Shown here piece by piece: positions 1-64,000 of a stretch of DNA of 64,000 nucleotides; positions within the stretch are counted from its first letter, which is position 1, and each line of letters begins with the position of its first letter. Position numbers and translations under genes: made by a program. The stretch comes from Neoarius graeffei (Eukaryota > Chordata > Actinopteri > Siluriformes > Ariidae). The stretch is from contig NC_083590.1 in assembly GCF_027579695.1 (NCBI RefSeq), positions 20,404,610 to 20,468,609 of the forward strand. Reading direction: 5' to 3'. Under the pieces are notes generated by a model that was not told where the DNA came from, did no database searches, and worked only from the letters and a program-made list of their open reading frames with translations.

Positions 1-444
1 AGGCTTCCCATTCAAAAACTGTAAATCCTATCGTTTAGGTAGACACTGTGTGAATCAGGACAAGTTTTACTACTACTTTTGAGAAATTTATGTCTGTAGA
101 GTGAAATTTGTGGCTGAAACCACAGTTTAAGCGAGAAAGTTTGAGCTATTTTTTTCAAACTCTCTACACTCTAAGTAAACGAGCTCCACTGGTGTGTAAC
201 GCAATAGACACCCATTCAAAAGCCGGATTTTCTCCCGGAACCCACATGGCGTTTGAGTCGGGACTGATCCGAAAGTGTAGAACCTAGCAGAAAAGTTGAA
301 TGCCAGATCCACAGAGGAGAAGTTTTCCTACGTTTTAGAGTTTGAATCACGTCTCTAGGTGAAAGCATGCCAGAGCAGTGGATGTTTGAAAAAGTGCTTT
401 TGTTTCAATTAATTCCATAGAAATGAATGGGTTTTTTTGGGGCA

Positions 445-473
445 ATTTTTTCGCGACTACGTCGCGAAAAAAT
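445..473. repeat. Perfect 13-bp hairpin
   Basis: Positions 445-457 pair perfectly with 461-473 around a 3-base loop. The stem is a run of A/T joined to CGCGAC/GTCGCG. It could be a transposon sub-terminal hairpin or a cruciform-prone site. Confidence 0.7.
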
Positions 474-624
474 CGTATTCTGTAGAGAAAAGTAATAGCA
501 TAGCGAGTCCGATTGAGCCGCACGTTTTGATATATTGTTTGTCTGTGTGCGACGTACGGTTATTGAGTTGTTCGAAATCGAAATTTGCGTAGGAATAAGA
601 AGAAACACGTAGAAGAACAATAGT

Positions 625-643
625 TGCAGTGCTTTGCACTGCA
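625..643. repeat. 8-bp hairpin with TTT loop
   Basis: TGCAGTGC (625-632) pairs with GCACTGCA (636-643) around TTT. It abuts the larger palindrome at 641-678. Confidence 0.6.
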
Positions 644-678
644 ACCTATGGGCTCCCCTAGGGGAGCCCATAGGTTGC
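641..678. repeat. Perfect 38-bp palindrome
   Basis: Bases 641-659 are the exact reverse complement of 660-678, with no loop. The centre is CCCTAGGG. A perfect palindrome of this length is rare by chance and is prone to cruciform extrusion. A further 12-bp palindrome, GTGCTGCAGCAC, lies at 680-691. Confidence 0.85.
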
Positions 679-720
679 TGTGCTGCAGCACTGCATCCTA
701 ATAAAAAACATACATACAAG

Positions 721-1311
721 GGGAAACAGTTCTCAGTTATCTAATTCAGTGGGAATTTTTTTTTAAAAATATCATACAATTTTTCTGCTTTTGCTCCTTT
801 TTAAAAAAAATTAAGACAAATAGATAGAAAGGAAGAAGAGATATATGAAAGAGAAAGATACACTGTAAGAAAAAACTGAAATAATCTCAGTCGAAATAAT
901 TATAGTAGTAAAAGAGCCGTTCAAAAAATGATCAGAGACTGGACTGGAAAAAAACAATAACAGTGAAGGGGAGTGCTATAAAGATATATAAGGAATGTGA
1001 GTAAAGGTGAGAAAATAAGAGGAGGTAATGAAAAGGGAAAAAAGTCAGGTGATACTTTTCTTGGGGCAAATTTGAGTGGATACGACAGTTTAACACAGAA
1101 GCCAAATACACGCGATGGGAGTGGTAAGATGGTGGCCAGATGGCTGCTCTCATCTCTTCAGTGAGGAATAGGGTATGAGCTCTCCAGATTTTATATCGAG
1201 CTCAATGGGATACCCCCATGTCTTAAATAAAGTAAGTAAGTTGATAGAATTTAGTGAATTAATTTGTGTTTTGATTAATCACGCTTATGTAAGTTCTTTC
1301 TAGGAAATGCT
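721..1311. other. AT-rich non-coding stretch
   Basis: No gene is seen. About 880-1165 is a minus-strand copy of a dispersed repeat also present at about 27985-28270. The rest is AT-rich with no recognised structure. Confidence 0.4.
880..1165 (-). repeat. Dispersed repeat, copy 1
   Basis: The reverse complement aligns with 27985-28270 on the plus strand. Shared blocks include an ATGGCGGCCAGAT-like head, a CTTTTTTCCCTTT tract and a TACTACTATAATTATTT block. The head resembles the 5' end of some LINEs, but no coding sequence accompanies it. Family unknown. Confidence 0.55.
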
Positions 1312-1640
1312 GGGGCGGTATGGTGGCGTAACCGCATGGTTGCCTCACAGCAAGAAGTTTCTGGGTTCAAGCCCAGCGGCCAGCAGGGGTCTTTCTGTGT
1401 GGGTTTCCTCTGGGTGCTCTGGTTTCCCCCACAGTCCAAAGACATGCGGTTAGGTTAATATGGGACGGCCTTGAGCGAGGCACCTAATTCCCAACTGCTC
1501 CCCGGGCGCTGTTAGCATGGCTGCCCACTGCTCTGGGTATGTGTGCGCTCATTGCTCACGTGTGTGTTCACTGCTTCAGATGGGTTAAACGCAGATAGGA
1601 AATTCACAAGCGCTTGATGAATAAAGTTGTTCTTAGTTTG
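1312..1640 (+). mobile_element. tRNA-derived SINE, long-tail subtype
   Basis: It begins with the GGCGGTATGGTGGCG head (tRNA-like A box). GGTTCAAGCCC matches the B box, and the CACAGTCCAAAGACATG core follows. Its 3' half matches the copies at 32758-33131 and 58925-59300 (CTGCTCTGGGT, then CTTCAGATGGGTTAAA). It is diverged and carries small deletions, so it is old compared with the other copies. Confidence 0.85.
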
Positions 1641-1726
1641 CAGCACTCCAGACCGCTAGGTGGCGGCAAATACACTATAGCCTGAAAACTGCTTCAAGTC
1701 GAAGAGCTACAAGATAAACACGTACT

Positions 1727-2017
1727 ATGTTTGAGTTGAGGAAAGCCATATCTGCCAAACAGACTACTCCAGGGAAAGACATGGTATGCTACAAAATGTT
1801 AGCAAATATGACAGACGATACACTAAGGATAGTACTGAGATTATTTAACAGCATATGGGATTCTGGGCATCTTCCATCAATGTGGAAGCATTCAATAATA
1901 GTTCCTGTACTTAAGTCAGGGAAAGAACCCTCTGATCCTGGTAGTTATAGGCCTATAGCGTTAACATCACAACTGGGCAAAGTTATGGAGAGGATAGTCA
2001 CAGAAAGAATAACCTAC
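1727..2017 (+). pseudogene. LINE reverse transcriptase, N-terminal part
   Basis: The translation shows the RT fingers region: TPGKDMVCYKML, then PSMWKHSIIVPVLKSGK and YRPIALTSQLGKVMERI, which match RT motifs 1 and 2 of non-LTR elements. The reading is cut at 2025 by the 14.8-kb insertion 2026-16855 and resumes at 16864 with the next RT motif. It is the 5' remnant of the LINE and has no start codon of its own. Confidence 0.85.
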
Positions 2018-2280
2018 CATATGGATAGGGTGACCAGCTTTCCCTAGTCTGAAACAGGGACACTTTTGCACACGACCATGCTCGTGCACGCACACTTTAA
2101 CGTAAACGTGACACTCAGAGGTGCTCTTATTTTGTTGAAGCTCACATTTATCAACATCTCACATGAAATAAAACAAACAGGCATTTTGTCATCTAGTAGC
2201 ATAGTGGTAGAGACCCCTTCGCATGTTTGTAAACAAACCGACCACTGCCAGGATGCACGCGCAGCCTGGACTCAGAAACA

Positions 2281-2590
2281 ATGGCGCTGCCCATAGACCG
2301 GCATTATGAGCTGTCAGATTATGCAAAACAATTGTCGTTACAAGATCGAGAATGCTACATAAATAAGTTAACTAACAAGTGGACATCGCCTACCGGATCC
2401 GTATTTAATTAAAGAGTGGACGGACGATGTTAGTAAGTTCCCTGGTATACAATGGCCAGATATATACTCGTACCTTATTGACAAGACTTCAGTGTACACC
2501 CACGAAAAACGTCGTGCCTACAAGTCTTTAGACGCATATGATTATGTTATGTGCAGGCATGTACAACTTGATTAACAATGGGACATTGAT
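2281..2590 (+). pseudogene. ISL2EU companion protein, first exon, broken
   Basis: ATG at 2281 starts a frame reading MALPIDRHYELSDYAKQ. After an in-frame stop near 2408 and a frame change, it continues as WPDIYSYLIDKTSVYTHE and YKSLDAYDYV. The WPD-IYSYL and YKSLDAY blocks are shared with 9301-9588 and 18969-19295. These are the N-terminal region of the SWIM/YqaJ-type protein that I associate with ISL2EU transposons. The downstream exons are absent. Confidence 0.65.
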
Positions 2591-2904
2591 ATTCATTTTG
2601 TTTTAATCAAATTATGCCAGTGATGTGATGGCAATGTGGCTTTAGCTACAACAGCAAATACCAACACTAAACAGCAATTTGCAGGAGGTAATGGCATGAA
2701 AGGAATGATAGTGTAAAGAATGCAGCTAAGAGAAATCAGAGCTGCGTAAAAAGCGAGAGGCAGAGACCAGAAATGAAACTGAACGGGGCGGGAGCTAGGT
2801 TAGAGCAGTCAACGTTAAGTTGGCATTTAGAGTGAGGGCACACAATTTTACCTCTCCATCCTTGCTTTAAAATTGTGATTTTCGGCATACACAAATAATG
2901 ATGG

Positions 2905-3944
2905 TGTAACAGTGTCGAGAAGGGGCACACTAAGCAATTGAATGACAGAGACGTGAGTTCCATGTCAAAACATATACAATCTTATTTTTCTTTAATCAAC
3001 ACAATAATCTTAAAATACCGGCAATAAAATCTCACACACACCAGACAATGGCTTATGGGTGGTGCTGCCCCCTGATGGAGGTGTTCGACAGCAAACCCAA
3101 TTGTGCTGAGGTAAAACAAAATTAACAAAAACACCACAAACCAAAATAAAACACAGCAAACAAAATAATTCACAGCAAACCAAAAGAAAACACACAAAAA
3201 GCAATTTAAAAATTACAGCACACCCGGTTTGGGCAGTGAAAAGCAACTAATTGCAGGGCGGCAGTCACCGTGAGCAAACAGGAGGAACAAGAGGGGGAAG
3301 AGGACAAAACGGCAACTCTGACCTCTCACAGTTAGATATCACACGGGCCCTAGTGGGAATAAAAAATACATTTACTTGACTGCAGCAACTGGCTATCACA
3401 ACTAGAAGAAAAAAAAGCAAGAGCCTACCGAATAGCTGGTACACACCACCAAAAAGGAAGCACACGCCGCCAAGGGAGAGACTTCATTTACCAAACCATC
3501 TCGTGATGTATGCTGCAAGCCAAGAATAAGGTCATAACGCTGCCCCACGAAATGTTCAGTACACACGCAAGTAAGTTTGTAAACTCACCTGAGCAAAGAT
3601 CAGCGAGCGCATCGGAGGGAAAAAGATGGAGCACTACTGCTAGGCAGTTAGCAAACAAGCAGCCAAAGCGAGCAGTCAGTGGCAAAATGAATTCCCTCTG
3701 AGACACAAGCAACGAGGATTGTAGAAGCCAGAGCTGCTAGCCTTGTATGTTCCTCTCAGCAAAAAAAAAAAAAAAATTTGTACAGCCATCCGGCTTTATA
3801 CAGGTGTGGCTAGCAGTCGCCCAATCGCGAGCCCAGGTGAGGCACCACTGAGGGACCGTCGCCAAATTACCGTTTCATTCCAACCACTCACAGAAGAGGT
3901 GCAGATACAGCAACGATCACCAAATTAACAGCACTACTGCTACA
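2905..3944 (-). repeat. gypsy LTR (3' LTR)
   Basis: About 1040 bp, bounded by TG and CA, and aligned end to end with 13731-14806. In element orientation this is the downstream LTR. Confidence 0.85.
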
Positions 3945-4099
3945 ATCTGCCCCCCCTTTTGCATCGTCGTCCCGACGACCCAAAAAGAGAACGCCAAACC
4001 ACCAACTAAAGGTCTTCATTGTTACCTTCCCTTACTGAACTGTTGACAGTTCGCGGCAGCCGGTGGGGATTGGAATGTTTTCCTGCTGTAGTGCGGGTT

Positions 4100-5480
4100 G
4101 TTCACCGCTGACCCCCATTGACTACTACCGACGAAGCGGTGGGACTGAAAAGCTGTAAAACTACAGGGCTGTCTGCCACACCGGTGCCAGACATGGCAAG
4201 GGTATGATCATTAAGAACCGCTGTGTTGGAATCTAAAACCATCCCACCAATCAACGGAGGGGGTTCAGGGGCCGCAACAAACAAATCCTCATCAGAGTTC
4301 TCCTCATCCTCGGGAGAATTACCCAAGCTCGGCGGGGCCTCTGACGGAACATGGTCTGAGGGGGGCCTCTCCACACATGCCTTCAGCATGGTGCGATGTA
4401 CATGTTTAACCTGTTGTGGCTCACGCTCGGGTGCAATGGTGTAAACCGAACCTCCTTGTGGAGGTGCCTTGATAATCCAATACACCACTGGACTCTACAA
4501 GTCATGGATCTTGTGGCGGCCTCTGACGGTTTGGTCTCGTAAACAGACCCGCTGACCCTCCTCCAGTAGTACATCATTGACATTGGCATCATGATTGGCC
4601 TTTCGACGGTCGGCTGCCAGTTGTAAACGCTCCCTGACCTGTTCCCCAACTACCCTAAGCCGAGTTTGGTGCTCACAGACCCAATCGTGTACATCTCCAG
4701 CAACCGGTTCCGGGACCCGGCCCAACAGAAAATCAATTGGAGACGTGGCTCCTGGCCGAACATGAGGAAGTATGGCAACTCCCCGGTTGTCTGATGAGGT
4801 GTACTGTTATAACAGAACAGCAGCTGGGGTAAGCATGAGACCCAATTTGTCTCTCTTCCTGGAAACGGGCAGAGTGCACAGAAGATTATGAAGCGTCCGA
4901 CTGAATCGTTCGCACTGGCCGTTACCGGCCAGATAAGGTGTTGTGCGGGACTTTTGTACCCCATAAAAGCTGCATAGCTGCTGGAGGGGCAAAGATTCAA
5001 AGCACCATCCCTGGTCTGAATGAATGCGGCCAGGCACCCCAAACCTACAGAACCATTCTTCCACAAGCATCTTCGCCACAGTGACCGCATGCTGATCCCT
5101 AGTGGGCACCGCCAAAGTATACTTGCTAAACACATCGGTTAGCACCAAGACATTTTCATGGCCTGATGCAGATGGTTCAAGCAACGTAAAGTCCAGTGCC
5201 AGAATCTCATTCGGGCGGGCAGCCAATAAGTGTCCCATAAAGCTGGATGCAACTGGCTTAGCATCCTTGGCTAACTGGCATCGTTCACACTCCTGGCACC
5301 AACGCACAACATCTGCGGTCATGCCAGGCCAGTAGCAACGCAACCGAAGCAGCTCTGTGGTGCGTTCGACGCCTTGATGCCCATGTTCTTGATGTACCTG
5401 AGTAAGCACTTCTTGCTGCAGACAAGTGGGCAAGACCAATTGCAGCACCTCCTCCCCCCCCTCCCGGCGGAATATCCACC
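4100..5480 (-). pseudogene. gypsy integrase region (fossil)
   Basis: The minus strand shows an HHCC zinc-binding segment (HGHQGVERTTELL, then CQECERCQLAK) followed by the integrase core and an acidic C-terminal tail. It is the 3' part of the pol of the retrotransposon 2905-14806 and is broken. It is cut off from the RT region by the insertion 5483-9680. Confidence 0.8.
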
Positions 5481-5624
5481 TATGGAGCACTTGCATGTGA
5501 CGTCACATCCGCTCCAGATTGTAGACAGACGCCATCTTGTCGGTAAAACGCCATATTTCCGCCGTCTTACTGACACTGACTTTCGTTATTTTTCGCTGAA
5601 ATCTTCAAATATTACCGTGCCACA

Positions 5625-5750
5625 ACGCCAGAGAGCTGTATGGCATATAAATGCCACAACAGCAGAGGTCAGAAATCGGGAAGAAAGTTTCATAGGCTGC
5701 CACGGGACCCTGACCGTTGTAAGAAATCAGTGATAAAAAACAGTGACCTT
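5625..5750 (+). pseudogene. THAP-domain exon of ISL2EU transposase, broken
   Basis: Frame 5625 onward reads PESCMAYKCHNSRGQKS and FHRLPRDPDRCKK. The C-x4-C pair and FHRLPRDP match the first half of a THAP zinc finger. The expected ATG is ACG here and the reading stops shortly after, so this is a decayed first exon. The THAP domain is the DNA-binding module of ISL2EU-type transposases. Confidence 0.65.
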
Positions 5751-6593
5751 TAAACATTTGTCAGTCACCCTCTCATTTTCCCTTTCCACGTTTTGGCTGT
5801 GAAGTGTCAAGTGTATCACTACCAATATCTATGACATAGACGAGCACATCTATAATTCTAAGAATTATGATATCAGTATTGCGGAAGCAAAGTGAAGGAG
5901 GCGGCGTCGGGAGCGGAAGCAAAAGCGAGGCTGCAGGCAGAGCCGGCCTGTTGACTAAGCTCAGAAAACAGCCACTCAAATCTCCACTGCTAAGCCTCTA
6001 ACTCTCCAACGCCAGATCCATGGTAAACAAGACGGACGATTTGGAATTACAGCTGGAATTACCTTATTCTATTCTATAATCGGCTGGTCAGTGCTACTAG
6101 ATAGCTACTACTGATATATCTAGTATTAGTACCAGGGCCGCTGACAGCTTTGGCTGGGCCCGGGACAAAATGCTCTGAATGGGCCCCCCCCGAACGCCAT
6201 TAAATGTATTCCATTATGCCCCAAGCCTGCATGCAACAGCCCCCGCAATGCCTTCCTAAACTCGTGGATAGTCTCCTATAATCAAGCGATTGGGGTGCTC
6301 TTGAAGGAGCAGCGATGGACGGGGGATTTCGGGCAGGGCTGGGGCCGAATATAGTATACTGTGCGTGCATACTGTCCAGTGTGAAAAGCAGAGAAGAACA
6401 CACCACTCGAGAAACGGCAGGATATGATTGCAGGCTAATGTGAATATTCTTAGCTTCAATCAGATATATGAAACACAATGTTATTAAGCCATCGTGGTTA
6501 TGAAATGATTCAATGCCCTGTGCGTTTGATATGGTGTTCAGTGTGACTTGCTCTCCCCTCGTTTGTAACATGAATTGCGTGCCGCGGTTGGGG

Positions 6594-6776
6594 TTACTTT
6601 ACGGGGCTGGAAAAAGTTGGCTGTGTCTTACCTGGCTCAGCTGCCCCACTGCCTTTGCTAGTACCTGCTGCATCATCTGAATCTTTTTTAAAACATTTAT
6701 GCAGTGAGCCTCCGAGTCTCTTGGTTTCTTCCTCTCTTTTCTTTGCTCCTGACTTGTGCATGTTGGCAAATGGCAT
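6594..6776 (-). pseudogene. hAT transposase N-terminal exon fragment
   Basis: A 60-codon minus-strand reading contains HKSGAKKREEETKR followed by a Ser/Gly-rich stretch. That Lys/Glu-rich block is typical of the start of ZMYM1-like hAT transposases. No further transposase exons remain in element C. Confidence 0.55.
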
Positions 6777-7252
6777 GCACGCTGATTGTCGAAGCGCTAT
6801 GATCGAACGATGTCGTTTTTTTTCCCCTTAATCAAAGAGTCAGACCAAACCATTTTTGCATTAGGGGTGGTAGGGGGTTCTTGACGCCTTTTTCAAAGAC
6901 AATAAAGGCAAAAGATCTAGAAATCATTTATTGAATGCAAATATAGCACATTTCTCCCCCAAAACAACACATTTTGAAATAGGGCTGCACGATTATGGAA
7001 AAAAATGATAATCACGATTATCCTGATCAAAATTGTAATCACAATTATTCTTGATGTTAGGGAAATCACTTAAATTTTATTTCACTATATTCAGACAAAC
7101 AATATGAACAGCTTTCAGTGCAGAATGAAATTTAAAAGAGAAATTCTGATTTCAAAATGACAAATGAAATTTATCCAAGAAATTACCAAAGGATGAAGGA
7201 ACTGAAAACTCAATTGCAACAATTACATAGCATTATACTGAGGCCTACAAGT

Positions 7253-7390
7253 TTTTAGCTAGAAAGACCAACCTATCAACATGCTCTGGCTTTAAACATG
7301 AGCGAAGGCAGGTCACAACATTGCCTCCAGTGCTAAATAGTCTCAATCTGTTACCTACTCTCATGCCATCACCGCTTGAAGAAGATACTG
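7253..7390 (-). pseudogene. hAT transposase C-terminal dimerisation fragment
   Basis: The minus-strand reading has RLFSTGGNVVTCLRS then LKPEHVDRLVFLAKNL, the classic hAT C-terminal dimerisation motif (family form: FSTAGNIV, then LVFL.KNL). The upstream part is cut off by the insertions at 7392 and 7491, and no catalytic region remains. Confidence 0.85.
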
Positions 7391-7391
7391 C

Positions 7392-7482
7392 CAGTGTTGC
7401 CAGACACTGCTGACGTTTTCCATCCCAAAATATGTTCAAATCCGCCAAAATGCACTTAAAACCGCCCAATCTGGCAACACTG
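7392..7482. mobile_element. 91-bp MITE with 8-bp target duplication
   Basis: CAGTGTTGCCAGA at the left end is mirrored by TCTGGCAACACTG at the right. The flanks are GATACTGC (7384-7391) and GATACCGC (7483-7490), one mismatch. It is a hAT- or P-like terminal structure with no coding content. Confidence 0.8.
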
Positions 7483-7490
7483 GATACCGC

Positions 7491-8895
7491 CAGGGCTCGA
7501 AATTAACTTTTTTTCTTTGTGTCCCCCAGTGGTCCCGAATTCTGTGTTGTATTGTCCCGAATGGAAGCAATAGTGTCCCCATTTTTTTCCTCTCTGAAAT
7601 AAGCAGTGGTTAATATTATCATATGAAGTTACTATTATATTTGTAACTATGCGATTTTGAACCCTTTATATCATTTTCACAATAAGTCACAAGACACAAG
7701 TGACACATGTCCTATACATCATCTACTTCAAAATTACAGTTATTGCATTTTCAGTTTATTAAACTTTGGCGATCTCACTGTATGAATAGATACCCGTTTA
7801 TTTAAAGGGGCCAACTAGCTCATTCAGAAAATGTTTCAACTCCCTACATCTGCAGTACACTTTAGCTGAAAATAAGACCCCTTTTATGTTCATTTCATCT
7901 ACTTATACCTTGAATATCTGTTGGCACTTATAAGGCCAACTTATAATTTTCACCATTACCGTTATCCATTTTTATGAACTTTCCGTTATCCATTACCGTT
8001 ATCCATTTTTATGAACCTTCCATTATCCATTACCGTTATCCATTTTTATGAACTTTCCGTTATCCATTACCGTTATCCATTTTTATGAACTTTCCGTTAT
8101 CCATTTTTATGAACTTTCCGTTATCCATTTTTATGAACTCTCCGTTATCCATTTTATGAACTCTCCGTTATCCATTTTATGAACTTTCCGTTATCCATTT
8201 TATGAACTTTCGCTGCCGGGTGCAAATGTTAGCATCATCAGCATAGTGGCAGGTCCGAGCCTAGTTGTGCAGCTGACTGACTAAACTTTCTGAACTAGAA
8301 AGAGACCAAGAAAACTCACTTATTCTGTTGAACGGTATCTTCCGTCAATATCATCCACATCATTCCTGTTGTATTTTATAACGTGTCTAACAGTGTTCAT
8401 TAAGTTCATTCAGTTGCTAGCGTTGCCTGCAGACCAGGCGATGACACTTTGGATCCTGAAGGTCCCGGAGACGTTATGTCTGGGCTTTCAGTTTCTTCCC
8501 CGCGGTCGGTCCGCTTCAACCACTTAAGCATTTTTGTTCTGGCAAGAGTCGGCGCAGCGTGTGCGGTAGCAATTCCATTCCAAGTCCATATAATGCGGAC
8601 TCCGGCCGAAGATTCTAGAACAGAATGCGCTGCTCTGTAGCCTACGGATGCAGGTGCATCGAAAGTGTAGCTACTAATGTATTTTTCGCTGTTAACATTT
8701 TAAAATTAAAATTGACAAATTAGGTGAATATCTACGTATGTGTTACGGCTTTGTAAATAATATTAATGTAGAACTTTTTTTCTAGATCTATTTTTTTCCA
8801 TTGTCCCGGGATTGTCCCAGATATGATAATTTTGTGTCCCGATGACATTTTTTATGGTCCCCGGGACATCGGGACACCGTTAGTTTCGAGCGCTG
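7491..8895. mobile_element. hAT-like element E
   Basis: Ends are CAGGGCTCGAAATTAAC and GTTAGTTTCGAGCGCTG, flanked by an exact GATACCGC on both sides (7483-7490 and 8896-8903). Repeated TGTCCC and GGGACA blocks lie near both ends. There is a central minisatellite (7950-8215). No transposase was recognised, so it is non-autonomous. Confidence 0.87.
7950..8215 (+). repeat. Minisatellite, GTTATCCATTTTTATGAAC-type units
   Basis: About ten units of 23-36 bp built from the blocks TTATCCATTACCG and TTATCCATTTTTATGAAC. Unit length varies because one sub-block is optionally present. It lies inside hAT-like element E. Confidence 0.85.
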
Positions 8896-9300
8896 GATAC
8901 CGCTGCACTGAAGCTCTGCGCACTGGCTTGCTTGCTTATTTAGGCGGTGTAATGAAACCTTACATGCGTCGGTTCGCCCCCTAATGGTTTGGCGGAGTAC
9001 TGGTCAAAAAGTGCTTGATCAGATATGCAGCAGAGCTCGCATTTTAAATGGAAATAAATCACGATTTTCATTTAATTTAATCATGGCAGCCAAAATCGCG
9101 ATTTTCAATTAAATTCGATTAATTGTGCAGCCCTATTTTGAAATGAAATAAAATAATTGCAACTTCATGAGAGCCCATTCCTGGGCCCTCCCCATTCCTG
9201 GGCCCGGGACAACATACCCGTTTGTCCCCCCCTGTCGGCGGACCTGATTAGTACTCAATACTTAAGTGACTTACCCGTCCAATGAGGATTATTTTCTTGT

Positions 9301-9588
9301 TTACACGATGCCGCGGCTGACAAATCCTGAATTTCTGTAAAGATAACTGTCCAGAGATTTATAAGCATGCAGTGCTTCACCACTGAACAGCGAGGGAAAT
9401 TTGATGAGGTAATTATACATGTCCGGGTATTCCACCTCTGGCAGTTCAACATCCACTGACACGGTCGTGAAGACTACGTCCGGTAAGCCATAAGGGTCAC
9501 TAATCTGTAGATCATTTATTTTAGCCATATATCTAGTTATCTGTTCATTAGAAAAATGAGCCATGTAGTCCGTCGGTTGAAATTGATC
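9301..9588 (-). pseudogene. ISL2EU companion protein, N-terminal exon (B)
   Basis: ATG at 9588 on minus starts a frame with MDQFQPTDYMAHFSNEQ, later YPDMYNYLIKFPSLF and YKSLDSYLYRN. These blocks match the exons at 2281-2590 and 18969-19295. The frame is open through this exon. Only the first exon remains; the nuclease and SWIM parts expected for the family are missing. Confidence 0.65.
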
Positions 9589-10109
9589 CATTCTGTACAC
9601 AAGTGCAGCAGTATTCAGCTGTGTTGTTTGCCGACAAGATGGCGGCTGTTAACTTTCCGGTCACGTGACTGCAAGATCTCTATACAACACCCCTTCCCAT
9701 TCAACCAGCCGATCCCACTGACCAATCAGGATCAACACCTATTTGGACAGCTGCTTACGTTCCTCTGGTCCAGGCCGCCTCTTCTGTCTCCAGAAGGACA
9801 AAGCCTTCCCCAGAATCAGATCGGCCAGCTACAAACTACACAAAATCAACGGGGGTGTGACTGGGGAGGACTGAGATGAGAGCCTGACTCACCCACTGTG
9901 TGGGCCCGGATACGAAAGCATGTTGAAGAGACACCACCACAGCAGTGCCAGGAAGCAGGCTTTGCAATCCAATCTCAACTGGGTTTTGTCGCGAGAGGGC
10001 ATCTGCATTGGCATTACTTCACCCTGACCGATATCGCAATGAAAGGTCAAAGGATGCCAAATGCACCACCCAGCGCTGTTCAGTTGCGCCCAGTTTGGCA
10101 GATGCCAGG

Positions 10110-11350
10110 TGGCTAAGGGGATTGTTGTCCGTATACACCACGCACTTGTTTCCCCACAAATACTCCCGGAATTTTTCCGGTCACGGCCCACTTGAGCACC
10201 AAAAATTCCAACTTCATGGAACTGTAGTTGATCATATTGCGCTCAGTGGGCCATAGACTACAGCTGGCATAGGCGATTGGTCTCACCTTCCTCTCCTGCT
10301 CCTGTGAAAGGACGGCTTCCAGTCCTCCATGACTGGCGTCTACTTCCAAGACAAAAGGCAGGGAGAAGTCGGCGTAGGCCAACACCGGGGCCGTGGTGAG
10401 TTTCCCTTTTAAGCCATCAAAACTTGCCTGGCAAGCCTCTGTCCAAAAACTAGCCAATGTTTTAGTGGCAGGTCTGCCCTTGCTAACGGTTTGCTCGGCC
10501 ACCAGCTTATGCAGAGGGGCTGCCAATTTGGCAAACCCCTCCACAAACCACCGGTAATAGCTGACAAACCCAAGGAACGACCGCAACTCAGACACAGTAC
10601 TGGGCACCCGCCACTCTGCTACCGCTGCAATCTTGCCAGGGTCTGTGGCCACCCCCTGATCTGATATGACGTAGCCTAGATAGCCAACCTCCCTCTGAAA
10701 GAAGGCGCACTTGCTTAATTTCGCTTTGAGGCCTTCCCGCTGAAGCCGACTGAGCACTAGCTCCAACCGTTCCAAATGTTGTGCGACCGTGGATGAATAC
10801 ACAATAATATCCAGATATAAAAGCAGCGACTGGCACTGCTGGTCGCCAAAGAGATGCTGCATGAGACGTTGGAATGTAGATGGAGCATTGCAGAGCCCAA
10901 ATGGCATTTGATTCCACTCAAATAAGCCAAATGGGGTGCAAAAGGCGGTCTTGGGCTTATCCCATTCAGTGACCGGAACCCGGTTATATCCACTCGCCAA
11001 ATCCAAAGTGGAGAACCAACGGGCCCCGGTCAAAGCATCCAGCGACTCTTCGATGCGTGGAAGTGGGAACGCATCCCTCCGGGTTTTGGCATTCAATTGG
11101 CGATAATCAACACACAAACGCAATTTACCGTCCTTTTGCTTCACCAAAACAATTGGTGAAGCATAGGGACTACTGCTCTCCCGGATTACCTGGGAGTCAA
11201 GTAGTTGGTTTATGTGTGCCTTCACCATGTCATAATCAGACGGGGGTATCCGGCGATACCTCTGGCGAACTGGCACATCATCCAGGAGCGGAATATCATG
11301 AGAGCAGATTAGTGCAACCCACATCACCATCATGGGCAGAAAACACAGTG
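10110..11350 (-). pseudogene. gypsy reverse transcriptase/RNase H region (fossil)
   Basis: The minus strand encodes Ty3/gypsy RT and the start of RNase H. Recognisable blocks are RYRRIPPSDYDMVKAHI, LCVDYRQLNAKT, FGLCNAPSTFQRLM and ELRSFLGFVSYYRWF. It belongs to the retrotransposon 2905-14806, whose coding region is broken. Confidence 0.88.
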
Positions 11351-11959
11351 TCAAACTGCCCTAACAAAGCATGGACTTGTCCCTGTTCAGAGCTAGACAG
11401 AGAACTGGACAAGTCCAGTTGAGTTATTTGCTCCTGGATGGTGGGTGTCACCGAGTCAGCAGTGTGAGAGGCAATGGTAGCTATAACTGAAGAAACCGCT
11501 GACACACCTGCAGGCAGACTAACCACATAAACACATTGTAGCATGCCTAAGGCTATACGGGGATACAAAAGAATGTCAGTGGTACCAACATTAACGACTG
11601 GCATACAAGCCGTACCATTGTTGACCCGTACCAAGGCTGGAGATGCCAGCAACCCTGAAGGCAGGCCGGATTCCAAGGGCTCAAACAATACAACGCCACT
11701 AGCATATTGGACCGAACAAGTGGCTGGAACCAGTTTCATAAACCCACCCGGTACACGGCAAGCTCTTCGGCCTCTGACCTTCACCTGACCTACTGCACTA
11801 GCGGAGGGCTGGATGTCAGCCTGGTGGCAATGCTGGAAAGCTTGGAAAAGAGGTGCCGGAGCCTTGGATATCAATGGATCCTTCAGGAGAGCTAGCCCAT
11901 GCTGGCTGAACAGCTCTTGGTAACACCTACTCAGGACATTCATTCCTAGTACCCCAGGC

Positions 11960-13420
11960 ACCTAATTAAGGGCATCTGGGGGGTCCTTGACTACCAAGAT
12001 CCCACAGTTTGGCATTACCTTACCGCAAAGCTGGACATCCAACTCCATGTAACCAATATAGGGGATGGCCAACCCATTGGCGGCACGAAGCTGGAGCCTG
12101 TTGCATGATTTCAAACTACTCAGCCCCATGGGTGCAAAATGCCTTTGAAAGAAGGTTTCAGTCACAGTGGATACCATAGATCCAGTGTCAATAAGGCAGG
12201 GCACCTGTACCCTTCTTATAGATACGTCCAGATGAGGACAAGATGACAACAAACTTGCTGTACTAGACCGATCAGTCAACTCCTGCGAGCCAATAAGGTT
12301 CCCAACCAAGCTGTGACTCAGCAGCTTGGTGGGTAGGAGTTTCCCGCTGGGGTAGACAATTGAGGTGGATTGCCACTAGAGGGCCGGTCCGTGGAAGGCA
12401 TGGCAGCCTGGACCTGCAATCGCACCCGCTCGCCATCACATTCACAGGCATAATGTCCAGGGCGCCGACACCTACGGCAGATCAATAGCTGCCATGGAAG
12501 AGGATGGGAAAACTGACGAGGCACCTGCAATGAAGCAATACTTTGTCAGCTGATTCAATTGGTCCTGTTGCCGTTTAAGAATCTCCTTCAGTTCACTAAG
12601 CTCAGCGCTGTGTGACTGACCACTACTCAACAACTGGGACCCCCCCCGGACGCCATACTGTATGCCCTGGGTGGCTGGCAAGGAGTAACTACGGGCCCTA
12701 AAAACACCCGGCATGCCCTCCCGTTCCCACCCAATTGCCTCTGCACGTACCTTGAGCAAAGTAGCTTGTGGCTCCCTTCGTACCAACTGTTTCAATTCTC
12801 GGTGAAGGGCGCCATCTAAAACATGCTCGGTAAATTGATCCCACAGAAGAACTTTGGAATTGGGCACTGAGTCAGGAGCAGACTGCTTCACTTTGTCCAT
12901 TAGGCTCAACAAGGCCAAAGAAAACTCTTGCAGGGTCTCTCCATCCTGCTGTTTTCTGGAAAAGAAACCCTCTTGGAGAGCGACGTAAGATTTAGAACAC
13001 CCATAAAGCTCCTTCAAAATGGAAATGATTTTATCAGGGTCCTTGCGTTCCTCACTAGGCCGAAATTTAATCTCCTCGCTCGCTTCCCCCACCAGATGAT
13101 CATAAAGAAAGAAAGCTTGCTCGGAGCGCACCAAGTGTCATGCACGCATACATGCCTGAGCCTCTTCGACCTACTCTTCGATGTTCATACCAGACCTACC
13201 ACTGAACTGTGGACATTTTCGGTCGCGTGGCACAAAAACAAGCCTTTCTGTTCGTGGGGCAACATTATTAGCCGATTGTGGCACTGCATCATCATCACTT
13301 ACGATTGACGGCGCATTTGAAGACATTGAAGATGCCTCAGCCGAAGTAACACTCAGTGGCCTAGCGGTAACCTGTTCCTGTCGCAATTTGTCATTCTCAG
13401 CCCTTAACTGTGCCACCAAT
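11960..13420 (-). pseudogene. gypsy gag and protease region (fossil)
   Basis: A gag-like region with an N-terminal coiled-coil-like stretch (AQLRAENDKLRQEQ) leads to a CCHC knuckle (CRRCRRPGHYACEC, near 12440-12480) and then a retropepsin with the DTGS active-site block near 12190. It is broken in several places. Confidence 0.82.
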
Positions 13421-13730
13421 TCCCTAAGTTCCTACAAATTGTCCATATTATCCATAATAGAGGTAGGGTTACTTACTCAGAAGGAGACCAAGGGACCGTG
13501 GGAAATCCAAGACCGCAAACCAGCTAGATGGTAACGGATCACAAGACAGACGTTGCCGCTTTGTCCTCCAAAAAAAAAAATCAGGAAGGGAAAAACAAGA
13601 CAACACATAACACTTATACAATACAATCATCCAACCACTATTAAAACCAGAACAAACACAAAAATAAAAATAAAAACACGATACAGAACCACCCGTCTCT
13701 GATTCGTTCATCTTGCTGACTACGCCAGAT

Positions 13731-14806
13731 TGCAACAGTGCCGAGAAAGGGCACACTAATTTAAGCAATTGTATGAACGACAGAGACGTGAGTTCCGTGT
13801 CAAAACATATACAATCTTATTTTTCTTTAATCAACACAATAATCTTAAGATACCGGCAATAAAATCTCTCTCTCTCACTCACACACACACACACACACAC
13901 ACCCCAGACAATGGCTTATGGGTGGTGCTGCCCCCTGATGGAGGTGTTCGACAGCAAACCCAATTGTGCTGAGGTAAAACAAAATTAACAAAAACACCAC
14001 AAACCAAAATAAAACACAGCAAACAAAATAATTCACAGCAAACCAAAAGAAAACACACAAAAAGCAATTTAAAAATTACAGCACACCCGGTTTGGGCAGC
14101 GAAATAAGCAACTAATTGCAGGGCGGCAGTCACTGTGAGCAAACAGGAGGAACAAGAGGGGAAGAGGACAAAACGGCAACTCTGACCTCTCACAGTTAGA
14201 GATCACACGGGCCCTAGTGGGAATAAAAATACATTTACTTGACTGCAGCAACTGGCTATCACAACTAGAAGAAATAAAAAGCAAGAGCCTACCGAATAGC
14301 TGGCACACACCACCAAAAAGGAAGCACACGCCGCCGAGGGAGAGACTTCGTTTACTGAACCGTCTCGTGATGTATGCTGCAAGCCAAGAATAAGGTCAAC
14401 ACGCTGCCCCACGAAATGTTCAGTGCACACGCAAGTAAGTTTGTAAAGTCACCTGAGCAAAGATCAGCGAGCGCATCGGAGGGGAAAAGATGGAGCACTA
14501 CTGCTAGGCAGTTAGCGAACAAGCAGCCAAAACGAGCAGCCAGTGGCAAAATGAATTCCCTCCGAGGCACAAGCAAAGAGGATTGTAGAAGCCAGAGCCG
14601 CTAGCCTTGCATGTTCCTCTCAGCAAAAAAAAAAAACATTTGTACAGCCATCTGGCTTTATATAGGTGTGGCTAGCAGTCGCCCAATCACGAGCCCAGGT
14701 GAGGCACCGCTGAGGGACCGTCACCAAATTACCGTTTCATTCCAACCACGCACAGAAGAGGCGCAGATACAGCGATGATCACCAAATTAACAGCACTACT
14801 GCTACA
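13731..14806 (-). repeat. gypsy LTR (5' LTR)
   Basis: About 1076 bp. It is longer than its partner mainly because of a (CT)n(CA)n expansion at about 13866-13902. It begins TG, ends CA, and is followed by ATGG (14807-14810). Confidence 0.85.
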
Positions 14807-15020
14807 ATGGCACAAAATCTGGACTGCTTGAGTCAAGCGAGACCTCTCCTACAAACAAAATTGCATGCAAAGCTAAGTTAACATGCTAACAATATTCATT
14901 ACATTGTGTAACTATGACCCAGCTAATCAGACAAACGTTACCAAAGTATTTTGCTACATCAATAAACGAAGACTAGAAAGAATAAAAAAAAGAAAGATTT
15001 AATAAATAGCCTGATCTTAC

Positions 15021-15210
15021 CTGTGATGAAGTGGGCGCTGCAAACCCGCGCATTTTTGATAGTGCTTTCATCCCAGTCTACACGTTTGATGGCTTGTAGC
15101 CATAGACGTCGGCGATTTTTTTGGAATAGGTGAGATCCTGCTGGAATTCTGTACATTTTAACCCCATCACTGCTACGATTCTGACACCCGACAACACAAC
15201 AACTAGGCAT
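15021..15210 (-). pseudogene. THAP-domain first exon of ISL2EU transposase A
   Basis: From ATG (15208-15210) the minus strand reads MPSCCVVGCQNRSSDG, RRRLWLQAIKRVDWDES and RVCSAHFITG, ending at a GT donor just below 15021. This is a full C2CH THAP signature: C-x4-C, the invariant Trp and C-x2-H. THAP domains bind the transposon ends. The catalytic exons are missing because the element interior is replaced by the gypsy insertion, so only the DNA-binding exon survives, in an open frame. Confidence 0.75.
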
Positions 15211-15683
15211 CGCTGAGTCTTTTTTGAGTCCAGGCTGCGCGCGCAATTTCCGCTTACGTATGAATGACGTTTACTGCGAAGGGGTCTATACAGATCAGTT
15301 AAATTATGGTCAGACAACAGATTTTGTAATGGCTGAGAATAGGCCAGGCTATGTCCATAGGCCACATTTAAACTGATTTATTTCACCTGTTTGTGAGAAC
15401 ACCAAGAAGAATGCATATGCACATGTAGGCTATATCTCTAAAATTGTATGCACTATAGCATGAACTTAAAAAGTAGATATGTGACCTCAACATAGCCTAG
15501 GTCAGAATCAACCTTACTAACCATTCCCCACAACTGAATGAATAAAGCAAGAAGATGTGTACAAAAGTGAACACTTTAATGGAAGGTGCAACAAGCTGTT
15601 CAACACAGCAATATGGCCAAACTGTCAGAATGGTATGTTAAACAGAAACAAAAAAGAGACAAGTGATTTGAGAATATATACCT

Positions 15684-16274
15684 ACGGAAGCCGAGAGAGG
15701 CCCTTCATATAATCCTTTTTTTTATTCACCTTGTTATTCCGAGATAACAACATAATTAATTCAGGATCTCGAGAAAACAACACAACTAATTCGAGATCTC
15801 GAGAAAACAAAACAAATTATTCCATGATCTTGAGAAAACAATATTTCATGATCTCGAGTAAACAGCTGAAAAATGGTTCATTCAGGTGCGCCAAGAGACT
15901 TGTGATATGCTGACTTTGGGGCTATTTCTCATTCTGTATAGATGCAACTTGGGTCATTAGAATGTCTGGAAAAATCGATCACCTAATAAGGCAATATTTT
16001 GATCAGGGGTTGACACAGGGAGAGATTGCATTAAGTCTTTTAATAAGGGATAATTTCAAAATTAGTCCGCGGCACCTCCGCAGAAGACTGGCCCGGCTTC
16101 GTCTCTACCGACGGAGATACAGTGATCCAGCTGAGATCATGAAATAATTTTGTTTACTCGAGATCATGGAATAATTGTTTTGTTTTCTCGAGATCTCGAA
16201 TTAATTATGTCGTTATCTCGGGATAACAAGGTGAATAAAAAAAGATTATATGAAGGGCCTCTCGCGGCTTCCGT
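15684..16274 (+). mobile_element. TIR element with HTH ORF, copy 1
   Basis: Ends ACGGAAGCCGAGAGAGG and CCTCTCGCGGCTTCCGT form inverted repeats that continue inward through CCCTTCATATAATC. Sub-terminal arrays of CTCGAGAAAACAA and TCTCGAGAT motifs occur on both flanks of a 61-codon ORF (15962-16147). The same element sits at the same position in the second copy of the host transposon (about 23230-23850), so it inserted before that transposon spread. ATATAC on both sides may be the target duplication. Confidence 0.7.
15962..16147 (+). CDS. 61-aa HTH-like ORF of a TIR element, copy 1
   Basis: It reads MSGKIDHLIRQYFDQGLTQ, then EIALSLLIRDNFKISPRHLR and a very basic tail with RRRYSDP. The pattern of hydrophobic helix, GLTQGEIA turn and basic recognition helix fits a helix-turn-helix. 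I recall the same N-terminal module in long fish integrase-like proteins (Integrase_core type), but here it stands alone. The copy at 23384-23569 has 60 of 61 residues the same by eye. It may be a DNA-binding remnant of the transposase. Expression is unknown. Confidence 0.5.
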   Translation: MSGKIDHLIRQYFDQGLTQGEIALSLLIRDNFKISPRHLRRRLARLRLYRRRYSDPAEIMK

Positions 16275-16863
16275 AAATATACACTCAAACAAAACAGCAC
16301 TAAAGGAGGAGAGGGGCAACAGCCCGAGGAAAGCCCCCACAGGAGCGCACAGCATTTGCAACATAGGCTACCCAACTCAGTACAAGAACAAAGCACTTAC
16401 AGTGTGTGCAGTAGGCTTCATGCGCATTGTTCTGCACCTCTCGGAGGAAGGGGTAGGTGCCCTGTAAATCTTTGGAAAAGGTACATTTTCTTTTTGGCAT
16501 AATTGCTGCGGCATTACTGCTGCTAGCTGCTAGACAAAGAATATTCACGCCAGTTAATGTTTATTTTATTGTTGCATGGCAACACGTTCTGTTATCTGGA
16601 ATAATGTGGCTAAATAAACACCCATGCCACAGGGCCAGGGGGCAGTAACCAGGAAAGTTTGCGATTCCTGTCAATTCATCAAAATAGTAAATGCAGACAT
16701 TTCTCCGCTAATGATTCCCACACTGCTCAGTCGCAAACGTCGCGAGTGGCGAAAACCGGGACATATCCGTGTCCCGACAGACTTTTGTTGGGACTCGGGA
16801 CACACAACCCCAAATCGGGACTGTCCCTGTAAAACCGGGACGTCTGGTCACCCTACATATAGA

Positions 16864-18066
16864 AAGTAAAGGACTCTTCTCTCCCTATCAGAGTGGTTTC
16901 CGTAAAGGCCGTAACACAATGGATTCAGTCCTATGTTTAGATTCTGACATTAGGAAGGCTCAGACCAATAAGGAGATAGTAATAGCAGTATTCTTTGACA
17001 TAGAAAAAGCCTATAACATGCTCTGGAAGGAGGGTCTGCTAATTAAGTTAGAGTCCATGGGAATAGGTGGTAAGGCATACAATTGGATTTTGGATTTTCT
17101 ATTTGACAGGAAGATACAGGTAAAAGTAGGTACAGAGTATTCTGAAATATATACAGTGGAGAATGGTACACCGCAAGGTAGTGTGTGTAGCCCATTATTG
17201 TTTAATATCATGATTAATGATGTCTTTTTAAACATAGAGCAAGGTATAGGCAAATCCTTATATGCAGATGATGGAGCATTATGGGTCAGAGGACGTAATA
17301 TTTCACATGTCAAAACAAAAATGCAAGCAGCAATAAAGAAAGTGGAAAAGTGGGCAAATGAATGGGGTTTTAGGCTATCAGTGTCAAAGACTCAAGTAAT
17401 ATGTTTTTCAAGAAGGCGCAAAATCACTCCTTTTTCTTTAAAACTTCATGAACATCCTCTTGAGCAAGTCAAAGCTATCCGATTTCTTGGGGTATGGTTT
17501 GACGAAAAGTTAACATGGAAAGTACACATGAGTAAGGTAGGAAACAAGTGTAAAAAGGTTATTAACATCCTTCGCTGTTTATCAGGACAGTCCTGGGGAG
17601 CCAGCAGAGCAGCTTTGCTTAATGTATACCTGGCACTTATGAGGTCTGTCTTTGATTATGGCTGCATAGCATATATGTCTTCAGCTGAATCTAACATAAA
17701 GGTCTTAGATGTACTGCAAGCTCAGGCTTTGAGGATCTGTAGTGGATCCTTTAAAACATCCCCTGTACCTGCAATGCAGGTGGAAATGGGTGAGATGCCG
17801 CTAAGGATTAGAAGAATACAACTTATGTTGACATACTGGGTTAACCTTAGAGGGCAATATGCTGATCATCCAGCCAAAAATATTTTAAATGACTGTTGGG
17901 AGCATAACAAGTCCAACTTTAGAAGCTTTGGGTGGATAGGTGATGCTAAAGCAGAGAGTTTAGGGCTACATTTAGGGCTACATCAGTTGCAGTACAGTCC
18001 TGTTGTACCTTTATCCTCTATTCAGCCATGGGTTTTCCCATTATCTTCTGAGCATTCAGTTAGAAA
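16864..18066 (+). pseudogene. LINE reverse transcriptase, core
   Basis: RT palm and thumb: PYQSGFRKGRNTMDSV, VFFDIEKAYNMLWKEGL, ENGTPQGSVCSPLLFN and the catalytic LYADDGALW near 17264. The thumb has RFLGVWFDEKLTWKVHM. The reading is open until a stop at 18068-18070, just after a frame change near 18050. The catalytic aspartates are present. Upstream it continues from 1727-2017 across the insertion. Confidence 0.9.
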
Positions 18067-18071
18067 TTAAA

Positions 18072-18341
18072 AAGAAACCAAAAGCGGTGACAGTAGAAGC
18101 CATAGTGCAGAATTATTTAGAGTTACATTTTCCATGCCATACATTCATATTCACAGATGGATCAAAAGATCCAGAAAGAGAGTGTGCTGGTTCAGCAGTA
18201 CACATTCCAGCAAATGATTTGAGCATTTTGAAAAGAATAGATGGCAACTTATCTGTTTACACTACAGAGTTAGTAGCGATCTGGTTGGCCCTGGAATGGA
18301 TAAAAGAAAACAAAATTCACAATACTGTCATCATCTCAGAT
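18072..18341 (+). pseudogene. LINE RNase H domain, first half
   Basis: It reads FIFTDGSKDPERECAGSAV then VYTTELVAIWLALEWIKENK and TVIISDQ. The D of TDGSK, the E of TTEL and the D of SDQ are the first three RNase H catalytic acids. The domain is cut at 18341 by the hAT-like element and resumes at 21707. Confidence 0.87.
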
Positions 18342-18642
18342 CAAGGGCGTAACCATGGTATAAATATTGGGGGGGTCCAAATTTGAGCCCTTCCCAAAAT
18401 ATTTTTAAGTGCATTTCGTGCAGTTTTTATATGGGCCTATTGATAAAGATGTGCTTATCTAGAACATTGTTTTGATGAATACAATTACCAATGAACATGT
18501 TAACATTTATATCTTGTTTTTTTTTTATTGTGTATCAGGCAAAACACAAAACAGAATGTGCAACTGCAAAACATGTAACGCAATACAACATACAAAAAAC
18601 ATGTAAAACATTGCATGAAAATCTGTCACACCAGAGCTAGTC

Positions 18643-18691
18643 ACACACACACACAAACAAACAAACACACACACACACACACACACACACA
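18643..18691. repeat. CA microsatellite
   Basis: A (CA)n tract interrupted by CAAACAAACAAA, inside hAT-like element A. Confidence 0.9.
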
Positions 18692-18857
18692 TTTCAAACA
18701 AATGCAGAAATGCCAAATTGCTACAAAAAAATGGCTACCAAAGCAATAGAAAGGAGCATTACCCTGGTTAATAGGTCAAAACAACATAGAACTTTGTAGA
18801 AAATATATTGACTTTATCTAAATAAATGGCCCAAAAATATGGAGGCGTTCAAGAATA

Positions 18858-19881
18858 GAGGGCTACCGCATGACGTCACCGTACCGCGAGATTTTGTTAG
18901 GGCGCCATATTGGAAGACCTCAAGTATATACATACAAAACAAACTACGAGCGAGAGTGAAGTGACACGATGGCTGATAAGTCTGGTTATGTGAGTACATT
19001 ACCAGCTGCAGAAAGGGCACGGTATGTGGAGAAACTGGCTGTGATTGGTGGGTTTGACCCATATGATAAGGCTCGGGGCAAGGGAGAATGGAAACATAAG
19101 GAGGACCGGACACCAATTCTGCCATCTGTTTGCTACCCAGACATTGTAAACTATTTGTTGTTTACACCCAGTGCCTACACTGCTGATGACTTGAAGGCCT
19201 ACAAAGGGCTACAGGCTTACAATTATGTTGTTAGTGGCTTGGTTCATGATATTACAGCTGTTGTTAAGAATAACCTACATATAGTTATGGCCAAGGTAAT
19301 CTTGTTGATATTTATATTTTAATAATATATCTTTTCAGTTGAAAAATTAATACTTTTTGCTACTATTAAGGTATCCATAATTTAGGTTAATTTATCCAAA
19401 TTATACATATGTATTTATGATCTATGCCTACACAACAACTATGCTTTATTTATATAATAGGAGGGAGAGCAAGCCCCAAACCATCCTAAAATTATTATTA
19501 TTATTATTATTAAATTGTAGAAGTCTGGGAGGCTTGCTCCTCATACAGTTATCAACTTGGGGCCAGTTTAGCATGTTTTAAATCTGAATTTCTTGCGTTT
19601 GCTTACCTCAAAGTGTCCGCAGATCATGCACAGACTTATCCATTATATCCACAGTTTTTTGCCAAGTCTCACACAGGTTTCTTTCAAGTCTACTTTTGGG
19701 CCAATAAATCATAAATAAAACAGCTCAGATTTGTTTGTTTAAGTCGTTTGCCACTCCACTTTATTCTCGTGGGTTCACATACCGCTGCCGTTATTTCCCC
19801 CTAATCACGAGTTTGTTGGTCTTCCAATATGGCGCAGGGTCTGTTTACTTCCGGTTTCGGGTGACGTCAGTGAAATCCCTC
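18858..19881. mobile_element. ISL2EU-type DNA transposon C
   Basis: Ends GAGGGCTACCGCATGACG and, in reverse complement, GAGGGATTTCACTGACG share an inner GACGTCACC block. TA flanks it at 18856-18857 and 19882-19883. It is about 1 kb long and retains only the companion-protein first exon (18969-19295). The right half has no recognisable THAP exon. AATATGGCGC-type sequence lies inside both ends. Confidence 0.75.
18969..19295 (+). CDS. ISL2EU companion protein, first exon (C)
   Basis: ATG at 18969 follows a typical 5' leader. The frame reads MADKSGYVSTLPAAERARYV, GGFDPYDKARGKGEW, CYPDIVNYLLF and YKGLQAYNYVVSGLV, ending at a GT donor after GCCAAG (19295). It is open throughout. It matches the N-terminal region of SWIM/YqaJ-type proteins in fish ISL2EU elements and the two other copies in this window. 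Later exons are absent, so no complete protein can be made from this copy. Confidence 0.6.
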
Positions 19882-20790
19882 TATAATGACTGACCAAAAT
19901 AATAATTTTATTTAATTTATTTACATTTAATTAAAGGACAGTATGCTCTTATTACTAGCCTACTGATGACATGCAGCCTATGATGAGGTTAAAAATAAAG
20001 TTGTTTTAAGGACTCGTAATACAATGCTCTTTACCAGTTCATCTTCAGAGCAGGTCTCTGTCTGTTCCCTTCCTCCATCATGCCTGTGACTCTCTGTGAC
20101 AGACTCATCATGTCTGTGACTCGTCTGGAAAAAAAGGCGAATGTCAGCCCGTTGGTCCTTCCAAGGGTGTAAAAACGGTGTTGATATTGGTGGGGACATA
20201 ATTTGGCCAAGCGCCCCAGTGCGCCATGGTTGTCACATGAAATGTGGCCTACACTGTACAAATGATTGGTTGTCCATTCCTTTGTGTTATTTTGATTTTT
20301 AGCACCAGGTACACTCAGTCTTAGGCTAACATCTGCATGTATATGGGCAATACATTATCACACAGAGAAAGTGGACATTGAAGTTGCTGTGAATTTCGCT
20401 GTAGTGGATGACCTACCCAAAATACAACAACACAATCAATCAAAATTATGTGCTGCTGCTTCATTTTCACACAACTTTTACTATTTTCACACATTTGAAA
20501 CATCATGTGCTTCCTTTTGAGTTACTGCAATTTCAGAATCTGGAAGTAATGTAGGTATGGGTGCTAGAAGTGTGAAGAGTTTTGGTAGTTGTAGTGCATT
20601 TTGCAAAAATGTTTATTCATTAAGTTGAAAGGGTTAAGTGACCATTGTTTCACATTTTTACATTTTATTGCAGAGGTTACATACATACGCATATACACAT
20701 GCATATATACATATGTATATACATGCAAACAATGAGCAAGAAAAAAGTAAATATAAGTAAACATTTAGCATTACCTACAAGCATTTATTA

Positions 20791-20792
<2 letters not shown>

Positions 20793-20854
<62 letters not shown>

Positions 20855-20860
20855 TAGAGA
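20793..20860. repeat. GT/GA compound microsatellite
   Basis: (GT)n followed by a (GA)n run of about 40 bp, then imperfect GACAGACA. Confidence 0.9.
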
Positions 20861-21041
20861 GAGAGGGATTGCAAACAGAAACTCCTTGCTGTTACAGGAT
20901 CATATGACAAAAATGTCATATTATGTCTTCCTTCCGTTTTCTTTTATTGCCCGACATCACTGCCTGTGCGCTGTTTTGCTGTAGCAGCGAGCTGGATGCT
21001 GATTTTACCGCTTGCTACTGCTTACAGCCAATGACAACAAA

Positions 21042-21125
21042 AAACCATAGCAACGTCAAGGCAACGGGAGGTGGGCCAATCAAAAACCATAGCAACGTCA
21101 AGGCAACGGGAGGCGGGCCAATCAA
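21042..21125. repeat. 42-bp tandem pair
   Basis: AACCATAGCAACGTCAAGGC and the following GGGCCAATCAAA block occur twice in direct tandem with one difference. The unit holds a CCAAT box (GCCAATCA) and so may be promoter-like sequence duplicated inside hAT-like element A. Confidence 0.8.
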
Positions 21126-21706
21126 AGCTTCATAAAGCATTTTTACCTGCTGTCCCCACCAATAGTCAGCCGTCTTTGAGAGGTCTGTTCACAACTGAAA
21201 ATCAGCTGGAAGCGATACCGCGTTTGGTGTTTTTATTCAGCGTTTCCCGCATCGCGGCTTCTCCATTCAAAAATGGTATGGACATTTTAAACTCAGCTGA
21301 ATATTGGTATGGACGCGTCCATACGCATTTTTACGCCCATGGGTCCTTCCTTTTCTTTGCGGCTACCGCCATTTGAATGTGTCCACCAGCAGCCTACCTG
21401 ACAGTCCGACTGAGTGGATTTTCAAACCAACGAACCACATGGGCTGACCCAAGTGCACAATCATAGGGGGTGGTCGCAAAGGTTTTTTTTTTTGTTTGTT
21501 TCTCTGTGCTTCCTAAATTGAAAGTAAATCGGACATAACAAGGATTCATTATATAGCCATGGTTCAGGATGGCATATTATTTGTCTCATATTGATATAAT
21601 ACGCCAAATATTGGGGGGGACAGATTGGTACTTTCCCAATATTGGGGGGACATGTCCCCCCCCCCCCCCCCCCAGTGCCTATGGTCGTTACGCCCATGTC
21701 TCAGAT

Positions 21707-22213
21707 AGTTATAGCTCTACAAAGCATACAGTCAGGTAGATCATTCAGGGGCGACCTCATCAATGAAATATACAGTACATTATTCCATCTAGAAGCAGTA
21801 GGAATAGTAATTCATTTTCTTTGGGTACCGGCACATGCTGGTGTTAAGGGTAATGAGCAGGTGGACAAGTTAGCCAAACAAACACTCAAGCATGAAGAGG
21901 TAGATTTACTAATCCCTGTGAGTAGGGCGGAGGCTAAGGTCCTTATAAAGAATCATGCCAAATCAATCTGGCAGGAATACTGGGATGATAAAGGGCAGAC
22001 ATCTGTACAACATCCAAAAACAGGTGGACAAAGGAAGAATGGAAGGCAGAAGTAGGAAAGATGAGAGCATGATAACCCGTTTAAGAATTGGTCACACAGG
22101 GCTTAACGGTACACTAAAAATAATGGGTAAACATCACTCAGGAAACTGTGATTACTGTAGCCAGCTGGAAACAGTTGAGCATGTTTTATTTCACTGCAAA
22201 CAGTATGAGGAAG
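21707..22213 (+). pseudogene. LINE RNase H second half and C-terminal knuckle
   Basis: It resumes with SQIVIALQSIQSG and contains IHFLWVPAHAGVKGNEQVDK, the RNase H H-x-G-N-x-x-V-D signature. After a frame change near 22000 comes RLRIGHTGLNGTL then CDYCSQLETVEHVLFHC, a Cys/His knuckle that ends many LINE ORF2 proteins. It is cut by the SINE at 22214. Confidence 0.87.
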
Positions 22214-22587
22214 GGCGGCACGGTGGTGTAGTGGTTAGCGCTGTCGCCTCACAGCAAGAAGGTCCTGGGTTCGAGCCCCGGGGCCGGCGAGGGCCTTTCT
22301 GTGCGGAGTTTGCATGTTCTCCCCGTGTCCGCGTGGGTTTCCTCCGGGTGCTCCGGTTTCCCCCACAGTCCAAAGACATGCAGGTTAGGTTAACTGGTGA
22401 CTCTAAATTGACTGTAGGTGTGAATGTGAGTGTGAATGGTTGTCTGTGTCTATGTGTCAGCCCTGTGATGACCTGGCGACTTGTCCAGGGTGTACCCCGC
22501 CTTTCGCCCGTAGTCAGCTGGGATAGGCTCCAGCTTGCCTGCGACCCTGTAGAAGGATAAAGCGGCTAGAGATAATGAGATGAGATG
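22214..22587 (+). mobile_element. tRNA-derived SINE, short-tail subtype
   Basis: Full length: GGCGGCACGGTGGTGTAG head, GGTTCGAGCCCC B box, and end GATAATGAGATGAGATG. It is flanked by a 12-bp duplication AGTATGAGGAAG (22202-22213 and 22588-22599) in the LINE C-terminal coding region. Near consensus, so young. Confidence 0.95.
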
Positions 22588-23229
22588 AGTATGAGGAAGA
22601 AAGAAACAACCTTTGTCAGTCATTAAGCACAGTGACACACAGCAGTTTTAATCTACCTGGCATCTTGGGTAAGGCATCTAGCCTAGGGTGACCAGATGTC
22701 CCGGTTTTACCGGGACAGTCCCGATTTGGGGTTGTGTGTCCCGAGTCCCGACAAAAGTCTGTCGGGACACGGATATGTCCCGGTTTTCGCCACTCGCAAC
22801 GTTTGCGACTGAGCAGTGTGGGAATCATTAGGGGAGAAATGTCTGCATTTACTATTTTGATGAATTGACAGGAATCGCAAACTTTCCTGGTTACTGCCCC
22901 CTGGCCCTGTGGCATGGGTGTTTATTTAGCCACATTATTCCAGACAACAGAACGGGTTGCCATGCAACAATAAAATAAACATTAACTGGCGCGAATGTTC
23001 TTTGTCTATAATGCCGCAGCAATTATGCCGAAAAGAAAATGTACCTTTTCCAAAGGTTTACAGGGCACCTACCCCTTCCTCTGAGAGGTGCAGAACAATG
23101 CGCACGAAGCCTACTGCACACACTGTAAGTGCTTTGTTCTTGTACTGAGTTGGGTAGCCTATGTTGCAAATGCTGTGCGCTCCTGTGGGGGCTTTCCTCG
23201 GGCTGCCGCCCCTCTCCTCCTTTACTGCT

Positions 23230-23850
23230 GAAGCCGTGAGAGGCCCTTCATATAATCTTTTTTTATTCACCTTGTTATCCCGAGATAATGACATAATTAA
23301 TTCAGGATCTCGAGAAAACAACACAACTAATTCGAGATCTCGAGAAAACAAAACAATTATTCCATGATCTCGAGTAAACAAAATTATTTCATGATCTCAG
23401 CTGGATCACTGTATCTCCGTCGGTAGAGACGAAGCCGGGCCAGTCTTCTGCGGAGGTGCCGCGGACTAATTTTGAAATTATCCCTTATTAAAAGACTTAA
23501 TGCAATCTCTCCCTGTGTCAACCCCTGATCAAAATATTGCCTTATTAGGTGATCGATTATTCCAGACATTCTAATGACTAAAGTTGCGTCTATACAGAAT
23601 GAGAAATAGCCCCAAAGTCAGCATATCACAAGTCTCTTGGCGCACCTGAATGAACCATTTCTCAACTTGAGATCATGAATAACGGTTTTGTTTTCTCGAG
23701 ATCATGAAATAACGGTTTTGTTTTCTCGAGATCTCGAATTAGTTGTGTTGTTTTCTCGAGATCCTGAATTAATTATGTCATTATCTCGGGATAACAAGGT
23801 GAATTAAAAAAAAAAGGATTATATCCTCTCTCGGCTTGCGTAGTATATAT
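23230..23850 (-). mobile_element. TIR element with HTH ORF, copy 2
   Basis: Same structure as 15684-16274, reversed. About 25 bp of flank next to the left end are missing relative to copy 1 (left end near 23232). The right end ATCCTCTCTCGGCTTGCGTAG is diverged. It contains the 61-codon ORF at 23384-23569. Confidence 0.65.
23384..23569 (-). CDS. 61-aa HTH-like ORF, copy 2
   Basis: Minus-strand ATG at 23567-23569; the frame is open to a stop. It starts MSGIIDHLIRQYFDQG, differing from copy 1 by K4 to I as read by eye. Retention of the open frame in two separate copies may reflect recent origin or selection. Its function is not known; a helix-turn-helix DNA-binding role is inferred from pattern only. 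Confidence 0.5.
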   Translation of the reverse strand: MSGIIDHLIRQYFDQGLTQGEIALSLLIRDNFKISPRHLRRRLARLRLYRRRYSDPAEIMK

Positions 23851-24789
23851 TCTCAAATCACTTGTCTCTTTTTTGTTTCTGTTTAACATACCATTCTGAC
23901 AGTTTGGCCATATTGCTGTGTTGAACAGCTTGTTGCACCTTCCATTAAAGTGTTCACTTTTGTACACATCTTCTTGCTTTATTCATTCAGTTGTGGGGAA
24001 TGGTTAGTAAGGTTGATTCTGACCTAGGCTATGTTGAGGTCACATATCTACTTTTTAAGTTCATGCTATAGTGCATGCAATTTTAGAGATATAGCCTACA
24101 TGTGCATATGCATTCTTCTTGGTGTTCTCACAAACAGGTGAAATAAATCAGTTTAAATTTGGCCTATGGACATAGCCTGGCCTATTCTCAGCCATTACAA
24201 AATCTGTTGTCTGACCATAATTTAACTGATCTGTATACCACTATGCTACTAGATAACAAAATGCCTGTTTGTTTTATTTCATCTGAGATGTTGATAAATG
24301 TGAGCTTCAACAAAATGATAAGAGCACCTCTCTGAGTGTCACGTTTACGTAAAAAAAAGGTGTGCGAGCACGAGCATGGTCACACGCAAAAGTGTCCCGG
24401 TTTCAGACTAGAGAAATCTGGTCACCCTAATCTAGCCATGTATATCATTTTGTTCTCAGATTTCTCAAAGACACTGGGCTAGCCCAGAGGATATAAGGTT
24501 TTTTTTTTATTTATTTAATCCAATATCTACCTGTTCCACACTCCAGTCCAGTTGGTGGCGGTAATGCTCCTTTAAGTTGGTTGCCAACTGCCATAAAACC
24601 ATAAAGAAGAAAACGCGCATGCGCAGAACATGTGCATTTTTTCGGTTGCCGCTGAGAATGTCAGTGCTCAGAGGAAAGGTGTTGTACTTACTGAAAAAGC
24701 TGCTAGTTTTAACAGGAGTTAAAATATTTCAATGTTTTCAGGTTGTGTGTGTAAAAATCCTTTAAAAAGAGGTTTCTGTGACGCTTTTC

Positions 24790-27470
24790 CAGATGCTTCC
24801 TGATCCCCCGGAAGTCAGACTGAGGTTCTGCAGTCGAGCACGTGCTCGGAGATGAAGACATGAAGGTAAATAATGTGGATTAAAAGTGGACGGAAAATAC
24901 AAATATAACTTATTATAAAAACATTTCAATCCACTGTATAAGGTGTAAATTATTTAATATGAATGTAAGGCAGTGGAAGTGTAGAGTTTTCAGCAGTGCA
25001 TGTGGAGGAAGTCATTTTGAAATTTACTGTGTTACCAAGGTAACATGCTGATCATTTGACATTCTTCAAGTGGTTTAGCCCCATCACTGAATTGGTCTGA
25101 GTTTGATCGTAATTTTACCTTCTAAGACACTTATAACAGTCATTTGAGAGCTTTTAGAATGATCACAAATTATGCAGTGTTCATCTGACCATAGGAAGTC
25201 CAAGCTGTGTTTCTGTGAGTAAATGCAGTTAAAGGGAAATGGGTGTCCTTTTGCTTATTTTAGGATACTTTTTCTTTTTTAATTATATAGTGTGATTTCT
25301 TTGTCAAAGAAAAAAAAACAAACCACAGGAAGACAACTGAGGTTCCTAGTGATCAGGCTGAAAAAAGCCAAAAGAATATCAGGGGATGGATGGATGGACT
25401 GACTAAAGACTGGGTCTCATTGTCATTATACATTATTTGCATGCTCTTATTTTTCATGTAAGTGATGTGCATTTATTTGTGATTGTGCATTTTCAAAGTC
25501 ATGACTTTTATCGCATCTGGTGGCTCCTAAAGGAGCCAATTTGGTTTGGCCACTTGGTGATTTGGCTTATTTAGTGTGGACCAGCTCTGTCTTTAAATCT
25601 AGAATGATCAATCATAGATGTGTGTTTGATCAACTTTTATTCACATTTAAACTGGGGGCTACAGCACCAGGTATCTCTTTAAATCATGTGACTTAATTTA
25701 GAAGTTAATGTCATGATTATGAATAATTTTTGCTGGAGTAATCTGGTATAATGAACGTTCTGTTATGTATTTCTCAGGTTGATTCTTGTCTCATCTGGAG
25801 TCATGCTGATGTTTCAGAGGAAATCTGATGCTTCAAGATCTTAGTTGGTATTGACTGAGGTGAGATGGTTTGAAGGTTTTTTTTTTTTGGGGGGGGATTC
25901 TTTCTCTCTCCTTTTTTTTCTGGTTTCTGCACAGAGGCTGTAGAAACCTGACATGTTTGTATTGGATTAAGGTTTTATAAAATGTAACTTTAGTATTTTC
26001 TTATACAGATGACTCTCAGTATCCTGAGTCCCTGGTTGCTTGGGGTTCTCAGTGAGTTGATTCATTTGTGGAGCCACTCATTGGTTGTGTGTAACGAATG
26101 ATGTGGTTAACTTCCATTAGCCCTTTTTTTTTTTTTAAACAAATAAATACAAATGAAGGTGCACTACACCAGAAATGGATTAAATGAAGATCAGAAATTC
26201 ATCTTCAGTGTAAAACTGAATATTACAATAACTATCAGTGTAATGTTTAAGGATTAAAATGCTTGGTGTGTTCTGATGTTGGTAAATATTCACTGGTGTG
26301 ATTTGGTACAGATGTTCATTAAGGTACATCAAGTGTTTATTCTTATACCATAATTTGTCAGTACTATCAAATAATTTTATTTTTTTTCCATGTTGTTGAA
26401 TAGCCATGAAATAATAAGCTAGTTCCTTTTCTCACAGGTAATTGTAGTCATTCCCTCACTCTTAAAATAAAATCAGCTTGTCCTGTTACTGAGAAGCTGT
26501 ACAGCAGTTAGACTTTTTCACTCTGAGATTCATTGCAGTAAAACATTGAGTTTTCCTCTTCACCAAAATTACTCCTTCACTTCACAAACTCTGTCTACCT
26601 CCTGACTTGACTTAGTGGAGGTGTGTTTAAAAAAAAGGGGGGGGGGGTACTCAGCAGGTGTTCTGGGCCTGAAATTGGAGGAATAGGATAAGAGATTCCT
26701 TATTGATCCCCATGAGGGGAAATTCAGATGTTGCAGCAGCTCAAGTACAGAGAAAATGTAGCTGAGGTTAAAAATAAAGAACTAAATTAAGATAATTGCT
26801 CAAAAAGACAACATAGAAGAACTTTTAGTGGCACTACATCCACTAGTGGTAGTAGAGCTGTATAATGTGACAAAGCGAGTAATTGAAACTAGTGAGATGA
26901 CGTTTTAAGATTGTTTCTGGACCTTTATACAATTTGAAACATTACAACCTGCACCTTTAAGTGATTTACTCCAATACAAGGAGTATAACAGGTTAAACCC
27001 CAAGTCATCATCCCCCCCCCTCCCCCCCCGGAGGCTGCAGGCTGTTCAGCAAGGCTGGGTCTAATCTGTGACTTTGTCCTTTCCTGTATGTCTGCTAGAG
27101 AAACTTGGGGTGGTTTGAGGCCTGACAGCTGTCCCTTCGCTGTCACGTTATAGAAACCTCGTACAAATAAATCTGTATTTGTTAGTGTGGAGAGACACGC
27201 CCTTTGAGAACTGGTGCTTTAGTTTTCTGTTTTGTCTTACAGGAGGTCGGGGTCCAGTGGTGAGGAGATGCATGAGTAAAGAATGATGCTGTAAATTCAG
27301 GTTCCAGTGGACGGTGGTGTGGTTTAATGGATGTTTGTGGTCTGCTCTTTATCCTGGTCTTATGTCATTTTTTTTTTTTTAATTAAATTCAAAAGTATTG
27401 AAATACTGACACGGTGGAGTGTCATGTGTGTGCTTACTGTTAATAAAATACCTCAAAACTGACTTCTTGT
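24790..27470 (+). ncRNA. Candidate three-exon noncoding RNA
   Basis: A CCGGAAGT ETS-type site (24808-24815) precedes an exon end ATGAAG|GTAAAT (donor at 24866). A second exon 25778-25859 lies between TTCTCAG and GTGAGA. A third starts at 27243 after TCTTACAG and runs to AATAAA at 27442-27447. No long open frame joins these exons. The middle exon contains CTGATGT, CTGATGC and CTGAG motifs that weakly resemble C/D-box snoRNA elements, which might instead mark a snoRNA. The evidence is splice-like motifs only; there is no homology. Confidence 0.25.
26690..26745. repeat. Fragment of a fish retroelement end
   Basis: CTTATTGATCCCCATGAGG and GGAAATTCAG resemble the recurrent TTTATTGATCCCCAAAGGG block at the ends of a fish retroelement. 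A related piece lies at 29785-29870. Confidence 0.4.
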
Positions 27471-27984
27471 CCAGTTTCATGCTAAAATTTATAAAGATTA
27501 CACAAACATGTAATTGATTCTAAACTGGAAGATTTTAAGCATCTTTTAACAAATAAGCATGAATATAAGCTTTAAGTGGTGTCCAGTATGACTGTGTGAT
27601 ATGATCAGAGTGCACCATTTTCATATCTTGCATCTCTTTAGGACCCTTTGGTTGGTATCCATTACATACACTTGATTTAAAAAAACAAACACGGTTCATA
27701 TTATGGTGACTATGCTATACTAGTTTTAAATAAAACAGAGCCTTAATCCCATTTTTAAGAAAGTGCAAGATTTAAAAATTTTTTTAAATAAATCTTGCTC
27801 ATTCACAGTAAGTTACTTTCAGCAACATGGTAAACATTACAGCCTGCTGTATATGAGACAGTGCTCTTGTTTATTTTATTTTTTAAATAGCTGTTCATAT
27901 TAATTTAATTCAAGCAAGTTTAAAAACAGGCACATAGACAGACACCTAAATACTTCCGCCATGAGCCTTTGTTTTGTACAGATC

Positions 27985-28270
27985 CCGGCTGTAGAGATGA
28001 ATGAAGCTATCTGGCCGCCATCTTACCACGCACATCGTGTGTATTTGGGTTGTGTTAAACCGTTGTATCCGATCAAATCCCCCACCCCCCAAAAAAAGTA
28101 TTTCCTGACTTTTTTCCCCTTTCATTCCCTCCTTATTTTCTCACCTTGACTCACATTCCTTACATATCATAACTATCATATTACTACTATAATTATTTTT
28201 ATGGAGATTTCAGTTTTTCCTCTTATACAGTGTATATGTTTTGTATATTTCTTCTTCCTTTCTATTTAGG
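27985..28270 (+). repeat. Dispersed repeat, copy 2
   Basis: Plus-strand relative of 880-1165, sharing the CTGGCCGCCATCTTACCAC head and the TACTACTATAATTATTT block. Family unknown. Confidence 0.55.
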
Positions 28271-29030
28271 ACAGTTGTTGAAACAGGATGATTTTCTCAT
28301 GTTATTTCCCATTTTCACTTCATTCTCAGTCATGTCTTAACAGTATTTACTGGTCATGTAATTCACATCACACATGAATCGATCCTGAGTTCAATAACTT
28401 AGAGATTATTCCTCAGTGCTCACACTAATACCTCATATCTCATTTTCTTTAATACACATTGACTTTTTTTATACCGTTGAATTGTTATATTCATCTTATT
28501 TTTGTTTGATATCATTATAAATAGATATTGCCTGATGTTATTGATTTTTAAAAAATTTCCGTCAAAAAATTTAATGTTTTGGAAATAGTAATGTGTATGG
28601 AAATATTTTCTCATAAGTTGAGAATTTGTTTTTTTTATAATTAAGCAGTAATCAATTTAGGACTTTAATTTTATTATTATATGATTATATGTAATTATAA
28701 CTACAGCTATGGCTTGGTATCAATTTGTTTCTAAAGAGTTCATTTGTAATATCTACATGTAACACTCTGTTACATCTATTATTTGCACGATTAGTTTTTC
28801 ATTTTTAATTCTGTGCAATAGAATGTATTTGTCTATTGTTTTTTTTTTATTGCTGATCTGGATTAGTATATGAGGGTTCACAGGAAATGATGTTACTTTT
28901 GTGGCCCCTGACCCACATGCTGTCTCCATCTCTGTGGAAACCAGAAATATTCTGTCATGTTGTAATGTACACTTTGTTTTCTTCTCAGCTATGCATGTAT
29001 TGCCTATGTATTTTCTATTTCCATCCATCC

Positions 29031-29335
29031 ATTATCTGTAGCCACTTATCCTGTCCTACAGGGTCACAGGCAAGCTGGAGCCTATCCCAGCCGACTATGG
29101 GCGAGAGATGGGGTACACCCTGGACAAGTCGTCAGGTCATCGCAGGGCTGACACATTCACACCTATGGTCAATTTCGAGCCACCGATTAACCTAACCTGC
29201 ATGTCTTTGGACTGTGGGGGAAACTGGAGCACCTGGGGGAAACCCACGTGGACATGGGGAGAGCACACAAACTCCTCGCCCAGGACCTTCTTGCTGTGAG
29301 GCAACAGTGCTAACCACTACACCACCATGCCGCCC
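29031..29335 (-). mobile_element. tRNA-derived SINE, minus
   Basis: ATTATCTGTAGCC to GCCGCCC. It has a short internal deletion near the B box side and several changes. GTATTTTCTATTT (from 29008) and GTATTTTCTACTT (from 29336) form the target duplication. Confidence 0.88.
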
Positions 29336-29351
29336 GTATTTTCTACTTGGA

Positions 29352-29755
29352 ATCATCTTCTTCTTCTTTTGGCTGCTCCCGATTAGGGGTTGCCACAGCG
29401 GATCTTTCGTCTCCATTGCTCCCTGTCTTCTGCATCCTTCTCTACCACACCTGCCACTTTCGTGTCCTCTCTCACCACATCCATGTATCTCCTCTTTGGC
29501 CTTCCTCGTTTTCGTTTGCCTGGCAGCTCTATCCTCAACATTCTCCTTCCAACATGCTCTGCATCTCTTCTCAGGATGTGCCCATACCATCTCAGTCTCA
29601 TCTCTCTTACAGTAGCTTAATTCCCAAGCTCTCCACATGTGCTGTCCCTCTGATGTGCTTGTTCCTTATCCTGTCCAACCTCCCATCGCAAACCTTAACA
29701 TCCTCAACTCCACCACCTCCAACTTTGCCTCCTGTCTCTTCGTTAACGGACCGTG
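29352..29755 (-). pseudogene. LINE C-terminal fragment (minus)
   Basis: The minus strand reads [36 protein letters not shown] and [12 protein letters not shown], the C-terminal end of a fish non-LTR retrotransposon pol. It is related to the plus-strand copy at 58165-59470. It is flanked by about 28 bp of duplicated sequence beginning TGCCGCCCGTATTTTCTA (29328 and 29755), part of which is the SINE edge, so it inserted into the SINE. Confidence 0.8.
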
Positions 29756-29779
29756 CCGCCCGTATTTTCTATTTGGAAT

Positions 29780-29875
29780 AATAATAATAATGATAAGATA
29801 CACTTTGCTGTCCCCAAAGGGAAATTCGTCTTGGACTTCATTGCTGCTACAATGCTGCTTACATAGAGAATAAAT
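29780..29875. repeat. Retroelement-end-like repeat
   Basis: (ATA)n followed by CTTTGCTGTCCCCAAAGGG and AAATTCGTCTTGGAC, a common fish repeat block. It is followed by a CACA-rich stretch to about 30060. Confidence 0.4.
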
Positions 29876-30090
29876 AAATGAACAATACACATACCAACAT
29901 ATACAGACACCCACTAATAAATATCAATACACATACTGACATTAAGGACAATATACAAACACACACTAATAAATATCAATACACATACAGACATGTACAG
30001 ACACACACCTGCAGGTAAACATAAAAACATATACAACACATGCACCCACACACACAGAACCATAAATATAAATACATATAAATACACAAT

Positions 30091-30454
30091 GTAGTGGTTA
30101 GCACTGTCGCCTCACAGCAAGAAGGTTCTGGGTTCGAGCCCCGTGGCCGGCAAGGGTCTTTCTGTGCGGAGTTTGCATGTTCTCCCCGTGTCCGCGTGGG
30201 TTTCCTCCGGGTGCTCCAGTTTCCCCCACAGTCCAAAGACATGCAGGTTAGGTTAACTGGTGACTCTAAATTGACCGTAGGTGTGAATGCGAGTGTGAAT
30301 GGTTGTCTGTGTCTATGTGTCAGCCCTGTGATGACCTGGCGACTTGTCCAGGGTGTACCCCGCCTTTCGCCCGTAGTCAGCTGGGATAGGCTCCAGCTTG
30401 CCTGCGACCCTGTAGAACAGGATAAAGCGGCTAGAGATAATGAGATGAGATGAG
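30091..30454 (+). mobile_element. tRNA-derived SINE, slightly 5'-truncated
   Basis: It starts at GTAGTGGTTAGCAC, so about 15 bp of the head are missing. The target duplication is ATAAATACACAA (just before 30091 and at 30455-30466). Near consensus. Confidence 0.92.
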
Positions 30455-30610
30455 ATAAATACACAACCAAAAACCACCATGATGAACCATCTTTAGCCTT
30501 ATTGCACAACACCTTTGGCCTTACAACCATTTAAAACTCTGACTGAAGTTGGCAAAAATGAATTTTTGAAGCGGTTAAGCCTGCAGTATATATAATAATA
30601 ATAATAATAG

Positions 30611-30977
30611 GGGCGTCACGGTGGTGTAGTGGTTAGCGCTGTCGCCTCACAGCAAGAAGGTCCTGGGTTCGAGCCCCGGGGCTGGCGAGGGTCTTTCTGT
30701 GTGGAGTTTGCATGTTCTCCCCGTGTCCGCATGGGTTTCCTCCGGGTGCTCCGGTTTCCCCCACAGTCCAAAGACATGCAGGTTAGGTTAACTGGTGACT
30801 CTAAATTGACCGTACGTGTGAATGTGAGTGGTTGTCTGTGTCTATGTGTCAGCCCTGTGATGACCTGGCGACTTGTCCAGGGTGTACCCCGCCTTTTGCC
30901 CGTAGTCAGCTGGGATAGGCTCCAGCTTGCCTGCGACCCTGTAGAAGGATAAAGCGGCTAGAGATAATGAGATGAGA
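30611..30977 (+). mobile_element. tRNA-derived SINE in an AAT microsatellite
   Basis: GGGCGTCACGGTGGTGTAG to GAGATGAGAT, flanked by (ATA)n on both sides, the likely target duplication. Confidence 0.92.
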
Positions 30978-31289
30978 TAATAATAATAATAATATCTGCA
31001 GTAATCTTCTTGAATGAGAAAATGTATTGAATACTGTACATTATGATTAAAACACAAACACCACACAAAAATCAACCATTCACATAACATGTCCAGTGTG
31101 TGTGTGTGTGTGTTTTCTCAACTATTAGATGACTAGCATTTCCAGTTTTGTGTGGCTTCCTATGATCGTACAGCTCCAGTGTGCGTGATAATATGGCGGC
31201 CAGATGGCTTCACTCTGACAAGTTTATGAGCCATGCAGAGATCAGTGCTTGTAATCCAATCAGATGAAGACCGGAAGCGACACGATTTG

Positions 31290-31445
31290 TGCTTTGTCCA
31301 GGATTCGGTACAACCCGGGCAGCAGTGACGTAGCTCTCGGGCTCACTTTCACTTTCTGTTCAGGAACGTTAGAGCGCGCGCGTTAGTGATTATTTACTCC
31401 GGGATGAATCTGCAGGCGCCACGCACTTAACACACATTAATGCAA
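31290..31445 (+). promoter_or_regulatory. rbm43-like promoter region and noncoding exon 1
   Basis: A GC-rich patch in an otherwise AT-rich region holds GTGACGTAG, an interferon-response-element match (31346-31357) and GCGCGCGCG. It ends in a donor TGCAA|GTAAGA with the exon end at 31445. No TATA box. It is the only CpG-rich start-like region upstream of the coding exons at 39435, so I assign it as the first exon of that gene. The transcription start is not known. Assignment is by position and promoter content. Confidence 0.5.
31346..31357 (-). promoter_or_regulatory. Interferon-stimulated response element match
   Basis: The minus strand reads GAAAGTGAAA (31347-31356), a perfect GAAANNGAAA core, extended to AGAAAGTGAAAG. 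This is the IRF/ISGF3 binding pattern. It lies about 90 bp before the exon 1 donor. Mammalian RBM43 is reported as interferon-responsive, which fits. Confidence 0.6.
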
Positions 31446-31478
31446 GTAAGATTTCGTACTTTATTGATAATAAACCCG

Positions 31479-32757
31479 CACTGTGTGACTGAGTTCCTGT
31501 TTTAGTGAGCTGTGATGTTTGTTTCTCGGTTTAAGACGCTATGAACCGTTTGAGTTGTCGTTAAGTGTTTGTTGTTGATCATGAGTCAATTCTTTTGAAC
31601 TAAATGAATCGAGTTTGGATTTTTTTATTTGACTCACCTGGAAGTTGGCTTCAGAAACTATCTAGGCGTCCTGGAGCACACACATTGTTCTTTGTGGTAA
31701 AACAAGAATAACATATTTTTAATGAACTGATTCTACCTGCTTATCTAAATTATTATTATTATACACACTATGTGAGTGAGTTCCTGTTTTAGTGAGCTGT
31801 GATGTTTGTTTCTCGGTTTAAGACGCTATGAACCGTTTGAGTTGTCGTTAAGTGCTTGTTGTTGATCATGAGTCAATTCTTTTGAACTAAATGAATCGAG
31901 TTTGGATTCTTTTATTTGACTCACCTGGAAGTTGGCTTCAGAAACTATCGAGGCGTCCTGGAGCACACACATTGTTCTTTGTGGTAAAACAACAATAACA
32001 TATTTTTAATGAACTGATTCTACCTGCTTGTCTAAGTTGTTGTTATTATTATTACTATTATACACACTCACTGTGTGAGTGAGTTCCTGTTTTAGTGAGC
32101 TGTGATGTTTGTTTCTCGGTTTAAGACGCTATGCACCGTTTGAGTTGTCGTTAAGTGCTTGTTGTTGATCATAATGAGTCAATTCTTTTGAACTAAACGA
32201 ATCGAGTTTTGAGTCATTTATTTGACTCACCTGGAAGTTGGCTTCAGAAACTATCTAGGCGTCCTGGAGCACACACATTGTTCTTTGTGGTTAAAAAAAA
32301 AACAAACATTTTAAATGAACTGATTCTACCTCATCTCATCTCATTATCTGTAGCCGCTTTATCCTGTCCTACAGGGTTGCAGGCAAGCTGGAGCCTATCC
32401 CAGCTGACTACAGGCGAAAGGCGGGGTACACCCTGGACAAGTCACCAGGTCATCACAGGCCTGACACATAAACACAGACAACCATTCACACCTACGGTCA
32501 ATTTAGAGTCACCAGTTAACCTAACCTGCATGTCTTTGGACTGTGGGGGAAACCGGAGCACCTGGAGGAAACCCATGCAGACAACATGCAAACTCCGCAC
32601 AGAAAGGCCCTCATCGGCCACGGGGCTCGAACCCGGACCTTCTTGCTGTGAGGCGACAGCGCTAACCACTACACCACTGTGCTGCCACACATTGTTCTTT
32701 GTGGTTAAAAAACAACAGCATATTTTTAATGAACTGATTCTACCTGCTTATCTAAAT
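31479..32757 (+). repeat. About 290-bp unit in three tandem copies plus a duplicated tail
   Basis: Units start near 31479, 31769 and 32069, each with TGAGTTCCTGTTTTAGTGAG, TTTCTCGGTTTAAGACGC and TTGTTCTTTGTGGT. Copies are nearly identical. The third is interrupted by a SINE at 32331-32686, after which the last ~60 bp of the unit recurs and runs on into TGCTTATCTAAAT. The array lies directly after exon 1 of the rbm43-like gene. Confidence 0.9.
32331..32686 (-). mobile_element. tRNA-derived SINE, minus, with long flanking duplication
   Basis: TCATCTCATCTCATT to GTGCTGCC. On both sides lies ACACATTGTTCTTTGTGGTT through to GATTCTACC, about 58 bp (about 32271-32330 and 32687-32745), with small differences. 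That is far longer than the 12-13 bp duplications at the other SINEs here. Confidence 0.9.
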
Positions 32758-33131
32758 GGGCGGCACGATGGTGTAGTGGTTAGCATGGTCGCCTCACAGC
32801 AAGAAGATTCTGGGTTTGAGCCCAGTAGCTGGCGAGGGCCTTTCTGTGTGGAGTTTGCATGTTCTCCCCGTGTCCGTGTGGGTTTCCTCCGGGTGCTCCG
32901 GTTTCCCCCACAGTCCAAAGACATGCAGTTAGGTTAACGTGGGGCGGCCTTGGGCTGAAGTGCCCTTGAGCAAGGTACCGAACCCCTGACTGCTCCCTGG
33001 GCGCTGTAGTGTGGCTGCCCGCTGCTCTGGGTGTGTGTGCATGTGTTCACTGCTTCAGATGGGTTAAATGCAGAGGATGAATTTCACTGTGCTTGAAATG
33101 TGCATGTGACAAATAAAGGTTTCTTCTTCTA
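32758..33131 (+). mobile_element. tRNA-derived SINE, long-tail subtype
   Basis: GGGCGGCACGATGGTGTAG head. The alternative 3' half has GGGCTGAAGTGCCCTTGAG and ends AATAAAGGTTTCTTCTTCT. Same subtype as 1312-1640 and 58925-59300. Followed by (ATT)n. Confidence 0.92.
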
Positions 33132-33225
33132 AATTATTATTATTATTATTATTATTTAAAACTTGTTTTCCCACAGTTAAAAAAAGTCAGAATCCGTCCC
33201 AGGCCAGGATCTGGTCTTCCCAGGC

Positions 33226-33520
33226 AGTTTCCTGTCCCAGTACTACCCAGCTCTTTGAAGCACATGGGTGTGGCGCTAATCTCTGTTTCCGTAGCCCTTG
33301 GCCTCTCGCCTATTACACAGTTAAGGTTACAGTCAGGGGCTGGTTCTTTGGTAACCGTGAGAGTTTGACTCCCTACTCACATCTGTATTACAGTGTGCCT
33401 TGCCAGATAGCAGTAGGTGCTATTTTTATGATGGTCTTTGGTATGACCCAACTACAAGTTGAACTTGCGATGTCCCAGTCAAGAGGTGGACATGCTAACC
33501 ACTAGGCCAGCTTGTGGTTG
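33226..33520 (-). mobile_element. Second SINE family, minus, copy 1
   Basis: The minus strand begins with TGGCCTAGTGGTTAGCATG (tRNA-like A box). The body, with CATCATAAAAAT and GCAAGGCACACTG, is shared with 44995-45196. The 3' half with CTGGGTAGTACTGGGACAGG is present only here. Confidence 0.65.
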
Positions 33521-33854
33521 TTCCACAGTTAAAGTGAGGCAGGTCGATTTATTAAAAAGATGAATAGTACCCTGTGGAGTTAGAATAGCCCCTAGGTACT
33601 TGAATCACACCCTGTATTGCCCGCTGCCTCATGCCTGTGAAGGTGAATGAGCTGGAAAAAACACCACATTCTAATGTTTACACTTGGGTACAGAAATGGC
33701 TGAAGTTTAGTTCACCTGTCTACAACCCTATCTCTTCATGAAGTATGTAAATCACTTAGTGGTTGTTGTTTTTTTTTTCCATACTGTATTAACCTCCCTG
33801 ATTGAGTTTTAGATTGTACTGGCATGAGGATGTATTTATTGATATAATTCTTCT

Positions 33855-34045
33855 TTAAGTGGGCCTAATGGTTGAGAAGCAGCTTTGGGACCAAAAGGTC
33901 ACCGGTTTGATTACCTAGACTAGCAGGAATGACTAAAGTGCCCTTTGAGCAAGGCACCTCACCCCGAAGTGCTCCACAGGCTGCTCTGGATATGCCGTAC
34001 GTCGCTCTAGATACGAGTGTCTGGTAAATGCTGTAAATGAAACAA
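33855..34045 (+). mobile_element. Third SINE-like element
   Basis: It starts GGGCCTAATGGTTGAGAAG and has GGTTTGATTACCTA (B-box-like), GCCCTTTGAGCAAGGCACC and the end TAAATGCTGTAAATG, a common fish tRNA-SINE tail. Diverged. Confidence 0.6.
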
Positions 34046-34456
34046 TGTGATGCAAAAAAAACTAGCTCATGCTGTTGTTACCGGTGGGTTATGCTTTTCT
34101 AATGCCCTGCTGGCTGGATGTTCCAGTATGCTTGTTGCATAGGGAAGTCCATAAACAGTTCTTACAAGAACTCAAAGATTTAATCACTTCCTTCTTTTCT
34201 TATCCACATTTCACTGGCTATAAAGCACTAAATGATCTCTCAGCACGTTATCTGAATGACCTTTCGGTCTATTATGATCAATCTGTTCAGTCAGGGGCAG
34301 GTTGCACAACATTCTCCTTAGTTGAGGGATTTACTTCAGGATGTTTCATAGAATCCCTTAAAAGGTTTCCTTAGTTAAATAAAAACTTCAAGGGATTTGT
34401 TGCACTGAAAGATATTCTACAGTTTATTTTCTACTTTTCTCAGGAAGCGTTCCTTA

Positions 34457-35062
34457 GGCAGCTGGGCCATAGAAGGTTCACGCTGCATGCTGCACGCTAC
34501 ACGTTCACGTGAAGAACCGGACCCTGGGCCATTAAACTTCATGCTTGGATGTTCACGTGTTGCGTCTGTTCTACTTTGACCGAGTAACCAACAATATGGA
34601 CTCTTCGGATGACGACGATTGCCTCATTCTGCTTTTACTGAGACAGAGGAAGAGAAAAAGGAACAGAATTTGGAGCCGAGAACACTTCCTTCTGAGAGAA
34701 ACCCGTGGTGAATTTCACCGAACATTCTATAATCTGCTTGACAATCCCGATGAAGAACTATTTTTCAATTATACCATTCAATTATATTTTTTCTGAAGTT
34801 TTCCCCTGAAAGCATAGAGTTATCTCCCTAGACCCGTTCTGATTGGCTGGCGCGGCGGTGACCGCATGCATTGACTGGAATTTCCATCTTCACGCCTAGA
34901 AAAAAGTGTGCATGTTCATTTCTCGCTTCACGCGTGAAGTGTGCAGCGTGCAACGTGAACGCCGTTCTATGGCCCAGAGCAAGTCATGCTACGTTTGTCC
35001 ACTTTTCTTTACACGCGTGTAGCGTGCAGCGTGCAGCGTGAACCTTCTATGGCCCAGCTGCC
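34457..35062 (+). mobile_element. PIF/Harbinger-type element
   Basis: Long inverted ends GGCAGCTGGGCCATAGAAGG continue inward through TTCACGCTGC. The 3-bp duplication TTA (34454-34456 and 35063-35065) fits the superfamily. A remnant transposase exon lies at 34596-34796. Internal copies of the CAGCGTGCA block make the right end partly repeated. Confidence 0.8.
34596..34796 (+). pseudogene. Harbinger transposase N-terminal fragment
   Basis: It reads MDSSDDDDCLILLLLRQRKR, WSREHFLLRETRGEFHRTF and LLDNPDEELFFNYT. The basic block followed by GEFHR and LD.P...FNYT matches the start of HARBI1-like transposases. The catalytic DDE part is absent. Confidence 0.65.
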
Positions 35063-35424
35063 TTACTATCGCTGTAAACGCCACCATATTGCAGTTGAGA
35101 TGGAGTCAGAGGTACCGTCAGTTCTTTTCCTCACTTTGGTTGTTAAGGTTTTTTTTTGTGCAACAGTTTCACAAACTTTAAGGGATTCCTGAAGGATAAG
35201 ACCAAGATGAGGAGAAAACTTAAGTGAATATGTTCAGGAAACCTTAAGGAAAAGACTTTGTGTAACCCAAGTGTTTTGTCCAGCTAGTCCCAGGTTAGTA
35301 CTGTACCAAGAGTAATGACGGCTACAATAAGACTCGGAGCTTTTTTCCTACAAAGCCGAATACTGTCTCAATCTTTATGTCTAGGTGGAAAACCTATTTG
35401 TTTAATCCTTCATTTTGTGAAATA

Positions 35425-36312
35425 GCTTTTCTCTTGGGTAAATGTGCTGATCTGGGGGTTCATGGGCATAAAGATGAGAGGGAAGGAGAAAGGGATCATG
35501 AAATGAAAGATAAATTTGCTTACGCTGATGACATATGTAGCAGTTATTGAGCCTGACCCACTGACCTCAACCAACTCTGTCCTAGTGTGGAACATGGTGC
35601 GAAAGGAACATGGATTAAAATTAAACCTCGGAAAGACAGAGGAGATGAAAGTGGAAGTTGATGGAGTCATCCTGAAGCAAGTCAATCAGTTTAAATACTT
35701 GGAGAATATTTTCAACATGAGAATGCTGTTTGTGAACCTGTTCTTCCTCCTTCTAAAAGACAAACACATACCTCGAACAGTGAAAATATACAGTACATAT
35801 ATAATACCATTCTATGACCAATACTATGTTACGGCTGTGAAGCATGAACCCTTACATCAGAGACCAAGAGTAGAGTGCAGGCGGCGGAGATGAGAGTTCT
35901 TAGAATGATCAAGGTTGCAACCAAACTCTACAAAATCAGGAATGATAAAATTAGACAAGAACTGGGTGTGGAGAGTGTCCTCAATTTTGTGGAGTGTGCC
36001 CAACTTAGGTGGTTTGGTCATATGATGAAAATGGAGGACCAAAGAATACCAAAGAAATGGTTCATCTGGAAACCTACAACTAAAAGACCTGGAGGATGGC
36101 CAAGAAAGCAATGGATCCAAAACATTACTGAGTGGCTTACAATAAGATCGATATTTTTGGACTCTGTAATGGAAGCTGAATTATTTAAAGATTGGGGTAA
36201 ATGGAAAAAGCTTATCTGCTGACAGGTGTTCGGCCTATTAGGAGTTGGGTGAGAATGGTGAGAAGCTTTTCTCTTGAATAAATGTGCTGAACTAGGGGGT
36301 TCATGGCCATGA
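35425..36312 (+). pseudogene. LINE RT C-terminal fragment with direct repeats
   Basis: 35520-36222 encodes a decayed non-LTR RT C-terminus: YADD-like ...LTLMTYVAVI is degraded, then GLKLNLGKTEEMKVEVDG and QFKYLENIF. A second frame has AAEMRVLRMIK, QLRWFGHMMKMEDQRIPKKW and KRPGGWPRKQW. A segment of about 50 bp starting GCTTTTCTCTTG (35427) is repeated at 36264, flanking the fragment directly. Confidence 0.65.
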
Positions 36313-36485
36313 AGAGAAACTATTAAAATGTAACAAAACTCCAGGTTTTAATAAACATTAGATTACATAATTGTTTTGTTACCTTAACATAGGCATATCA
36401 GATGCTCGCTGGCCGTGCTGTGAAAATTGTCCATGCAGATGCTCATCTGAGTTTCCAAACCTGTCATCAGAAGAGCAGTCTCAGC

Positions 36486-36930
36486 CCAGATGGAGAAACT
36501 CAAAAAAGAGAATGATCCTCTCCACCCACTCTTTCAGCACATAAGAGACTCAAATCAAGACACAGTTTTCTACATTCCACTACAACGCTCACAATCAAAG
36601 GTTGACTATGTGGACAGACCACCTCCAGACAGCTCCTCACAAACTGAACCTGAGCCCCAGCAAATGTCTCCCCCTGGGATCCAACAAGGCATGGCCGATA
36701 TGGTCATGCCTAAACCATCTTAGAATTGAAACCAGACGATGTAGAGCTCTGATGAAGAAATTGGGATATAACAGAGATGAACAAACAACATGTGACTGTG
36801 GAGCGGAGCAGACAATGAAACACCTACTTGTCTGCCCGCAACTACCAGAGCGATGCACACAGGAGGACCTTGAGAAGTTTGCCACTCTGGCAGGAGCCTG
36901 TGCACAACACTGGGCCAGAGTAATATAGCC
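36486..36930 (+). pseudogene. LINE 3' coding fragment with Cys/His knuckle
   Basis: The second frame reads LNHLRIETRRCRALMKKLGY, CDCGAEQTMKHLLVCPQL and FATLAGACAQHWARVI. The C-x-C-x8-H-x4-C knuckle and LN.LR... block are typical of LINE ORF2 ends. A frame change near 36700 separates it from the upstream reading. Confidence 0.65.
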
Positions 36931-37115
36931 AGCAATAGTGACCTGAGATGATGATGATTGCTTAACTTGAATATTTTCTGTCGTGAATACCATAATTAAA
37001 AAGCTTATAATTTCTGCTTTCCAAAGAAATGTATCTGGTTAAGATCTGTTCAGTACTTTGGGAGTAATGGCAGGTTGAAGTTGGTACAACTCTGCTCGCG
37101 GGACGTTGGGAAACT

Positions 37116-37496
37116 CATCTCATCTCATCTCATTATCTCTAGCCGCTTTATCCTGTTCTACAGGGTCGCAGGCAAGCTGGAGCCTATCCCAGCTGACTAC
37201 GGGCGAAAGACGGGGTACACCCTGGGCAAGTCGCCAGGTCATCACAGGGCTGACACATAGACACAGACAACCATTCACACTCACATTCACACCTACGGTC
37301 AATTTAGAGTCACCAGTTAACCTAACCTGCATGTCTTTGGACTGTGGGGGAAACCGGAGCACCTGGAGGAAACCCACGCGGACACGGGGAGAACATGCAA
37401 ACTCCACACAGAAAGGCCCTCGCCGGCCACGGGGCTCGAACCCGGACCTTCTTGCTGTGAGGCGACAGCGCTAACCACTACACCACCGTGCCGCCC
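37116..37496 (-). mobile_element. tRNA-derived SINE, minus
   Basis: CATCTCATCTCATCTC to GTGCCGCCC, with an exact 13-bp duplication ACGTTGGGAAACT (37103-37115 and 37497-37509). Near consensus. Confidence 0.95.
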
Positions 37497-37689
37497 ACGT
37501 TGGGAAACTGCCGGTGCTTTGTGAGTCACGGGAAAGCGGTCAGGCTCTCTCTTCTGATTGGTTTCCGACTGGATTACTCGTGAATATCAATCACATAACT
37601 TTTATAGGGATGTTCTCTCGCTCTCACTGTTTCTGATGAAGTATTCAGCAAAATTTTCCATCAGCTAGTTTTGATGTTATGGTTTATGG

Positions 37690-38560
37690 CGGGGTGGGCA
37701 ATTATTTTTTCCATGGGGCCACATGAGAAACAGAAAATTTTGTGGAGGGCCGGACTAAAAGGCTGAACTAAATTCTGCATAATATTAATTGTATTTCTTT
37801 ATATAAAGCAGTAAATAACATTGTTTTTACAAGCTGCTAAGACTGGTAAGAGTATGGAAAAAACGAGGTTGCCTTACAAAAAATGTCATTTATTCAATCA
37901 AATTTCCCAAAACAATGGTTAACAAAATGTGAACGTTTGTACCATTTTTTCAGTCACATTCACCCCAAAACACAATAAAGGCATCACAATATTGTCTTTC
38001 TACTCCAAATATCAAGCAAGATACATCATATTATAATAATAATGCCCACATTTGTAGTCTAATCACCTCATTTGGTGTTTTTCAGTTTTTTATTTGTTCA
38101 GTGAGAGAAATCTAGTCTCTGTTGGTCTTTAACGAGTGCATCAGAATCAGGTTGAATGTCTGAGGTGGAGATGCGAAGCACAGCTGACAGATGATCATCA
38201 GTCGATTCGGTGTAGGAATCAGATCTACAGATCGGCTCCGGCGCCTGCTGGTGACGTCGCACTACGTGATTGGCTGGACCGTTTGAAGGATGACGTGCAA
38301 GTTTGTGGTTGGTCTGGACAAATTACGGAAGTAGTTATCGCGGGATTAGGTTTCGTGGGATTTCATGTCATGTTCATGTCGCGCGCATTGCGTTTTTGTT
38401 GAACAAAACTTCAAAATAAAAGCAATGCACATTCAGTCCATTCATGAGGTAAAATTAGAAAATACATTTATTTTGTAATTTCTAATTAACCTTACGCGGG
38501 CCGGTCAGAATGAACCAAAGGGCCGGATGCGGCCCGCGGGCCGGGAAATGCCCAGGTCTG
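37690..38560. mobile_element. Non-autonomous hAT element
   Basis: Ends are CGGGGTGGGCAATTAT and, in reverse complement, CAGACCTGGGCATTTCC. The 8-bp flanks GTTTATGG (37682-37689) and ATTTATGG (38561-38568) differ at one base. GGGCCGGA and GCGGCCCGCGGGCC motifs near the ends are typical of the group. No transposase. Confidence 0.8.
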
Positions 38561-38568
38561 ATTTATGG

Positions 38569-39434
38569 GATACTTTGAAGTGAGTTTTCATAGCTTTACC
38601 TACTTATTTTTTTCAAATCAAACTGATTCATGTAAATGAATATTTTAGAATATAACTGTAGTTGTTTTGATGAAAAATATTGAGATCTTAGTGGTCAGAA
38701 TGAGATTAAAAAAAACGGAAGTCAGAAACGCGAGTGTCAATTTCAGTTCAAATAACGTGACTTTATTGGATGTGGATCACAGTTTTTTCGAGGTTCGCCT
38801 TGAAAGCTGTGAATATTAATCAAAATAATCATTTATATTCTCTCATAGAAACACTAGTAGGCCCTACTTTTGAGAAACACAAAGGCTTACAGAGCACAAA
38901 CAGGCGATTTGAAATAATCTTTTATTACTTTTTTTATTCTGATCGAGAATGGTAGATGTGAATGACATTCAATGCTTATTTATGCATATTTTGAAGAAGA
39001 GAGTGTACCGATTTAATTGTTTTACTTAATTAGCATAATTAATACTAATTAAATACAAATTTGCATAATTTGTTTTTACTAATTTTTCAAATTTTGCATT
39101 CAGTATACAGCCATCTACATGCCTGCCAATTTCCATGTAAATATCTTGAAAAATAAAGTTAAGAAAAAACATTTGATCTCATTTGTTAATGAGACCCATT
39201 TTGGACCATGTGATCCTCATACAGAATATTACGGTAGTTTTCTAAAAATAAAGCCTTTTTTTTCAATCTTTGATTTGTAATATCTCAAGAAAAGAGAAAC
39301 ATATTTTAATTCTGTAAAAAGTATGTTGTTCTGCATTCAATGAGAGCAGTTTCAAGCAATTTGGATTGAATTTTCACCTGATATGCCTACTTAACCGTCC
39401 ACTTTTCATTTTTTTTTTTAGCACTGAAGTCATC
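38569..39434. other. Intron sequence of the rbm43-like gene
   Basis: AT-rich sequence with no recognised repeat. It ends in a polypyrimidine tract and AG at 39420-39421, the acceptor of the first coding exon. Confidence 0.6.
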
Positions 39435-41382
39435 ATGGAGCCAATGGTTATTGAAGTGCTTGGAGTTCCATGCATTCCTCCTCATGATCGGATGGTTGAT
39501 CAGTTAAAGATTCACTTCCAGAAGAGGAGGTATTCTGGAGGAGATGTTTTATCAGTGATTTATCCAACTGCTACCCCAGCCCAGGCTTATGTCATTTTTG
39601 AATCAGCTGAAGGTATGGAAGATGGATACACACTCACTGTTAATTACAATCTTGAGAAAGAGTAATGTCTAAAACCTTTTCAATTTTCATCTTGTCTTCT
39701 TTGTGTTAGTTCCTGGAGTCTTGGAGTGTACTCATGTTTTAGACGTAGACACCAGATTTTATGCAATACATGTAAAGAGAGCTAATTTCTCTGAGGTAAA
39801 ATATTTTTCTTCTTCACATAGATCCTTACACGTAAACAGTTTAGTTGTGATATTTCCCAGATTTCCTGAACATGATCCAAAAACTGAATTGCATCATTGT
39901 CTAAAGTTCTGCATACTGTTTCAGGTGGACATGCGAGTTGAGACCATACTGGACTTGAGGATGTTCAAAGACCGAAAATATGTCTTGACGTGCCTTAAAC
40001 ATTATGACTTTAATGTAACAAAATCCAGTGAAAGTCATCTCCAGTTAAAGGGCTCCTTCTTGAAACTAAAGCTCTTGCGCACTGAGCTCCTACGGCTTCA
40101 GGTTCATGAACATCAGCTGCATAATAGATCTCCATCAGCTCTTCACAACGGCTTCTCTTATGACACGGAGCACAATAGTTTGGATCACAGACTTGCTTCC
40201 AAGTCCATGTCGAGGAATGTTCATAACATGGATGCTGTTAGTCAGCGTCAGTTACTTGATGGTGCCCCATCATTATCATCTCCATATAGAGAGATGGCAT
40301 CTGCTGGATCCCCCAGGAGTCTTCAGAGCAGTTATTCACCCTATGCTGAAAGAAATGCAAGCAGTCCAGTGAATGCTGTTCAAAAATATCAATCACAGGA
40401 CAGCAGTGAACTGCTTGCTCATAGATGGAGCCCCCTTGCTGATGGTGCATCACCATTATCAGCAAATTCTCCATCTAGTCTCACCCTGCTCCACCACACA
40501 TCTCCATTACATAGCGATTCAGCCTCAGGTGGATCTCTTAGGAGGTGTCCAAGCTATGATAGTGGTACATGGGCCAGGTCTTCGCACAGCAGTCCTCAAA
40601 GCTTTCCAGTGGACACAGATACCTTAAACTTTATACTCTCCCAACAGCAGGATGTTGTTAAGGTGATTAACGATTATGGTACTGAGATGAGGGTAAAAGG
40701 TGATGCAGGGTTGACAGTGGTTTCACTCTTTGGAAAGAACAGTGAGAAAGCTAAAGCACATCTTCTGGAAAAGATTAAGGAGATTAGCCCCTCATTGCGC
40801 ACCCAAGAAATATATCTGAAGATGTATACCCCTGCTGAACAAACACAGATCCTTGAAAGAATCCAACGTTATAAAGACTCGGGTGTTATGATTACACATA
40901 GTGGTGATGATGTAAAGCTGGTAGGATCCTCAAAAGGAAGTTTTGAGATGAAGCAAAAGTTACTGGGACACAACGATGACTCTCGCAGAGGAAGGACCAT
41001 GGACAGGAGCTCAAAATCCAGGAGATGCTCCTCTGTACCCAGACAGTATAAGGCAATAGAACATAAACTTGCTACAGATCAAGAAAATCAGGCAAGTGCT
41101 GCAAACATGTACTCTCCTGCAAGTTATCAAGAGGAATCAGATGAAGGAAAAGCTCCACAGATTGTTCAAGGAAAGACTCAGAACAAGAACTCGCAACGGA
41201 CACGCAGCAATTCAGAGTCGCGAGACAAAAACAGGATAATCACAGCACAGCCGATGCATCAAGACATGGAGTTGGTGTCATCAAGTCAAGGAAAGAAGTC
41301 CCAGAAAATACCCTTTCTAAAAGCACTTCAGCCAAGTTTGAGAATCATGACTTTAAAAAAGAATGGATCTAAAAAAAAGTAA
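39435..41382 (+). CDS. rbm43: RNA-binding protein 43-like
   Basis: Coding exons 39435-39612, 39710-39795 and 39925-41382 join in phase (178, 86 and 1458 nt) to 573 residues. Residues 1-60 form an RRM-like fold start (VIEVLGVPC, GGDVLSVIYPT, AYVIFESAE). Residues 61-150 contain HVKRANFSE, ILDLRMF and LKGSFLKLKLLRTELLRL, which align with the middle of mammalian RBM43. After a Ser/Pro-rich low-complexity stretch, DTDTLNFILSQQQD to SGDDVKLVGSSKGSFEMKQ matches the second conserved half. The tail is basic and disordered (SKSRRCSS, ending NGSKKK). It is longer than the human protein (about 357 aa as I recall) because of the linker and tail. ATG 39435 is chosen because it directly follows the acceptor and starts the conserved block. 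The RNA target is unknown. Confidence 0.85.
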
Positions 41383-41640
41383 ATTCTACAACCAAAAAAT
41401 TACTGAATGGCTGTTTGCCGATTATGTATTTACTGCTGTATAGAAAGTCAGCAAGATTTATTTCTGTGATGTTCAGTAGACAGTATTCATGTGCATGTTA
41501 GATGATTCTTTATAAGCAAGGTATTTATCATGTTAAACAATAAATAAACTATATTCTATGATTTTGGGTAATAATATATCTTACAATCACTAACTAGCAC
41601 TGATTTTTATATTTATTCTTTCTGGAATAAAAATAATTAA
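41383..41640 (+). other. rbm43-like 3' UTR with poly(A) signals
   Basis: AATAAATAAA at about 41538-41547 and a later AATAAAAATAA near 41625 are candidate poly(A) signals after the TAA at 41380-41382. Confidence 0.6.
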
Positions 41641-42200
41641 AGTCGTGTAAAATGATTAGCTCTTATTGTCCTGTGTGTAAGTCTGTGACTGATTTTGCTG
41701 TAACTGTCGGTGTGTATCGTGTGTAATTCTTCTAACACCATGAATCCTCTCTTGTTCCATTAACACTGGATTGACTGAATCCTCTCAGTAGAACTTCTGA
41801 AACTTCTCTGAACAGTAGCGAAACACCTTTAACCCTATAAAGCCTGTTGCAGGAAAAACATTTAAAAATTCTTATTTTCAACATTTTGCGCACTTGATTT
41901 GTTGTATGATATTTGATAGATCAGGGCTTTGGGTTTGTAATTTTCTGTATTAAAAATTTCCACAGATCTTTTTCTTAACTTTCTTATTTTCCCACCAGAA
42001 TTAAAACAAGTATATTTCTCCATTTCTCGTTAACAGCATTAATAGTTCGACAACAAAACGCTAAAATTACTCAAGCAAGTAGTTATCAGTAAATTTATTT
42101 TGCCTTATGCTCGTTTCATATCAGATTGAAACTTTTTGCAATCTAAAAAAGCAAAATGATAAAAAAAAGCACTTAATGATCTAATGCTATTATTTTCATT
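41641..42200. other. Intergenic AT-rich sequence
   Basis: No gene or repeat recognised. Confidence 0.5.
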
Positions 42201-42536
42201 ATAAAATTTAATCTGCAATTTTAAAAATGTATAATAAAAAAATATACACTTTGTAAGGAAACAATTTGTTGTTAAATAGAACAATAACATCATATAAATT
42301 GCAATAAGAAATAAGTGATATGTAATAACATCATATAATATATAATCAACATAAGATTTTATAATAATTAATAATAATAATAAAATTTAATCTGCAATTT
42401 TAAAAATGTATAATAAATAAATATACACTTTGTAAGGAAACAATTTGTTGTTAAACAATAACATCATATAAATTGCAATAAGAAATAAGTGATATGTAAT
42501 AACATATAATATATAATCAACATAAGATTTTATAAT

Positions 42537-42560
<24 letters not shown>
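42201..42560. repeat. Tandem duplication of an AT-rich ~175-bp unit
   Basis: AAATTTAATCTGCAATTTT through AACATAAGATTTTATAATAA occurs twice head to tail (about 42206 and 42383), with small deletions in the second copy. It is followed by an (AAT)n tract to about 42575. Confidence 0.88.
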
Positions 42561-42574
<14 letters not shown>

Positions 42575-42790
42575 TTTAAACAGAAATCTCCAATAATAAT
42601 GTGAACACTACATTTTGTAAGGTTACATCTCATTTACTTGTTTTTTTTGGTTATTTTTGTGCTGTAAAGGTTTGGAGCACCAAGGATGTGTTTCAGGACA
42701 CAGACCTGCAAAAAAAAAAAAAAAAAAGGTTAGATATGAAATAAACAAGGATAGAACTCAATCCATATTTCCTTGTTTTATACTTTTTTC

Positions 42791-43165
42791 TCATCTCATC
42801 TCATCATCTCTAGCCGCTTTATCCTTCTACAGGGTCGCAGGCAAGCTGGAGCCTATCCCAGCTGACTACGGGCGAAAGGCGGGGTACACCCTGGACAAGT
42901 CACCAGGTCATCACAGGGCTGACACATAGACACAGACAACCATTCACACTCACATTCACACCTACGCTCAATTTAGAGTCACCAGTTAACCTAACCTGCA
43001 TGTCTTTGGACTGTGGGGGAAACCGGAGCACCCGGAGGAAACCCACGCGGACACGGGGAGAACATGCAAACTCCGCACAGAAAGGCCCTCACCGGCCCCG
43101 GGGCTCGAACCCAGGACCTTCTTGCTGTGAGGCGACAGCGCTAACCACTACACCACCGTGCCGCC
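42791..43165 (-). mobile_element. tRNA-derived SINE, minus
   Basis: TCATCTCATCTCATCATC to GTGCCGCC. The target duplication TTATACTTTTTTC lies at 42778-42790 and 43166-43178. Near consensus. Confidence 0.95.
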
Positions 43166-43202
43166 TTATACTTTTTTCATGAATATAATTAAATATTCTT
43201 AA

Positions 43203-43882
43203 AGTGCATATTCTGGACCAATTCTTTATTGTTTTTTAATATGAAAGTATGTCCCTTTACACACTCATCCAGAAGGGTAATTTTGCACAAGGCCATCTGT
43301 CTACAGCAACAAAAAATAAAATAACAAAACATGTCTGGAAAAATCCCAAGGGAGTCTGGAGCCAGATTTGTGACGTTATCTGCGGAAGCGCCAGCAGGCT
43401 GCGCGAGCTTTGCACGGTTTCAGTGCACAGCCTGTGTAGACCAAGCGCTCCCATTTCTCTCTCATTGTCCGGTCTTTTGGGAAATGATGAGTACTAATCC
43501 CATCATGATTGGTGTTTCTACACCCTCCTACGATACATCTGTTAACCATTTTAATAATTACGCAATAACGTTGAAGAAATTTGCAGAAAACCACCAGGTC
43601 ATTTTCTCATAAACAAACCAGCGCTGACGTAGGATTCAGAAGGAGGCGTGCCGCATGCGACGTCACAAAAATCAGTGCTTCCCGGGAAATCCAAATGCCA
43701 AGTTTTTTCAGAGGCGGACCAATTCGCCTCAAATGGCTTGATTTCAACTGAATTTTTCTGGTATTGCGCAAGGTAAAAAAAATTGCAGAGAATGCAGAAT
43801 GTTACAGATATTTGACCAAAGTTTAATATAAAATAGGTGAATTACATTGATCTTGCTCCTGAATTTACCCGTCATATGCACT
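43203..43882 (-). mobile_element. Kolobok-like element with THAP exon
   Basis: Ends AGTGCATATTCTGG and, in reverse complement, AGTGCATATGACGG lie between TTAA duplications (43199-43202 and 43883-43886). A THAP-domain exon on minus lies inside. TTAA targets together with THAP domains are known for Kolobok transposons. It is only 680 bp, so non-autonomous. Confidence 0.65.
43391..43549 (-). pseudogene. THAP-domain exon in the Kolobok-like element
   Basis: From the ATG at 43547-43549 the minus strand reads MVNRCIVGGCRNTNHDG, HHFPKDRTMREKWERLV. C-x4-C, HHFPKD and the invariant Trp are the THAP N-terminal half. The distal C-x2-H is not seen in this exon. It is distinct from the ISL2EU THAP exons at 5625 and 15021. 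Confidence 0.6.
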
Positions 43883-43929
43883 TTAATATGATTGTGTAAT
43901 CACAGTGATCTGTTACAGAGCTCAATATG

Positions 43930-44690
43930 ATCAAATACAGTTCACTAATTATACTGCACTACTGTAGTGTATCTTACGTTATTTTAACACCACAATATCA
44001 GATCGCAGCAGTCTGTGTGCACAGTGGCAAACAATAAATAATCATTATGTTGGAACAAATTTTGCTGTGAAAGTTATCCAGCTTTATTATACAGGGGTAA
44101 ATGTGATGCTTCTGCACTGTCTCACCTCTCAACAGCTCATGATCGACAAGTATGTTCAGATCATCATTGGTCTGGAAGGGAAAGTGTCCAGTAGCAGGAT
44201 GTCTGCTGTTGTCCAACACATATATAAACAGAAAGAGCAGCAACCATTACAAATATGATTCCCCACTGTCTTGTCTTTGATTATATCCCATATGTATTGT
44301 ACACTTACCTTCAAAGCTCGTGGAGACGAAGTCCTTTGACAAGTCCCCACAGTCAAAGTCAATTAACTTCATTTGCACTCTGTTGAGGAGAAGATTCTCT
44401 GCCTTAAAGTCGCGATGAAGAATTTTGCAGTCACAGTAATAATGAGCAGCCTGAACCACCTGAAGCATGAGGTCACAAACCAGTGGTTCACACAGTCACC
44501 GTCTCAAACGCGTAGCTGCTGGGGTTTTTTTTCCGCAGCACTCCTACAGCACACGGTGACAAAGACACCTCTTTTAAACAAACAGTCATTGAGTTCAACT
44601 GAAATAAGAATGAATGCTTTATGCTCTTGTCCTCTCACAATAGACAGTAATGAATTATTAATCTGGCATAAATATTACAGTCTGAATGTA
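43930..44690 (-). pseudogene. Duplicated PIM-like kinase segment, degenerate
   Basis: It aligns at DNA level, introns included, with 45779-47160 of the kinase gene just upstream. Exon remnants: about 44309-44468 (VQAAHYYCDCKILHRDFKAE, KLIDFDCGD) and about 44115-44210 (HPATGHFPFQTNDDL, VDHELLRG). DFG reads DFD. The [10 protein letters not shown] block and most of subdomains VIII-IX are missing, as is everything encoding the glycine loop and lysine. It is a non-processed pseudogene from a local segmental duplication with internal deletion. Confidence 0.8.
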
Positions 44691-44994
44691 AAATGAAGTA
44701 AACAAGGAAGTAGGTAGGAAGTATGTGAAAACTGTGTTTTTCCAAACATTTTGTGATTGATCAGGTATTCGGAGATGTCCACAAGCGCCGGTGGCCAGCG
44801 GTTTTCTCCGCCTATACAGACGGTCTGTGCCGACTAAGTGATCTCAGAAAAAAAATCTTACCTTTCAATGGTCAAGTGATTTATATCGTCTCTGCTGCCC
44901 ATAATTTGCTATAAATCCAAGTATTTCACCACGAAATTTTCTTTGATTTGGGTCTAGTGTGACCGGAAATGACGGCATATTTGTTGATCGATTC
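44691..44994. other. Intergenic, nothing recognised
   Basis: No gene, terminal repeat or microsatellite seen. Confidence 0.5.
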
Positions 44995-45196
44995 GCCTAT
45001 TACATAGCTAGGGTTACAGTGGGGGGTTAGTCCTATGGTAACCACAAGAGTTTGACTCCCCACTCACATCTGTATTGCAGCGTGCCTTGCCAGAAGGTAC
45101 CATTTTTATGATGGTCTCTGGTATGACCTGACCGTGAATAGAACTCACGATCTCCCAATCAAGAGGCAGGCACACTACCACTAGGCCACTAGTGGT
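44995..45196 (-). mobile_element. Second SINE family, minus, copy 2
   Basis: It shares TCGCCTATTACA, GAGTTTGACTCCC, CATTTTTATGATGGTCT and CTAGGCCAC with 33226-33520. Its 3' half is missing. Confidence 0.65.
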
Positions 45197-45458
45197 AAAT
45201 TTCATACATATTTTGCAAGTATGTATGAAACATCAGCGTGCCTTTGCCGCTGCAAATTCCAGAGCCACCTGCTTTTTTTTTTTGCCTGCTACTCCAGATT
45301 TTCTGGAGAACCCTGGGTATTACTCTTAGACAACTCTGGAGAATATACATTTGCAGCTTCCGCACTCTGCATATCTACCTTCTCAATACTGAACAGTAAT
45401 TACATATAATCAATCATACACAGCATCATTCACCACAGTTTTTTGTGCAAATGGTGGA

Positions 45459-47453
45459 TTATAACGTACCGTCTAGGCTCCTCCAGGGTGTCTGAGGAAA
45501 AAGCTGATACGCAGGCATCTCGTGAAACATCGGGCACTGAGAAAAGATTTTTACATCATGAATTCATGTGTAATAAGTATGATTTAGTAAATAGAAATAT
45601 CTAATCATATATGACTGCATGCAACACACTAACTGATTTTACTTATTTTAATTAGGTCTAATCTATTCTTGTTGTCTTACCAGGTCTTCCTGAAGTTTCA
45701 CTTGTGAAGTTCCACTTGAAGTAAACCACTTGTGTCTGATGATCTCCTCCAAGGATGGCCGAGACTGAGGATCTTTCTTCAGGCACCATAATATGAGTTC
45801 ACGGCAGTCTGTGTGCACAATGACAAACAAAAATGTATCATGATGTTGAAACTAATTTTGCGGTGCAATTTATACAGTTTTACGACACAGGTGTAAATGT
45901 GATGCTTCTGCACTGTCTCACCTCTAGACAGCGTACGATCTACATATACGTGCCAATTACTAATTTCCTCTTTGGTCTCAAAGGGAAAGTCTCCATGGAG
46001 CAAGTAATATAGGAGCACACCCAGACTCCAGACAGTAGCAGGACGTCCCAGATACTGCTTGTCACATATCCACTCAGGAGGAGAATAAACAGGAGTTCCT
46101 GAGTGAAAAAGAAAGAAAGAGCAGCAACCATTACAAAAATTATTCCCCACTGTCTTGTCTTTGATTATATCCCATATGTATTGTACAATTACCATAAAAG
46201 CTCGTGTAGTAGGAGTCCTTTAACAAGTCGCCACAGCCAAAGTCGATCAACTTTACTTGCAATGTCTCGGTGTTGATGAGAAGATTCTCAGACTTGATGT
46301 CACGATGCAGAACTCCGTGATCACAACAGTGACGAGCAGCCTGAACCACCTGCCACATGATGTCACGAGCCAGTGTTTCAGGCATTTCATTATTGTAGTA
46401 AGAACTACAATACTCCTGCAGGTCCATGCAGGGACTGGGTCGCTCCAGAACCAGGATGATCCACTCAGTCACTTCAAACCATTCCAGCAGCTCTACTACA
46501 TTTTCACAGTGACTCTGCGTGGACGTCATCAGCATCAAGCCAACTTCCAGAGGGAGGGGGTCCTTCTCTCCGGGCTAAAATTACAACAAAACATGACACG
46601 CGTGGGTTTGGAGTAAAATATGTCTAAACCGTGGTAAGCAATGGAAAATGTTTTGGATTGGTTCTGAGTCTAGATCGGCAGCCTTTTACTCATATCTGTT
46701 CTGAATGAAGGATAATGAAATGTGAATCTGAAACATGATTGGGAGGTGACTTAAGAGTACTGTAAGTTTACTTACAATGTTGATGTATTTGTCATCACTT
46801 GCCTTGGAGACATATTTAATAGCAACCTGTTCACAGATTAAAAAAAAAACAAAACAATTAGTACGTTCTAAAAGCTGTAAGTTAACAAATTAATACAATT
46901 ACTACAATTCCACAGCTATGACATTAGATGTCAGGAAATGGAGAGTTATTGTAATGTAATGGAGTAAATGAAAAACTGTATATGTGCAGATATATTTACC
47001 TGTTTCCCATCCTCCTTACGGACTCCTGCAAACACATAGCCAAAGCCTCCTTGTCCCAGCAGCTCTCCCTGAATGTACCTCGACTCTAACACTTCTGTTC
47101 AACAGACACACAATCATTCAGTTCAACTGAAATGAGAATGCACGAGCCTCATGCTTTCAACCTTCATCTCTTTCTCTCTCTACAGTTAATTTTTACTGAT
47201 TTATGTGTGAGCGAGCTATAAAGAATTGCCAGGTGATTTTGCAATGTTAAATAGGTTTTGTGCAAATAGTGAATTCTAACATACCCTGCGGTGTAACGAT
47301 CATCTCTGGAAGAGAAAGCTGGAGTGCAGGAGTCTGACCAGACATTAGGCCACATTTGGAGTCCGCAGTCTCCAAAGACACGTTATGGCAGCTATGTGTG
47401 AACTGTTCTTGGTCAAGATCTTCTGACTTCTTCTGGTGCAGCATTTTATATAA
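45459..47453 (-). CDS. PIM-family Ser/Thr kinase (C-terminal half of a likely Sec16-PIM fusion)
   Basis: Exons on minus: 47453-47285, 47094-47000, 46826-46776, 46574-46193, 46098-45922, 45808-45681 and 45536-45459, all GT-AG and in phase. It has every kinase landmark: glycine loop GQGGFG, VAIK lysine, catalytic [11 protein letters not shown], activation segment [11 protein letters not shown] and [18 protein letters not shown]. The hinge ERPSPCMDL is the PIM hallmark, with Pro preventing a normal hinge hydrogen bond. As a stand-alone protein it would start at the ATG at 47442-47444 (356 aa). However, that exon begins at 47453 after a good acceptor (GTCTTGTAG) with three in-frame codons (LYK) before the Met, in phase with the Sec16-like exon ending at 47988. 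The substrate is not known. PIM kinases are constitutively active, without activation-loop phosphorylation. Last exon: stop TAA at 45459-45461. Confidence 0.85.
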
Positions 47454-47987
47454 CTACAAGACAGACAGGCAAAGTCAAAATAAAGTGGTGATGAAGACAA
47501 TACTATGCATTTAAAACCTCGAAAATACACCAACACATAATCCAGTATAACAAGTTAATTGAGTGGTGGAGGTGGTTGAATTAACGCTAGCTGAGACTGT
47601 TTTGGTGGCTTTGTCATGAAGGCATTGAGTTACGGATCAGATCAGAAGGATGTGTGTTCAAATCCATGCACCACCAAACTGAATTACCATGGTTATGTCC
47701 TTGAACAAGACCTGTAACTTTCATCTTAATTGTTTCCTGCATTTACAATTAGTCACTTTTTTTAAAGCATCCACCAATTGAGCAAACTGGATTATGTGCT
47801 ATTTTATATTATGTAAGATATTATAGTTGTTTACTATAATTTATTTACAGTACTTTATGAGAGAGAGAGAGAGAGAGAGTGAGAGAGAGAGAGGGGGGGG
47901 ACAGGTAGTAGACATTGCCAGTAAATCAAAATCATGTACAATAAAATTCAAAGTAATAATTTTTAGTGTATTGAATATCATGTTTAC
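47454..47987 (-). other. Intron between the Sec16-like and kinase parts
   Basis: About 530 bp from the donor ATGATG|GTAAAC to TTGTAG. It holds a (GA)n run at 47860-47895 and no promoter-like or poly(A) arrangement that would clearly separate two genes. AATAAA does not occur in a convincing 3'-end context on minus. Confidence 0.55.
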
Positions 47988-50900
47988 CATCATCATCAGT
48001 CTCTTCAGCTGCCCCGAGACGCTGATGGATGAAGCGATCACTGCTGTAGCAATGCATACACCATACTCATGAGCACGATCAGGAAGTCCAGCTTCGGCAA
48101 GCTTGATGGCATGCAAGGCCTTGTATTTCTAAGGCAGAAAGAGTCATTCATCATCAGGACAACGCATCCCATTTAAATTTTAGATGGTTTTATATTTAAA
48201 AAAAAAAATTGAGAGAAATTCTAACCTGGAAGTTTTTCTGAGCGAACCCGGAGGACAGGAACAGCATGTATTCATAGATTTCAGTACGCTCAATCGCTTC
48301 CCTGATGGCTGCTTTACTGTTTAGCTGCAACCTGCTGCAAAAGAGAATTAAATATTAGGTCACAAGTGAAGGAAAATAAACGTGCACACACATGCAGAAA
48401 ACCAAAATACCTTCCACATCCAATCAGGTCAAAGATGGCGTTACTGTATGTTCCCAGTTCTTGTTGGGCTACCACATAGCAGATCTGTGCAGGAAAAAAC
48501 TGTCCTTTGTGGGCTACAGGTGAAAAGCAATACATCAGAGTCCATGAAACATGAAACAGCCCAGAGCTGATGATAGATACAAGAGAGGTTACTTTCAGAA
48601 AATACACTGTTACTGTGAAGCTTCTCCATACCAAGACTGTCTGCCATTTCAATCAGAGCTTCTTTTTTCTCGTCGTCTGGGACAGGGAAGCACAAGAGAT
48701 GTGCCAGAGAAAGGCACCAATTTTCCTGATTCTCCCCACCAATAACCTGTAGCAGGAATTTCATGTTAGTCAGCATGACACCAACATAAAACAATGCAGA
48801 AGTACACATTTACAACACATAATACAGTCAGGTGGTGATGTTGATGTGATGATATACTCACTTTTGCTCTGTTCTTCCTCAGACACCTGTAACCCTTGAA
48901 GACACATGGTGCGACTTCACACATCATTGGTTTCTATAAAAAAAAAAAAAAAAGTATTTTAACTTGCATGTTTAGCACAAGTACACTCACTGGCCACTTT
49001 AATAGGAACTTGTTCTTGATTCTAAGATTCCTGTTCTTGGCTGCAGGACTGGAACCCAATGCCGTGTTGTGCTGTTGCATGCTGAGATGCTTTTCTGCTC
49101 ACCACGGTTGTAAAGAGTTGCTATATCTTTCCTGGCAGCTTGAACCAATCTGGCCATTTTCCTCTGACTTCTCTTAACAAGGCGTTTGTTTCCACCTACA
49201 GAACTGTCGCTCACTCAATGTTTTTTTTGTTTTTCGCACCATTCTCTCTGTGTAAACTCTAGAGACTGTTGTGTGTGAAAACCCCAGGAAATCAACAGCT
49301 TCTGAAATACTCAAACCAGTCCATCTGGCTCAAACCAACACCCATGCCACAGTGAAAGGCACACTTTGGAGATCATAATTTTTCCCATTCTGATGTTTGA
49401 AGTGAACATTAACTGAAGCTCTTGATTTGTATCTGCATGATTTTATGCATTGTGTTGCTGTCAAGGAATTGGCTGATTAGATACCTGCATAAAACAGCAG
49501 CTGGGTGGGTGTACTTAATAAAGTGGCCGATGAGTGTATATTTAATCACTAATGCAATTTTTTACATTTCAGAGAATTTTGCTTCAACCATGACATAATG
49601 AACTACAAAACTTACTCCATCTTTCTTGCAGAAGAGCTCCATAATCATCCAGAAGATGTAGGCTTCTTTTTGCCAAGGTTCATCCACATGCAGGAGACAC
49701 TCCTGAGATTTCTTCTGGATAAAGGCAACCAGGTCCTCTTTCTGTATCTCTTTGCTGTGACAGATAATGAAACAGGACAGCACAAAACATTACTTCCGAT
49801 ATAGCCTGTGTATTTAATGTGTGTTATATGAGAGGAGAAAGCGATTCTCACCTCAGCAGAGGGCCAGGAAACGTTTGACTCCAGCGATCGGAGAAGTAGC
49901 CATCATCATGGTCCAGATTGGTGGCACTCCCTGGAGCTAAAACATGAGTTAGAGATAAGACTCGTACTGTACATACTAATATAAACGAACATTCATTTGA
50001 CAGTATTGTACTGTTTTTAATCTAACTGTGTTCAGGATTACAAACTGGGTTAAACATAACACCTTGGAAACATGGGTTTATTTTTATTTATTTCAAACTA
50101 TCTTGTGGGTAAAAATGATTACATTACTGCACTGTTATGGTTACTGCAGGGCTAGGTGATACAACAATGTGTTATATGGACATGAGTGTTTTACTGGGAA
50201 ATACACCACTTGTATTTTTCATACGAGCTCTGTCCGGGACATGGAGAACCAAGACCGTGACATAAATCTCTGTATGTCACTCGTGAGGAAATCGATGAAT
50301 TGTTTTGATAAATTTGGGTAGTTTGTTTATGAAGGTGTCTATATTAAAAAAAAAAGTTATATATAACACTCTGGCTTGAAGATATGAAGTTTCTTCTTGT
50401 GTTGAAAAACTCGCGTTTTTCAGAAGATACAATCGCAGATCTGAGTGAAATCTTTAAATAGCGTTGAGTGGTCTATCAGATATATTCCGTTCAGCTAGCA
50501 TGATGCTGAACAAGTTGAAGATGAGTAGCTGAATGGAATATATCTGATATACCATGAAAAACAGCCAGCCAATATTACCACCTCACCTGGGACAGAGTCC
50601 ACCGGGGGTGAGGTATTGTTTTCGGTGGAGTTTGTTTTTTGCTAATGTTACGGGAAAACGGCTGGACCAATGCTCATGAAACTTTCAAGATAGATGGGCA
50701 TCGGTCTCAAATAGAACCTCCAACATTTTGGGGGTTATCCGGTCAAGGTTTTTGTGGCTACTGCTTCATATACAGTGGGGCAAAAAAGTATTTAGTCAGC
50801 CACCAATTGTGCAAGTTCTCCCACTTAAACAGATGAGAGATGCCTGTAATTTTCATCATAGGTACACTTCAACTATGAGAGACAGAATGGGGGGAAAGAA

Positions 50901-53900
50901 TCCAGGAAATCACATTGTAGGATTTTTAATGAATTAATTGGTAAATTCCTCGGTAAAATAAGTATTTGGTCACCTACAAACAAGCAAGATTTCTGGCTCT
51001 CACAGACCTGTAACTTCTTTAAGAGGCTCCTCTGTCCTCCACTCATTACCTGTATTAATGGCACCTGTTTGAACTCGTTATCAGTATAAAAGACACCTGT
51101 CCACAACCTCAAACAGTCACACTCCAAACTCCACTATGGCCAAGACCAAAGAGCTGTCAAAGGACACCAGAAACAAAATTGTAGACCTGCACCAGGCTGG
51201 GAAGACTGAATCTGCAATAGGTAAGCAGCTTGGTGTGAAGAAATCAACTGTGGGAACAATTATTAGAAAATGGAAGACATACAAGACCACTGACAATCTC
51301 CCTCGATCTGGGGCTCCATGCAAGATCTCACCCCGTGGGGTCAAAATGATCACAAGAACGGTGAGCAAAAATCCCAGAAACACATGGGGGGACCTAGTGA
51401 ATGACCTGCAGAGAGCTGGGACCAAAGTAACAAAGGCTACCATCAGTAACACTACGCCGCCAGGGACTCAAATCCTGCAGTGCCAGACGTGTCCCCCTGC
51501 TTAAGCCAGTACATGTCCAGACCCGTCTGAAGTTTGCTAGAGAGCATTTGGATGATCCAGAAGAGGATTGGGAGAATGTCATATGGTCAGATGAAACCAA
51601 AATAGAACTTTTTGGTAAAAACTCAACTTGTCGTGTTTGGAGCAGAAAGAATGTTGAGTTGCATCCAAAGAACACCATACCTACTGTGAAGCATGGGGGT
51701 GGAAACATCATGCTTTGGGGCTGTTTTTCTGCAAAGGGACCAGGACGACTGATCCGTGTAAAGGAAAGAATGAATGGGGCCATGTATCATGAGATTAAGA
51801 GAAAACCTCCTTCCATCAGCAAGGGCATTGAAGATGAAACGTGGCTGGGTCTTTCAGCATGACAATGATCCCAAACACACCGCCCGGGCAACGAAGGAAT
51901 GGCTTCATAAGAAGCATTTCAAGGTCCTGGAGTGGCCTAGCCAGTCTCCAGATTTCAACCCCATAGAAAATCTTTGGAGGGAGTTGAAAGTCCGTGTTGC
52001 CCAGCCACAGCCCCAAAACATCACTGCTCTAGAGGAGATCTGCATGGAGGAATGGGTCAAAATACCAGCAACAGTGTGTGAAAACCTTGTGAAGACTTGC
52101 AGAAAACATTTGACCTCTGTCATTGCCAACAAAGGGTATATAACAAAGTATTGAGATAAACTTTTGTTATTGACCAAATACTTATTTTCCACCATAATTT
52201 GCAAATAAATTATTTAAAAATCAGTGATTTTCTGGATTTTTTTTTCTCATTTTGTCTCTCATAGTGGGAGCAAGTGGGAGAACTTGCACAATTGGTGACT
52301 GACTAAATACTTTTTTGCCCCACTGTAGAGGCGGTAGCCACTATGTCATTGTGCTGTAAGAATGTAAGAGTGTGACAATAGCGCAGTACGGTGTGTTCTA
52401 ATTGGCTGAGAGGAGTACGTAGTACAGGGTGTTCTGACTGGCTGAGAGCAGCAGAGAATCAGAACCATGTTTATTGGCCAAGTATGTTCACACAAGGTCA
52501 AAATTAAGGTCAAGCTCACCAAAAGGTCAAAATCGTTTTTTCGCGATATCGTCCTTCATATTCACCATAAGTGCTACCAGGTGAGGTTTGTTTTGCCTGG
52601 CAACACGTTGTTATTATTATTATTATTATTCATTCGATTGGGCGGCAGAAAACTCTCATTGGATATTCATATCAGCTTCAGCATGTGACATCATGTCTTG
52701 ATAACCGTGTAATATCGTAAACCATATTCAGTGCTCATTCTCCATTGGGTAGTGACATAATACACGTAGGATAAGCGATATGCTAACAATATTGCATGCT
52801 CTCAAACCAAATGAATGAAACCCACAAGAAGGGAATAGAATACATGTTTTTATTCCATTGAAAAAGTGTCCTGTATGTATAATAATTCCCGATATTTCAC
52901 TCTGATGACATCACTCCCAGTGTTTTCCCACTGACTGGACGTGCAGTGTCAAAATCATGAACCAGATAAAAAAAAAATATTATGATTAACTTGCGTGTTT
53001 TTATTTGCAGATGTGTCCATATAATATAAAGAACATTACATGGCGGCACGAAGATATGAACTTCTCGTGTTGAAAAATATATCATTCATCCACGTCACTC
53101 ACTTGTAATATCTACATTCACCACTTGAAGATAAACTTCATATCTCTGCGCCACTGTAATATCCATCCATCTTCTACTGCTTATCTGGGTCTGGGTCACG
53201 GGGGTAGCAGCCTAAGCAGAGCAGCCCAGACTTCCCTTTCCCTGGCCACGTCCACCAGCTCTTCCGGGGGAATACCAAGGCGTTCCCAGGCCAGCCAAGA
53301 GATGTAATCTCTCCAGCATGTCCTGGGTCTGCCCCGGGGTCTCCTCCCAGTGGGGCATGCCCAGAAAACCTCCCTTGGGAGGTGTCCAGGGGGCATCCTA
53401 ACAAGGTGTCCGAACCACCTCAACTGACTCCTTTTGATGTGGAGCAGCTGTTCTACACCGAGTCTCTCCCGAATGACCAAGCTTCTCACCCTGTCTAAGG
53501 GAGAGCCCAACCACCCTGCGGAGAACATGAAGGCGGACAACATGAAGGCGGGATTGAGGAGATCCTCAAAGTATTCCTTCCACCGTCAGATGATGCCCCC
53601 AGTTGAGGTCAATAGCACGCCATCCTCGCTGTAAACAGTAGGGACAGAGCACTGCTTCCCCTTCCTGAGGTGCCGGACGGTTTGCCAGAATCTCTTTGAG
53701 GCCCCAACCAAAAGTCACTTTCCATGGCTTCACAGAACTCCTCCCACACCCAAGTTTTTGCTTCAGTGACCGCCAGAGCCGCATTCTGCTTGGCCCATTG
53801 GTATCTGTCAGCTGCCTCTGGAGACCCACAGGCTAACCAAGCCCAATAGGACTCCTTCAGCTTGATGGCTCCCCTCACTGCAGGTGTCCACCACCGGGTT

Positions 53901-56900
53901 CAGGGATTACCGCTACGACAGGCACCAACAACCTTGCAGCCGCAGCTCTGCACAGCCGCCTCAGCAATGGAGGTACGGAACATGGTCCACTCAGACTCAA
54001 TGCCCCCATCCTCCCCCAGTATGCAGTTGAAGCTCTGCCGGATGTGGCAGTTGAAGATCTGACAGATAGGAGCCTCCGCCAGACATTCCCAGCATACCCT
54101 CACTACACGTTTGGGCCTGCCAGGGCCTGTCCGGCCTCCTCCCCCACCATCTGATCCAGCTCACCACCAGGTAGTGATCAGTTGACAGCTCTGCTCCTCT
54201 CTTCACCTGAGTGTACAAGACATACGGTTGTACATCAGATGAAATGACTACAAAGTCAATCATTGATCTATGGCTTAGGGTGTGCTCGTGCCATGTGCAC
54301 TTATGGACACCCTTATGCTTGAACATGGTGTTCGTTATGGCCAAACTGTGCATGGCACAGAAGTCCAACAACTGAACACCGCTCAGGTTCAGATTGGGCA
54401 GGCCATTCCTCCCAGTCACACCCCTCCAGGTCTCACAATCATTGCCCATGTGAGCATTGAAGTCCCCCAGTAAAACAATGGAGTCCCCTTGTGGTGCACT
54501 GTCTAGCACCCCACTCAAGGACTCCAAGAAGGCCGGGTACTCTGAACTACCATTTGGCGCATAAGCACAAATGACAGTCAGAGACCGTTCCCTGACCCAA
54601 AGGCGCAGGGAAATGACCCTCTCATTCACTGGGGAGAATTCCGATGTTAGTATGCTGAAATGGGGGGCTATGAATAGCCCCACCCCTGCCCGGTGCCGCT
54701 CACCCTTGGCAACTCCAGCATAGAAGAGAGTCCAACCACTCTCCAGGAAAGTGGTTCCAGATCCCAAGCTATGCGTTGAGGTGAGCCCAACTATATCTAG
54801 TCGGTACCGCTCAACCCCATGCACAAGCTCAGGCTCTTTCCCCACCAGAGAGGTGACATTCCATGTCCCAAAAGCCAGTTTTGTCAGCCAGAGAAAGTTG
54901 TCACCGTGTAATATCCTCGATATAATACTGATATCTTGATAAATTGTCACGATACACTTTCCTGAGATATTGATTTCATAGTTTTATATCTTTGATGGCA
55001 AAATGTGAACGTTTTTACAGATTTCTACATACTCAATGTTTTTATTTTTCTAAAAATTATGTATAAGCATCAAGCTCACAATTTACATTTTTTTGGGTTG
55101 TTTTTGTAATGTAGCTACTGTTTTTGCTGGTAGTTTGTCAGAAAGTTTATATACAGTGGTGTTTGAAAGTTTGTGAACCCTTCTGAATTTTCCACATTTC
55201 TGCATATGACCTAAAACATCAGATTTTCACACAAATCCAAAAAGTCAAGTCAAGTTTATTTCTATAGCACTTTTAACAATAGACATTGTCGCAAAGCAGC
55301 TTTACAGAATTTGAATGACTTTAAACATGAGCTAATTTTATCCCTAATCTATCCTCAATGAGCAAGCCTGTGGCAAGGAAAAACTCCCTCAGACAAGAGG
55401 AAGAAACCTCGAGAAGAACCAGACTCAAAAGGGAAAACATCCTCATTTGGGTGATAACAGACAACATGATAACATTAACAGTTTTAACATGAAGTCAGTT
55501 TCGTTGATAGTAAAAAAAAAAAGTAGATAAAGAGAACCCAGTTAAACAAATGAGACAAAAATATTATACTTGGTCATTTACTTATTGAGGAAAATGATCC
55601 AATATTACATATCTGTGAGTGGCAAAAGTATGTGAACCTCTACGATTAGCAGTTAATTTGAAGGTGAAATTAGAGTCAGGTGTTTTCAATCAATGGGATG
55701 ACAATCAGGTGGGAGTGGGCACCCTGTTTTATTTAAAGAACAGGGATCTATCAAAGTCTGATTTTCACAACACATGTTTGTAGAAGTGAATCAAACAAAG
55801 GAGATTTCTGAGGACCTCAGAAAAAGCATTGTTGATGCTCACCAGGCTGGAAAAGGTTACAAAACCATCTCTAAAGAGTTTGGACTCCACCAATCCACAG
55901 TCAGACAGATTGTGTACAAATGGAGGAAATTCAAGACCATTGTTACTCTCCCCAGGAATGGTCGACCAACTAATGGCCCTTTTCCACTACCCTTTTTCAG
56001 CTCACTTCAGCTCGCTTCAGCTCACTTCAGCCCGACACGGCTCGCGTTTCGACTACCAAAAAACAGCACGACTCAGCTCGCTTCAGCCCTGCTTAGCTCC
56101 TAAAACTCGCACCGTTTTGGAGTGGGGCTGAAGCGAGCCGAAGCGAGCCGAGTGAGGCTGGGGGCGTGAGCAGACACTCCCCTGTGCACTGATTGGTGAG
56201 GAGGAGTGTCCTCACATGCCCACACGCCCCGCGAGCGCGCTGGGATCTGTAAACACCGCAAACCCGGAAGAAGAATAATTACGAATTACGAGAATTTCTG
56301 AAGCCTTATGCGCCTCGCCTCATCTATACGCTCTTGCCAGTATCTGTTGGCGTTGTCGGTGACAACAAGCCACAGCACCAAGACCAGCAACACTAACGAC
56401 TCCATGTCCATGTTTATTGTTTACTATCCGGGTCGTGAGACTACCGCTTAAAAGCTCACCGATGTCACTGTTTGCGCTGCTTAACGACATCACGTGATGT
56501 CCACCCACTTTCGCTAACTCCACCCAATGTGTCCACCCACTTCCAGCCAGCACGGTTCAGCGCGGTTGTAGTCGAAATGCAACTCCAACAGCCCCACTCA
56601 GCTCGACTCAGCACGGCACGGCTCAGCCCGACTCAGCCGCATTTGTAGTGGAAAAGCGGCAAAAGATCACTCCAAGAACAAGGCGTGTAATAGTCAGCGA
56701 GGTCACAAAGGACCCCAGGGTAACTTCTAAGCAACTGAAGACCTCTTTCACATTGGCTAATGTTAATGTTCATGAGTCCACCATCAGGAGAACACTGAAC
56801 AACAATGGTGTGCATGGCAGGGTTGCAAGGAGAAAGCCACTGCTCTCCAAAAAGAACATTGCTGCTCGTCTGTAGTTTGCTAAAGATCACGTGGACAAGC

Positions 56901-59900
56901 CAGAAGGCTATTGGAAAAATGTTTTGTGGACGGATGAGACCAAAATAGAACTTTTTGGTTTAAATAAGAAGTGTTATGTTTGGAGAAAGGAAAACACTGC
57001 ATTCCAGCATAAGAACCTTATCCCATCTGTGAAACATGGTGGTGGTAGTATCATGGTTTGAGCCTGTTTTGCTGCATCTGGGCCAGAACAGCTTGCCATC
57101 ATTGATTGAACAATGAATTCTGAATTATACCAGCGAATTCTAAAGGAAAATGTCAGGACATCTGTCCATGAACTGAATCTCAAGAGAAGGTGGGTCATGC
57201 AGCAAGACAACGACCCTAAGCACACAAGTCGTTCCACCAAAGAATGATTAAAGAAGAATAAAGTTAATGTTTTGGGATGGCCAAGTCAAAGTCCTGACCT
57301 TAATCCAATGGAAATGTTGTGGAAGGACCTGAAGCGAGCAGTTCATGTGAGGAAACCCATCAACATCCCAGAGTTGAAGCTGTTCTGTACGGAGGAACGG
57401 GCTAAAATTCCTCCAAGCCGGTGTGCAGGACTGATCAACAGTTAGTGGAAACGTTTAGTTGCAGTTATTGCTGCACAAGGGGGCCACACCAAATAGGGTA
57501 GTATGTCACTGGGCTGTGACCGCTTGCGACAAATTGCGAACGTCATTCGCGAGAGAGTTTCAAAAGTGTCTTGAAACATTCGCGGGGCTTCTCAATTTCC
57601 TTGCATGAGTCGCAAAGTGTCGCTCCTTCGTCGCTGAAATTTTGAACATGTTCAAAAAATTCGTGCGACAAAATTTCTCTCAAAATAGCCGCAAATGCGT
57701 CGCTGGAGTCGCAAAGCCATCGGAAACCCTTCTCAAGTCAGTTTCCGTGAGGCTTCCTCTACTTCCCTGCCTGCTGAAGGAAAGCCGGGCTGCGACAGCC
57801 TGTGACTAGTTGGAGACAACAATTGTGGTAAAATACCGGTATGTGAATATCAATTCAGTGTGATTCCAAGTGAAAATTGTCACTAATTCGCATATTTTAT
57901 CGCAATTGTTGTGTCTCCAACTAGTCGCAGGCTGTTGCAGCCCAGTGAGATACTGGTTATACTCAAAGCAAAGGTTCACATACTTTTGCCACTCACAGAT
58001 ATGTAATATTGGATCATTTTCCTCGATAAATAAATGACCAAGTATATTATTTTTGTCTCATTTGTTGTTCTCTTTATCTACTTTTAGGACTTGGGTGAAA
58101 ATCTGATGTATGCAGAAATAAAGAAAATTTTAAAGGGTTCACAAACTTTCAAGCACCACTGTATATTAACTGTTATTATGTAGTGTAAGAATGAGAATGG
58201 GGATGAGAGTGTAGTGAAGATGGAAGGAGTAGACGTAAAGAAAGTTGTGAATTCAAGTACCTGGGGTCAACTGCACTATAAAAAATGATTTGTTGTTTTA
58301 ACTTAAAAAAATTAGTGCGAGGGTTGCCTTAAGGGCTGCCTTAAAATTTTGAGTTCACTGAAATTAATATAGTAAGTTCACAACAATTTAACTTACTATG
58401 CGAATTCCAGTGAACTCAAAATTTTAAGGCAGCCCTTGCACTAACTTTTTTAAGTTAAAACAACAAATATTTTTTTTTTACAGTGTGTGCAGGAAAATGG
58501 GGGCTGTGATAGTGAGGTGAGAAAGAGAGTGCAGGCAGGGTGGAGCAGTTGGAGAAGGATTTCGGGAGTCATTTGTGATAGGAAAGTCCCAGCAAAAGTG
58601 AAAGGTAAGATGTATAAGACAGTAGTGAGAGCAGCTGTGATGTATGGATTGGAGACTGTATCCTTAATGAAGAGACAGGAGGCAAAGTTGGAGGTGGCGG
58701 AGTTGAGGATGTTAAGGTTTGCGATGGGAGGCTGGACAGGATAAGGAACGAGCACATCAGAGGGACAGCACATGTGGAGAGCTTGGGAATGAAGCTAAGC
58801 GATGAGACTGAGATGGTATGGGCACATCCTGAGAAGAGATTCAGAGCATGTGGGAAGGAGAATATTGAGGATGTATGGTATAAGACAGTAGATAAGATGT
58901 ACAAGACAGTAGTGTTTCACTTTTGGCGGCACGGTGGTGTAGTGGTTAGCATGGTCGCCTAACAGCAAGAAGGTTCTGAGTTCGAACCCAGCGGCCGGCG
59001 AGGGCCTTTCTGTGCGGAGTTTGCATGTTCTCCCCGTCTCTGCGTGGGTTTCCTCCGGGTGCTCCGGTTTCCCCCACAGTTCAAAGACATGCACTTAGGT
59101 TAACGTGGGGTGGCCTTGGGCTGAAGTGCCCTTGAGCAAGGTACCGAACCCCTGACTGCTCCCTGGGTGCGCTAGTGTGGCTGCCCACTGCTCTGGGTGT
59201 GTGTGTGCGCACGTGTTCACTACTTCAGATGGGTTAAATGCAGAGGATGAATTACACTGTGCTTGAAGTGTGCATGTGACAAATAAAGGTTTCTTCTTCT
59301 AGGATGGAGCTGCCAGGCAAATGAAAGCGAGGAAGGCCAAAGAGGAGATACATGGATGTGGTGAGAGAGGACATGAAAGTGGCAGGTGTGGTAGAGAAGG
59401 ATGCGGAAGACAGGGAGAAATGGAGACGAAAGATCCGCTGTGGAGACCCCTAATTGGGAGCAGCCAGCAGGCATGGTTTTAAGGGGTGGCAAAAGGTGGT
59501 AGTTGCCACTGTAAAAATATGTCTTGCCACCCCAGTTTCCCCCCTATTTTAAAAATAATTATTTATTAAAACACATTTTTGACATTCAATTACATCTATC
59601 TACAGAGATACTAAGCCCTCATCTCATCTCTACCTACCGTTATTTACGTTATTTCACACCCCACCCCACCCCCAGAATTTTGAAATGGTTTCACCCAGAG
59701 AGAGACGTTCTTCTGTTATGATTCTTCTGAATGCTCGACTTCTGATGAGGCAACATGCTGGAGCAAAGAGGTTGGTCAAATTGTTTTCACCTGATAGAAC
59801 ACAGTCTTGTCCTTTCTATGTTAAATGCATTTTGGTACTCAATTATTCTTTTAGCCCAGCTATACAGTCATTGGTTGGATGTATGGAGTGCTGTCTCACT

Positions 59901-60768
59901 AGGTTCCGGTAGTAGCTATACCTGTAAGTTATGCTTTACTTTCTGTGTATGCTAGGCAACGAAATGAAAGCTAATAGTTTTAGAAAGTAAACAGCTTGTG
60001 TGTTGTGTGTTAGCATTACTAGCAGGTCAGCCTAGCTCGCGTTTTCACCTGTGTGCTATTCAGTTTAGTGATATACTTAATTTGTTTCTTTTAGTTTTAC
60101 AGAAATCGAGGATGAACACATCTGTATAAGTTTGAAGTCTTCAGTAAAGATCCACAATCTAAACCGCTCGCCATCTGTCTATTTTTTGATACATCGCTAA
60201 GGCAGAATAGTTCCATTCATTGCTTGGGAATATAGTTTCAGAAAAGATGGTTGAATCAATTTTCCTTGATGGTACAATAGCTCAATACATATTTGACAAG
60301 ATGACTTGATTGTGAGTCTTTCTTGAGCGCAAGTAAAAATGATTTCTACGATTTGCATAAACTGCTGCATCGATAACCTATGCCTCCCTCCTGGAACCTA
60401 TGCCCCTCCTTTGCCACCCTAAGGAAAAATCTCTGGAGCCACCACTGGCAGCCAGAAGATGAAGAAGAAGTAGTAGTGTAAGAATTTCAGATTATTTTGT
60501 GAAATTTTCTGACAAAAATATGCAAAATTCAAGCTAACTTTCCCACAATTTCCTTTCAGATAGTGTGAGCGAATGTACATCATTTTGTTGTATAAAATAC
60601 ACCTTAGAAAAAAAGTTATTAACGACATAATAATAACAACAACAACAAGAGAAGTAAGTGAGGTGTGTGTGTGAGAGAGAGAGAGATACCTGTCCCCACT
60701 TGGGAAACACCATATTTTTCTTCATAGCGGTGAAGAACATCAGAGCTGCTGAACATAAAGTTGTACAT
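47988..60768 (-). CDS. Sec16-like central conserved domain (N-terminal half of a likely fusion)
   Basis: Exons on minus: 60768-60690, 49936-49852, 49754-49616, 48933-48862, 48746-48632, 48504-48411, 48334-48226 and 48128-47988. Phases agree at every junction. The product (278 residues to this point) aligns in order with the central domain of Sec16, the scaffold of COPII budding sites on the ER. Blocks: [18 protein letters not shown] (Sec16A has FPGPLVKDETHKVDVLNF), [42 protein letters not shown] and [13 protein letters not shown]. The middle of the usual domain is shorter than in Sec16A. ATG 60766-60768 is chosen as the first in-frame Met of the exon. The first exon is less certain, since it shows no homology and joins over a 10.7-kb intron full of transposons. 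The exon 48226-48334 has a CAGCAG tandem acceptor. Confidence 0.72.
48984..49536. mobile_element. Tc1/mariner-type non-autonomous element
   Basis: Ends CACTCACTGGCCACTTTA and its inverted partner AAGTGGCCGATGAGTG lie between TA dinucleotides (48982-48983 and 49537-49538). No transposase. It sits in an intron of the Sec16-like gene. Confidence 0.85.
50000..50772. other. Intron, probable unclassified repeat
   Basis: Sequence near 50380-50420 (GATATGAAGTTTCTTCTTGTG) recurs in changed form near 53050-53080. This suggests that one repeat was split by the Tc1 element and the LINE that follow. No ends defined. Confidence 0.35.
50773..52325 (+). mobile_element. Tc1-like transposon, near full length
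   Basis: Ends CAGTGGGGCAAAAAAGTA and TTTTTTGCCCCACTG with TA duplication (50771-50772 and 52326-52327). CACCAATTGTGCAAGTTC and CCCACT blocks are repeated inverted inside the ends (long inverted repeats). It is 1553 bp, the usual Tc1 size, and carries one transposase gene, decayed. Confidence 0.95.
51136..52154 (+). pseudogene. Tc1-like transposase, two frameshifts
   Basis: From [15 protein letters not shown]: an N-terminal paired-type HTH ([20 protein letters not shown]), then the DDE catalytic domain with [22 protein letters not shown] and [15 protein letters not shown] (DD34E type). All three acids are visible. Small deletions near 51455 and near 51800 shift the frame, so the protein is not made from this copy. 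Otherwise it is close to full length (about 340 codons). Confidence 0.93.
52330..53159. other. Intron, nothing firm recognised
   Basis: An (ATT)n tract lies at 52608-52632. The segment with CACGAAGATATGAACTTC (53047) resembles 50380-50420. No coding exon found. Confidence 0.4.
53196..53543 (-). pseudogene. LINE pol C-terminal tail
   Basis: It reads [59 protein letters not shown]. This is the RWFGH...RGRP block seen at the end of many fish LINE pols. It is joined directly to upstream sequence because the RT core is deleted. Confidence 0.8.
53997..54895 (-). pseudogene. LINE endonuclease (APE) domain
   Basis: It reads [55 protein letters not shown] and [11 protein letters not shown], ending with [15 protein letters not shown] and STDHYLV are the APE catalytic blocks. 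The metal-binding E position reads T in GLTSTH, a form common in this LINE family. Open over about 300 codons. Confidence 0.87.
55244..55520 (+). mobile_element. Poly(A)-ended retroposon
   Basis: It starts AAGTCAAGTCAAGTTTAT and contains GCACTTTTAACAATAGACA and GAGGAAGAAACCTCGAG, ending in an A-rich tract. AAAAAGT occurs on both sides. This is a frequent fish repeat, family not named. Confidence 0.6.
55774..57497 (+). pseudogene. Tc1-like transposase, decayed
   Basis: Pieces in order: HTH ([35 protein letters not shown]) to 55978. After the MITE come [40 protein letters not shown] and [15 protein letters not shown]. Stops occur at several places, for example near 56872, 57060, 57107 and 57245. 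DD34E acids remain visible except for normal drift at the last block. Confidence 0.9.
55976..56655. mobile_element. Harbinger-like MITE rich in CAGCTC motifs
   Basis: GGCCCTTTTCCACTACC at the left and GTAGTGGAAAAGCGGC at the right are inverted ends. Both flanks hold arrays of CTCAGCTC/CAGCCCGACTCAGC-like motifs. A 38-codon minus ORF (about 56298-56411) starting [17 protein letters not shown] lies inside and resembles short ORFs of such elements. Confidence 0.65.
57497..57952. mobile_element. MITE with inner 33-37 bp inverted repeat
   Basis: TCACTGGGCTGTGAC near the left and GTTGCAGCCCAGTGA at the right pair as ends. A second inverted repeat (AGCCTGTGACTAGTTGGAG at about 57797 and CTCCAACTAGTCGCAGGCT ending about 57934) lies inside the right half. 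GTCGCA/TGCGAC motifs recur throughout. Confidence 0.6.
58270..58485. mobile_element. Hairpin MITE in a LINE
   Basis: ATTTGTTGTTTTAACTTAAA and its inverted partner TTTAAGTTAAAACAACAAAT flank an inner inverted pair with TGAGTTCACTG and CAGTGAACTCA. Almost the whole 216 bp folds on itself. The TTTTACAGTG end is typical of a very common fish MITE. Confidence 0.75.
58925..59300 (+). mobile_element. tRNA-derived SINE, long-tail subtype
   Basis: GGCGGCACGGTGGTGTAG to AATAAAGGTTTCTTCTTCT. Same subtype as 1312-1640 and 32758-33131. It lies in the LINE 58165-60475. Confidence 0.93.
59468..60447. mobile_element. Non-autonomous hAT element
   Basis: It begins CAGGCATGGTTTTAAGGG and ends GGAGCCACCACTG, with an exact 8-bp duplication GCAGCCAG (59460-59467 and 60448-60455). 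TGGCAAAAGG/CCTTTGCCA blocks mirror each other inside the ends. No transposase. Confidence 0.82.
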
Positions 60769-61029
60769 CTCGAACAAAATCGTTGACAATAACTGTAAAA
60801 TATCAGAAATAGAAATGTACATGTGATTAATTTGATGTACTGATTGTTTTGCTTTTCTGTCACCTCTCGGTGGAATCATTTCACCTTTCCACGGTCAATA
60901 AACTAGACCAGGGGTTTTCAAAGTGTGGGAGAGTCAGCCCGCCCTCAGAGAGCAAATAAACAGCGCCCCCTTACAATTTTTGTTGCTATACTTAATGTTC
61001 CATTCGTATTTAAAAAAAAAAAAAAGGTT

Positions 61030-62150
61030 GTTGTACACATTTTAATTTTTTTCTTTTACACATTTTAAACATCTGTGCTTTTTGAAAACATCTTTTTTTT
61101 ACACATTTAAAACATCTGTGCTTTTTAAAACCTCTTTACACATTTTAAACATCTGTGCTTTTTTAAAAAACATCTTGTTTTGCACATTTTAAACATCTGT
61201 GCTTTTTTAAAAAACATCTTGTTTTGCACATTTTAAACATCTGTGCTTTTTTAAAAAACATCTTGTTTTGCACATTTTAAACATCTGTGCTTTTTTAAAA
61301 AACATCTTGTTTTGCACATTTTAAACATCTGTGCTTTTTTTTAAAAAAACATCTTGTTTTGCACATTTTAAACATCTGTGCTTTTTTTAAAAAAACATCT
61401 TGTTTTGCACATTTTAAACATCTGTGCTTTTTTTTTAAAACATCTTGTTTTTACATATTTTAAACATCTGTGCTTTTTAAAACCTCTAACACATTTTAAA
61501 CATCTGTGCTTTTTTAAAAAACATCTTGTTTTGCACATTTTAAACATGTGCTTTTTTAAAAAACATCTTGTTTTGCACATTTTAAACATCTGTGCTTTTT
61601 TTTTAAAACATCTTGTTTTTACACATTTTAAACATCTGTGCTTTTTTTTAAAACATCTTGTTTTTACATATTTTAAACATCTGTGCTTTTTAAAACCTCT
61701 AACACATTTTAAACATCTGTGCTTTTTTAAAAAACATCTTGTTTTGCACATTTTAAACATCTGTGCTTTTTAAAAAAAACATCTTGTTTTGCACATTTTA
61801 AACATCTGTGCTTTTTTTTTAAACATCTTGTTTTTACACATTTTAAACATCTGTGCTTTTTAAAACCTCTAACACATTTTAAACATCTGTGCTTTTTTAA
61901 AAAACATCTTGTTTTGCACATTTTAAACATCTGTGCTTTTTTTTTTAAAACATCTTGTTTTGCACATTTTAAACATCTGTGCTTTTTTAAAAAACATCTT
62001 GTTTTGCACATTTTAAACATCTGTGCTTTTTTTAAAAAAACATCTTGTTTTGCACATTTTAAACATCTGTGCTTTTTAAAACCTCTTTTTTTAAAACACA
62101 GTTTAAACATCTGTGCTTTTTTAACATTTTTTTTTTTACACCTTTTAAAC
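61030..62150. repeat. Minisatellite with ~44-bp unit, about 25 copies
   Basis: The unit is built of ACATTTTAAACATCTGTGC, a T/A run of variable length and AACATCTTGTTTTGC. Higher-order variants (TTTTAAAACCTCTAACAC) recur about every 185-200 bp. The array continues as decayed units to about 62590 beyond the SINE. Long Lys/Cys-rich open frames on both strands are a by-product of the repeat. Confidence 0.93.
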
Positions 62151-62152
62151 AT

Positions 62153-62525
62153 CTCATCTCATTATCTGTAGCCGCTTTATCCTGTTCTACAGGGTCGCAG
62201 GTAAGCTGGAGCCTATCCCAGCTGACTACGGGCGAAAGGCGGGGTACACCCTGGACAAGTCGCCAGGTCATCACAGGGCTGACACATAGACACAGACAAC
62301 CATTCACACTCACATTCACACCTACGGTCAATTTAGAGTCACCAGTTAACCTAACCTGCATGTCTTTGGACTGTGGGGGAAACCGGAGCACCCGGAGGAA
62401 ACCCACGCGGACACGGGGAGAACATGCAAACTCCGCACAGAAAGGCCCTCGCCGGCCCCAGGGCTCAAACCCGGACCTTCTTGCTGTGAGGCGACAGCGC
62501 TAACCACTACACCACCGTGCCGCCC
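62153..62525 (-). mobile_element. tRNA-derived SINE, minus, in the minisatellite
   Basis: TCTCATCTCATTATCTG to GTGCCGCCC. TTAAACATCT on both sides (ending about 62154 and at about 62532-62541) is the target duplication. Near consensus. Confidence 0.92.
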
Positions 62526-62599
62526 GGAGGTTAAACATCTGTTGTTGTTTTTTTTAAACATCTTGTTTTACACATTTTAAACATCTCATAGCATCGTTA

Positions 62600-62811
62600 G
62601 CTAGCACCTCTTGGCAGACAACGCACTGTGGCAGTGGAGCATCTTCAGATCCAGTCCATGAAAATCCAAACTTTAAATAATCGTGGTCATACTTCCTTCT
62701 TTTTTTGCTTGGCCCAGACTCTGTCTCCTCACTCACTGTAGCTTTAGGTACTAAAAATCGATCCATTTTGTCTCTGGTAAAGGCTAGCTGAAGTTCGCTA
62801 AACGTCCGCAA
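62600..62811 (-). pseudogene. hAT (BED-type) transposase N-terminal exon
   Basis: It reads MRTFSELQLAFTRDKMDRFL, then KKRRKYDHDYLKFGFSWTG and APLPQCVVCQEVLANDAM. The YDHDYLKFGF.W and C-x2-C blocks match the start of ZBED5/FAM200-like (Buster) hAT transposases. The frame then runs into the tandem repeat, so the exon is cut. Confidence 0.75.
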
Positions 62812-62912
62812 TAGTAACTTATTCTGGTTTATTTTTCCTCACGTTGCGCCCCCTGAAGAACTCTGGCTCCCCCTAGGGGAGACGCGCCCCACACTTTGAA
62901 AAGCCCTGGCGC

Positions 62913-63205
62913 ATACTGTACATCATTTACAGCTTGCTATTAACATCATGTTTTATATCGCCGGATAGAACCAGGCGACTGATGCATTATTACGGAACAT
63001 TTCAAGGGACAAGCATATTGTTTTCAGATGAGATTTTCTTCTCCTCCAGTAAAATAGATTGTCTAGTGACTTTAGGAAGACGTTAGGAAGTCACCCATGG
63101 ACTTTTCTTTCCTCGACCGCTTCATGTTTTCTTTCGCCTTATAGTTTCTCATTTCTCTTCTGCTCAAAAACATGCACACAGTTCCTAAAGTCAGAGTGCA
63201 CTTAC
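62913..63205. other. Intron 1 sequence of the Sec16-like gene
   Basis: Nothing recognised. It begins immediately after the donor of the noncoding first exon (minus strand). Confidence 0.4.
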
Positions 63206-63345
63206 CTACTGCAGGTCGCGGAGAGATTAAGGAGCTCTGTTCGCACTGTACTCTTCCTGTGTCGGTCTCACTGTGTGGGTCTCATCCTCAGGCGCGAGAT
63301 TTAAATACTGTTCGATATGCAAATGAGCAGGTTGACGTCATCTAC
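63206..63345 (-). promoter_or_regulatory. Likely promoter and noncoding exon 1 of the Sec16-like gene
   Basis: On minus, in order: CRE TGACGTCA (63333-63340), octamer ATTTGCAT (63317-63324), TATA-like TATTTAAAT (63299-63307), a GCGC-containing start region, then an exon ending CTGCAGTAG|GTAAGTG (donor just below 63206). Spacing of about 25-30 bp from the TATA box would put the start near 63270-63275. The exon has a stop just before the junction, in the frame of the next exon, which supports translation starting at 60768. Confidence 0.5.
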
Positions 63346-63923
63346 ATTCTGATTCGAATTCCACTGTGCCCAATCTATCAATTTCTGATCTCAAAAATAA
63401 ACATCTTAATTGACTGTAGAAGTGTGATAATGTATTTTGTCCATGGAGAAAATGACATCACCTTTATTACAAACCTTATGACATCCTTAGTGTACTCTGA
63501 TTTATTTATTTATTATTTTTTTGTGATGATACATGTATATTGGAGCACCTGTCTGCTGTTCTGTGTACATCTGTTTGTCTTTTTCAAAAAAGATAAAAAA
63601 AAAACAATTCTGATTCGAATTCCTTAGTCAGTCTTTTCAATAAAGATTTAAAAAAAAACAATTCTGATTCGAATTCTGATTCCAAAGCCTAGTTCAAGTC
63701 AAGCCTTCTTCTGCAACTATATTATCGAGGCTGTTCATACACAATTCATGTTTCAAAAAACAACCTGTAATATCCTGTGTATGTTAAATGACTGTTATAA
63801 CACACTCTTATTTGCATATTATTGGCATTAAATACAGTCATATTCAGGTACACCCATACACACACGTGCTGTTTTATGCAGTTATCTAATCTACAACCCA
63901 AAAAAGTTAGGACACTGTGTAAA
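63346..63923. other. Upstream region with short repeated motif
   Basis: ATTCTGATTCGAATTC occurs at about 63348, 63607, 63660 and partly at 63675. The spacers contain AAAAAAAACA. TTATTTATTTATTATT lies at about 63501. From about 63890 a TCTACAACCCAAAAAAGT block resembles the end of a common fish DNA element. No gene. Confidence 0.45.
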
Positions 63924-63927
63924 ACAG

Positions 63928-64000
63928 TGGCGGCTGGCCCATAGGGGGCGCTCGGCCGAAAAAATATAAAATATATATACAGTGGTGCTTGAAAGTTTGT
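63928..64000 (+). mobile_element. Start of a hAT-like element and a Tc1-like element, cut by the window
   Basis: CAGTGGCGGCTGGCCCATAG looks like a hAT terminus. Within it, after TATATA at about 63968-63973, CAGTGGTGCTTGAAAGTTTG (63974) is the same Tc1 end as at 55156. Both run off the window. Confidence 0.6.

Follow-up and report, generated by a model that had tools for sequence, protein, structure and literature searches.

The stretch of DNA analysed here (hereafter the window) covers 64,000 nucleotides of contig NC_083590.1 of Neoarius graeffei, positions 20,404,610 to 20,468,609. Its minus strand carries a model of 15 exons, all joining into a single open frame of 1923 nt, i.e. 640 amino acids plus a stop. 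As the original prediction had it, the introns are bordered by GT–AG, in 14 cases out of 14, and their phases are compatible. The features are the following.

Exon 1: 60690..60792, minus strand; holds the previously proposed ATG, 60768; conserved block to the acceptor at 60792/60793
Exon 2: 49852..49936, minus strand; may be where the Sec16 mid-region ends (FPGPL), with a PF12932 match below the cut-off
Exon 3: 49616..49754, minus strand; Sec16-type, end position and phase those of the SEC16A CRQNG exon
Exon 4: 48862..48933, minus strand; short, by eye a stump of the SEC16A VVGTDIADLLLKEH exon
Exon 5: 48632..48746, minus strand; TPR_Sec16, phase-1 end, the same in SEC16A
Exon 6: 48411..48513, minus strand; TPR_Sec16, phase-2 donor, the same in SEC16A
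Exon 7: 48226..48334, minus strand; TPR_Sec16, phase-0 end, that of the SEC16A NFQ exon
Exon 8: 47988..48128, minus strand; TPR_Sec16, phase-0 end, that of the SEC16A IIQ exon
Intron 8: 47454..47987, minus strand; 534 bp, separates the two halves, AATAAA at 47845
Exon 9 (junction): 47285..47453, minus strand; 5′ end the counterpart of the SEC16A MSERL exon, 3′ end a linker
Exon 10: 47000..47094, minus strand; glycine loop of the PIM kinase (GQGGFG), 3′ border matching that of canonical pim
Exon 11: 46776..46826, minus strand; catalytic lysine (VAIK), 51 bp, the length seen in canonical pim
Exon 12: 46193..46574, minus strand; kinase hinge
Exon 13: 45922..46098, minus strand; PPEW and C-lobe
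Exon 14: 45681..45808, minus strand; end of the C-lobe
Exon 15: 45459..45536, minus strand; C-terminal tail with the stop codon, same residues as in the C23:8.91 Mb copy
Degenerate second kinase copy: 43987..44489, minus strand; parts of exons 12–14, downstream, detected by searching the window with the fusion in tblastn

Splice sites were scored with an ad hoc matrix, built on general knowledge, and ranked against the sites of the same strand. On this scale, the 14 donors all fall within the top 9% of GT sites, and the acceptors of exons 2 to 15 lie above the 87th percentile in 13 cases out of 14, that of exon 15 standing at the 82nd. Where the two halves meet, the exon 8 donor is at the 94th percentile and the exon 9 acceptor at the 98th, in keeping with the strong acceptor that had been predicted there. 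Direct splicing of exon 8 to exon 10 would not be in frame, and this makes exon 9 necessary; a skip from exon 7 to exon 9 stays in frame. At the other end of the gene, exon 1 has a homologue at C23:8888518-8888619 (plus strand), upstream of the C23:8.91 Mb copy, and in the window copy and this C23:8.89 Mb copy alike an AG marks the start of the conserved block. On the evidence of this conservation the exon probably extends to 60792. The ATG at 60768, previously taken as the start, does lie in the open frame, but because the conserved block starts exactly at the acceptor AG, this methionine may be internal.

The kinase half reads as had been proposed, with a complete PIM-type kinase from residue 338 to about residue 612. 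It matches Pkinase with an E-value of 5.6e-57. Its best solved-structure matches are PIM-1 (253 bits) and PIM-2 (222 bits), the next kinase scoring 113. All seven kinase motifs checked in the window copy are complete, HRD, DFG and the hinge ERPxP among them. The hinge proline is a hallmark of PIM kinases. Furthermore, the borders of exons 10 to 12 are those of canonical pim in the same genome, one such gene having been compared.

The original prediction also saw a likeness to the Sec16 central domain over about residues 1–278, and this holds for the back of that domain. Residues 130–280, approximately, match the Pfam family TPR_Sec16 (PF12931; E 6.8e-18 with the head alone), the window protein scoring 65.9 bits for a cut-off of 22, and three paralogues 76–84 bits. 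The front of the domain is missing: about the first 91–99 positions of the profile are unmatched in the four members scanned, whereas canonical SEC16A matches positions 12–74. A search for the missing SEC16A pieces in the window gene and nine related loci gave no convincing homologue, the sole match being seven residues long (E 0.87). The Sec16 mid-region, PF12932, reaches 20.7 bits, below its cut-off of 23 (18.9 bits without exon 1), and the solved-structure search with the Sec16 half as query gave no match at E ≤ 10. Two canonical SEC16-type genes, assigned to the family by Pfam, are present in the same genome, at C12:23.02-23.05 Mb and C4:75.22-75.24 Mb, which we take, from their motifs, to be SEC16A and SEC16B. 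The Sec16 half has five introns whose positions and phases coincide with those of canonical SEC16A, the one before exon 9 among them; the intron between exons 6 and 7 was compared on its donor side only, the SEC16A acceptor not having been identified. The resemblance of exon 4 to a SEC16A exon comes from inspection by eye and global alignment of the C15 copy, tblastn giving no detection at E ≤ 1.

Exon 9 is where the two halves join. It corresponds to the SEC16A exon beginning with MSERL, with an acceptor at the same place and in the same phase, and its paralogues keep an EPEWLL motif that resembles EPDWLL of SEC16A. For these reasons the exon belongs to the Sec16 side, and its start is therefore Sec16 tail; the same correspondence rules out exon 9 as the first exon of a PIM gene. 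The Sec16 part is diverged in the window copy and becomes visible through the paralogues. Residues 279–335 or so had been seen as a linker, which fits the 3′ end of the exon, its first part being Sec16 sequence. Exon 9 reads in frame into a PIM-type exon 10 in the window, and likewise at C15, C25 and C3:117, where the phase was demanded in modelling. All this speaks against a pair of genes that would only have been duplicated together, a Sec16-like gene ending in intron 8 and a PIM gene starting in exon 9, at the methionine within LYKML. Such a pair could call upon that in-frame methionine, upon copies of the kinase that exist in the genome without a Sec16 module, and upon the single AATAAA of intron 8. 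The latter signal went unmentioned when no convincing 3′ end was noted there, and base composition gives a chance expectation of about 0.5. Yet the order and strand of the two halves are preserved in most of the Sec16-type places, as detailed below, and we consider separate genes very improbable.

Of the 22 non-canonical Sec16-type places in this 2.34-Gb genome, 16 are followed on the same strand by a PIM-type exon 12 at most 20 kb downstream, for 0.004 expected, which rules out a chance neighbourhood; the remaining six have no kinase. The count used 47 of 57 kinase places, the 10 weakest being dropped; one of the 16, C9:39.65, rests on an E-value of 6.63, and counting the weak Sec16-type place C26:41.96, which was left out, would make it 16 of 23. 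A Sec16-type linker exon precedes the PIM-type exons in 10 of the 11 loci examined. The C15 paralogue, 55–59% identical, is open over exons 3–14 (552 amino acids) and matches both TPR_Sec16 (E 4.8e-21) and Pkinase (E 1.5e-54). Since exon modelling and the exon-9 scan required AG/GT and the expected phase, the phase agreement among paralogues is partly built in. Also on the other side of the balance, the kinase exons at C9:78.81 are broken, and both C18 copies have HHD in place of HRD. With copies of the same plan elsewhere in the genome, the fusion has the look of a gene family of some age, not of an accident of reading. The predicted in-frame joining of Sec16 and PIM is thus upheld at the gene level, where domains, linker exon, open C15 paralogue and the intron positions of SEC16A and pim make it well supported, and the window would very probably hold a single-chain fusion gene.

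Could the window copy be a decaying pseudogene, still open by chance? Of the three close C23 copies, two have breaks (those at C23:8.91 and C23:20.74 appear broken), and in the window itself a ruined kinase copy adjoins the gene. Compared with C15, dN is lower than dS in both halves of the window copy (head, p 1.4e-4; kinase, p 3.9e-10). Constraint on the head is the looser, with a dN/dS of only about 0.5, broken exons excluded (p 0.036 and 0.091 against close copies), a value that a pseudogene would also accommodate. For the kinase, by contrast, dN/dS against close copies is 0.14–0.24. This, together with a copy open over 15 exons, with every splice site and all seven of the kinase motifs checked, and a last exon identical in residues to that of the C23:8.91 Mb copy, renders decay quite unlikely. 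In favour of the fusion, a larger distance in one half goes with a larger distance in the other across 11 loci, with a Pearson coefficient of 0.85 (reached in 0 of 5000 permutations) and a Spearman coefficient of 0.44 (42 of 5000). The latter drops to 0.33 (444 of 5000) once the two extra C23 copies are set aside.

Given the frame, the domains, the introns placed alike and an arrangement that recurs at many loci, the likely overall explanation is a chimeric gene of a multi-locus family, with a Sec16-derived docking or dimerising head and a PIM-type kinase. In a duplicate of an ancestral Sec16 gene, the front half of the central domain would have disappeared; the exon equivalent to that beginning with MSERL in SEC16A would have become spliced to exon 2 of a PIM kinase gene, and the whole unit would then have been duplicated many times. 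The protein would be a PIM-type Ser/Thr kinase carried by the back half of the Sec16 helical domain, the head most likely serving to dock or to dimerise and choosing partners or place. We infer a single mRNA, an active kinase and a head that docks, whether to partners of the Sec16 type or to itself. Two unrelated genes would here plainly have had their exons joined, with the product then expanding, and this gives a protein that can be tested: does the leftover Sec16 half dock, and where is the kinase taken?

The original prediction placed the kinase at COPII budding sites, which is so far unsupported. In Sec16 the front half of the central domain would hold the Sec13-binding beta-blade, together with the first helices. 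PMC7619307 describes the binding of a beta-blade to Sec13, and that of the disordered C-terminal region to Sec23. In the window model this C-terminal region is absent, the frame running into the kinase and then to the stop. Because TPR_Sec16 before position 92–100 is missing in all four members, targeting to COPII sites is not established, and docking at ER exit sites specifically is possible but doubtful. Sec16 proteins are scaffolds that organise ER exit sites, and a kinase joined to part of one would directly link signalling with secretion.

The make-up of the family allows two further readings. Loci that combine head and kinase number about 16. C5 has tandem clusters and C15 tandem kinases, one head on C15 being followed by four same-strand kinase cassettes starting at exon 10; in the window, one head goes with one intact and one ruined cassette. 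An immune or decoy function, with the head as a bait resembling a target in the secretory pathway and the kinase as a readout, would account for the number of copies, for the losses and for a head under looser constraint; the usual gain and loss of duplicated genes yields the same pattern, however, and we deem such a function unlikely. As the C15 head precedes four cassettes, alternative splicing could give one head several kinases, so that a single Sec16-derived head would be the common front of an array of exchangeable PIM cassettes. This we think improbable; if true, it might point to a fast-evolving defence of the secretory pathway.

The original remark that no described protein of this architecture was known agrees with the open literature searched, which yielded no Sec16–PIM protein, and no match for the two Pfam accessions jointly or for Sec16 with PIM terms. 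A paper on annotation errors names Sec16 domains and, as a distinct case, a kinase fused to Nic96, which is another architecture. Neither a zebrafish NLR paper nor a gene-family paper mentions pim, and viral contigs contained no relative of either half. Zebrafish has a large PIM-like expansion, for which we know of no report of a Sec16 head; N. graeffei resembles it in its large number of PIM-like places, with 57 matches in the genome. With SEC16A and SEC16B, the fusion shares the back half of TPR_Sec16 and the five introns; unlike them, it lacks the front of the domain and continues, in the model, into a kinase. PIM-1 and PIM-2 are single-domain kinases: the fusion is like them in structure matches, in motifs and in the exon borders of canonical pim, and differs from them by the head of about 337 residues that precedes its kinase.

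The Sec16-derived head borne by the PIM kinase of this window is a gene fusion at the level of a family. The in-frame structure of fifteen minus-strand exons, as originally predicted, holds: the joined 1923 nt encode 640 residues and a stop, all introns are GT-AG with compatible phases, and the frame is intact with exon 2 ending at 49852. Splice scores, from an ad hoc matrix, are good across the model, the exon 8 donor reaching the 94th percentile and the exon 9 acceptor the 98th. Both halves, at first named from family knowledge, are recovered by Pfam: residues 130-280 match TPR_Sec16 (E 6.8e-18 when the head is searched by itself) and residues 345-601 match Pkinase (E 5.6e-57). The head also hints at the Sec16 mid-region family, but its score lies under the cut-off, and exon 1 contributes less than 2 bits to that score. 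A search of solved structures places the kinase with the PIM type (PIM-1 253 bits, PIM-2 222, then 113), and 7/7 of the catalytic motifs checked are complete. Exon 1 probably belongs to the gene, because its peptide, read on upstream as far as the acceptor, finds an 82% identical homologue 22 kb ahead of exon 2 in the close copy at C23:8.91 (contig and position in Mb), and because the closely similar DNA of the two loci starts at the acceptor AG. It is not necessarily the first coding exon; further exons may lie beyond 60792. The window also holds:

10113-11360 (-) and 16715-18070 (+): two reverse transcriptases, of which one also matches RNase H domains and is taken to be LTR-type, while the other lacks such matches
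27035-27168 (+): SNORA9 small nucleolar RNA, 87 bits against a cut-off of 85
39673-41382 (+): 569-aa open frame, no Pfam match at E 0.001, presumably a piece of an RBM43/NMI-type gene
43376-43606 (-): remnant of a THAP domain, E 3.2e-6
51073-52154 (+) and 55762-57445 (+): Tc1-like transposase remnants within the large first intron (51774-52154 matches DDE_3, remainder by eye)
about 61060-62120: minisatellite upstream of exon 1, unit cacagatgtttaaaatgtgcaaaacaagatg... (by eye)

The genome (2.34 Gb, 38 contigs), which to judge by its repeats and genes is that of a teleost, was searched with the head, the Pfam family and kinase exon 12. Leaving aside the two canonical SEC16 genes, a same-strand PIM-type exon 12 lies 1.4 to 15 kb downstream of at least 16 of 22 Sec16-type places (16/23 if the weak place C26:41.96, E 0.26, is included), against a chance expectation of 0.004; 47 of 57 kinase places entered this count, and the 16 include C9:39.65, where the Sec16 match is weak (E 6.63). 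Place counts are lower bounds, because the searches work exon by exon and score the best candidates only. Sec16-type places without a kinase are C25:18.08, C25:55.12, C5:0.85, C26:10.08, C21:58.03 and C2:21.58. Particular arrangements are as follows:

C15:20139871-20151734 (+): one Sec16 head, then four kinase cassettes in a row, exon-12 matches stop-free in 4/4
C5:34.18-34.36 Mb (+): five head-plus-kinase units clustered in tandem, more diverged, exon 12 match in two pieces, as though intron-split
C26:41959378-41959845 (-): weak TPR_Sec16 match, profile positions 1-118, E 0.26

A homologue of the junction exon, exon 9, stands between the Sec16 and kinase halves in 10 of the 11 loci examined.

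Loci examined for an exon 9 homologue (scan: AG, GT and phase required)
Window, C23:8.91: present
C23:20.74: present, split and broken
C9:78: present
C25:37, C15:20, C3:117: present by the scan
C18:21.6, C3:30: present by the scan, starts uncertain
C18:20.7: present, E 0.008, outside the stretches scanned
C5:34.30: not found by the scan

Scores at the non-reference loci were 167 (C15), 105 (C25), 69, 55 and 40, the best shuffled scores for the same stretches being 10-26 (ten shuffles each). The common motif, LSERLHQGKGKEPEWLINLRQLH in C15, can be aligned to MSERLRFFDPQLKEKPEQELFQEPDWLLQLRKL of SEC16A from the same genome, whose acceptor has the same place and phase. Introns following exons 3, 5, 6, 7 and 8 also agree with SEC16A in position and phase; after exon 6 the donor side only was compared, no AG standing directly before SEC16A SLPFVKF. 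In the kinase half, the ends of exons 10-12 coincide with those of a canonical pim on C10 (exon 13 lies beyond the stretch compared). The alignment of exon 9 with SEC16A and these shared ends argue that an exon of Sec16 type is spliced to what was the second exon of a gene of PIM type.

Open reading extends to paralogues. The C15 locus is open over exons 3-14 (552 residues; TPR_Sec16 4.8e-21, Pkinase 1.5e-54), with exon lengths identical to those of the window in 8/12 exons and identities of 55% for the head and 59% for the kinase; in C25 the frame stays open through exons 3 and 5-12, in C3:117 through exons 3-10. Since modelling required the expected phase, independent support comes from homology reaching the borders and from equal exon lengths. 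Comparison of the window with the two C23 copies and C15, by a simple count over exons with clean models, puts dN/dS at about 0.5 for the head and 0.14-0.36 for the kinase. Both halves differ from neutral expectation (Fisher, rounded counts) against C15 (head p 1.4e-4, kinase p 3.9e-10); the head barely does so when the close copies are the partners (p 0.036 and 0.091). Across 11 loci the pairwise identities of head and kinase show a correlation (Pearson 0.85, 0/5000 permutations; Spearman 0.44, 42/5000), which is not significant when the two extra C23 copies are removed (0.33, 444/5000).

Other members have decayed. At C23:8.91 exon 5 is spread over two frames and a clean exon 10 is absent; at C23:20.74 exon 13 is truncated and exons 14-15 were not found, breaks which leave the window copy as the intact one of the three close copies. 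With the broken kinase exons of C9:78 and HHD in place of HRD in both C18 copies, they indicate a fast turnover of the family. One decayed copy carries a further rearrangement:

C23:20744464-20745275: tandem duplication of exons 7-8

What the head retains of Sec16 is incomplete. The TPR_Sec16 match starts at profile position 92-100 in 4/4 family members scanned, whereas in canonical SEC16A positions 12-74 are matched too. SEC16A pieces covering this part, sought in ten loci, gave no convincing homologue, the sole match listed outside SEC16A being seven residues long (E 0.87); exon 4 seems, by eye, to be the stump of the SEC16A VVGTDIADLLL exon. PMC7619307 describes the Sec16 central domain as forming a dimerising solenoid and a Sec13-binding blade; the front being absent, we infer that Sec13 binding has probably been lost. 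The proposal that the fusion places a kinase at COPII sites is not borne out so far, given this same absence in 4/4 members. Among the papers listed in searches of the open literature, which takes in few subscription papers, none is on a Sec16-PIM protein; quite possibly, proteins of this kind have already been annotated automatically in other fish. The fusion is neither Sec16 proper nor an ordinary PIM, and two defining features of Sec16 proper have no counterpart in it.
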